This document shows positions 1-64,000 of a DNA stretch of 64,000 bases, piece after piece. The DNA lies in the NCBI RefSeq assembly GCF_947623445.1, contig NC_135248.1, positions 12,843,820 through 12,907,819 on the forward strand, given 5' to 3'. Positions within the stretch are counted from its first letter, which is position 1. The number at the start of each line of letters is the position of its first letter. The notes below the pieces were generated by a model, which worked only from the letters and a program-made list of their open reading frames with translations, was not told where the DNA came from and searched no databases. The stretch is from Clavelina lepadiformis. Its lineage: Eukaryota > Chordata > Ascidiacea > Aplousobranchia > Clavelinidae. The position numbers and the translations under genes were made by a program.

Positions 1-3000
1 ACGACCAAACCCTTTACATCCACTTTGTGAGAAACTCAGCCCAGCCTGGCTTCATACCACAGCTCCTTCATTATGCTGAGAATAGCGCGTACCCCCTTGT
101 GCACCACCTAGCGATCACATCACTCGGAGTGTACGACAATTCCCAGTTAAATAAGGACGTCATTCCGGTTATGAGTCGAATTTTCCACCAGAATTGGAAG
201 AAATATGAAAGCACAGTCCGCTCGGCTGCAGCTAATCAGATCCTCATGGCCGATCCATCTGAGCGCGACGTTCAGAACCTGGTCCTGTCGCTTCCGGAAC
301 TCAAGTCCAGGGAACTGGCCAATTTCATCTACGCACGCATAATGGATCTTATTAAGACCGGTCATTCATCCAGGTATGTCGGGTGCAACGTTGATTATGA
401 CGCAATAAGGACGTTTGAATGGCTGGACGTAGATGCAGATGCTTTGAATTAACTCTTTGCGGACAAAGATTTGTTCGTGAATACTGTCATTGTTTGCTAT
501 GAGCCTATAACGATGGAAAGAAACCTTGCCTATCGATTTGATAGCGTGTAATTGACAGACGGTAATTATGTTATCTGCTGAAAATTTTATAACGCAACTT
601 CTGTTTTCTAGACCTACCTTGCTGAAGGTATTGCAAGACAGATCATACGGAAATTACTGGACTTTAGCGCAAGCTGGTATGGCGTCCGCGTTCACCGGTT
701 ATATTTTTAAGTGAGTATTAACAACGCCTACAAATAAGTAGGCGCCTTTATATTCTGCCTTTCATTTATGCAGCGTTTTTCCGGAGCACATGGACGTTCC
801 CACATTATACCGCGTGAAAGTGAACGTAAAAATTGCACTAAAATACTTCTGTTGGAAAATGCGCTCATACGTGTTCAGTGACTGCGGCTCAAATGGTGAA
901 AAATCATCAGGAAATTACAACCTTGCATGAACTTTTCTCAAAAAAAAAAGTCAAAAATGTACATCCTTAAACCATGCTCGATCAAACGTACGCTCATCGA
1001 CTATAGGACCACGTGGCACTAAACAGATACAACTAACAAACTTCGTCGCATCATATAATTACGAATTAATGTTTAGTGGCACGGAATCTCACGGAACCTA
1101 CGGTCTCTTCATGGAATATAGCAACGCTGGGATGATGAGAAGAACAGCAGTCGACTTCAGCCTGCATGGCAAAGGTGACAACATTGCTCTTACTCAGGTA
1201 AGTCTTTGACTAACCTGCACTGGTCGGTCGGTTCCGGATTTAATCGATCTCGGACCCCAACTTGATGCTTTTTAAACCCGTTATTATCGAGCCTTGATAT
1301 AATAGGCAATGGCATCCTACTCTTGCTTCATCAGCAAAGCAAAGTGCTCTCTTGCGTTTGCTCGCCCCGTGCAATAGCAACGATGGGAATTAACTAATGA
1401 AACTCGCGGATGCGTTATATCTACCCCGTTTCAAGTTTCAACAACCGTTTAAACGAATAATTTTTTTCAGCTGGGTATCGTCGCCCAGGGCTTAGAGGGG
1501 TTGACCGGAAGTGCAGCGGACGAGGGCGAAGAAGAACTTGACTCGATGGTGGGTATGGCGTCGTCCATGATGGGGGTCAAACTGCGACCTTTGACCTTTT
1601 TCCGAGGTTACAGCAACATGATGTCACTGATATGGTCGGGCAGCTCTGGTGACCCCGCAGGAGTGGAAGCCTTTTTGCTTCTCACAGACCATTTACAGGT
1701 GCTTAGTTACGTCACCATCCTAGCTTTATGACGCCAGTCGTCCTTGTCCTTAGCGATTTATTTTGAAAGCTGTTTTGTGGTTTTTGTGTTTTTGAACGTG
1801 GGTGTTGTGTGTATTAGATTTAGGCGTGTCCTGTTACCTCACTGCCTTAGTGCAGAATTGAAGCTCGCACAACTGATAAAAAAATACTGCGATTTTCGTG
1901 CCATAGTGTTATGTGGGCTCGGGATTTTAAATAAAAGTCTTTCTTGCCTGTTTTGCTCGAGAATTCGATAAAGTAGCGTAACTCAAAATCTTTGGTCCAA
2001 GTCCATTTTCTTGTAAACAATTTTGCCGTCGTATTGTCAAATTCATACAATTGGCGAGTTTTTGAAACCTTTTGTCCTTTCAGCATATTCTCATGGCATC
2101 CGGACTACGGATCAAGGCGGAAGTCCTGGGAGCAATATCCACCAAGATAACGGCGGAGATCGCGTTTTCGCTTTGGAATCGTAACGTTGAGATCGTGAGC
2201 AAAAACGAGTGAGTTGCCTTCTTTGTTTATTACGACATTATTTCATCTATGACGTCATGGTTTGGCCGTATTATGTCGCAGATTAAAGATAACTTGTAAC
2301 GGGGGACTTCCCTAATTCATCCGCGTCTTATGCTGCACTTTATAATGTTTCATCGGATACTCTGTTCAGTAAAAAATGTTAGATAGAGACAATTGTAGCG
2401 TGACTTATGGTTCCTATGCGTGACTGTGGTTTCGCTTGTTTTTTTTATTTACAACTGAGATAGATTAAATACAAAAACAAACTTGAAGGTTGAATAACGG
2501 TTTCTCAATTTAATTTGTTTGCGACCACCGTGTCTCAGACATGACTTGTCACTAAGTTTTATAACAAAGCTGAGTGTAGTCACATGCTACGTCATAATCA
2601 GACATTTGTTAGATAATAATCAGCCTTTGTTTTTATAAATGACATCACAATCGTATTTCAGAGGAGCGCTATCAGTTCAGTGCCGTCTCACTCTAGAATC
2701 CCCTATTGTGAGAGCCTCTGTTCGAAACCAGTTCGACGCACAGACGGGTCTTCTTTTCTCGGTCTTCACAGATTTCTCATCTTTGCCGCCGAAATCTTGC
2801 ATGAGACTTTCCCATCCTTCCTTTTCGATGGAGTGAGTATATTGAGTTGAGACGTTTTTGTGTTTTGTTGTATTTTGAGCTGAATCTTACCACCGCAGTT
2901 TTCGCTGATTGCTGTTTTGTCACCATTAAGCATCTTTCTAATGCTTTGATTTTTTTGTTTGGATTGTTATCATGCGTTAAAGTGGTTAAACGAATTAATA

Positions 3001-3348
3001 TGCCGACGCGGAATCGACTACTTTATTCAATATATTGTTTTGTCATAAACCTTTGAAGAATCAAGATCAAAGTTATCCCGACTAATTTTCCGTTCGTTAG
3101 CAGTTGTGTAAATACTAACGACGATACAAAAATCCAATATGTATCGACAATCAGCATAAAACAACTGATATTCTGTTATTGTTATCGATCTTCTGTGTTT
3201 CAGGAAATCGCTGAGAAAATACGAACGAGTCAAAGGTTCCAATAAACGCCTTCTGTCCATGTGGCGTCAAAGCCAGGACGTATTAGGCCGCACACTGCCT
3301 TTGCATTTGGGAAACTCCCAAATGTGTACGAAGATAGTGACGTCATAA
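1..3348 (+). CDS. MTTP: Microsomal triglyceride transfer protein large subunit, C-terminal part
   Basis: This is the 3' part of the ER-lumenal protein that loads triglyceride and other lipids onto nascent apolipoprotein B-type particles as a complex with protein disulfide isomerase. Exons read by hand: 1-373, 612-710, 1077-1197, 1471-1698, 2084-2208, 2662-2832 and 3204-3348, all GT/AG with matching phases; TAA is at 3346-3348. The frame is open at base 1, so the gene starts upstream. Diagnostic stretches are DEGEEELDSM and LRPLTFFRGYSNMMS in the 1471 exon, SAFTGYIF in the second exon, and AEIAFSLWNRN in the fifth, each aligning with the vertebrate protein in order. The product ends with MCTKIVTS, a few residues shorter than the human C terminus. 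The visible part is the lipid-binding beta-sheet region at the C-terminal side of the vitellogenin-type fold; the N-terminal barrel is outside the window. Confidence 0.95.
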
Positions 3349-6300
3349 CGTCTGGGTCATCGCTTGGAAAACTGAACTTTATAGAAAAGATCCTGCCCCA
3401 TATTGAAACATTGCAGCTTGCGAGTAATTGCCGGCTTGTGTTCGAATGTGCTATAACTGTCGTAATCCGAGCCATAGTTACTATATAATGCTGCTACGTT
3501 AGCCGGGCGTTTTCAAACTTTTGTCTTGTACGTGCGTACTTCACTACTTGTGTTTCTGTTTGTGCTTAAACAGCGAAGTGCAATTGAAGTTAGTATTTGC
3601 TAAGAACGTATTCATATAACGTTGATTTGCAATCAGATTAATGTACCATGCGATGTCTTATCGTTGATTTGTATAGGAGGTTAACTCAAAATCTATCACA
3701 ACTACTCCAAAGCCTATGTGGATTTTTTTGTAATTTTCCACAGTTTTCAAATCTCTGTATCGCTTACAAATGTATTGTCCAGTTGAGAATTGATATTGAC
3801 TTTTGTGACGTTGGCTGCTTTCAATTTTACGACGTCTGCAAAGTAATATTTTACATGACAATGCAAATTTTGAAAGCACGAGAAACTACTTGAAAACTCA
3901 ACTACCTTTGCTATTGTTATGATCAACAGGGAATAAGTCATATGGAATGGTGACGTCATCGCTCGTGCTTGTATCATCATACGTTTTAGTTTTTGAATAA
4001 CTTTGCTGCATCCAACATTTTAATTTAAGCAATAAATCGTGTATAGTGTTCTGCTAATCCTAGCCAGTATTTTATGCTTTATCAGCTTATTTTGCTCTTG
4101 TGAAACCCAACTTCTTTGTCTTCCGACGAATGTGGATTGATATTTGTTGCTTACGAGCGACTTATTACGACGCTTTTTTCTACTGTGAGTTCCACCTTAT
4201 ATGTGAAGACCAAGGTGCCAACTGTCTCTCGTTACGATGGATTTTCTTGCAATTTGTAATTTTTGATGATTCTTCTTGCCAAATAATAGCCCGCAGCATA
4301 CGTCGCAGTGGATGATTCTTCTCATGCAAGAGTGATTTTGTCGATGTAATGGCTTTTTATCGCGTTTTTGTGAAGCCTTTGTATTTTTCTACGAATTCTA
4401 AATTGAACGTTTTCTTTAGCTCAAGCTATGGGTATTTTCCATTACACCGAGTGATTTTTACTCGTCCGACTTTCGTCACGCCCTTCTGTAAATTCTTCTG
4501 ATATTTGTACACGATATTGTGCGGACTTAAAAGGTAAAATGTAATGCAAATGTCTTGAAAATACAAAGGACATTATTGTTTAAGCTGAGTGTTGAAAAAG
4601 TTGCGAAATTTGGACAGAAAAGAGCTAATACAAAGCTCGTGATACCTTTGCAATCTTAACAAATCATTGGTAAAATCAAGGAGATGTTATTCGAAACAAA
4701 AAATTTAGTAAAGTTTACAATAATTGACGAACGGTTGAGAACCTGCTAAAATTTGTAAGAATTTGCAGGGCTAATGCAGTGGCAAGCGTTAATACCATAT
4801 TATGTAGCAGTCACGCATTAACGAATGCTGAAAATTTGTGTTACTTGAGGCCAAACTTACAGCTTTTCGCCTGCTTGTCAGAATACAGTTTAAAGGGAAC
4901 TGATCTGGTCTCTAACGTTATGGCCAGGTGGTTTAACTGGTTTAGAATGCGGAAACAGAAGTCTGCCCGCATGTCTGGTACTTCTAAATCGAAAGGCGAG
5001 TCTTCCTTACCTCGTACAAGTTTCAAAATGCCTCTAATTTTGAAATTGAATATAATTTTTCAGCCTAAAATTCCAATGCCTCGTTAAGATAAGTGAGAAA
5101 ATTCCGTAATACGCGATGCTCTGCCGGTATAAGAAAATAATTAGCCGAGAAATACCCATGCTTTTATCCTTAAACTGCATCTATTTTACTAGAGCAACAC
5201 CCATTGTAAAACCGTTATGTATTTAGCTTCGCCAAAACGCTTATCCACCATTTCTAAAATGTTTAGAAAATGGAGTCATAGCATTTTATGTACGATCGCT
5301 GAGCGTGACAAATTGAGGTCGTTCCACGTCATAAATAGCTTAAATCGTTCCCGCTGATAGAGACTTGCTTATCACGGTACCAGTACGGTGTGTCGTTGAA
5401 TTTTTGCTGGTTGCTAAAGTGACTCGTTCAGTAAGTGACCACTAGGAGCAGCAGTGGCTTGATATTACGTCATAGGACCGATCGGCATTTTTTTTGAAGT
5501 TTTTCTCTCAATGTACACAAAAGACTCAATTCGGAACCTCGTGGTCGTTAAGCCTAAAGCCTCGTGACGGCCTATCTGCACGCGCTTATCTTCTAGTTGT
5601 GTGGGAAACTATGTGAGATGTGCGTGGAATTCATCTCAGTTGCGTAGGTGGTTTAAGCTCAAAAAGCATGGCATTGACCCTATCATTGAAAACTTTCCTC
5701 GGACCGGATCTCTAGCACACCCTTCCCCCGGCTTGACAACGATTTTTGGTCGACGACAATTAAGACAACAGGTCTTTAAATTTTAAATGCTTAAATTTAA
5801 ATCAACACATATTTCTTTTTCCAGCATAGGGTGTAGTTCACACGAAAAGTTTCAGTACAGGTGAGAAAGTCGCCCGAGTTTTGGAATTAAATTGCAGTTT
5901 GAAGACGAGCTTACAAGGCAAGTCAATACGTCGTTGGTAGAAACTTACTTTAAAATGGCAAAGAAATTTAAGCTCTACCGTCTGTTTTGTGGCCAGCTTG
6001 TAACGCAAAAAAGCAGGATGACACATAATTTAAATAATTACAGGGGTTATTTATAGGCTTCTTGCGTTTTGTACTCCATTACTCTTTTCACTGCTAGGCC
6101 TAGTCGGGTATTGTTAGAATGTGGACGAGTATGTTTGGTTAGAATATAAAAGTTGATCTTTTGCATACATATTGTTTGCTACTCAGAATTAGGTCAAGTT
6201 TATTCATTTCCAGATTTTAGTCAGAGGAGATTTGTACTAAAAGAATTTTCACACCTTTGTGCGGTAGTTATTTATGTAAGAAATTGTCTAAATTGCTAAA

Positions 6301-6493
6301 TAATTATCTACTAGGCAATTTGTATTTGCATGGATAAATTATAATTGTTATGGTATTAGATTTATAAAAATATCAAACTGTAATTTAAGTCCAAAGTTCA
6401 AGAAACTGCATCGTGTAGTCTTGTTCTTTTGATGTAACTATATTTGAAAGCCTTTGGCAAGGGTTAACTCATGACAATCAAATTTTTGCTTTG
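3349..6493. other. Intergenic region between MTTP and CDK4/6
   Basis: No convincing coding exon is visible. The stretch should hold the MTTP 3' UTR and, toward its right end, the promoter and any 5' non-coding exon of the CDK4/6 gene. Short open frames near 4779-5087 and 5601-5786 have no recognisable motif or splice framing. Confidence 0.6.
4031..4036 (+). terminator. Possible polyadenylation signal of the MTTP gene
   Basis: AATAAA lies about 680 bases after the MTTP stop codon and is the first canonical signal I noticed on this strand. It implies a 3' UTR near 700 bases; this is inference from position only. Confidence 0.4.
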
Positions 6494-6497
6494 CCAG
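6481..6497 (+). promoter_or_regulatory. Splice or trans-splice acceptor directly before the CDK4/6 start
   Basis: A pyrimidine-rich tract ending in TTTGCCAG stands three bases before ATG 6501. Either a 5' non-coding exon is cis-spliced here or, as is common in tunicates, a spliced leader is added in trans. It argues against the in-frame ATG at 6471, which lies inside the pyrimidine tract. Confidence 0.6.
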
Positions 6498-6500
6498 GTA

Positions 6501-15546
<9,046 letters not shown>

Positions 15547-15865
15547 CGTTATCAGGATAAAAGTTGCTCTTTACGTTACAAGTGTTCCTTCATTCCAGTG
15601 CATTTTTCAAGGTAAAGTGGCCATCGTTGTCCAAATTAAGAGATTTTTTACTTTTGCAAATTCTTCTTCGTTCTTTTGCTTATTTAATTTTTTTTCCTTT
15701 TTGATGGTCGAGAGGTCATGTGAGTTTGAATGTTTGCGAAATTCAGGTCTTAGTTAAGGTACGTGGATCGGTATCCTGATGACGTGGTCTCCTCTTCAGA
15801 CCAATGAGAGTTCGTCACGTAATATTGCGTATAATTCTGTACGGAACTTCGACGATAGAAGTTGA

Positions 15866-15871
15866 ATTAAA
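15866..15871 (+). terminator. Possible polyadenylation signal of CDK4/6
   Basis: ATTAAA lies about 320 bases after the CDK4/6 stop codon. This is the common variant signal; the assignment rests on position only. Confidence 0.4.
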
Positions 15872-18800
15872 GGACTGTAAAAATATTTGTGCGTAGAAAA
15901 AAATACCTTTCTATGTTTGTTTTCCGATTCCATGACACCGGCAGTGAGACAAAAAAGCGCAGTTTTATTCAAACCACTTTGTTGTCACTACTATCAACCC
16001 ATAGCACCTCAGCTTAACTCAGCCAATGTACTGTAAAAATTCAACTGCACTTAAAATAAGCTCGAACTCGCAATTATATAACCACATCCTTTACCACTGC
16101 CACGCCAGCACGCTTAACTGCCTATTTACTGCCACGCCACACCAAGTTATGCTCACGTGTACATTAGTGAATGCTTCGTTGTCTTTTGTCACTGCCTTAC
16201 ACAGCGATAATCGCGCTAGCGACTCACGTAATAGTTTCGTATCTTATAACTGCTCCCGTTTGCCGCCGGATAAATGTCTTTTCTGTGCTGGGCACGTTTG
16301 TACGTAGAGAATTTTCGCTTCAAACGTCAGTACGTTGGAATACGAACGTAGCACTCCGTTGAAATGCGCTCGGTCACATGCGACGTACGTTGTGTATTGT
16401 TGTGGTCGCTTGTTTTGTTTATTTCGTTTTTTATGTTGTGCTTTGGCCTGGTGCTAGTACTGTACTTGACATTTTCTTCTAGAATATTCAGCATAAACGT
16501 TGAAACGTTTGTTCCCTTGTGCTGTATTGTTTAAGCGTGCCGCTGTGTCATTGTACATGCATCTAACCTTAAATATTTTCCCCCAAGTAAAACAGACTTA
16601 CGACCGACTAATAAATTCGTTCTTTATATGCAATCGCCCTCTGCCAGAAAGAATATGTAATGTAGCCAAGGTGCCTATGCGTACATGTATTATTTCTGAA
16701 GTTTGCCTGCTTTCGTATGTTTCGGTGTTTTTTACCTTTTTTTGTATTTTCGACGATCCCATTTTGGTAAAAACGAACGTACGACCTCGGTAATTGACGT
16801 AGAAAAAATATAGTTGTAGCTCTCTAAAGCGTTTGTGTTTGCTTTGTCGTGTAAATATGTCAATCGTATGTTGGGCTTTGAGGCTTAGTACTCATTTCGT
16901 AAATATCTTACTCACCAAGTTGACATGTTAACATTTTACTTGGTTCCAAACCCTCTAACAATATAAGATCTGTGATGTTGCCATTTCTTTAATTACTTTA
17001 AATACTTTAACCAACCATAACATTTCCCTCTGAAAAAACGCTTCTGCTTGTTTGCATGCTCTTCCCATTTCAGACGTAACTTGTGTTTCCACTTGTGCCT
17101 TACCACATGTGCCTCGTTTCTCTATCTTGTACAGAGCTAAAATCTTATAGTCTTGAGGCATATTTGGATCATCGTTCTCTATTAAGACGTCGTTCATTGC
17201 TCTTCTATACTTCTATCACTTGTTATTCCAGCCTTGATGCTTCTCATTCTGTTTGAAAACTGCGCATGCTGCTATGAATTTTTTCTACGTTTCCTTGACC
17301 CTTTATCGTAATGTAGCTCAAATCCCTTGTCTGAACAAAGGCCAATTATCGTTGCGTTTTTGTGTGAATAGTTTTGTTTTATTTTTGTTCTTGTTGAAAT
17401 TAAACGCATTTTCTAATCTTCGTCAAACACTAGTTTATGACGTAGCACACATAAAGACGCCGAAAGATGGATTTATCGTCGCCTCATCTGCTTTGAATTG
17501 TTTACTTTGAATTATTGTTTAAATACAATTTGACCAGAAGTTATAGTTTCAATGATAAGCAAGAAAAAAGTTTCGTTGGTCTCAAAACTTAGCTCATTAA
17601 CACTAGTTTCTGACCGAAGCAAACTTTGGAAAATAATCATGTATTATAGGAATATCAAATACTGAAGCATTAATCCCGATAATGCTTATCGTTAGCTCTT
17701 GAGCTCGGATTATATTTAAGGTCGGGTACTAAAGTGAAGTCAGCTTTCTTTGGTGTCCCGTTTAATATTCTCTCATGTTCTTTGAAGGGCAGCTCATTAA
17801 ATTTGTTTGTGTTTTGGTCTAGCACTGACTAGTTTCAACCAATACCTTTACAAGGCAGTGGTGATTCAACTCGTGAAAGAAAAAGAGAAACGTCGCAAAA
17901 TCTAGAAACTTTTTAAATGTTTGTAGTGATTTCTTCAAGAATTCAGCGATTTATCGAAAAGTATTAAATTTAAGTGGATGGTTTGATTTCGATCGATATC
18001 ACGGAAACTTAAAGCGGACAAGTTTCAGGGTTTTTTAACGATATTGTAGATTAAAGTTTACTCAAAAATGGGTTTGGTCCGAGCTAAAATATTTAGACAT
18101 AGTCCCATAATCATTAAGCTATTTTTCAGCAATATTTTGACAACAGTCACCGATAGACATCATTAACTCATGCAGCTCGACAGTTCGTTGACCACAGGGT
18201 GGTTTTAAAATAATTATAGGAGCCTGTGCAGTTTATGTTTGCCCTTACCACCAACTCCCACGGTGATAATGTTTCTAAATAGACGTCTGCCCCTTTCAAT
18301 TACTGCTACCGTTTCCACGGCAATTATTGTATTAAAATATCTCAGTAAATTAATTATAGCAAGTAAGCAAAATGTAATTATTTGAGTTGTCACCACACGT
18401 AGCGCAAGTCTCACGAAAACAACAAGAATCAGATAAATTACTAACTTAATAATTTTCTTTGCCTTCGTAACTATAAAGAAAAACTCGGGATTAAATTCAG
18501 CCTAACTTGCCTTTAGTTCCAAGTAACGTCTCAACACTCGAAATGTCTATTGTCGCTGCGTTGACCTTCTAAATAAACTTCATAACATTTTCCTTCGTCG
18601 TTTGAGTGTGATGTCTAGGACAGAAAGTTTAGTAGAAGTGAAAGTCCATGGTCAATGAACTTGAAAACGATTTGCATCATAACCTGAAAATTGTTTTGTG
18701 TTTATCACGTATTAATTGTTACCGACATTATAGACGACTTTGTGAAGGCTGACGAATAGTTTGTCATAACCCTGTTAATACAATTGTTTTTTGCTAAAGA

Positions 18801-18943
18801 AAATTAAAGCAAGTTGCTAAACTTTTATATCACCTGGAAACAACTTTGAAATCCGGTAAAAGTCTCCATCTTTTGTTTTGAAAATAGCTCTAAATAAATC
18901 TTAAATTTCTGGAAAGAAGTCAATAAATCGATGATAAGAAAAA
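15872..18943. other. Intergenic region between CDK4/6 and the nicotinic receptor
   Basis: No coding exon, RNA gene or terminal-repeat element could be supported. Several open frames of 60-97 codons (for example 16026-16307 +, 16955-17197 -) lack recognisable motifs. The right end should contain regulatory DNA for the receptor gene. Confidence 0.5.
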
Positions 18944-20253
18944 ATGAGAGTCCTCACTGCAATTCACTTTCTGGTTTTATGGACTGGTTTCCTGTCAACA
19001 ACCGTGTTTAGTGGCGAGTTTAATTAGACCGGACCAGATTACTAGACTAGATAAGTTTATTGATCTATTGTACACGAATGCGTTCTCAGTGTGAATTGAT
19101 TTTGTTGAATTAAGGTGGATCATTCTACGTGACTGCTTTTGAGCTGTAAAGATGAAATGGGATATTTATTTCGCGACAAAGACGCTTTCATTTGGAATGA
19201 TTTACAAAATAACTCCTAAACTTTCTCAGAACTTGCGAAATATGTGAATTCTCATAACTGAAATTATTTGGTCATAATTCAGAATCTATGACGTCACGAA
19301 ATGAAGAGAAACTTTTTCACAAACTCTTTAGCGATTATAACTCCTGGATCCGACCAGTTTCCAATAGTAACGACACCGAGATTGTGCATTTTGAGCTGTT
19401 CATGTCACAACTTGTCAAAATGGTAAGATGTCTATCTTTAATGATCGTAAAATCAGTTTTCAATTTAGGGAAAATCCCCATTTTCATTGCCCCTTTTTTT
19501 TATTAAAAATCATATTAACACCGTTACTTTTAACAGGATGAAATCAATCAAATTATGAGAGCCAATTTATGGCTTAAGCTGAAGTGGAACGACACGAAGC
19601 TACAATGGATTCCTAACGACTATGGCGGTGTTCAGCACATCCGAGTCTCGGCAGAAAAAATATGGAAACCCGAAATCTTGTTATACAACACGTATGTTTA
19701 TCACAATATTAGTCATATTCGTCAAATGAAAACGGGAAAGCTTCCATTTTAGATTAGTTTTATTTTTGTATGAAACTGTATTTAGGATTCAACGTAACTA
19801 TCTCAGCTTGAATTTAAAATGGCCAAATGACCCGTATAATGCGTTTCAGTTTCCAGGGCTGTAAATAGGTTTCAGTTCGAGCAAGACACTAGAGTTGTCT
19901 CACCGTGGACAAGCGTCTTGGTTACCATCGGCCACTTTCAAAAGGTCTTGAAGTATTGACGTCACTTATTTGTTGTTTGACACCCAAGTAAGTAAAAATT
20001 ATTAAGTAGACTACAGTAGTTCATAAAATTAGCACTTTGAAACCTATATATCCAATGTAGACGCCGTTTTCGCGTTGTCTTGTGTCATAATTTTTTAAGT
20101 TTTTTATCCGTCACGTTTGGTTGAATTGCAGAAATTTAATACGAAAACGTAAAAAAACACCGAAAAATAGGCGACATCTGAATATAGCATACCACAACAC
20201 GGCAATTACAAATGTATTCCACAAAGAACGAAAAGAAAGGCGGTTGAACAAAT

Positions 20254-20595
20254 CTAGTTCTGTTTCGTCAGTGTCGGGCTAGCATGTTTTCTAACTTTTG
20301 ACAGTTCGTCAACGGTTGGCATATGATTGCCTGTGACTTGGGTAACTTCTACTGATTTCGACTGCTTTTTCATTTCGGCTTTCGCCATGTTATAGTCGCC
20401 AGAATCAAAGTACTTAGGTCCTTTATTGGCCATCCGTTTCTTCAGTAGGCTTCCGCCGCATTTTGCCTTCAGATTGCCGTATTTTGCCACCAGCAGCTTT
20501 TCCTGCTGTTTTTCAACCTCCCTTGGATTCGGTGGAACTTTAAAACACTCTTCTTCGGTCTGGCATTCTTTGCTGGGCTTGTTTTCGTTTTCCAT
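20254..20595 (-). CDS. ENSA: Endosulfine/ARPP-19 family PP2A-B55 inhibitor, intronless
   Basis: The 113-residue product contains GPKYFDSGDYNMAK (residues 59-72), the hallmark of endosulfine/ARPP-19. When Greatwall/MASTL phosphorylates the Ser in FDSGDY (Ser65 here), these proteins inhibit PP2A-B55 and allow mitotic entry. The preceding KLLVAKYGNLKAKCGGSLLK matches the conserved helix region, and the end keeps TGNHMPTVDEL, like TGDHIPTPQDL of vertebrates. The vertebrate C-terminal PKA site (RKSS) is only loosely kept as RKHAS. Length is normal for the family. The whole frame is one exon, on the strand opposite to, and inside, the apparent intron between receptor exons 3 and 4. Lack of introns suggests origin by retrocopying, yet the frame is clean, so it is probably functional. 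On the coding strand CTCAG, a possible acceptor, lies about 20 bases before the ATG. Confidence 0.93.
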   Translation of the reverse strand: MENENKPSKECQTEEECFKVPPNPREVEKQQEKLLVAKYGNLKAKCGGSLLKKRMANKGPKYFDSGDYNMAKAEMKKQSKSVEVTQVTGNHMPTVDELSKVRKHASPTLTKQN

Positions 20596-21620
20596 AGCAG
20601 TACCGGTTAATCTGAGTTTTCAACGAACGACAATACACCCTTGAAATCAATATACCTACTTAAACTTACAGCAATACGTCAGTAGAGTACCTAAGCGTGG
20701 TATCCGCTGTAGCAACACAGAACATAAATCTGGATAACTTAACGACGCCAATTTGACAGTAGTTCACTGACTCTGGTGCTGCAAAGTGTTAAATGTCTAC
20801 TCCACACGACAAAACATCTGCAACTTGTTTTCACCTCAAGAATTCAGAAATCAGGCAAGTTTAGTTGCCAGGACTACCTACCTACCTGATAAGCTACTGG
20901 TAGCTGTACAGCACCGCAACAAAATTTCAGTTATTTCTGTTAAACCTTGCTTAATTTTTCTGCGTAAGGCCTCTAATCAACGCGCTTTAACTGAAGTAGC
21001 AATCAACCTCCCCTACATGTAAACACACACTCGATGATGCTTGTCTGCCTCACGAGCTCGCGGTCTTTCTCATTGGCGGTTAAAACAAATGCCTTCTCCA
21101 TGCGTAATTATTGCGTCATGTGCCACGATGGCCAGTTTGTGTGATGTGAGGCCAGTGTTTGATACATTTTAGCCTTAGACTCACACAAACGAAACTTTCT
21201 ATCCGAAAATGAGCGCACACGTGTTGTATTCGAGCCATTAAATGCTTGTCATATCGACCGCAGCCAGCAATACAAAGTCCAACCGTAAACGATCAACTTT
21301 AATGAAGACACAAGATGCGCAGTGGTAGGTTAACAACAGCACAACGTTGGGCGCACCGATGTGACGTCATAATTCTGTGAAAACACAACAATTCTTTCGT
21401 CACAACATCACACATGGTTGCAAACAAGAACTAAATAAACTTTAAGCTGCGTTAACAGAGTGTTTCAGTATGTCTAGCTCTAGCAGTTAATCATTGATAA
21501 TTATAATTAATGATATCTCAAGTTGGACTCGGTCAATGCTTTATTGCGCCTTGTCTTTCGCAACGTCTGCTACCGCCACAGGCTGTTATTTGATTTTAAC
21601 ATTTCCATTCGCTTCTCACT

Positions 21621-21660
21621 CTGATGAAGGACATATGTTCATGTCTGAAACATGTTAGTT
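21621..21660 (+). other. Hammerhead-ribozyme-like core motif
   Basis: CTGATGA at 21621-21627 and GAAAC at 21647-21651 are the two conserved halves of a hammerhead catalytic core. Between them GGACAT (21629-21634) can pair with ATGTCT (21641-21646), giving a six-pair helix II. One unpaired A breaks the ideal junction, and the closing helices I and III are weak, so this may be an eroded copy. Such motifs are common at the ends of Penelope-like elements and some SINEs. Confidence 0.35.
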
Positions 21661-21983
21661 CTCGTACATTGTTAATAAGTTATGCTTCCCGCGCTAGTTG
21701 CTTTGTTTGCAACTTTATGGTATTTATCGATATCTATTCTTTCTACGTAATAGTATCAAGTAGAACTGTGCAATAAAGTTTGGTTGATGAATGAACCTAC
21801 GACAAGGCAAGACTTAACCTTATCTTTCACAGTCAAAAAGCAAACCGCAAGGAGAAACCACTGGGAGAGCGGAGAATGGGAGGTTACAACGGAGCATACA
21901 GGTAGGCTGCAGTTTAAACTTATCAACATGGTAGACAACAGTGGAGCATCGTTTTTGCAAGCTGCTGCCATAACTGGATTTCA

Positions 21984-22013
21984 TACATCATACATACATA
22001 CATTCATACTCAT
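21984..22013. repeat. (CATA)n microsatellite
   Basis: Short run of imperfect CATA/CATT units inside the receptor locus. Confidence 0.7.
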
Positions 22014-22680
22014 TTTTGTACCTTGTTAATAAAGGTGAGATTTGGTTTGAGAAGTGTTGGGATTTAAATATCGAACAACCGGTTCTGCATCGAACTGGTT
22101 CTAACCTTTGACACAACACTCCACCACCGGGTTTTGCTCAAATCGATTTTAGAGTTTCCCCACAAAATCGAAACTTTTTTGTTGATTAGTTCTATATTAC
22201 TTTTGATAATGGAAATATGTGAATGATATTTCGCATTACACCACTATTTTAACGTCTCCAACTTTTTATGTTTGTGTAATAGACATTGATGCCGATTTCA
22301 CGCGACATGCTTCATTGAACACAATGCCGTTGGCAGTTTTGCAAAAACAATGAAAGCTGTCTCATGTCGTTCCTGGCCTGAATACGGCCGGCGAGCCTGA
22401 CTTGATAAAAACATTGAAATTATTTTGAAACTGGGCACAGATTATAAACGGTTCGTCAACCTTGTAGCGATGGTGTAAGAAAGTGAAGTCACGAAAACAT
22501 TTTATTTTGGTTTTTGGTGACGAGAACCGATACAACGATAGAAATAATAATAAGACAAGAACCAACTACAACGATCAAATCCATATTTGTCAACGTGGTC
22601 CAGATATTATTACATTGTGTGCGCATTGTTTGCTCCTCACACTGGATGTCGCTATTTCATCATGCGGTAACGTAATACCC

Positions 22681-22806
22681 ATCAGCCCGATCCAGAGAAA
22701 GCTTGTAGGCTACATCTGAAAAAGTGTTTCGGTTGGCTTTCATAGTCCTCCATTGAAAGAGATCATAGCAAATAGCCTGAAACAGCTTGTTTTAAGAAAT
22801 ATGACC
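22681..22806 (+). repeat. Direct repeat, left copy, flanking the receptor TM exon
   Basis: About 125 bases beginning ATCAGCCCGATCC and ending AAGAAATATGACC. It recurs at 23187-23307 with few differences. The two copies bracket the TM1-TM2 exon of the receptor remnant, so this is either a duplicated fragment or two copies of an unclassified short repeat. Confidence 0.85.
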
Positions 22807-23186
22807 CATGCTTTCCTTTCCTTTCCCATGCTTACGAACCCACGCCTCCATTCGGAGACCAGAACTTGAGCAAAGTAGTGATAAGAAATCACGTGTATTC
22901 GTCCGTTACTCTTATACGATTTATCTTCTACCAGGCACGAGCGGAAGTACAACTGCTGCCCGGAAATCTACCCGGATGTGACGTACTCGTTCCACATCCG
23001 GCGTCTTTCGCTACTTTACACCGTGAACTTGATCATTCCATGTCTGCTGATCTCCTGTCTAACGGTGCTTGTATTTTACCTCCCGTCCGACTGCGGTGAA
23101 AAGATCACATTCTGCTTAACTGTGCTGCTTTCTCTTACGGTAGGTAGCCTATGTGCCAGTTGATAGATAGGCCTGTTATAGGCGGG

Positions 23187-23307
23187 ATCAGCCCGATCCG
23201 GAGAAAGCCTGTACATCTGAAAAAGTGTGTCGGTTGGCTTCCATAGTCCTCCATTGAAAGAGATCATAGCAAATAGCCTGAAACAGGTTGTTTTAAGAAA
23301 TATGACC
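23187..23307 (+). repeat. Direct repeat, right copy, flanking the receptor TM exon
   Basis: Second copy of the 22681-22806 repeat, about five bases shorter near its start and otherwise nearly identical. It starts 48 bases after the end of the TM exon, where the receptor gene stops being recognisable. Confidence 0.85.
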
Positions 23308-24306
23308 AGTCCTTTCATCACGAGCAAAACGAGAAATAATGTAAAGAGCAAGTAAATGATGCTTCTTGCGCTTAGCTTGGTACTTTATTAAACAGCTGTC
23401 TTGTAATTACTCCCTTTTCTCGATGATGTGTCTAAAACAATGCAGCGGTCTGTTTGTTAATTAATTATTTATTTGTCATACAAAAAAGTTGTACTTTATT
23501 GGCTAAGATGAAAAATCAATTTCCATAATTTATGAGGTATCTGATTTGTGCGTTATTTGCGGGTTATCTGCAGACTAAACGTGACAGGCTGTTTAGTTAA
23601 CGGGATGCGTAGCAATCAGCTGTTTAACGGCAGAGAAAGGTAAACACTTTCCCTGATGAACCACGACGTCATCTTCCCTGTGGCTTCAACTTTCTCCTCT
23701 GTGACACTTCAGTGCACAGTTTCAACGCTGGCTTTTGCGATGGCCAATTTTGTCATCTCATTATTGACCAAACCTTGACCTGGTTTATGGTTACTTGAAA
23801 AAAAAACAAGAAATGGCCGCACTGCTTAGGTTTTGCAAGACTCGACATAACTGACAGTGTTACATATTTGCTGACGAATCGTTTGTCATCGTCCCACTGA
23901 TCCAAGCCAACTCACCACGACGAAGCTTGTCGTTGTCAGTGAAGTAAAACATGAAAGTTATATCAAAAACTACGTTGTTGAGTTATTTTAACGGAGTGAA
24001 TTTAAACCAAAACCGTTGGTAGCAAATCTCGGCCATCATTTGCTGCATGCTAAGGTTTTACGTTAAATGTTAAACCAACGGTCAGTCACCGACCTACACC
24101 TCCTCTAATTTTACAGCTGTAGTTCAATATCAACAGACAAGTTTAATATAGATATAGAGAAAAAAGCAAATCAAATGTGTAAAAATGTAGGATACATCTC
24201 GTTTTGTCCGGTGAAGTTAAGTAATTGGTAAGTAAATAAAAATTAATTGATGCATTATGGTTCAGCGTATGAGATTGTGAGTGCAAGGCGATGCAATTTT
24301 CATTGT
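23308..24306. other. Region after the receptor remnant
   Basis: I searched this stretch for the missing TM3, cytoplasmic loop and TM4 codons and found none; no other feature could be supported. Confidence 0.6.
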
Positions 24307-24988
24307 CTAATTTTCCTTCTTGTATCCCCACTTGGCCATTTTAACAAAGATTGGATATTCCTTGAATCTTTCAGAGCGACGATATGCTGCTATCTTGTCG
24401 AGTGCAAAGAACCTCTCCTTGTACTTCTTCATATTCGGATATTTATCCAGGCAATCCAACTTCATCTCAGTCAACACGTCGAGGCGTTCACAGATCTCGA
24501 AATCAACGTAGGTGAGTGTGGCACCGGCCATCCAATCCCGATCAGCGAGAAACTTCTCCAAAGCGCCTAGATGTTTAGGAACCATTTCCTCCAGAAAATG
24601 CTTTTTTTGCATCTTCAAAGCTTCCGGGACCGAAGAGAGTACGGATTAAGGCAAAAAGCAGGTCTCTATCAACTTCTTGTGCCATGTCACATCTTCGCGT
24701 TTCTTCGTTAGTCTTTGGGACAAGGTTTCCACACTTCCGGGAAACATACTTCATAATGGCCCATTGTTGCGTCATTTTGACGTCACCATCGATGAGATAC
24801 GGCAAATTTGGAAATTCCAATCCGAGTTTAAACTTGACGTCAAGCCAATCACTTCTATCTATATTAGGTAGTTCCCCCCTTAGTTGATATCTTTTGTCTT
24901 CGTAATCAGCTCCACAATATTCCAAAATCATTCGGATGGGTTCAGCCAGAGCCCTGATATCCCAGTAACCAACAGTTATTTTCGACAT
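24307..24988 (-). pseudogene. Mu-class glutathione S-transferase with one frame disruption
   Basis: Cytosolic GST that would conjugate glutathione to electrophiles. The first part (24988 to about 24600) reads MSKITVGYWDIRALAEPIRM with the mu-class catalytic Tyr in GYWDIR, then LEFPNLPYLIDGDVKMTQ; the second part reads HFLEEMVPKHL through DWMAGATLTYVDFEICERLD to KWGYKKEN. They join across a single-base shift in a run of seven A's around 24605; with one A fewer the product would be a normal-length, intronless GST of about 226 residues. The break may be a real mutation or a homopolymer sequencing error. At the glutathione-contact position the motif is TQQWAIMKY, so the Ser of canonical TQSNAI is Gln. 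The gene is divergently oriented from the intact copy at 27.6 kb and closest in sequence to the copy at 60.8 kb. Confidence 0.9.
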
Positions 24989-27607
24989 CTTGCGTTAAAG
25001 TTTGTCGCCAGCTGTCAAAGTAAATTTTGTGATTTATACATTGGAACTACCGCCATAAACATTTATTCAACAGAAATTACATGTGAAGTAAAAACTGAAT
25101 AAATTGCTGTAAAGTACTCTTCTCAAGTCAAAGGCATATGAGTTGAAATTTAACGCTAAAATTCAAACTTCACATGATAATAGTTACTATACTTGGCGAA
25201 CTTATAGACTTTGTTTTATTAGGGGGTTTGCTGGCAAAGGTGATAAAATCCCAGCCTTGCCTAAATTCCTTGTCTTATAGTTTTGATACAGTAATTATAC
25301 CGGCGTTGCTAACACGTCCGCGACCACCTACGTCAGCAAACTTTTACGTGTCAGATAAAGGAAACGAATCAACCAATACCCTTGATTTCGGCTGCAGCTA
25401 AAAGAGAGAAGAGAGCTAAAGAAAGAGAAAAACTAAAAGAGCTAAAAACGGCATCATGCTTCAAACAAGTCATGTATCTGCCGAGTCATTGTTTGCTTTT
25501 CCACAAATCGCGCATCAGGTCGTTTTCATCGCCGACTAAAGGTAAACACTAGCAGTGAATGAGTCCTTAACAACCCAAGTCCCTGACAATCGACCAGTAA
25601 GAAGACAATTAAGTTTGCACGATCTGAATATTTTTTTTTGCCGTAGAGCAAATCTAACGCTTTTTATAATGCTCTTAGTACATAATAATGTAGTACATAA
25701 TAATAATATAATGCTCATTGTACTGTCTCCAACGGTTTGCATTGCAGGTAGGCAAACAGAGTATTCTTTAACACCACAGCATTGAAAGCATATGTTCTTT
25801 TAGAAATTTCATCCCTAAATGCAAACGCCATAAACGCAAAAGAAAATTCTTTATCCTACTAACTTGGTATAATAAATCTCTCATATGAATGCTTCAGAAC
25901 AAGCTGCGGAAGTCGCTTTGTTCATAAAATTAAAGAACCCGATTAATTAATTGTTAATTCGGGAAGCGATGAAGTTACTTGTTGTACGTAAATTTGTCGC
26001 AGTTAAGGCAACTGTCTTGGCAATATATATTTCAAAATGATTGTGATACCTGCACTTCACTCCAAAGCTGACAAATGCCATAAAAGCAACTAAATGTTAG
26101 TTGTTTTACCAACGTTGTATTACTCGCAGCACTGAATGTTGACAAACTTTTCACTAACGATGGGTCTCGTCTGCTTTCGTCACACTCAAACCAAAGAGCT
26201 GTCTTGCCACAACGAAAAACCCTAAACATGGAATGAATGGATCGGACACGCTTGAGTAACCACTTACGCAATCATACCGGAAAAAGGAAAAAATGCCGGC
26301 AAGGCTGCGACACATTTCATCTCACCTGTGGTGCCTGTGGACTGAATACATTGCGTCGTCGCGTAGCAACACGGTGTCAAGGCAAAGTCCCGAGGGACGC
26401 GATGGTCGACACGTAATCGCCCGCGTGCGCATTGATCGGCGCCGAAAGCGTCAAGAACCTAGCTCGAACTAAACTATATAATACCAGGTTGTGTTTTACA
26501 AAGCTGATGGTGCAATTGAAATATAGAGGCCTATACACTAAGTCAGCCAAGTTCCAATTTGTCGTTGTAAAAGTTACGCGACCAGATCAAAAATACTCTT
26601 GTACGGGTATGCAGTCACTCAATAAACGGCTATAAGTATTCTTGTAATGTTATTCAAGTCAATTGTATTATTCAATTGTAGTATTTTAATTGAAAGAAAC
26701 AAATGTGCTGGTTCAGGCCAGATTACTTGCCAACGCGTTGACGTGCTCAGTCGTATTCATTGCACTGACAGAAAGCCAGAGCATGTCTTTGCAACACAAG
26801 CTGTGGCAGGACAAAGCACAAACAAAAGTACAAGAAAATCGTTCATCTTTTTCCTATTTACTTATTTATTATGTATTATTATGTTAACGGTTAGCCCACC
26901 CATTACTTACTTTTCTTGTTTCGACTGATGAATGTTTTAGGTCGTTGTTGCTTTCGGTGGCCCTTTTCTCTTTGTTATTTCTTTGCAGTGTTTTTTATTT
27001 GATTTTAGTACAGTATAATAATAATATTTTGCCCCTCCATAACGGTTAACATAAAAAATAACACTACAAACAACATTAACGACGAGATGTCAAACTCCTA
27101 TACCAGATTGATTGTAACGGGAAATAATAGGTTAGCTAGTTGGATAGGTGTGATACGCTTGAATGATCATCTGCTTAAGCGTAAACAAAAACTGCAACTA
27201 AGTTTTAGTCAATACCGGCCTAATCTTGCCTGAGGTTGTGTAAGCTTTTAAGCGTAATGTAGCTAATTTGCTAGTTGCTGAATTAAGCGTCTAATTGCTG
27301 TGTATGTTAAGTTTTCCGAGCACGAATTTTAGACAAAGGTATATTGTAGCATGTGACGATGAGGAAAGGCTTTTGGTTTGAGAAAGAGTTGTTTTATAAC
27401 TGTGCCTGAATAGTTTGCGGATTATCAGTTACGTAGGGTATTGTACCTTGCAGTATAAACTATTAGTGGCTGGGTTAGTGGAAAATGAACTCTATCAGTG
27501 ACTTATGTTCAATTGCAGTTAAGTTATGTTATCATATTATTTTATGTTCTTACTTTGTTGTTGATTCGTTAATTTATCTGCCGAAAGGAAGTATAGGTGT
27601 AGAGAAA
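24989..27607. other. Intergenic region between two divergent GST genes
   Basis: Should contain promoters of both GSTs. Visible content: a purine-rich stretch near 25395-25450, a TA-rich stretch with repeated ACATAATAAT units near 25675-25715, and a GC-richer block near 26380-26450. No additional gene was recognised. Confidence 0.5.
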
Positions 27608-28288
27608 ATGGCAAAATTGGTTCTTGGTTACTGGGATCTTCGAGGGCGCGGAGAAGCGCTCCGTTGTGTACTCGAATACCTCGGTGTTGAATACGAAGAC
27701 AAAAGATACAAATTGTCTGGCGAGCCCCCTAACATTGATGGTAGTTCTTGGTTTGGCGTGAAAGCCCAAATGAATCTAGATTTGCCAAACTTACCTTACA
27801 TCATCGACGGTGACGTCAGAATGACGCAGGCTTGGGCGATTTTGAAGTATCTCGCTCGGAAACACACAATACTTTTCCCGAAGACTGAAGAGGAGATTCG
27901 AAATTGTGACATGTTAGAGGAAGTGGGGAGAGACCTGGCGATGCCATTCTATACTCTTTGTTACAATCACGAAGATTTTGACGACGCAAAGAAGAAATAC
28001 TTCGGCGAAACTCTTCCAAAGTTGCTGGACTTGCTGGAGAAATTCCTCGGCAGTTCTAATTGGATGATCGGAGATAAAATGACCTACGTCGATTTCTTCT
28101 TCTGCGAGGTGTTTGACGACATCCAATTAATGACGTCAGATTGCTTGGACAAGCACCAAGGCATCAAGAAGTACGTGGAGAGATTCTACGCCCTGGATAA
28201 GATTGCAGCTTACAGGCAGTCGGATCGATTCAAGAAATGGCCCATCGTTGCCCCATTCGCGAAGTGGGGAGGAAAATGCGAAGACTGA
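27608..28288 (+). CDS. Mu-class glutathione S-transferase, intact, intronless
   Basis: Single-exon frame of 226 residues. Catalytic Tyr lies in LGYWDLRGRGEALR; the thioredoxin-like N-terminal domain runs to about residue 85 with NLPYIIDGDVRMTQAWAILK; the helical C-terminal domain contains GDKMTYVDFFFCEV and ends KWGGKCED. The frame is open further upstream to 27485, but ATG 27608 is chosen because MAKLVLGYW aligns with the start of every other copy here and of the family. The canonical glutathione-binding Ser in TQSNAI is Ala (TQAWAI). The C-terminal half is almost identical in DNA to the copy at 62663-63319, while the N-terminal half is more diverged. AATAAA follows at 28377, 89 bases after the stop. 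Confidence 0.95.
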   Translation: MAKLVLGYWDLRGRGEALRCVLEYLGVEYEDKRYKLSGEPPNIDGSSWFGVKAQMNLDLPNLPYIIDGDVRMTQAWAILKYLARKHTILFPKTEEEIRNCDMLEEVGRDLAMPFYTLCYNHEDFDDAKKKYFGETLPKLLDLLEKFLGSSNWMIGDKMTYVDFFFCEVFDDIQLMTSDCLDKHQGIKKYVERFYALDKIAAYRQSDRFKKWPIVAPFAKWGGKCED

Positions 28289-28376
28289 ATCACAACTTGT
28301 GCTCGTATACTTCCTGGTATTAGTGATACGTGACTGTTATTGTGGTCATTAACATATTGTATCGCAATAACAGTTT

Positions 28377-28382
28377 AATAAA
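28377..28382 (+). terminator. Polyadenylation signal of the 27.6 kb GST gene
   Basis: AATAAA, 89 bases after the stop codon, the usual spacing for a short 3' UTR. Confidence 0.7.
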
Positions 28383-28956
28383 ACTAATGACGTAAGTTGG
28401 AATAATTTTGCAACATAAAACTGCAAAGTTGTTTTAAAATAAATCTACACCCTGGATACTTTCCACAATAAATGCACAGACCACAAACATAAGGGCAGTG
28501 GTGGACTAAACGATTCATAGTAACTGATAAGCGTGAAATGTATATACTGAAGTTATCCTCGCACCTGATATCGGTTGTGTCGTTTTGGAATTCCGATAAA
28601 TTTTTGAGTTTTGTTGAACGGAGCTTACGAGCTGTAAACACCTTTAGCCTGTTACACAATAGAAGGCTAAGGTGTAAGAAAAGATTAAAAAGTAATACTA
28701 GTATATATATACTCCTTATACTCTATCCTTATCAAGTCAGCAGAAGGGATATCTTGTGGTAGAGTCTATAATACTCGACCACCGCTTCGGTACAAAGCAA
28801 TGAATGCCCATTTCTTTGAGTGTTTGATCGCAAACATTTGCACAAATCCCAACGTAAGCTTTGTGAAGGCGAGGCACGTTGATTCCGAGCAGTTAGTTCA
28901 GCTGCAATTGCCAGCAAGTACAATTCAGCGTCAGCAGACGCAGAAATGTAAAAGAG

Positions 28957-29066
28957 ATGTCAAAGTTTATTTCTCGGTTATTGGGACGTACGAGGCTTCG
29001 GCGAAGCGATACGATACATGCTTGAGTACCTTGAAGTGGGCTACAAAGACAGGAGGTATTATGACA
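28957..29066 (+). pseudogene. Fragment of a mu-class GST gene (N terminus only)
   Basis: ATG TCA AAG TTT ATT starts as in the intact copies. One extra base then shifts to the frame reading LGYWDVRGFGEAIRYMLEY and VGYKDRRYY, equal to about the first 37 residues of the neighbouring GST. After 29066 similarity stops. A GTATTA after DRR could be a donor, but no downstream continuation was found within several kilobases, so a truncated pseudogene is the simpler reading. Confidence 0.85.
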
Positions 29067-31202
29067 AATATATTTTGTTCCTTTGTGTACTACTTATGTG
29101 AAGTATTACACAACAAACATATTCGCCATAATGACCACGTACACTGGCGATAATTGTTATAATATGAGTGAGGACGAGTGTTGGTTTTATCACCGCATAT
29201 AATTTGTAATAATTAATCAATCCGAAATGTAGCCTAAACACGGTACGTCAACTTAAAGCATTTCATAAAAATTCTAACATTTCTTAGAAGAAATCTATTT
29301 TGTTTACGTTTTGCAAAAATCTCTTTAGCGCTTTGACGCCGTCGAGATCACGATCTTTAACGTGTTGTGGGGCGCCACCGCACGGTCTGGTGCAAACATA
29401 ATAATTAAGTAGTACAGTAAACAAATAACAAATTAAAACGCCTGTTAGGGCCTGCTTGAAGAACAATGCCTTTTGATATCAGGCCGTGGCATTGTTAATT
29501 ACATTTTCGAGCAAGACGCCGGCACTTACACGCTTTTCGCTTGGAATTCACCTTGGAGCAAATTTTGTTGCAGCTCTGGAATTTACGCGCGATTCTCGAG
29601 CCTTCATTGCCAGTGTTCGTCCTTCGTTCATTCATTTGCCTTGTGCAGTCGAAGTGGTTACTTGGCAGTTAACAGTAACTGAAGGATAATGAAGGTGACT
29701 TACAAATTACAAAGCAGAGTTAACTTCAGTTTAGTGATGTATTTACCAGGTGCATTGATGCAATATACTTCATACTGTCAAGTGGAGATTTATTGGAGAA
29801 TTCATTAAATAATAAGCAAAGAAGTTTCAGTATTTAATTTAAGATTTCCTGAAGGCGTGTGGCTTAATCTTATGGTATAGATTGTCGAGTAACAGGTAGT
29901 TGCACTCTGCAGAAAACAGAATGATCTAACACTGTCTTGGCTAGAGTTCACTAATCCATTAAATTATGATGAAGGTGTTGTCAGGTATGCAAGTGATGAT
30001 TTATTAAATGTTGAAATTTCGTTCGCTCGTCTGTTCATTGCATTAAACTTGGGCTTAGTAATTGTTGTATGGTTGGGGTTGGCATCTTTTGCACCTTTCC
30101 ATGTCTTTGAATGTTTGGCTTTTTGTGGTTCAAGTTTGTTCCTGCTTTATTGCTGCTGAGCCCTTTGCGCGCGCTTTCGCGTCGATTCTCTGTCGTTGTT
30201 GCTTATCTGCGCTTTGGCGTTTGTTGCGTTGTTGGAGTCGTTAAGTGCTGGTTTTTAAGCTTGGTTTTTTAAGGATGTCATCTCGTTGCCTTATTCAGTG
30301 CTTGCCATGCAGTGAGTTTCATTTTAATGCAAATTGGTGGCGTTTAAATCTGTTGCAGTCAGTTTTATCTGCTTGCTATTTGCAGAATTTGCGCATTACA
30401 TACCGATACCAGTATTCATCTGACAAGTCTGGTTTCCAAAAGCATCCGTAAAGCTGATCTGATATCTGCCAATCTAAAACTTCCCGCTGGAACTGAATAC
30501 TGCAAGATGTGCACAGGACAGCTGTAAGCAGCAGATAGTATTGACACAGAAATCTTCTCCCGGTTTCTTCAGTCCAAGTGTAGTTTAAATACCTAAATTT
30601 TTTCCAGTTTATTTTCCTCGTGTGGCGATACGTGGATGGGGAGCAGCGGACTGTTTATTTAGATGTCAATGTCAGAATGAGAAAACAAGTGTCAAAGGAT
30701 GGGTTGAGATTTTAAGTTTAGATGGCTAGGTTGAACAGAATAAAAACAGAGACATGAAAATATTACTTTAGTTAACTAAATTCCTTTTCAGTGAATTTTT
30801 CGAGATTCTGTTTTATCGGGTGACGTCAGCCACGGTTCCATTTTTCATTTTTATCTCTCCCAGTTGCTTCACTTCTGGTAAGTTGCAATTTGAAATGTGT
30901 TTTATTGCGATCCATTCTTTTAATCTTAGAATATTTAGCGTAGGACTTTCTCCACCTTGAGATCCTTCAGTTTCCGAAAGTCTAAAATTGTGAAGTCAGC
31001 CTGTTTTAAATTATCATCTGTATTTGTTAACATAAGTTTGCATCACACAGTTGGGTGTTTAAGGTGCTTTCATTCACTGTACTTTTCTATAATTTTCAGA
31101 TTCTAAATTTGTCATCTCTACATATTCCACTGAATACTGACAACACCTATCGCAAGTATTGCTGCAGTGGTTAGTATACTGTGGTTAGCAAATAAAGTTG
31201 AA
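29067..31202. other. Gene-poor region
   Basis: No supported gene. Open frames at 29473-29689 overlap in two readings, which argues that neither is selected. A TGACGTCA palindrome occurs near 30820. Confidence 0.5.
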
Positions 31203-31204
31203 TA

Positions 31205-32042
31205 CAGTGGGACCTCGTTAATCCGTACCCCGATGAACCGGAATCCCCGCTATCCGACACAAAACTGCCGGGAACGGATTTCTTATGCATTTTACCCCTT
31301 TAATCCGGAAACCCCGCTGTCCGACTCCGACACTAAAGTTTCGGAACAAATGTGCTCAATCAATAGCAATAAAATCCGATAAACCGGATTATTAACAGTT
31401 AAGCGAAAATGATTCATGACTGTCCTAATACACTATTTTAGTTTGTTGACGAAACAATAGCCGATTATTATCTACGCATAATAACGTTGCGGTCTTTATT
31501 GATTCAAAAGTACAGTACTGTACAGTATTTTAGAAACGAAAAAATAAATTGTTCATCAACAGTAACAAACAACGCTTCCGCGGTCGCAAAGAAATACGTA
31601 CATTACATCGGTTGAGTGCGGCAATCTATTGAAGAACAATACTGCTGCAATTCAATCGTGCTATCAGCTTTTGATATCGCATTGCGCAAAGATTGGAAAC
31701 AGGTCAAAGAAAGTTCAAGACAGTTAATTGGTCCCACCGGAATGCTTCGCCACGCAAGAACGGTTGTCAAACCGATTTGCAACCGAATGTTCGTCACTTG
31801 GAGAGCATTCGTCTTTAATAGTGGTTCTGGGGTTCGACACTGGGTCGGATCATACAATAAATATAATTTTATTTTAGTTGCTGTCCAGCCAGAAACTCGG
31901 CACTTAGAATTGGAGTAAGGTGCATACTGCGTTTTGAACACGGTGCTGCATTTGCAAGATTGATTGATTTTTTACTTTCCGATTATCCGGATACCCCGCT
32001 AAACCGACATTTTTTGACGAAACGATTAAAGAGGTCTCACTG
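31205..32042. mobile_element. Non-autonomous Tigger/pogo-like DNA transposon
   Basis: 838 bp element with inverted ends: left CAGTGGGACCTCGTTAATCC, right (reverse complement) CAGTGAGACCTCTTTAATCG. Further matching inner blocks with CCGG, CCCCGCT and TATCCGGA are shared by both ends. The ends and the flanking TA target duplications (31203-31204 and 32043-32044) are those of pogo/Tigger members of the Tc1/mariner superfamily. The interior has open frames on both strands (31616-31918 +, 31603-31941 -) but no DDE motif, so it is a deleted derivative mobilised in trans if at all. Confidence 0.9.
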
Positions 32043-32044
32043 TA

Positions 32045-34455
32045 CTCACATCTACCATAAATCGTAACTTATAAATTTCGCGTTATGCTTTCTGTTGACA
32101 TTTGACAACTCTTTTTTGCAGACTCCCGTCAAAATGCAATCCAAGTCAATCAATGCCTTCACTTCCAGCTTTACAGTACTGTTAAGTTTTGTATTATTGT
32201 GCAATTTTTATACTTTCTTCCTTTCCACTTGCGTTTTTTGTCGTCTAAACTAAAGAAACTTTGCTGGCATTACATTAAATACAAACAGTAATTTTGTAAA
32301 CGTGCTGGAATCGGAAGACTTTCTTTATGTCTTTTGATATTTCTTGACTTTCTGTTTTTAATGTTTCGTTTGTTTGTTTTCATTTTTATTTACCTTCGGG
32401 CCCTTAAACTAGCCTGTACCCTCACAAACCTAGCTTAGGTGGGATCAAAGTGTGGAATAGAATAGGATAAAGATATCCGACATTCTGTATAAGTGCCGCC
32501 ATCTATGGGAAGCGCAAAATGTCAGAGATCCAAAATGTTAGAGACCTTATTTCGTTTAGATTATCCAGCACTATTTTATTATTTATTAAATTGCTTTATT
32601 ATCTATTTTATTATTTATTAAATTTATTAATTATTTAATATTTTTAAATTTATTTATTACTAGTATTATTACTAGTTATTTTGTCCATGCCAGCGAATTT
32701 GTCTGTTTTGTTTTTTAAGTTTCCAGGTAAATTATTACAGAATGAAACAAACAAACAGAATGAAACTAGGCTACAGGTGTGCCGCACATCAGTTTTGACT
32801 TTGTCTAACAACAACAGGCCATAACGCGACCATCGTCCGTCTCTTATTGCCTTCTATAAAATTCACACATTACATTGCGACATACCGGCTAGCACCCTAA
32901 CATTTCATAGGTGAGGTAGCGTCATGAGTTGTCTCTGTCATCTGTTCTACATTAAAATCTTAAGTTTTCTTTTTTTGTCCCCATATGCTATGAGTTCGCC
33001 CAAACTTGTTGTTTCAATTTAACGCATTTGCGGTGGTTATTTACAGGTTACAGGTAATCATATGAAATGAAACATCGATAAACAGGTAGGCCGACTTCCC
33101 CTGGCTTTAAGAGAAGGCGGTTGCATACTGTAGGTCTAGCTGAAACCTACCAAATCCTGTACCTATAGTATTTGGTTTGTTCTAACTGTCTTTATCCCGC
33201 TTCTCTATGCATCAGTATTGCAAAGTGGGGGATCTCCCGTACCTAAAGAACCGTTCCGACGACTGTCACCTTGACGCAGTGGAACGGCTTACTTGTGAAA
33301 ACAAAGAGCAGTTGACTGTTTGGCATCATCAGATGCATTCAGCTTTAACAAGCGTTTCAAAAATTAAGTCAAAACTCTCGTTCAGAAATTTCGCCTTTCC
33401 GCCCACAATTTGGACAGCGGTAAAAATGGGATTATTAAGTCTCAAACCTCCTTTCAAACGCCATGTCACAATGCACTTTGGAAGGTTAGGCCTACAGGTT
33501 TCTTTCAAATCATTCCCAGTGATATGGTTATAGTTGAAGGCTCAAAATTGTAATAGGCAGCAATATGTTGAAATGGTTATCTCGTAAAATATTCATTGTT
33601 TCCTTGTGATACAATTGTATCGAGTAGATAACTGCCAGCGTGAATTAATAGTCGTCAGTTTCTTTCAGCGCACAATTTCGCAGCGAAACAGATTAAACGT
33701 CTGTGTAAATTCAGTTGTCGACCTTACATAGCTTTGCGGTCCACGACATTTATGCACAAGGTCTACAAGTCCAATGCTTACGAAAACAAGAAATGTATTT
33801 ATCGACCTGTTTTGTTTCCAAAAATTCGGCAACTGATGTTAGAAAACCACCTCATCTTATCTTGTGTTCTTAACTTAACTGACGTGCACGGTCAGTAACG
33901 CATGTTTAATACGAAAACGACTTTCTACACGAGGTTCTGACATAAAAGAAAACGTAAAAGAACGCAATTCATGTTCAAAACATACAAAACGATGCTTGTT
34001 GATTTTTAAATCCTGGAAATATGAAAGCAAAATGTTTGTTATTAAAACAATGCAAACACCGCCTACAAAGTTTTGGAAATGGCGCAGTTTACTAAAATTA
34101 TATTTAAATTCTTCGGTCGTATTATTTCCAATTTACACCTATTTTTTAGTATTATTACACCTATTGTGTTCCATTGTATCCAGTCTTACATACAGGCCTA
34201 CAGTGTTGATTTCTGTGTACTGGGTATTAATTGTATTTATTGTAAACAGCGTTATGGTTTAAATTGTGTGTTTTACTCCCAAACCAATAAAGTTTATAAT
34301 TTCGAATGTTTAAAGAACGAGTATGCCGCTGTATAGTTCTGGCGTTTCACACATCAACTTCGTACTATAGCTCCCATGTTCGGTTCCCTACCCAGGCATT
34401 TGACGCGTGGTTATTTACGGTAATAAACCCAATACTATTCACGCTCTTCTCATTT
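32045..34455. other. Gene-poor region with AT-rich low-complexity tract
   Basis: 32565-32670 is a nearly pure A/T stretch of TTTATTATTTATTAAA-like units. An open frame at 33207-33533 has no recognisable family. Nothing else supported. Confidence 0.5.
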
Positions 34456-34650
34456 ACCACTTTGTAGCTCGTTTGCTTCGACGCCGCAAGTTCCAGGTTC
34501 GATTTCCAGCCATACAGCCGAGTCATGAGTGAATAAAACACAATTTGGAGAGGTAGTTATCTGGTGTTCGGCCGTAAGCCACTTATCAGTTCTTAAAACT
34601 ACGGTGCCTGCCCGGATGAAGGCACAGTTTATGGAGCGGCACAGTAGTGA
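34456..34650 (+). repeat. tRNA-derived SINE, copy 1
   Basis: Begins with a tRNA-like head: GTAGCTCG near 34467 where a pol III A box would lie, and GGTTCGATTTCC (34495-34506) as a B box. A unique body of about 150 bases follows. The head is shared with the sequence at 36109-36290. Confidence 0.55.
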
Positions 34651-35455
34651 GCATTTTTATTTGGATCGTCTCTTCCGAAACATATATATTTGAAACTCAG
34701 AGCAAAGCAAAGAAATGGATCTAGCAAGATTGCTCGTATAAATTCTGCCTCTTAGCATTACTACATAGCAGGTGTGACTATTGCATGTATACCATTTGTA
34801 ATGGAATGATTGGTTATTGTTGTTGAACTTGACTGTACCAGTCACTCCAATACAATCTTTGATTGTCTGAATGTTTATTGTCTTCGATATAATGAGTCTC
34901 AAGGCCGTTGTTTGCTTAATCAATCCTAGACTCGTTTGTTCAGCTAAAAGCTGATTGTCTTGCAGAGCTGACAAACAGAGTTGTCCGACCTGGCACTGAG
35001 TTTATCTTAAATTGTACTGTTCAGTAGTTTGCACAAGTTTGTTGATTGTATAAACTGGTTATATTGTTTCTTCGTTATACGATTACAAATTGACAGAACA
35101 TTGGCACATCAACAGCACTTCATTCAACAGTCAATGTAATAGCATTTTTGGCTTAGCTATATTTAACTGCATTAGATTGCTGATTGCTGATTATTCCCAG
35201 ACTTGTTAATTCGTACTGTATCGCGCTAACAAACTTATTTTCGACAAACTGAACGCATACGAGAAAGGCAAAATATTACGTCACAACAATGGTACAGGAA
35301 ATGATTGCGGGTCGTGTTACTCTTTGCTAAAACGACGCATAAGTATTAGAATTGTAAATCTCACATAATCTGTATATTAGTTTTGGTTATAATCACAATA
35401 TTATCACACATTCATTGTCATGATCTTATTCTGGTACAACATTGTACTACGCGAC

Positions 35456-35527
35456 GACCCCGTGACGCAGCGGTAGCGCATCTGACTCCAGATCAGAAGG
35501 TTGTGTGTTCAAATCATGTCGGTGTCC
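35456..35527 (+). tRNA. tRNA-Trp (CCA) gene, degenerate
   Basis: The sequence from GACCCCGTGACGCAG through CTCCAGA to GGTGTC matches animal tRNA-Trp, with anticodon CCA within TCTGACTCCAGATCAGA and T-loop TTCAAAT. The anticodon stem is perfect. There is a C-T mismatch in the acceptor stem, an A-C pair at the top of the D stem and weakened T-stem pairs, mostly at former CpG sites. A run of five T's lies 9 bases downstream. It is either a decaying gene copy or the head of a SINE; no intact second copy is in the window. Confidence 0.6.
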
Positions 35528-35947
35528 TTTAAACTTTTTATCTCAAAGTCATGATTCTGACGAACGGCTTCAGGTCAATTCAATTCCCGGAGAATTCGAC
35601 TCAAGATAACTAAAACTCAGGATGACCCAATCAACATCTGTGGGTTGAATAATCCTTGCGTTCAATCATTCTTGGTTTCATAGCACGTTGGTTGAATTGT
35701 CCAGAGTTGAAGCGATCGTGGGTTAAATTGACACCCTGACGAACAGAGGACAATGCATAGCAGGTGGAAGGCGTTGCTTACATGATCATTGCACGCAGCG
35801 CGGTCACGGAAATGATCGCGCCCTTTGTCATTGACATCGGTGCAAAGGATGACGTTTCGAGTCCTCGCAAACTTCAACTTAATTAATTTTTCCAAATTTT
35901 TTTTACCTAATGTTGGTAACTAAGTTGATTAAAGATGGTTACTCCCA

Positions 35948-36020
35948 AGAAACGTTGTAGCTCGCGATATATCTCACAGAAAACGGAGGAAAAGGTCTTG
36001 GGTTCAGCTCCCCGTACAGC
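35948..36020 (+). repeat. tRNA-like SINE head
   Basis: TTGTAGCTCGCG followed about 45 bases later by GGTTCAGCTCCCC repeats the GTAGCTCG...GGTTC layout of the copies at 34.46 and 36.11 kb. No clear body or tail was defined. Confidence 0.4.
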
Positions 36021-36108
36021 TATGTGATTGAATCTTTTTCGTTTCAAAATTTAACAACTGATGCATCATCGTTGGTTATATACGTTGCACCACATGGTAT
36101 GTATGTGC

Positions 36109-36305
36109 CACTTCGTAGCTCGTGTGCTTCGACACTGCATTCGGTGCTGCAGGTCTTAGGTTCGATACCCGGCCTGGGTATCGGCAGCAGCATGAAATGA
36201 CCAGCGTGAAAGTCAGTAGCCTCAAACACAGAGTATGAGGTAGGACAAGGGGTCCGGCCGGAACCGGGGAAGGGATTCGTGGTGAGCACTGACGATTATA
36301 ACAAT
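36109..36305 (+). repeat. tRNA-derived SINE, copy 2
   Basis: Head TCGTAGCTCGTGTGCTTCGA then GGTTCGATACCC (36161-36172), a near-perfect pol III B box. Followed by a GC-richer body with GGTCCGGCCGGAACCGG and ending near GTGGTGAGCACTGA. The head matches copy 1 over most of its length. Confidence 0.6.
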
Positions 36306-39300
36306 TTTTTATTTCGGTAGGTTAATGATTAAGATATATATTTGAATTTTTTGACAAAATAGCTTTCTGCGTTTGGCTCGATTGGATAAATTTTGCCTAC
36401 TGTGGTTGGTGCTAATTTGTAGTTGTGTAGCCCCGAACCTAATCCATGCGGAGTCGGCTTAAATAAAGCTCGCCTGTTTTTCTCACATATCTCGACTAAC
36501 AACGTTGTCGCTACTCTTAAATCTACCATGTAGCTGTATGTTCCAAACCCTCACAGCCCGATTTTTGACTGCGTAAAGCCGCAGAAAATAATTGGTTCAG
36601 AGAAAACTTAAATACGTTCCAAGTTGGAACTTCCAACCTGCCATCAAAGGCGAGTGTATGGTGTACCGAAACAATGTTTTTCCCCCATCTACTGTTTTAA
36701 GCATTTTGCTTGAACACATCACCCGTTCGACTGCTTCGGTTTTTTAAATTCTTTTTTTGTAGGTTAACTTTTATGGTTTTTAATGGCCGTGCTGGTAGTT
36801 ACAAGCAATTGCTACCTTTATTTTTGAACATGTTTTAAGCCTTCTCGGCTGTAATTTTTTCCCCTTCATTAGCGCATACTTGTCAACAACCGGCTTGATC
36901 TTTTCGTCCCCACCGTGTTATTACTAAAAATGAAATGATTGAATTGGAAATTGATCATTACAAAAGTTGAACATTTACCGTTTGAGCAAGTCGCGCCCTA
37001 AAACGATCGTGTAAGGAACGTATCTCTGCAACACAGGCATCCATCTTTGTTTTGTTATCATTCAACTCAAGATGCAGTGCTCGAAATGAGCAGAAAAATT
37101 AGTACGTATTTATCTGATCATATGCAAGTCATTCCTAAGACAGTTACTCATTAGCAATAATCACGCCATGAGATGAGATTCGTAGGTATTGCTGTAAAAG
37201 TCAACAAACTTCATTGTTCAACTTCCGAAATGGCAGAAGCCGCAACGCCGGCACGTGACAGAGACGGATGTTACTGTACAACATCGACTGGCGCGGTACA
37301 CAACCCAATATGACACCGGCACACAACGTAACTGCACCTTGACGTTCCGAAAGGGCGAAGAAAATACAAATGAGTGAGCACGGCAAGAAGAAATGCGCAA
37401 AAACTGTCACGCTGTTGGGCAAAAATAATTTTAATTATTGAAATAACCACTGTGATGAAATTCAACAAGAATCGAAAACCAGGAAATTTATGAGTTTTGT
37501 ATCGGAGTCTTAAAAAGTCATTGGTCTTAAAACAAAACAGTCGGTTCCCTCCAAGCTGTAGCTGGAACCATAGCAAGCAACACCAAGCAACTGTCAAGAT
37601 GGGCGGGAAACCTCCAACAGAGACATACAACGAGATGCAAGCCAAAAAGGATTCGAGAGCTTGATAAATTGCATTAAAACCAACTTGAAAAGCCCCTGAT
37701 TTGAACGGCATCCCGGCTCATCTCTATGACCGAAAACGTATTTTTGATTTGATTAAATAAAAACTTTAAAACACAAAACTAACTATTTCACCCCCACCGA
37801 ACTTTTAAATTGGTCACACAGCCCATTGTTTTAGCTCTTTAGAAGCTAATGGAAAATCGTTTTAGCCTAAAAGGAATATCTAGTACATGATCATGATGGT
37901 TAATATAATCATAAAGCTTGTCAACAACAAAGCTTCACCCTCACCACTAACCACGGCAACGACACATCGAGAACAGCGCCCCACAAAGACCAGTCTTGCC
38001 CCTGTTCTGTTGAACGTCCACAACCATGATGTCGTGCCGCTGATACAATGACTGGTGGGCTTGTGTTGCTCCTTCACATAAACGTAACAATGATCTTCGT
38101 TTATGCCATCCATCCATCCGCTCAGACAGACGCAAACATGTCCCTCCCTGTTACAGCTCGACTGGACGCCATGTCATAAACCTGGAGGACAATGGAATAA
38201 CAACCGTTTATTATGACGTACAATTGATCAATTGTTAATATTTCTATGGATATAATTTCAATTGTTTGACATTACAAAATAAACAGCACAAAACATTTGG
38301 TGAAGGTGGATTTGAAACATATTAACCTTCAGCAAAGTACAACAATACCTTTTTGGTTCAGCAAATAATACTACCAGTGGCTTTAGCTAATTGCATATTT
38401 GAATTCGAAACAACCTTGTTTCAGAACAACAACACTACACTACAATAGTGCACAGCGGACATATACAGACGAAACCGGATACTTGTTCATCAGTGTAATG
38501 AATAAATCATTAAACTACTTCAGATTCAAAAATTCTAAACCCAGTTCTGTTTAAGGCAACCACTTTGTCATGAACTATATATGTAGGAATGTTAACAAGA
38601 CCAATAATTATTGCACTGAACATAAACTGATGATGGAAGTTCAGATGTAGATGACTGTATGGGACACAACTCGTTCAAGAGCTCGAAGAAACCAAACTCT
38701 TCAAGGTGTTTGATGCCTTACCACTCTCCACAATCTCAAGTGATCTCCACTTGTGCTGAGGTCACGATAATCCGATTTGGGATCAGGAATCCACATCGTT
38801 TTTCTGCACGGATGTGGATGGTTAAACATGCTCTTGGCCTTGAATTCTGCCCTTTGCTCATCAAGTTAAAAAATTTGATGAAATTTAACTTGGCCATGAG
38901 CCAACAACAAAATTGATTATGCTTAGAATGGTGCAATTACATTCTTGGTATAAACAATGACATTTATTAATGTGCTTATCTTGTACCAAGTCTTATGTGT
39001 TGATCAGATAAGTTTCTTGTTTAAAGTGAAAATATTTAAAGTAGATCAGATGAAAGTTGTTAAGACAAAATTTTAAACCAACCAAGAACTCGAGAAAGGG
39101 CAACCCACCATACATTGTGGTAGTGTGCAGGAGAGCAAGCTTAATAGGCACAAAGTCTTTGACCATCTTTCAATATTCTTTTATACCTGGGCTAGAAATT
39201 TTTATCAGCATTAATTGTAAAACAAACAAAACACATAATGTACTTTCACCATTTAAGAGAAATGCATAGAAGCTAGCTTAGAAAGCTATGTAGGATTGCA

Positions 39301-40831
39301 TAGAAATGACGAATTATTCAAGCAGGTAGAAATCACACAGGTCGATGAGGCCTTTGAGCTCAATTACTTTCACAACAAGCACAAACTATTGAATTAAATG
39401 AATTCAAATTAAGCGAGTATACTGAATATCTGATCAAAAGCTACAGATTCGACAAAACGACAACAACTATAATTAATTTATCCATGTAGAAAAGGTATTA
39501 TGTACTGTGATGACACCATTTTACACACAATCACAAACTATCTATTAATATGCAGAATATAACACACAATTCCCATTTACCTACACTGTCATCAGGTTGC
39601 TGCACAATAAACTTGCGGAGACACTGCTTGATTTAACTTGCTATTCGGTCTTAATTTACCTGCCGAATTAATGATCTGACTCCGTGGTTGCGTGCGGTTA
39701 GAAATCTCTAACCTTAACGTGTTACTACTGTTATTAACCGAAAGCTATTACGATTAACAGATACAGTTTATTAGAAAACAATCCTTTATTGTAGGAGCTG
39801 TACAGGTTCCGATTATAATACGTTCACAACTTAACATTCATCATTTAAGACAAGTTTAGCAAATTACATTTTAACGCGACTGACGTAATACGTTCGTACG
39901 ATTCAATATCTCTGACTGAGCGTCTACACGCACAAAAGTTTAAGCTTATAACAGCGTGGAGCGCTGTGAACGGAAATATTCAACACAAAATACACGAACA
40001 TTTCAAAACGCGCGAACGATGAACACAAAGCGTTGGCAATGGGAATTACATTCAGTTAAAACTAGGATGTTATGAAATCGCCTGGTAACGTACTAAACGG
40101 CGTTTTCACATAAAGTTATTTAGAGCTCGTTTCCAAATGTTGCATAACGATTGCCGTTTTTAGCAAGTTGCAGCTGCAACCAGATTGCATCTGCAGCCAA
40201 ATTGCAGCTTGCAGAATTGCTGATTGCAGTTTTGTCAATGAACAATGTTTCAGTAACTAAATGGCGCATACGTTCTCACAATTGATATATCGGTCTTGGT
40301 TGTGGCTCCCAAGCCACTACAAACTCACGCACTTACACTTTGTTGTTGTATTCCTCGAAGATGCCAATGGTGAGTCGAAACTTGTCGCTATGTATGCTCG
40401 AGCTTGCGCCATGCACTTTTTATGACACGTTATATTTGTAGATTTCTTTCAGCTTTGCTATCGAGGATATTTCTTTAAGTCGGTGATGATCATACATCTC
40501 AAATGAAGTGTCAGATGTAATGAATGAGGTCAGATAGGTTGTAAATCTCGTGTAATTTACAAAAAAATTTAGAAACATTTCCTATACTGCAAAAAGAAAA
40601 CAAATTTATTAAGTGAGAAGAGTATTTATTAAGGTTGGATAGCTCTGGAGCCCAATTAATAACTTAATAAAGTTGGACATTAAACAAGATGCCACAATCG
40701 GATGCAGTCTAATACTGTAATAACACAACAATATGTTATGTAACAATCGCCAGACTCAAAAGCATGCCAGTATAGCTAAAGCCAGGGGGTGCAGTTCAGT
40801 TAAAATCCGGGTGCATTTTATCTTGTTGGCT
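36306..40831. other. Gene-poor region
   Basis: The longest open frame is 146 codons (37271-37711, -); it is hydrophobic and has no recognisable family. Frames at 37880-38135 (-) and 38659-38916 (+) are likewise unassigned. Near 40165-40235 there is a short cluster of TTGCAGCT-like units (imperfect repeats). No splice-framed exon could be supported. Confidence 0.5.
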
Positions 40832-41090
40832 AGGTAGCCGAGTGGTTGCAGTGCTGGCCTTGCAATATTTGAAGCTCGTGTTCCATGTTCAATACCAAGA
40901 GACGTTATACGGTTGCAATGAACTTGGGCGAGGCATTAACGACACCTACTGCTGTTCAGTTGACCTGATGTACAGCCGGACTGCAGAGTATGGCCATTTT
41001 CTGAAAAATCTTCGATGTGCCAAACAACGAAAAATGACAAATGCGGTGTGGAAAAATGCTCAGCTGCAATGGAACTGCAAAATTACACAT
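40832..41090 (+). repeat. tRNA-derived SINE, Leu/Ser-like head
   Basis: GGTAGCCGAGTGGTT (from 40842) is a canonical A box of class II tRNAs, and GTTCAATACC about 45 bases later is a B-box-like motif. The remainder is a body of unknown origin, giving a chance open frame over 40842-41093. Confidence 0.55.
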
Positions 41091-42291
41091 TAATGTACAC
41101 AGTTTCACTTGTTTAATCTTTAACTCAATTGAAAATTGAGTGCACAGAACTTCTGTCTAAGTTATTAAGGGCAATATAACGCACCTTAAGTGCGGCAGAG
41201 AGTCTCATTAAAACCAGTATTGAGTGCGCCTATGGATATGCCAAACTCTGCAGTGTGTAAATACCTCAAGAAAACCTAGATACACAAAAGCAGCAATTTC
41301 ATATTTGTTGTATTTTTAGTGATACAGAAGACTGTAAAATTTTATCATCGACAACATGTAACACTGAAAACTAAACTCGAACCCACACATCTCAGACACA
41401 TTGACTGTTTGCTTGCGCAATGGGGAAAATGCCAAACAGAAAAACGCTAATTACTACCAGGGAGGCGTGTACACGTTATTAGAAAACACAAGTGCCCGAG
41501 GGAGCAAACACATTACGGTTCTATAACACAAATCGTATCAATATCAATGGTTGCTTCACAACCAACAGTACGAGCCAGTTGACAAACGAGCATGAGCGAC
41601 TAAAATCACAACGACAGTAATGAAATGCGTCATAAATTACGCCAGCGAGTCAGGCAATACGGCTCCCCATAGGCTAGAAAGGATGTCTTATTGCTAGAAT
41701 TCTACACATCTCGTTTTAGTATGAAATATCGTATTGCACGAATTTAGAACTGTTCACCAGGTCCATTGAACATGAGCAAGCGTCCTTAATGACTTGGCCA
41801 AGGGTCTACTCGGTTACTGAGCCGAAATGATGGAAATAAGAAACGACTGATGAAATAACTGAAAACATCACAAAATCATAACGAAAAGTGACGTAAACAA
41901 TTAAGCTGGAATACCTACTGCAGTCTTTCATACCTTTGTCTTGTAACGCCGGCTTAAACAGAGAACTTTAGGCTTAAAACTTAAATTTTATATTTTTGTC
42001 TATCTTTTCGTTGGTAATTAAGCGATCAAGCGTAGATTTCCATTCAATGAGTACTAAATGTTTTTGCGGAAACATATTTAATTAGTTGTTATTGTAATAG
42101 TTCAAATTTTACCACCCTAAAATTTGGCGCCCAAAACAACTTCATAGTGTAATTGGTTTACAATCAATCAAGGTTTTATCAACAAGAGCGTTTTATCGGT
42201 TAAATATATTTGTTTGATCCACAAAATCTCTCAGGTCGCTAACCATCAAACCTTTGCAAATATCACCATATTGAGTGAGAGCAAAAAACTC
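41091..42291. other. Region downstream of the TRADD-N/LRR gene
   Basis: Expected to contain the 3' UTR of the minus-strand gene ending at 42292. No other feature seen. Confidence 0.5.
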
Positions 42292-45200
42292 TTAGTCTGG
42301 TTCATCTGTGGCTGTCTCTGCCCATTGACAATGATGCTCTCTGCGCATTCTCCAGCGAATATTCTCCGATTGTGAAAGCCGACTTGGACGACGACTCACA
42401 GAGCTTTCTCGACCGCTGATACTCAAGTCTGAGAGCACGAAAAATTCTTCTTGACTCATCATGAGGCCGCGTGTCTTTTTCGGCTGCACATTCGCAGACA
42501 TCAATCGGCCAACACGTGAGAGAATAGAATTGTATTCAGCTGGCAACGAAGTTAACAAATGAACGGCTGAATAAATTGGAACGGTGAACAGAATATAAAG
42601 CAAAGCAATCAACGTTAATTAACTTGGGAATGTAAACAAATTCGTTAAAACAAAGAAATCAAAGGAAATTATAACTAACATGACGTGGCGGTGACATGAC
42701 GCAAACAGCCACAGATCAAACTGGTCGCCAGTGATAGAATAGAACAACATTAATTATCAATAAAAACCAATGAACAAGTTTCTATGATAAGAAATATCGA
42801 AACTATCACAACAAAATAGCACAACCATATACGGTGTTTACAAAATCAATTAACTCGTATGTGACAAACAAATACAACTGTTACGTAACTATGCAAACTA
42901 ATACAGATATAAGTCACTTTTAAGCGACATTTCAACAGTTCTTCGCGTGGCGCATCAGGATATACGAGAACTGAATGTCTAAAAATCTCGAGTTCGATTC
43001 CCGACCAGGTCGCGATTGACAAAATATAATCGCGTTGGTCGCTCTTACTTTTGTGTAAAAGAATCGATTTTAAGAACGGTATTTACCGAAGTACAACCAA
43101 TTTCTTGCTTGAAGATGACTACGTCACACGGAGACGTCACTTTACTTTCGCGAGCGGAGTTCGACAAATTTACCATCGCGCCGACCAAGATCAAGACCAA
43201 CCCACACTTCCAACTATAAATTAAAAGTTTGAGATTAAATTCCTCTGCAATGTTCAACTTCACACAAACATAACAAGACATAAATAATACCGAGTCATCC
43301 AATTGGTCAAGGACTCGTTGAATTTCAGCAATTTCTGATTGGTTCGCAACGCGCTTCCCTTCTGTTGCGTCATCATCAGGGAAGCAATTGAACATAAGCA
43401 GCCTAACCTCGATTTTGTTGAAGAAGGATTTTGGAGGAATCTTCGGGATTATGTTGTCACCGATATAAAGCACTCTGATCTAGAGTTAAAATGTTTGTAA
43501 AATTAAACTACAACATGGTGTTATAACAAAGACTAATATCCTATTATTTAACTCATACAAGTTAACTGGTTAGTGTTAACTAATTAATAACTAACTAGCA
43601 TGATGGTAGCTTAGGCCTACAGTAGCCTACTGGACCAACACAAATTCTTCGATTTTGAGAAAAATAGAATGAATTTTAAGCGACCAACTTAAACCACGAT
43701 CGAGTATTCGTTGCAGAAATAAAACTTGATATTAAAGTCGCAAAAATATTTTTACTTTTGTAAAAATTTGAAATTTGCTTCTGGCCAAACCTTGGTCAGA
43801 TGCTGCTGATTTTAGCCTAAACTGAACCGATCAAATTTTGCCATTTTTCTCAATAAAACGAACGAATTTTAAGCGGCCAGGTTTACTGCGCATTCCAGAT
43901 CTATCAGCGATTTAAACAATAAAACTTGCGCGGGGAAATTACGCCCCGTTGAAACAAATTAAAACAAAATATTTCGACCAACAACAACGCACAGAATCTC
44001 AGCAAACCATGTTTGCTTAAAAGCGGGAAAAACTATTATGACGTCACAAGCAAAACACAGGCGCATTGTTACGACACATCGAGTTCGCAAACAAAGTTGA
44101 AGACGAACGAAAAAGTAGAAAGTAAAATAAATAAACAAACCTTTCCTGGCATTGCTTGAATTGCCTCAAATAATCGGCCGACATCTTCTGGTTTAGAAAA
44201 GCAACTGATCAGATCAAGCGACTTGATGCGTTTCTCAACTTTAGTGAGAATAAACAGGAACGAGTCAATTTGTGATTCTGTCAACTTGATATTGGATAAA
44301 TCCAGATTTTCTGGGAAGAGTTCCGCTGCATTCGTAGTGAGCTGCTCGTCAGTGCTGCATTCTTGGTGAGCTGCTAACCCTTCTGTGAGTTCCGCTACAT
44401 ACGTGGTGAGCTGTTCGTCATTGATTTGAAGAATTTGTTCATAAACACGCAGCAATTCCAGTACCTCATGTCCTAAACATATATAACTTTCGTTTTCACT
44501 TGTTTTACATTTAAATAACTGTAGGCCTATCTGTGACTTGAACCTGGTGTAGGCTAGGCTACAAGTTGGTTACAAGCGAATGTCAAAAACACATTTTATG
44601 ACTTACTGTGGCGCCCAACACACAAAGTTAACCGTAGATTTAAATTAGCGTCACAGGCATAGGCTATCTATTGTTGCAACTGAACACGATTACGATCGCA
44701 GCAACGCTATAGTTCTAATAGCACAGAGCCTAGGCCTAGGGCAAAAAATTAAGGATCTTGATAAAGTGCCCTGTTAACCATGGCTCGTAAAATCGTAAGA
44801 AAATCAAAATTTTTTACAGAAAAAATTAAAATGAGAGACCAAATTATGCGTGCTGTTGATTGGTTGAGGTAAACAGTTCGAAATTGGAGCAAGACCAACA
44901 AATATAAAACATGACTGTAACATGAAAATGGATAAAGACAAGCTCGGCAACCAGACCTCAAGCAGTGAAAAATCATGACCATGTTTAAATCAGTAAAAAA
45001 GATTTTTATACCATATAGCTATAGATTTAAGCTGTAAACTCATTACCAGCATATTTAAAATGACATAGTTCATTACATAACATAGAACTCAAACCAAGTA
45101 CTGAGTATAGTTTTATCAATTAGGTATAAGTCACACAACTAAATATGTGTGACATTTTTACACATTGGTTCATTCACACATAGAACAACAATTATCTCCA

Positions 45201-48200
45201 CTGTACAAAACACAATCCATCACTTGGCAAATGATATGTCAGTAATGGAACGATGTATTGCAAAAATAATATCGACACATTGAAATAAGCTACTCAGCCA
45301 AAAAATCAAATATATTTATACAAAACATGCTAAAAAACGTATTACCTCCATGATATCCGTACTGATACTTCTCCAATATGGGAATGATTTCTCTATGCTG
45401 GAAATCTTCTGAAAATCACAAAACAAACATATTTACACCAGAGCTATATGCACATACTAATTTTCGTCCTCAAGTACAAGTACTTAGTTTAAATACGTAT
45501 GAGTACAACTATCAGACCAAGTGGCATAGGCAACATAGCAACGTTGCATAGCAACTGAGTACTTTATTGTAATACAGTATAAAAATGATTTTTAAGGGTC
45601 TAATGACGGAGTTGAAGATTTTTACAAACAGAATGATTTTTAATTCCTACAGTCTTAAACACAGTAGGTGAATACAATGATCGAAAGGTAGCCACGAAAA
45701 ATAGTTGCATAGATGACCAGTCATAACGGACGGTAGCTTAAGCTTATAAATTCACAAATTTATTTAGGAAAAATGTATGCAATGTATGATAATATGCAAT
45801 AACACATCAAATATAAAGATTGACAAACGAGTATCATACCAGTTTAAGTATTTTAAAAACAATCAAGTACACCTGAGTACTGGAAAATTAGTACCCGGGC
45901 ACTTTCGAGTACCACACAAATGGTATTTGAGTCAACTTTACTCAAGTAAAAATGCTCTAGTTTATGTACTAACATATACCTCAAGTGTTGCATATATCAA
46001 AACAAATAATACTTTGAATTTCCTTAAAATTTAGGCTAGAAACTAATAACCAATAGATGCATACCAAAGGTTTAAAAAAGACGGAATGTCACTGATCTTG
46101 ATATATTTGCCATTTTGCCGTGACCTCACCATGAACCTACACACGGTTACTCTTTTCTGTTTCTTCCCCTTTCTGCTCTTGCACAATAGACATAAATTTG
46201 CCCAGAGCAGTGAGCTCTGTCATGTCCTAGGTTGATGTATAGAAGCATGATCAAAACTGATAAAAAAATAGAATTACAAGAAATATTGTTTTGTTTTAGA
46301 GCAGAAAGAAAAAAACCTGTATGACGAGGTCAGCGTTGCAATAGCAAGCTGAGATCAGTTTATGGTGAAACCTACCTTGAGAGGTTGCCTGTCCCCATGC
46401 AACATGGAGGATTTCGTGCATGTTTGCTGACACCACTTGGTGCTGTTTGTAACACACATGTCTAAAACATAGCTGCCACATAAGTAAAATAAAATATGCT
46501 GCTCATACCACCAATGTCCTACATCATGCATTCTGCTGTACAATATGCATATTCCATACCAATATGCATACATCTAAGTTTTTAAAAAGGACGAATTACC
46601 ATTGATCTTGTTATATATGCTATTTTGCCTCGCCTCGTCATGAATCTGCACATGATCACTCTTTTCTTTTTCTGCTCTCTTTCAATCTTTTTCTGAAACC
46701 AAAAATGAAAGTAGAAACCAAACTGGAAGGTACGCTTGTAAAAACGAACGATTGCATGGGGCCTAAATATGCCGACCTCACATGAGATACCCAGTGTCAG
46801 GTTTAGGGCCTAAAACTGAGCAACGTGGGCCTGAACCTACCACACAAAAATATTCATTCAAAGTAGCACATCTGCACAAATACATTATAAGCAAAGAAAA
46901 CTAACACTCTCGACCGCCTACTTTATTCCTTTTTCTGTGTTTGCTCAAATAACCAATTGCTACTAAACTTTCACTCATTCACTACGGTAGGCTTCTAGAT
47001 GGGTGTCATGTTTTAAGCTTACTAACTCTTGCATCTCAAGATATTACCTACTTATTTGTTCATAATCCGGTGTCTATGAAGCATTAATCATTCGTATTCC
47101 AGCTGTACACAACACAATGAAAAACCATTGGTGGACCCGGTGGCTGTTGCGCTGTACCCAGGTTCAAGAGCACTGGTATAGTCATATATCACGACATTAT
47201 TTCAAAACTTTGTATATCTATTTGAACATCCAGTCTGTATGCAGTCATCAACTGTGTTTAATATAAATAATCTCTTGACATGATGTAAGTATAATTCAAC
47301 TAAACTATAGCACCTGAACCAAATTGTTGGGGTGTTCGTGATAATTTTTGATACTTTTTTTGTTTAGATGAATCCATTTTTAAAATTGATGAAAATGGGA
47401 TGTCGACTTCTTTGGGGGGAGATAATTTCTGCAAAATATAATAATATCTAAAAGGAACCAGCAAAGTTCTAAGCAAAAATATAACATAAATATTAATCAT
47501 AACTTTTACCATCTCAGTATAAAATGCTACCTGGAATCTTCTACATATAATGGAGTATTAACTTAAAACTTTCAATCGTATGCTCAAAATTCCTCAGAGA
47601 AGTGTCAAACTAGTAAAACCGGCTCAAAATTCAATATTAATTCATTCAAAATTCGTTTAAATTTACTGGTCTAGTCAGCTTTAAAATAACAAGCTTTGAC
47701 TGCATTATTTATTATAATAACTAGGCTATCTTTTGCTGTTGATTTTGTTGTAAACTAAGAATAAAACTTTGTTGTAATTGTAGAAATAATTGCTGTTTAA
47801 ATGAAACCATTTTTGAAAGTGTGAATGGAATATTACTATACTTTTCAGAGTCTGAGGATTTCAGTACAAACAACTAAAAATCCCTTGGGTCAGCCAAATT
47901 AAATCATTGAACCTCTAAGTAAATATTGTTATCCGGAACCCTAACTCGAAATTTTTGGTTACTCAAAATAATTCGACTTGCCCCAGCAAATGGCAAAATA
48001 AGCTGAAAAGATTTAATTTTAACTTTAAGGTAACAAGCTTCTGCTGCATTCTTTGCTTAATTGGGTATGTTTATTACGTCCACATTTAACATTTCAAAAA
48101 ATTCTTACCACATGAAATTTACTTACCATTTCTTTGGTCTTTAACTCAGTGGTTTCTCGGCTACTTAACATAATCACAAACTTGCCATGTTCTAAAACAA

Positions 48201-51200
48201 ACAAACAGTTATGATTGCCTCATTTTTGAGCTGCAACATGATCTAAATTTCATAAACATAAACCTATTTAAGATCAAAGTAAAATCAGCAGTGTTCTTAA
48301 AATTTGTCTTATTTGTAAAATGAAACACAAAACCACCACAAACTTTTTCACCTTTTTCCACAACTAATTTCTTCGTTTCTGAAGCAGACAAATGAGTGAC
48401 AACTTTTGACTCATCTCTTAGGGTTGAAGATGAACTTAAGATGATCTACAGCAGGAAAACTTGTATTTATAAGAACAAAATGCTTTATTTTAAAAATTTC
48501 ATGATTGAAATGTCATTATGAAAATAAAAAATACTTGACATAAAAACAACTTGTTACTTAATGATAAACTTCTTAAAACAAACATTTCGTTCATGTGTTG
48601 CTTAGCAACAATTTCTGATACAAAATATTTTATAAATTTGCAACCAAAAGCATGCACAGTGCAAAAAAATCTAAAATGAAGTTAAACTTTAGAGTGCCAA
48701 CACATTTATCGTGTTTTATTTCATTATATACTGCTTCTAATTTAAAAAAAGAGCGTTGCTATCGAGATTGCTCTTAATAAAAGGAGCCCCCTTGTGTCCA
48801 ACTTTGGATGTAATACAGCACAAAAATATCATTTATAAAACAAAATAATATCAACGATCAACGTAGAATTAAGCTGAATGGTTAAAGCTTCTGCCGATAA
48901 AAATGCTACGCTTGAATGACTTTGCTTATTTATAATAAAATTGTTACTGGATAAACATGAATCAACTTGTCATACCTCAGTTTCATTTTGCTGAAAGTGA
49001 CGATCTTTCAGAGATTCAACTTCTTTTCTGATCTCATCAAATTCCTCTTCACTTGCACGGATAACTTTGTAGGAAGTCAGTTCAACTGTGAGATTATCTC
49101 CAGCCTTTTGCCAGTGATTGTCTATCAAATCTTGCTTAATCTTTCCAGACGAATATGCCTGCAGTAAGTTGGCTTCTGCTTCAGATCCTTTCGTTACTAC
49201 CTCTACCAAGAGACTGCCCTGGCCATATTTGGTCACAAAAATGCTGGCAGCAGCACCACCAGCAGCGCCGGCAGCAAATGGAACAAATGCACTGGCCAGC
49301 TTTTCACGAGCAACTGGATCACGCAAACTGGCCATCACTGCAATTGTAGCTCCACCGACTAAAGTAATGGCTGAAATGCCTTTGATAGTAAAACCAAAAG
49401 CTTTAATTTCAGTCTGTCTGATAGTTTCGTGCCAGCCACCAGTTTCCCGATCTTGGTGATGTCTTTGGCGGGGAGGCTCAGGTTGGGCTGCACCTTTGTA
49501 TATGTGCCGAGTATTAAAAATAAAACATAATATACGTGTTTATATAAATTTATGTAAAAAGAAACAAAGAAAGATGCATATAAAATTTGTTGCCATACTT
49601 TGCATTCTGTAGCTTAAACTGTTGAGCCACTATAACAAAAAGTTAAACAGTCTTTAGAGGAATGGTTCTACAACAGCAATTGTCAAACTTTTGGACCTCA
49701 CAAACTTGTCTAAAAAATGTCGTTGACCACCATCATTGACTATTTGAAAAAAACTTGTAAAATAATCATTTCAGTCTTTCATACATCATAATTAAATAGT
49801 TACTTTATTCAAGTATTAATTATGTTTGACTACCACACACACACACTTTGCACAGGAGCAATAATAGGACCTGGTTGTTCTGCGATAGTTTGAGGAGTTC
49901 CATGTATAGTTGGCTCTGAGAATGAATAGACAAACACAAATATTAGCATAAAAGCACAACATAATCACCACATATATACAACACTAAGGGGCAAATGTAG
50001 AGCTGGGCAAGAGCTGTTTTAAAAAGAGCGTCACTCATGCTGTGGTGAGCACTGATTCACCGTGTGTACCACGCAATCTTAATCTCATTTTACAAACACC
50101 AGGTGGTTAACTGTAATTTGCTGCTCATTATTGTTAGATTAAGATATGATTTAGATATTGCTAGATTAGATTTCCATGTGTTGTGCTGATTGCAAACGTG
50201 AATATTAGCCAACCATTAGCTTAGTTAAAGTCATGCAACTACCATGAAATATTCTAGAAACAATTCAGAGGAAAAGTCTAATGCAAATACGTAATAACTC
50301 CTCGAGAATAAATTGAAGTAAGTTTGGTGAGACCAGGGCTTTTTGATGCTTGCTTTATTCCTATTCTGACATGCTATTTAGTGTGTGCATAGAATCATGT
50401 ACTTATTTTAAATAACTGTGTTAAAGCAGTATTAAAGTTACTATAATTAAATAGTTACTTTATTCAAGTATTAATTATGTTTGACTACACACACACACAC
50501 ACACCTTGCACAGGAGCCTGACTAGGACCTGGTTGTTCTGCGATATTTTGTGGAGTTCTCTGTATTGTTGGTTCTGAAAATTAATAGACAAACACAGTTA
50601 TTAGCATAAAAGCATAACATAATCACCAGATATAGACAACACCTAAGGGCAAAGATTCAACTTGTGTACAATGGAATCTTAAATGCGCTTTGTCAACACC
50701 GTAACTGTGATTTGTTGTGCATTATTGCTCATTATTGCAGATTATAGTGCGATGTGCTGATAAATAATTATATATTAGACAATCATTAGCTTAGTTAAAG
50801 TCATGCTACTACCACGAAATATTCTAGAATCAATTCAAAAGAAAAGGCTAACGCAATTACGCAATAACTCCTCGAGAATAAATTATCAAGTTTAGTGATA
50901 CTCAATCTTTTTAATGCTTGCTTTATTCCTATTCTGACATGCTATTTAGCAGGGATGGGCCGATACGAACCCCAACCCGAAGAGATTCGCTGAATATCGC
51001 CTTTATGGAAGATTCGGGCGAACACGAATACCAACAATGGCAAACCCGAATACAATATTACTTTACTGACTTTCGTAAAAAATGATTATCTACTTTCCCG
51101 ACAATGCTAAACTAGAGTCAGCAGTACTTACAATGAAGGTCGTTTTCCTAACGATTTTGCTTTTTCGATCGTTTTTTAAACACTATTTTATGAAAGAAAA

Positions 51201-54200
51201 CAATTTGTTTATTGATGACGTCATTTTAGAAGCAAGACTTGACAACTTTTGGAGGAAATTTTATTGTTTGGTTCTAATACGAATAGATTCGGGATTTGTT
51301 CGTTTCGACCTTCATAATATTCGTGTTCGCAATAACCCGAATAATCTTCCTCGCGGCACATCCCTACTATTTAGTGAGTGTCATTCACTGAAGTTCGGTG
51401 ATGTCATGTGCCATTTACAAGGCATAACATGTTGCTGAATATAATATGTTACTCAAATACTATTGTTGTGATATGTTATTAGCTATTAATCATGAGGGCA
51501 ATACTAACATGCTGACATTAGTACCGTATTTTACGGACCATAAGGCGCACTGTAAATAAATTGCTTTGATTAGTTTTTTGTTCATACATAAGGCGCATCA
51601 TGCTATAAGGTGCACGATAAAAGTTTACTTGTTACGTAATAAATGTAAGCAAGTCACAATAGTACAATGAGCAAAAGAAAAAATGAGCCTAGTGAATATC
51701 ACAGTTGCTAGTTGCTTTTACCGTAGTTTATTGTGTAAGACGGTGGTTTATTTATATAATAATAGTATCGGTACTGGTTTTGAGTGTAGGCAATAAAGCA
51801 CTACAGTATTTGATCCATACATTAGGCGCACGATCAATTTATGAAGAAAAAAAAGGATTTAAATTGCGCCTTATGGTCCATAAAATACGGTATGATAATT
51901 AATTGATCATTCTTTAAATCTTATTTAAATATAAATAACAACCGTCTGAAAAGGTTTTACTAATGGTTAGTCAATATATCTACGTTGCTACAATGCTCTT
52001 GTTCGTCGATGTAAAGAAAAGCATTGCTTGTGGTTTTGCTCTTCTATAAGTGAATCAAATTATTACACATGGTTAACACTAGAAGGACGGGGCGCGTCAA
52101 TTGACGCATTTTCAACCTAAGTGAATCTATAACTTTTAAGTGGTGCATCGCACAACCGTGATATTTCCTGACTTTTCCTACATTAGTGTTAGGTAACTAA
52201 CCCATGAATATGAAGTTTTTATTTTACCGGTAGAGATAATTAACGTGGTCACTACCTAGAAGGACGGGGTGCGTCAATTGACGCATTGTTACTTCACACT
52301 ACAAAAACCAGTTCTCGCAATAGAGAGCATTGTTTTCTTTCTGCTAATAATTACAGGTTTATCGAATTAGGTCACAGCTGCCAGCACAGGGGTGTAACAA
52401 ACGTGTTGACAAACTATGCAAGTGGAATTTTCCGCAAAACAGAGTAGTTTCGTCACAAGCGCAGCCTAATATCGGAATTTTTGAAGTTTATCGAAGCGTA
52501 AGTGTAGTAAGAGTTTCTTAGTTGGATAAATTAGATGAATTAGATAAATTCGTCGGGTCGGTGGTTGCTCGTGGCGTGACAGGAGGGTGTAATTTCCCTG
52601 TGAAGAGTTTGTGGGGGAATTCGTGGGGATGTCCGATGTTTTCCCAAACCATGGCAAGAGACAGGTTTCTGGAGCTCATACGATTCCTTCGCTTCGATCT
52701 GAAGACGGAAAGGCGTAGGAATGTATTGCATGATAAATTTGCACTCGCTTCACAACTTTGGAACAGTTTTATATCAATCTGCCAAAAAGCACTCATTCCA
52801 CAGTGGAAGATAACTGTGGATGAGCAACTATTGCCGTGTAAGGCACGCTGCAAGTTCATCCAATATATGGCCAATAAACCAGACAAGTTTGGTCTAAAGT
52901 TCTGGCTGGCAGTTGACGTCGAAAACAAATATTTATTCAACGGTTTTCCTTACGTTGGAAAAGATGACGCAAGGAGCCCCCAAGGGAGTGTGCCCACCAA
53001 CGTTGTACTGAAACTCATGGCTCCGCTTTTTCAAGGAGGTTACAACGTCACTTGCGATAATTTTTTCACCTCAATTGACCTGGCGTTGCGACTTGCGGAA
53101 AAGAAGTGCAGCCTCGTAGGGACAATGCGCCAGAACAGGAGAGAAGTCCCGAAAGAGTGCAAGAAGAAAAAGGAGTTACGTGAAACAGAAGTGTTTAGGC
53201 ACGACGGCTTGTATTTTCAATGCGATTGCTTTTGTTAATTAAAATGGACATAGCGGAAATGCGATTTAAGTAGTTTTTTCGGAGCAACAGCACAGTTTTC
53301 TCAACAAAAAACGTTAGATTTGCGCCGTTTTGACCTTTTGCATCAATTGACGCACTCCGTCCTTCTAGGTATACGAAAATTGCCGTCCTTTTAGTGTTAA
53401 CAACTTGGTTCACCTGTGTGAGTCTCTCTGTCATCTTTAGCCTCAAAGTAGTCATTTTTATTTACTACATAGAATCATTTGTTAAAGGAGCATAAAAACT
53501 TAAATTTACTTTAATCCAACCATTTTTTGCATTCACAGCATTATTTGTACAGAAAAGAGCGACGAGCGGATAAATCTTTAAAAAGTGGGCCTGTGGTTTC
53601 GTTTCTAATTTGAAGAGTTTTGCTCTCAAGATTACTCCACAAAAAAGCTCTCTCAATTTTGAGCACTCTTGTGCCCAGCTCTGACTAATGGGTGTTACTT
53701 GCTATAGCAAATTTTCAGTGAAAGAATATGATATTAATTGGGATTGTGCACTTTCATAAAATTAATGGCTACATACATCAAGCCAAGTAAATGACTGACT
53801 TCTATAATTAATTTGTTACTCTTATAACCAACGATTTAGTAATGCCATTATAACTATGTTTGATTAAGTACTACTAAATAAAACACACACCTTGCTCAGC
53901 AGTATTGCTAGGATCTGGTTGTTCTGCGATATTTTGAGGAGTTCTTTGTATTGTTGGTTCTGGGAGTGAATAGAGAAAAACATATATTAGCATAACATAA
54001 CCATGTCAGCAGTCTCCACATAACCACCAAAAAGATATAACGCTAAAGAGAGTCAGTTGTTAATGAAAATAAACAATTAACAAAATAATAATTATGATAG
54101 TGAACAGCGTAATTTTGATCGCAAAAAAAACACTGAAATTTTGACCATAAAAAGTATTTTTGTTTCCATTCAACAACACAACTTGAAAATTAGGAGCTAA

Positions 54201-56412
54201 CCATCAGCAAGCAGCTAGTGACAACTACCTAAAGGCTAAACAAGTTCTGTAAAACTCCCAGCTATATATTATATTACTCTGAAATAATAAGCACCATCAC
54301 ATTGGCAAATATTTTTCTGGATTTTTCCAGCACCACCATTAACATTCCAGCAAAAATATTATTTTATTGCAACCAATCCCAGATTACTCTTAAATTACAT
54401 GTAGCTCACCTCCTGGTTGACCAACATTTCCATAGATTTCTCCACCAGGATTATGAACATCACCACCAACATTTTCAAAGTTCATGTTGCGCCTGTTGTC
54501 TTGATTCTGAGTGTGCTGTACGAATTGTGGTGCATAAGTTAGGTGGAAAGTTCCTGCAGCTACTGCAATGAATAAAGACAAATTTAGAACTTAAGATATA
54601 TACATGCAACAGAATGTCCGATAACATATATTTTCATGCTTAAGTGGTCTGGTAAAGTCTCTAGGTTCACACTTATGCAATACCCACGAGTGACTTGTCT
54701 TGTTATATTCCAGTGCCAACTGAAATTTCCATTTTTTGCTCTCAACATTTGTTATTTTTGCATTTTTATTGTGTGCGTAAGAATCAAAATACATCTATCG
54801 GTTTAATTGATGGAAAAGAACACCGTGACGTTACATCTTGACTCACCACCAGATGATGCAAGTTCTCTTACAATCTGAGCAACTTCTTCCCTAGCAAGAG
54901 CAAGTTGTTGACTTCCTTCATACTCAGTTATTGCCACAGGTTGACTTCCTTCATCTTGAAGATCCATCTCTTGCAATCTTCCTTCAACTTTATGTTTTTA
55001 AGAAAATTAATTTTGAAAGTTAGTTTTTTAATTAATTGATTAATTTTTTAAAAGAATTAATTGTTTAATCAGCTACTTTCTGTAACAGTGTTTGGAGGTG
55101 GTTGTTTATGTAATTGCCTGTTGTTGGCAACTTAGCGAGCTACCGTATATACTCAAGTATAGGTCGAGATTTTTGCAACTGATTTTCACCTCAAAAAGCA
55201 GGGGTTGACCTATGCAAGGAACAGGCCAAAGTAAAACCTCCAAGTCCAGCCGACAGCACGGTGACTGACGCATACATGAATTTGAACCGTGAACTTATTG
55301 CGCTTACTGGCCATTTCGTATAAATAACTTTACAACAACTCGCAAGCCTGCAGCTTGCACGAGATAAATATCACGTGACGCTTGCACGCATGAGACGAAT
55401 ATGGCTAGCGTCACACGAGTTCTTTGTAGGCTTGTCCTAAAGAAGGGCTGCTGAAGTTTACAATTATGCAGTCGCTGCACAATACTGGCAAGCTAGGCTG
55501 AAAAGTTCACTTAGTGGTGAACTCTCACCTATCCTTGAAATTTTCTTACAGTATGTCGATGCCAATACTTACATGAACCACCAAATCGACTTATACATGA
55601 GAGAATAAATAAAAAATCTCTGATTTTCAGTGAAAAAGTAGGCGTTGACCTCTACTCAAGTATATACGGTAAGCAGATTATTTCATGTGTGATATCAAAA
55701 TATAACATGCTATTACGTGCAATAACTCATATATCTTTGTATAATGAAAGAGAGGGAAGCTTGAATAAAAAGCTTGCCAAATATCAGCAGAATATGTACC
55801 TCCATTAAAAGTTGTTTTGACAAGTATTTTATGAGACAATCAAAAATAGGGAAAAAAATGAAGTCTTCGCACAAATTATATAAAAACCCACAAACACAGG
55901 TCAGCAGCGATTTAAAAGTTTTAAAACTTAAAAGCAACAAGGAAACAAACGTATCTGCAAATTAAAATTTTTCACTTTGTAATTTGATGTCATTGAGTAC
56001 AGAACATTTATACAATGCAAACAAACTTGCAACAATACAACACATTACCCAGTAGCTAATTACCATGGCGATGTTGTTCTTCTTGAGCTGCATCTATTGG
56101 TTGCGATTGGTCAACATTCTCATGAGAAGGATTACGGGTAAGTTGAAAATCTCCTTGTTCTTCTTCTTGGTCCATTCTCTCATATTCCAAGGATTTTCGT
56201 AAAATGAACTTCAACCAAGATACTACACATTTGGCAAATATCTTTACATCTGTAACATGTTGGTGGTTGATCAGTTTATCACGAACGTTAAAACTTATAT
56301 TATGCAGGGTGCACTCAAGATCTTGCCAAAAAAAGGCCAAAAAATGCAGTCTGGTTTGAAAATCTTCGGCGTAACTCAAGTCCATAATGGAAAATGTGAC
56401 AGCTGCACACAT
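42292..56412 (-). CDS. TRADD-N-like domain plus leucine-rich-repeat protein
   Basis: Gene model read by hand on the minus strand. Exons from 5': 56412-56064, 54987-54847, 54562-54410, 53959-53891, 50573-50505, 49915-49847, 49493-48976, 48445-48352, 48191-48127, 47428-47314, 45408-45346, 44472-44141 and 43479-43408, with a last exon 42566-42292. Phases are consistent through 43408; the link to the last exon is uncertain because the frame stays open past 43408. Product about 800 residues: a helical N-terminal segment; a Gly/Asn-rich segment (NVGGDVHNPGGEIYGNVG); three copies of a 23-residue unit (EPTIQRTPQNIAEQP); two hydrophobic segments; a TRADD-N-like domain (GSLLVEVV, LLQAYSSGKIKQDL, KAGDNLTVELT, EEEFDEIRKEVE); then LRR-like stretches (ENLDLSNIKL, IKSLDLISC, IRVLYIGDN). 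In animals and bacteria TRADD-N domains occur in death and immune signalling proteins, so a role in innate immunity or apoptosis is inferred. The first Met could be 56412 or the later MDLSYAED. Confidence 0.7.
42945..43018 (+). repeat. tRNA-like sequence inside the last intron of the TRADD-N gene
   Basis: GTGGCGCATCAGGATA followed about 40 bases later by GAGTTCGATTCCCGA, an excellent pol III B box, then GTCGCG that can pair with the 5' CGCG. Probably a SINE head or pseudo-tRNA; no confident anticodon assigned. Confidence 0.45.
43650..43935. repeat. Diverged tandem duplication of about 195 bp
   Basis: GAATTTTAAGCGACCA near 43670 and GAATTTTAAGCGGCCA near 43866 begin related stretches that each end in AATAAAACTTG. 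The copies lie in the intron between the two LRR exons of the minus-strand gene. Confidence 0.55.
45460..45965. mobile_element. Possible eroded hAT-like element
   Basis: Left side TCAAGTACAAGTACTTAG and right side (reverse complement) ACTTGAGTAAAGTTGACTCA share the CTTGAGTA/AGTACTT word structure typical of some hAT ends, with more AGTAC words inside both halves. Target duplication not identified, so boundaries are approximate. Confidence 0.35.
46066..46700. repeat. Pair of ~115 bp diverged direct repeats in an intron
   Basis: 46066-46185 and 46573-46692 are clearly related (for example GATCTTGATATATTTGCCATT versus GATCTTGTTATATATGCTATT, same order throughout). On the gene strand each has an AG acceptor-like start and one copy reads VCRFMVRSRQNGKYIKISDI. 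In the phase required by the flanking exons both hit stops early, so they are not part of the model; they may be abandoned exons. Confidence 0.6.
48976..49493 (-). other. Exon with two hydrophobic segments and TRADD-N-like domain
   Basis: The 172-codon exon begins with a charged stretch (RQRHHQDRETGGWHE), then FGFTIKGISAITLVGGATIA and LASAFVPFAAGAAGGAAASI, two segments long and hydrophobic enough to enter or hairpin into a membrane; the second is Gly/Ala-rich. Directly after comes a region with the pattern of TRADD-N-like domains: a first strand GSLLVEVV, an LLQAYSSGKI helix, a KAG turn, a second strand LTVELT, then E/D-rich EEEFDEIRKE. A two-TM region next to TRADD-N is known from cyanobacterial proteins. 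The assignment rests on remembered family patterns, not a profile search. Confidence 0.6.
49847..49915 (-). repeat. Tandemly duplicated 69-nt exon, copy C
   Basis: Symmetric phase 1-1 exon encoding EPTIHGTPQTIAEQPGPIIA plus PVQ. About 85% like copy B by eye. The flanking intron sequence is duplicated as well: the run before the donor contains (AC)n in both, and ATTAGCATAAAAGCA follows the acceptor side in both. Confidence 0.8.
50505..50573 (-). repeat. Tandemly duplicated 69-nt exon, copy B
   Basis: Phase 1-1 exon encoding EPTIQRTPQNIAEQPGPSQA plus PVQ. It lies one repeat period (about 657 bases) from copy C, within a tandem duplication covering exon and intron. Confidence 0.85.
50950..51366. 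mobile_element. Non-autonomous hAT-like element (MITE)
   Basis: 417 bp. Ends CAGGGATGGGCCGATACGAA and (reverse complement) TAGGGATGTGCCGCGAGGAA are hAT-type terminal inverted repeats. It is flanked by a perfect 8-bp duplication CTATTTAG at 50942-50949 and 51367-51374. It inserted into the second copy of the exon-bearing tandem repeat. No transposase motif inside. Confidence 0.9.
51524..51890. mobile_element. TA-flanked MITE with ATAAGGCGCA ends
   Basis: 367 bp. Left CCGTATTTTACGGACCATAA and right (reverse complement) CCGTATTTTATGGACCATAA are near-perfect inverted repeats continuing into GGCGCA, flanked by TA on both sides. GGCGCA words recur in the interior near both ends. TA duplication fits Tc1/mariner-type integration; the family name is not certain. 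Confidence 0.85.
52077..53396 (+). mobile_element. piggyBac element, defective
   Basis: 1320 bp flanked by TTAA at 52073-52076 and 53397-53400. Ends CACTAGAAGGACGGGGCGCG and (reverse complement) CACTAAAAGGACGGCAATTT agree in CACTA-AAGGACGG. Inner copies of CTAGAAGGACGG occur at 52257 (direct) and 53358-53370 (inverted), each with the palindrome CGTCAATTGACG or a close form. These look like terminal plus subterminal transposase sites. Confidence 0.92.
52522..53238 (+). CDS. piggyBac transposase, truncated (DDE_Tnp_1_7 type)
   Basis: Open frame of 238 codons inside the piggyBac element; TTG at 52522 is only the first possible initiator. Conserved core: ITVDEQLLPCKARCKFIQYM holds the first catalytic Asp (about residue 91), NKPDKFGLKFW follows, and VTCDNFFTSIDLAL holds the second (about residue 177). 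Then GTMRQNRREVPKE matches the family. The frame ends at DCFC without the third catalytic Asp (in KGGVDTLD of the type protein) or the Cys-rich C-terminal domain, and the N-terminal region is also missing. Active piggyBac transposases are near 590 residues, so this copy cannot be autonomous. Confidence 0.92.
   Translation: MDKLDELDKFVGSVVARGVTGGCNFPVKSLWGNSWGCPMFSQTMARDRFLELIRFLRFDLKTERRRNVLHDKFALASQLWNSFISICQKALIPQWKITVDEQLLPCKARCKFIQYMANKPDKFGLKFWLAVDVENKYLFNGFPYVGKDDARSPQGSVPTNVVLKLMAPLFQGGYNVTCDNFFTSIDLALRLAEKKCSLVGTMRQNRREVPKECKKKKELRETEVFRHDGLYFQCDCFC
53891..53959 (-). repeat. Tandemly duplicated 69-nt exon, copy A
   Basis: Phase 1-1 exon encoding EPTIQRTPQNIAEQPDPSNT plus AEQ. Its protein matches copy B almost exactly over the first 14 residues. 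It has been pushed 3.3 kb from copy B by transposon insertions between them. Confidence 0.85.
55143..55669. mobile_element. TA-flanked MITE with CCGTATATACTCAAGTATA ends
   Basis: 527 bp. Left CCGTATATACTCAAGTATAG and right (reverse complement) CCGTATATACTTGAGTAGAG, followed on both sides by GTCAACGCCTAC/GGTCGAGA-like words and a shared TGATTTTCA-x-AAAAAG-AGG-GTTGACCT block. TA duplicated at both borders. It sits in the first intron of the TRADD-N gene. Confidence 0.85.
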
Positions 56413-56803
56413 GAGGTTTATCAATGTGCACCACCAAATTTTTCTCTTCACGCCGATTTATAATGTGGTATAATGAAAAGATGGTTGTTTGAACGCTGAC
56501 ATATAATAGATAAACAAACAAAATTGAGGCTTCGATAAACGCCAAATTTTCGATTTTGCACACACGATTTCTCGATGAAAACTTTCATACTTTCCAGTCA
56601 AGATTCACGTAGAATGCAATGTGGTCTGTAGACGGCTGATTTGTAATGCTTGGATGATACTAAACGTTTTTTGCACATTTTATTTGTTTTAATCCCTGCT
56701 ACAATTATGTCTTTAAATTGTGTTTTGTGCAAAGTATGTTTGTCAAAAACTTGCCCATAGTTAGGTTGCAATCTTGCAAATCTTGCCCGAGGTTAGTCTA
56801 GGC

Positions 56804-57013
56804 CAGCAGTTCTTAATCTTTTTTCAACTGCTTTCCAATTTATGACAACTACTAAACCCAACTTCCCCCCCTTGGGGTGATTGGGCAGTGGCTACATTGC
56901 AAAATGGGTATCAAACAAGAAGTAACGTATAATCTGTGTTTATTCACACCAAAACCTTTTTTTGTGTAAAAAAGATAAAGTGTTAATTATTTCCTCCCGG
57001 TTAAGAACCGCTG
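56804..57013. mobile_element. hAT-like MITE 1
   Basis: 210 bp. CAGCAGTTCTTAATCTTTTT at the left and (reverse complement) CAGCGGTTCTTAACCGGGAG at the right match the Charlie-type hAT terminus CAGNGGTTCTNAAC. Flanking 8-mers GTCTAGGC and GCCTGGGC agree at six positions, fitting an old duplication. Confidence 0.8.
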
Positions 57014-57042
57014 GCCTGGGCCTATAATCTCTTTTAAATACG

Positions 57043-57331
57043 CATAGGCGGGCAGTACCGCGATAACATAATACCGAATTACTGTACCGCAGTACTTTTT
57101 CAAAAAAGTACCGAATCTATGTATCAAATGTGTTAATGTTAACATGTTAATTAATCCTTAACACCAATTGTAGAATCTGTTGATCGTTTTTAATCTTGAA
57201 ATATCAAGTAAAATTGCGAAAGAGTAACGTCTCATATGTTTTGACCTGGATTAAACGTTACCGCGGCAAATATTGCATTTGCTGCAGCATTTTTTTTTAC
57301 GAAAACTACCGGTACCGACTGCGCACCTCTG
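57043..57331. mobile_element. hAT-like MITE 2
   Basis: 289 bp, ends CATAGGCGGGCAGTACCGCG and (reverse complement) CAGAGGTGCGCAGTCGGTAC. Perfect 8-bp duplication TAAATACG at 57035-57042 and 57332-57339. It lies 29 bases from MITE 1. Confidence 0.85.
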
Positions 57332-57339
57332 TAAATACG

Positions 57340-60300
57340 TACATTTTTAAACTGTAACATCCACGATACCGTAATTAGCGCAAGGCCGCAAATCATATTT
57401 TAGAAATAAACGTTGTGACGATTACGTCACGACTCACGAGTTGTTTTGAGATGTTTGGAATTTAATCTGGGATCTTGTAATTCAGTGTTTACCAGACTTG
57501 AGTTTTCCTTAATGACGTCAGATAATTTCCTCGCTTGAACTGGTGTGTCACATATAAATACTGATGTAATGTTTTCAATCGTTCCTTTTCGTGTGATCGA
57601 TTTCACTGGTTACTACAGCGCTATGTAACATTCAGTAAGCTTTGCCCGAAGGTGAAAACCTTTGTGTTATAATAAATAAAATGGGAACTTTATAATTTAG
57701 TAATTTGTATAGACAGAATCAAGCAACTAACAGCATAGTCACGCAAATTTGAGAAATGAGAACTCATCCATCGAAGCAGAAGTAAAACAAGTTATCAACC
57801 AACTATCATCCTCGCTCATATTCTAACAACTACCGCCAGCATACGCGGTCTTTATGACAGATATGTTCCTTGTGTAATACTTCACACAAGTAGTGCACAA
57901 GCGAATTATTTCTTTGTCATAACGTTATTAAAGCTAAGTGAATCACTTTAAGCCAAGTCGTTTTAAGTTGAACAGTAAGAGCTCTTGTATCTTCAAAAGT
58001 TTAAAAGCGACCACAATTATTTTCGATTATTAGGATATGTGCATCAAAGAGTTTAAGCAGGAACAACAGAGCAATAATCCTCACAACTTCACACCTTCAG
58101 TAGGATACTGGATGAGATTGCTAGAAAACTGAGAAACCGCATGGGGGGTTTACCGAAATGTTTTTTCAATTCGTCAGATACATCGACATCAAGCTTACAA
58201 GAAACAAACTTTTTTATTGTAGTCTTAATCAACAGCTTATACGTTGTTTAACTTGTATCTTACATTTACCATTTTGGATCAAGTTTTACATAAAACAAAC
58301 CACAGTAGTGAATCATGTAAGTTTCTGGCTTACACATTTAGCAATGGCGATGGTTGCTTCCTGGTGTTGATGTGACAAAGGAGTTGTATCCAAGAAATGC
58401 AATTGACTTTATACAGGTGATTGGCCACAACGTTACCATTCCTGTGAGTTAAACCAAGATTTGCATTGTGATGTCACTATGGTAGCGTCTTTTATGGCAA
58501 ACATGTTCAAATTGCTGAACTAAAATTGTTATATCAAAATTAACACATGTCGTGAAGAAACAGGTCGCGCATAAAGGGGACAAATTAAAAGCTGAGGTCG
58601 CCAAAACGATTGGTAAGCCTCAAATATCTTGACTGCAGTTAAACAACCATTGCAGCATTACTGATAATGTTGCCGCTCTTTGACTACTTGTTTCGCATAC
58701 AACCAAGTTAAATTTCCCTGACGCCTAGAAATCGATAAATAGGCCTAGCGCAGGTAAAACAGACCCAGCGGCAAGGACAAAGTAGACTATATTGCAGGAA
58801 AAGCATTTTAAAGAAAAGTAAAATGTATGGCTAAGACAGAAACAAAAAATAACCAAATAAGGTTACCTGGCATAGTCAACTATATCACTCACGCAGAACA
58901 AAACCCAACCTTGTATATCATGCGGTTGCAATCTTTGCCATATTCCAAGTCCAATCTAACACTAACAAAAAAAGAATAAATATACTTGTATTACTGTGCA
59001 AGAGTAGTTCAAATGTTTGGAAATTGTTGGTTTGAATAAAATTACATCAAAATCACAAAATTTGCAGGGATTTGCATTCGTTTCCAAACAGGTGTCTGGC
59101 CAAATTTGTTCCCGCTACAAAATATAACTCAGGGTAAGTTTGTAGTGGACGTTAAAAAAATCCGTCTTCTCGTTAGTTGATAACATTATTATTATTGCTA
59201 TTATTATTATTAACATTGCATAACATTATTGCTGATATCCGCAGTAAAGTAACACATGAACTAAGCACCATAAAGTCACAACCAAAGTTATAATTTTCTA
59301 AATTAGAAATCTTCACCACATATTGATGTTTCCTTTGTAGTATTATTCTTACAAGACACAAAACTGATTGTTATACGCTCGCATAAAAACGCCTTGTTTG
59401 AAAAGATTAGCCTACATTACATCTTACATTTTTGCAACTGATTCATCTGCTTAATATTTTTCCTATAGAGCGACTTAAGTTCCTAGTGTCACACAGAAAT
59501 TTTCATTTGTTTATTTGATTTCTTATTTTGCTCGAATTCATGACCAAGCTTTGTTCGTACCTGGCTATAGAGTACTGTATTCCGACGGCAGCGACATTAG
59601 GAATTGAACCAGGAACAAACCAAACCTGGTTTTTCCAAACCAGGCGTTAGAAGGATATATACTTCATCTACTTTTATACAACACAAAGGTTAATGAGCTA
59701 AATGTAATTGCTAAATCGTCAAATTGATTTCTTTTTTAAATCAACAATCACTTAATTTTTTAATCTATGGTATCGAGAATAGTAGGCTATCGAGATAATT
59801 TCTTAAACGATTGCGCAGGAACACAATTTTGCAGAAACCCGACCCAGCAAACACATATCTGCACATATATCTGCTGCTAAATCACAGAAACTGTGCAAAA
59901 ATGCCAGCTGTTGTTAGTTTATGTTTCAGCCAATGCAAGGCTTAAATCGTTGAAGTCGTTGTTGTTGCTTTCACAACAAAGACTGTTGGAAGATAGACAA
60001 TAGTTTCAGTTTTCAAATCAAAACATACTTTGACAGGTAGTTTAATGAGAACATTCACACAAATCAGTTTAAAATGTCAAGGATAAGTTCTGGTTATTCT
60101 GGAATACCAATTTGGCAAGAGAGTACAAGTAGGTTATAACTTACGCATGTCTTACGTTAAAAAGTATTTGAGTACAGTTATAATTCAATCTTTAACTATG
60201 CAGTTGTACTACAACAAGTAACACTGTTACAATAAAAGATTGCAGAAAATGAGCATCAACATAAGCGCAACGTGTATTGGTGATTACGTAATCAATTACG

Positions 60301-60740
60301 TATCTACGCACTAAATTTTGAAACGCGATTAGAAATAAATTCGATATTTTATTTGCAAGAAAAGTACTTCAAAGTTCCGTTCAGAGTAAAGATACAGAAT
60401 TAGCATGAGAACCGTGGCTCGTATCTAGACCAGGAATGGTTGAGAGATGGACGAAAAAATAAGGAGGATGGAGGACCAAGGACGGGAATGATGTTGAGGG
60501 GAATGGATAATTTGTCGGATGGATATTGAAGTGTTGAAAGCCATTTTTCCGTTATTTGAGAGTTAGTTAAACAATTCTTAAACAAAACAATTCAAAGGTT
60601 AAAATGTTTTTTTATTTAATCAAGCAAATGGTTAAACGATCGCACAGACCTCTCAAAAAGCCCGCATGTTGCCTGCACTTTCCTTACCTCTGATTTAAAT
60701 CAAGAACGACCGGTTTTCATTCATAAAATTACAATTTGTT
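57340..60740. other. Intergenic region between TRADD-N gene and second GST group
   Basis: Mostly featureless AT-rich DNA; a short ATT triplet run lies at 59186-59212. One orphan exon-like pair is listed separately at 58342-58613. No GST-like or other recognised coding was seen. Confidence 0.5.
58342..58613 (+). other. Two exon-like segments of unknown identity
   Basis: 58342-58443 is bounded by ACATTTAG and GTGAGT and reads GVDVTKELYPRNAIDFIQVI then GHNVTIP without stop. About 120 bases later, a segment bounded by AAACAG and GTAAGC reads VAHKGDKLKAEVAKTIG and joins in frame. Composition is protein-like, but I recognise no family and see no further exons, so this may be a gene remnant. Confidence 0.3.
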
Positions 60741-60746
60741 TTTCAG
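60741..60746 (+). promoter_or_regulatory. Strong splice or trans-splice acceptor before the 60.8 kb GST
   Basis: TTGTTTTTCAG ends at 60746, 27 bases before ATG 60774. It implies either a 5' non-coding exon or spliced-leader addition for an otherwise intronless coding region. Confidence 0.55.
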
Positions 60747-60773
60747 GTTATTCAGTAAATAAGTTGACAGGAG

Positions 60774-61454
60774 ATGTCAAAGATAACTGTTGGTTATTGG
60801 AATATCAGGGCTCTTGCTGAACCCATTCGTTTGATGTTGGAGTATTGTGGAGCAGATTACGACAATAAAAGCTATGTAGTTCTAGGGGAACCACCTAACG
60901 TGGACAAAAGCCAATGGTTTGACGTCAAATTTGAGCTTGGATTAGAATTTCCAAATTTGCCATACCTCATTGACGGTGACGTCAAGATGACGAAATCGTG
61001 GGCGATTATGAACTACGTTGCTAGAAAGTTTGGAAAACTCGTTCCAAAGAGTGAAGAAGAAACACAGAGATGCGATATGGTAAAAGAGGCTTATATCGAT
61101 ATGTGGTTTGCCATCAAGCGCATGCTTTTCAGCTCTGATGGCAGAGAAGTAGCAATGACGAATCTTCTGGCAAACGATTTGCCCGTATATCTCTGCACGT
61201 TCGAAAACTTTCTCTCAGACAAAGATTGGATGGCCGGTGCCACTCTCACCTACGTTGATTTCGAGATCTGTGAACGCCTCGACGTGTTGACTGAGATGAA
61301 GTCAGATTGCCTGGATAAATATCCGAATGTGAAGAAATACAAGGAAAGGTTCTTTGCACTCGACAAGATAGCAGTATATCGTCGCTCTGAAAGGTTTAAG
61401 GAATATTCTATTTTTAACATATACACCAACTGGGGATACAAGAAGGAAAATTAA
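60774..61454 (+). CDS. Mu-class glutathione S-transferase, intact, intronless
   Basis: 226 residues in one exon. MSKITVGYWNIRALAEPIRL carries the catalytic Tyr; LEFPNLPYLIDGDVKMTKSW forms the glutathione site, and here the Ser of canonical TQSNAI is kept while Gln is Lys. The C-terminal domain contains DWMAGATLTYVDFEICERLD and ends NWGYKKEN. It is closest to the broken copy at 24.3 kb; the C-terminal part is nearly the same in DNA (about seven differences in some 175 bases by eye) while the middle is quite different (MWFAIKRMLFSSDGREVAM). It faces the copy at 63.3 kb convergently. Confidence 0.95.
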   Translation: MSKITVGYWNIRALAEPIRLMLEYCGADYDNKSYVVLGEPPNVDKSQWFDVKFELGLEFPNLPYLIDGDVKMTKSWAIMNYVARKFGKLVPKSEEETQRCDMVKEAYIDMWFAIKRMLFSSDGREVAMTNLLANDLPVYLCTFENFLSDKDWMAGATLTYVDFEICERLDVLTEMKSDCLDKYPNVKKYKERFFALDKIAVYRRSERFKEYSIFNIYTNWGYKKEN

Positions 61455-61693
61455 CAACTCGCTACAATATGTACCAATGACAAATTTGCTATGACACAAA
61501 CAAGTAGGACAAAAGAACTAATCCGGTATTTGCGCAACCGCTGTGACTTATTACTGTACTGTAAGTCAGAGCGTGGAATCACGTTGTCAGAATCAGAATC
61601 GGAATCACGCTGCAAATGTATCGATCAGAGTACACATTTTAAGAAATTCAACAGAAACCGGGATCCCATATTTTAACTTCTATTAAGACGCAA

Positions 61694-61699
61694 ATTAAA
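61694..61699 (+). terminator. Possible polyadenylation signal of the 60.8 kb GST
   Basis: ATTAAA 240 bases after the stop codon; variant signal assigned by position. Confidence 0.4.
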
Positions 61700-62287
61700 G
61701 CTGATTTATGGTATAGAAAGAAACATATCAACTCAAACGGTAGATTAAAAGTTTTAACCGTTATAAACATCCAACTGCTGCAACTTCAAGCCGGTTACAT
61801 GGAGCTTTTTGCAATAGTGTTTTACGTTTTGTTTAGGTCAGTAGCTTCGTTTTTTTATCTTCTCAGTTACGTTTAACTAAGTTCACGAGGTATATCTGTG
61901 TAATCTTCATGGTCTTAACAAAGATTTTTTCGTTAACGTCTTCATAATCCGCACCAATTATAAAGATTTGTGAAGTTATCTTGTATGTTTTGAAATGGAA
62001 AATTAAATTTTCATCATACACTATAATCTCTCTGCTATAATTTACTTGGAAAATCTTACAAACTATAACTTGTGATGTATCAATTGAACTCAGAGAACTG
62101 TTTTGTTGAAAACATTCCCTTTTTTATTTTTGAATCCAAGGCTAAATAAGTATGTAAATATATAAATAAAATGTAAATATATGAATAACAAGTTGTGCAT
62201 GAAATCAATCAGGGAATCAGTAACAGACATTTTGCCCTTCCTACACTTCTACTTTATTCTTCAAAAATGTGACCAAATTATCTAACA

Positions 62288-62462
62288 GGATACTTCACAA
62301 TTGCCCATCGTTTCGTCATTTTCATGTCACCACCCATGGGATATGACAAGTTTTGTAAAATTTTTCAACCCTTGAAATCAAGCCATTGATTTGGTTCCAC
62401 ATTAGGTAGTTCCCCGTCATATATTTTATCACTTTGATTTTATCGTCATGGACTAATCCTAT
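62288..62462 (-). pseudogene. Decayed mu-class GST relic
   Basis: Minus-strand pieces GELPNVEPNQWLDFK and GGDMKMTKRWAIVKY correspond to the region around residues 42-56 and 72-88 of the intact GSTs, in the right order and spacing but in different frames. Most like the MSKIT-type copies (KMTKxWAI as at 60.8 kb). The rest of the gene is not recognisable. Confidence 0.85.
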
Positions 62463-62662
62463 CCTACAGCTGTCAACACTTTTCGTAAGTGGAAAATCGT
62501 TTCTGTGTTAGACAATTTTGCAGGATTTTGTTGCTCTTATTGATTTGTCATTGAAATATAACCTATGTATGATCATAATATCAGCACACAAACCACAAGC
62601 ACCAACAATTACAAGAATAACTATGAGCTTTCCAGAATGTAACACAATCGACTCTGGAAGAT

Positions 62663-63319
62663 TTAGTCTTCGCATTTCCCTCCCCATTTCGCCTGTGGTG
62701 ACATAAAAGGCCATTTCTTGAATCGATCCGACTGTCTGTAAGCTGCAATCTTGTCCAGGGCGTAGAATCTCTCCACGTACTTCTTGATGCCTTGGTGCTT
62801 GTCCAAGCAATCTGACGTCATTAATTGGATGACGCCAAGCACTTCGCTAAAGTAGAAATCGACGTAGGTCATTTTATCTCCGATCATCCAATTAGAACTG
62901 CCAAGGAATTTTTCAAGCAAGTCCAGCAACTTTGGAAGAGTTTCGCCGAAGTATTTCTTCTTTGCCTCGTCAAAATCGTCGTGAGTGTAACAAAGCATGA
63001 AGAAGGGCATGGCAAGGTCACGTGCCACTTCTTCGTACACGTCACAACTTCGAATGTCCTCTTTAGTCTTCGGGTAAAGTGTTGCATGTTTCCGAGCAAG
63101 ATACTTCATAATCGCCCAGGTCTGCGTCATTCTGACGTCACCGTCGATGATGTAAGGTATGTTTGGAAAATCCAGATTCATGTTAAGTTTTACGTCAAAC
63201 CAAGAATTCTTTTCAACATATCTTTTATCTTCATATTCAATACCAAGGTACTCTAGCATGTAACGTATTGGTTGTGCCAGGCCTCTGATATCCCAGTAAC
63301 CAAGAATCAGTTTTGTCAT
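62663..63319 (-). CDS. Mu-class glutathione S-transferase with short mu-loop, intronless
   Basis: 218 residues in one exon. MTKLILGYWDIRGLAQPIRY has the catalytic Tyr; NIPYIIDGDVRMTQTWAIMK forms the glutathione site with Thr where the family has Ser. After YEDKRY the sequence goes straight to VEKNSWFDVK, so about eight residues (the GEPPNID segment present in the other copies) are missing, in the loop characteristic of mu-class enzymes. The C-terminal half (EAKKKYFGETLPKLLDLLEK to KWGGKCED) is nearly identical in DNA to the 27.6 kb gene. Frame intact, so probably functional. Confidence 0.95.
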   Translation of the reverse strand: MTKLILGYWDIRGLAQPIRYMLEYLGIEYEDKRYVEKNSWFDVKLNMNLDFPNIPYIIDGDVRMTQTWAIMKYLARKHATLYPKTKEDIRSCDVYEEVARDLAMPFFMLCYTHDDFDEAKKKYFGETLPKLLDLLEKFLGSSNWMIGDKMTYVDFYFSEVLGVIQLMTSDCLDKHQGIKKYVERFYALDKIAAYRQSDRFKKWPFMSPQAKWGGKCED

Positions 63320-64000
63320 GTTGTCAAAAACCTAAACCTTTATTCTGACAATATTTAAGCTTATATGACTTAATGAAAAGACGGGATTAGCAATGTACAA
63401 AATATGAACAAAAGCTGAGCTGCTATAAAATAAAATCTTAAAGTCAAATGTCAACGGTACTGAAATACCCTGCTAGTATTTTCTACGTCGTTTTATCCAA
63501 ACCTATAAAAAATAAACGAATTCGTTTATGATTAGAAATGGATGACTAACCAACTTTTACTCCCTATTCTGTAAATTCGTGAATCTTTTTGCTGTAATAC
63601 TCCACCTATAGTGAATACAATTCGCATTTGTTGTCAACCCCTTGTACAAAATTCTTATTCTTCGTTTTCGTTTCTACACTATTCTAAATTTATTCGTACA
63701 TTTGCTTGCTGCTGTTTGCTGGTATCTTACAAACAGGTAATTTTACAATATCCTCATTTTACAGGGTTTGGCCTACAATGGCTTTTCAAAGGAAAATTCA
63801 AATACACAACTTGCTAGCATAGCGTTATGCTGCGTGGTTGGCAACGGATTGATTTAGTTCGTTGTTGTGAAACGCAAAAAAACTTTTACTCGTCGCAAGG
63901 TAAATAAAAAAGCCATCACATTTGTTTTGTTGTCGTCAGCCGCTAAATTATGTCTTTTCCCAAGGCCTTCGTAGCTAACTGTTTATTCAAGACTATCAAG
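63320..64000. other. Upstream region of the last GST
   Basis: Contains the presumed promoter of the 63.3 kb minus-strand GST. The frame at 63611-63817 has no recognisable motif. Nothing else supported. Confidence 0.5.

Follow-up and report, generated by a model that had tools for sequence, protein, structure and literature searches.

What kind of protein is encoded by a tunicate gene that appears to join a TRADD-N-like domain to leucine-rich repeats (LRRs), and how is it related to the NLR (NACHT-LRR) receptors? The gene lies within a window of 64,000 nucleotides, i.e., the whole stretch of DNA that was analysed, at C9:12843820-12907819, where C9 is chromosome 9 of Clavelina lepadiformis. A preliminary description had proposed a multi-exon gene on the minus strand, with two adjacent hydrophobic segments, a TRADD-N-like domain and LRRs, and had read it as a sensor or adaptor of innate immunity. 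The exons proposed there were compared by tblastn with the window gene and with eight paralogue stretches. The gene was recovered, since 12 exons could be spliced into a single open frame of 640 residues with fitting phases, and paralogues on C9 show the exons in the same order, some of them with gaps; however, some of the listed exons and the start were wrong. Exon 5b lies outside this chain of 12, and its 69 nucleotides preserve phase 1 by arithmetic. With it, the exons make up one gene model of 13.

All exons are given here in window positions and lie on the minus strand. The coding part of exon 1 (56064..56175) probably starts at MDQEEE and ends in phase 1 in the splice chain. The start had originally been placed at 56412, but in each of the six close paralogues (the copy of 99.98% identity described below aside) the upstream stretch is interrupted by stops or breaks of the frame, and for this reason the start was moved to 56175, where it probably belongs. 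Exon 2 (54847..54987) encodes an acidic linker, probably helical, and was matched by tblastn in 8/8 paralogue stretches. The Gly-rich exon 3 (54410..54562; FENVGGDVHNPGGEIYGNVGQPG) is placed by the splice chain and paralogue alignment; it had no match in the Pfam scan, and its pattern GGDVHNPGGEIYGNVGQPGG presumably recalls amyloid-type signalling motifs. Three copies of a repeated 69-nt phase-1 exon (EPTIQRTPQNIAEQP...) follow, namely exons 4 (53891..53959) and 5a (50505..50573), both from the splice chain, and 5b (49847..49915), from paralogue matches. A fragment of a piggyBac-type transposase (DDE_Tnp_1_7, E 1.3e-45) sits on the opposite strand (52522-53238, plus) in the intron that separates exon 4 from exon 5a.

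Exon 6 (48976..49493), assigned from profiles and a structural model, comprises a Gln/Pro-rich linker, a hydrophobic insert and the TRADD-N-like domain. Exons 7 (48352..48445; IILSSSSTLRDESKVVTHLSASETKKLVVEK), 8 (48127..48191) and 9 (47314..47428; phase-1 end at TTTGGTTCAG) are given by the splice chain and paralogues. An exon proposed near 46692 was dropped because it is in the wrong phase after the preceding exon and because, among six close paralogues with this exon, four have it interrupted by stops or breaks of the frame. The exon at 45346..45408 (exon 10 in the corrected model, labelled E11) has to be read in a frame other than the one proposed; the reading EDFQHREIIPILEKYQYGYHG fits the phases and is open in all eight copies in which the exon was found (nine examined). 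The LRR-like LxLxx repeats noticed at the outset are indeed present in the last two exons, with profile and model support. E12 (44141..44472; profile, model and paralogues) encodes helices followed by two LRR units (LDLSNIKL..., LDLISCF...), and E13 (43291..43479; splice chain and paralogues) LRR-type strands three and four. E13 may simply continue further, because the frame beyond 43291 is open as far as 43045 and the stretch after it resembles that of the chromosome-4 LRR gene L057. The terminal stretch 42292-42560, formerly taken as coding, is probably untranslated or decayed, with frameshifts in 3/3 close paralogues aligned there.

The paralogues differ in how complete they are. E13 had no match in the stretch compared for P7, and the distant P8 gave none for exons 8, 9, 10 and E13. 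In P9 exon 6 is truncated, and exons 3, 7, 8 and 9 were without match. One family member, L010/L029 at C9:13014785, has exon 6 broken after approximately 68 residues and several exons without match, and is probably a pseudogene. Splice dinucleotides are intact in most copies, while in P5 the acceptor of exon 3 and the end of exon 6 are changed. The closest relative of the window gene lies 69.6 kb away: window positions 40001-58500 and C9:12953500-12972900 are 99.978% identical over 18 kb, with 4 mismatches, which would fit either a very recent duplication or a haplotype retained in the assembly. Only the window gene and this copy have, in E12, an insertion of 23 codons that duplicates the DEQLTT stretch; it is absent from the six other close paralogues aligned.

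The region of exon 6 first recognised by AYSSGK, KAG and EEEFDEI is present at about 49030-49158, within a predicted TRADD-N-like domain at 49000..49404 (minus strand) in which the elements follow in the order b1, insert, a1, b2, GS turn, b3, a2, b4, a3. The predicted fold agrees with the RRM/ferredoxin-like b-a-b-b-a-b pattern of the TRADD-N superfamily, and the best PDB match of the model was TRADD-N. A turn with a small residue and Ser, occasionally Cys, between strands 2 and 3 is described as a superfamily trait in the accessible text of PMC8195603; at the start of strand 3 we found Ser in nine of ten aligned rows and Cys in the remaining one. Exon 6 scored 13.0 bits against Pfam PF09034 (cut-off 25) and 12.2 bits against PF20694 (cut-off 23.7), both below a cut-off which is the curator's threshold and no trait of the fold. 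The model, the Ser/Cys turn and these sub-threshold scores thus speak for the domain. On the other side, no TRADD model was listed in the Pfam scan of the full-length protein, and exon 6 was not among the matches of whole-genome searches with PF20694 and PF09034 (a single match elsewhere in each case, E 1.3e-5 and E 2.79). When PDB sequences were searched with this TRADD-N alignment, 2d1h came out best (E 0.1) and TRADD was not listed. We call the predicted domain of exon 6 TRADD-N-like. Its core evolves under purifying selection, with pN/pS of 0.39. The best NCBIfam entry for exon 6, PRK05248, matched 5/10 members (best E 0.0044), and lying far under the cut-off was taken as chance.

The genome's sole above-cut-off match to Pfam TRADD-like_N, with E 1.3e-5, is L001 at C6:14004195-14004323, a locus which we take to be NCOA6-like. 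NCOA6 forms a separate TRADD-N branch in the accessible text of Kaur et al. 2021 (PMC8195603).

The two hydrophobic stretches of the preliminary description are both there, but the two-transmembrane (TM) unit seen in them found little support, and a single insert is left. The first segment (ISAITLVGGATIAVMASL; 49324..49377, minus strand; hydropathy 1.81 as a 19-residue mean) is the insert that separates strand 1 from helix 1, modelled with low confidence (pLDDT <50 at model residues 14-29). The second (AFVPFAAGAAGGAAASIFV; 49234..49290, minus strand; hydropathy 1.69) corresponds in the model to the last part of helix 1 plus strand 2, i.e., it lies inside the TRADD-N-like fold. One could picture a protein that a two-TM hairpin next to TRADD-N anchors in the membrane, perhaps a pore-forming effector of SLATT type combined with a regulatory TRADD-N and an LRR sensor. 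Such a protein would agree with both stretches passing 1.6 in the window protein, P3 and P8, and with weak SLATT-type matches (SLATT_4, E 0.0072, in 1/10 members; the window exon itself gave E 2.6 with SLATT_1 and E 0.55 with DUF4231). These scores are, however, far under the cut-offs, and at a hydropathy of 1.6 neither segment is constant in the family. The first exceeds it in six of the nine members tested (the window gene, P3, P6, P7, P8 and L011) and is missing in the distant L012, L013 and L014; the second is missing in the distant L011, L013 and L014, and in P6 and P7 it falls below 1.6 and is shorter by 7 and 9 residues, respectively, which is unlike a fixed membrane helix. Together with the placement of the second stretch within the fold, this makes the hairpin distinctly unlikely, and the second segment is probably not a separate TM helix. 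The remaining hydrophobic insert of the TRADD-N-like domain could contact the membrane or drive self-association.

At the C-terminus the LRR part matched the profile of ribonuclease inhibitor with E 2.5e-5 and that of NLRP1 with E 0.0023, its model consists of strand-helix repeats, and no Pfam LRR model was above cut-off. Profile and model place this short LRR with the ribonuclease-inhibitor/NLR kind. Its exposed positions are under diversifying selection, whereas exon 6 is under purifying selection. These hypervariability estimates cover the TRADD-N branch only, the LRR sequence of other branches being represented by one chromosome-4 copy (L057). The LRR variation might have another cause than selection for recognition, namely a relaxation of constraint, gene conversion in the flanks or the decay of duplicates. 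The copies are indeed young and partly broken, as P9 and P5 show, and the introns flanking E12 and E13 differ by only 5-9%, as under gene conversion; strong variation occurs also at a few other codons, e.g., E12 column 3 and E13 column 39. Nevertheless, the changes cluster at exposed positions adjoining fixed leucines, and pS at these positions is ordinary (0.10 vs 0.074), so that a mutational hot spot or plain decay fits poorly, and we hold this explanation to be very improbable.

The LRR cassette is not confined to genes with TRADD-N. In the genome its family gave at least 153 matches, with E12 and E13 counted apart and 150 of 257 candidates scored; copies lie on chromosomes 4, 7, 8 and 9. 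With E12 of chromosome 4 as query, 103 matches were obtained, of which 61 lie on chromosome 4 at 0.29-3.5 Mb with at least 73% identity (hand count). The LRR exon and its counterpart in the NACHT genes on this chromosome are homologous. A genome search for NACHT gave 97 matches, all above cut-off (97/137 candidates scored), and about 50 of them fall within the same chromosome-4 stretch, while none of the 97 is on C9 (40 candidates unscored). Among the matches listed on chromosome 4, NACHT lies 5' within 25 kb of 46 of the 54 minus-strand LRR rows, at a median of 8.7 kb; by density alone we would estimate such pairing for roughly a third.

On C9 the front ends are others. A module of two helical exons, first seen in the 2.4 kb stretch L058 and then searched for genome-wide, occurs at C9 13.8-14.4 Mb. 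Among the 36 E12-type rows in the matches listed for C9, some of which are fragments, 9 have a TRADD-N-type exon 5' within 9 kb. In 16 others the helical module is found within 15 kb, at no more than 4.5 kb in 12 cases, and 13 distinct modules account for these pairs; the last 11 rows have neither. Conversely, an LRR exon lies downstream of all nine TRADD-N-type exons on C9 and of all 13 copies of the helical module examined. Four distant TRADD-N-type exons have no cassette nearby among the matches listed. The cassette is thus common to NACHT genes on chromosome 4 and to a third N-terminal module on chromosome 9. Searches of Pfam and PDB gave no identity for the helical module, and yielded weak matches to unrelated families, all under cut-off, with Nbl1_Borealin_N the best at E 0.0011; by eye it is CARD-like, without database support.

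Tentatively, and with less than even odds, these observations may be read as a modular, germline-diversified repertoire, in which some hundred exon copies of a single hypervariable LRR cassette are combined with at least three N-termini, i.e., NACHT, TRADD-N and helical. If true, recognition surfaces of one kind could feed into an output switched by nucleotide, one driven by TRADD-N, or a third. Tunicates are the sister group of vertebrates, and the arrangement suggests a modular immune receptor set in a close vertebrate relative.

The shared cassette also allows the gene to encode a regulator or decoy that lacks NACHT and acts on the chromosome-4 NLRs, modulating them via its similar LRR and not signalling itself, a role with which both the homology of the cassettes and the numbers agree (nine TRADD-N-type copies on C9 vs 61 close LRR copies on chromosome 4). 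Yet LRR identity between the two groups is only some 40%, and the purifying selection on the TRADD-N-like core suggests a role of its own; we regard a decoy as unlikely. We moderately favour instead a cytosolic NLR-like sensor without the NACHT ATPase, with the TRADD-N-like domain in its place. Such a sensor would have lost NACHT, or never possessed it, and would signal through TRADD-N. Its hypervariable LRR face would bind varied non-self or allotypic ligands, and binding would free the TRADD-N face to recruit a partner; NF-kB/JNK-type or cell-death signalling may follow, with no nucleotide switch involved. The TRAF-type MATH domain is an example of a known TRADD-N partner, TRADD itself binding that of TRAF2. 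The repeated Pro/Gln exons may serve as a flexible linker, and the hydrophobic insert may tune membrane contact or self-association. Innate-immune sensing, as initially proposed, gains from the diversifying exposed LRR face and from the cassette common to NACHT genes, but it is still a role that we infer. For ligand specificity, 20 named LRR surface positions offer a testable place to look.

Compared with known systems, the domain in exon 6 resembles the N-terminal domain of TRADD in predicted fold, in the Ser-bearing turn before strand 3 and in its best PDB match. It differs in the hydrophobic insert after strand 1 and in its sub-threshold Pfam scores, and the protein has an LRR module where TRADD has Death. 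A TRADD orthologue would be expected to have a C-terminal Death domain, but the full-length scan gave no Death-family match, and none of the 17 matches of a genome Death-domain search is near the gene. The preliminary description did not know the domain order from described receptors, but Kaur et al. 2021 (PMC8195603) already describe TRADD-N followed by LRRs in Amphimedon, a sponge, where Death-like domains precede TRADD-N and SH3 separates it from the LRRs. With the metazoan TRADD-N expansions treated there, the present family shares the mid-protein position of TRADD-N, the C-terminal LRRs of some sponge proteins and a lineage-specific expansion. In contrast to the Amphimedon proteins as described there, no Death-like domain was found here, and the LRR is NLR-type, hypervariable and common to NACHT genes. 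The words 'tunicate', 'urochordate' and 'Ciona' are absent from the main text of PMC8195603, and our literature search found no description of this gene family in tunicates, of its hypervariable cassette or of sharing between NACHT and TRADD-N genes.

NLR receptors are similar in the ribonuclease-inhibitor/NLR-type LRR, encoded by an exon homologous to that of the chromosome-4 NACHT genes, but here the LRR is very short and the full-length scan found no NACHT in the gene model. Ascidian NLRs are reported without CARD, as NACHT-LRR or NACHT only, in the accessible part of PMC11508797. In bacterial conflict proteins, TRADD-N bridges an N-terminal part and a repeat-type C-terminal part, according to the accessible text of PMC8195603. 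Unlike the bacterial TRADD-N conflict and SLATT-type 2TM effectors, the present protein has no effector enzyme that we found, and most of its hydrophobic part falls within the TRADD-N-like fold. A TRADD-N-like domain joined directly to a diversifying LRR, beside NACHT genes with a similar LRR, would show how modules are swapped in chordate intracellular immunity and would bear on whether the ATPase switch is needed. In the window, the gene is flanked by open frames which by eye are GST-like, at 24575-24994 (minus), 27479-28288 (plus), 60768-61454 (plus) and 62663-63331 (minus).
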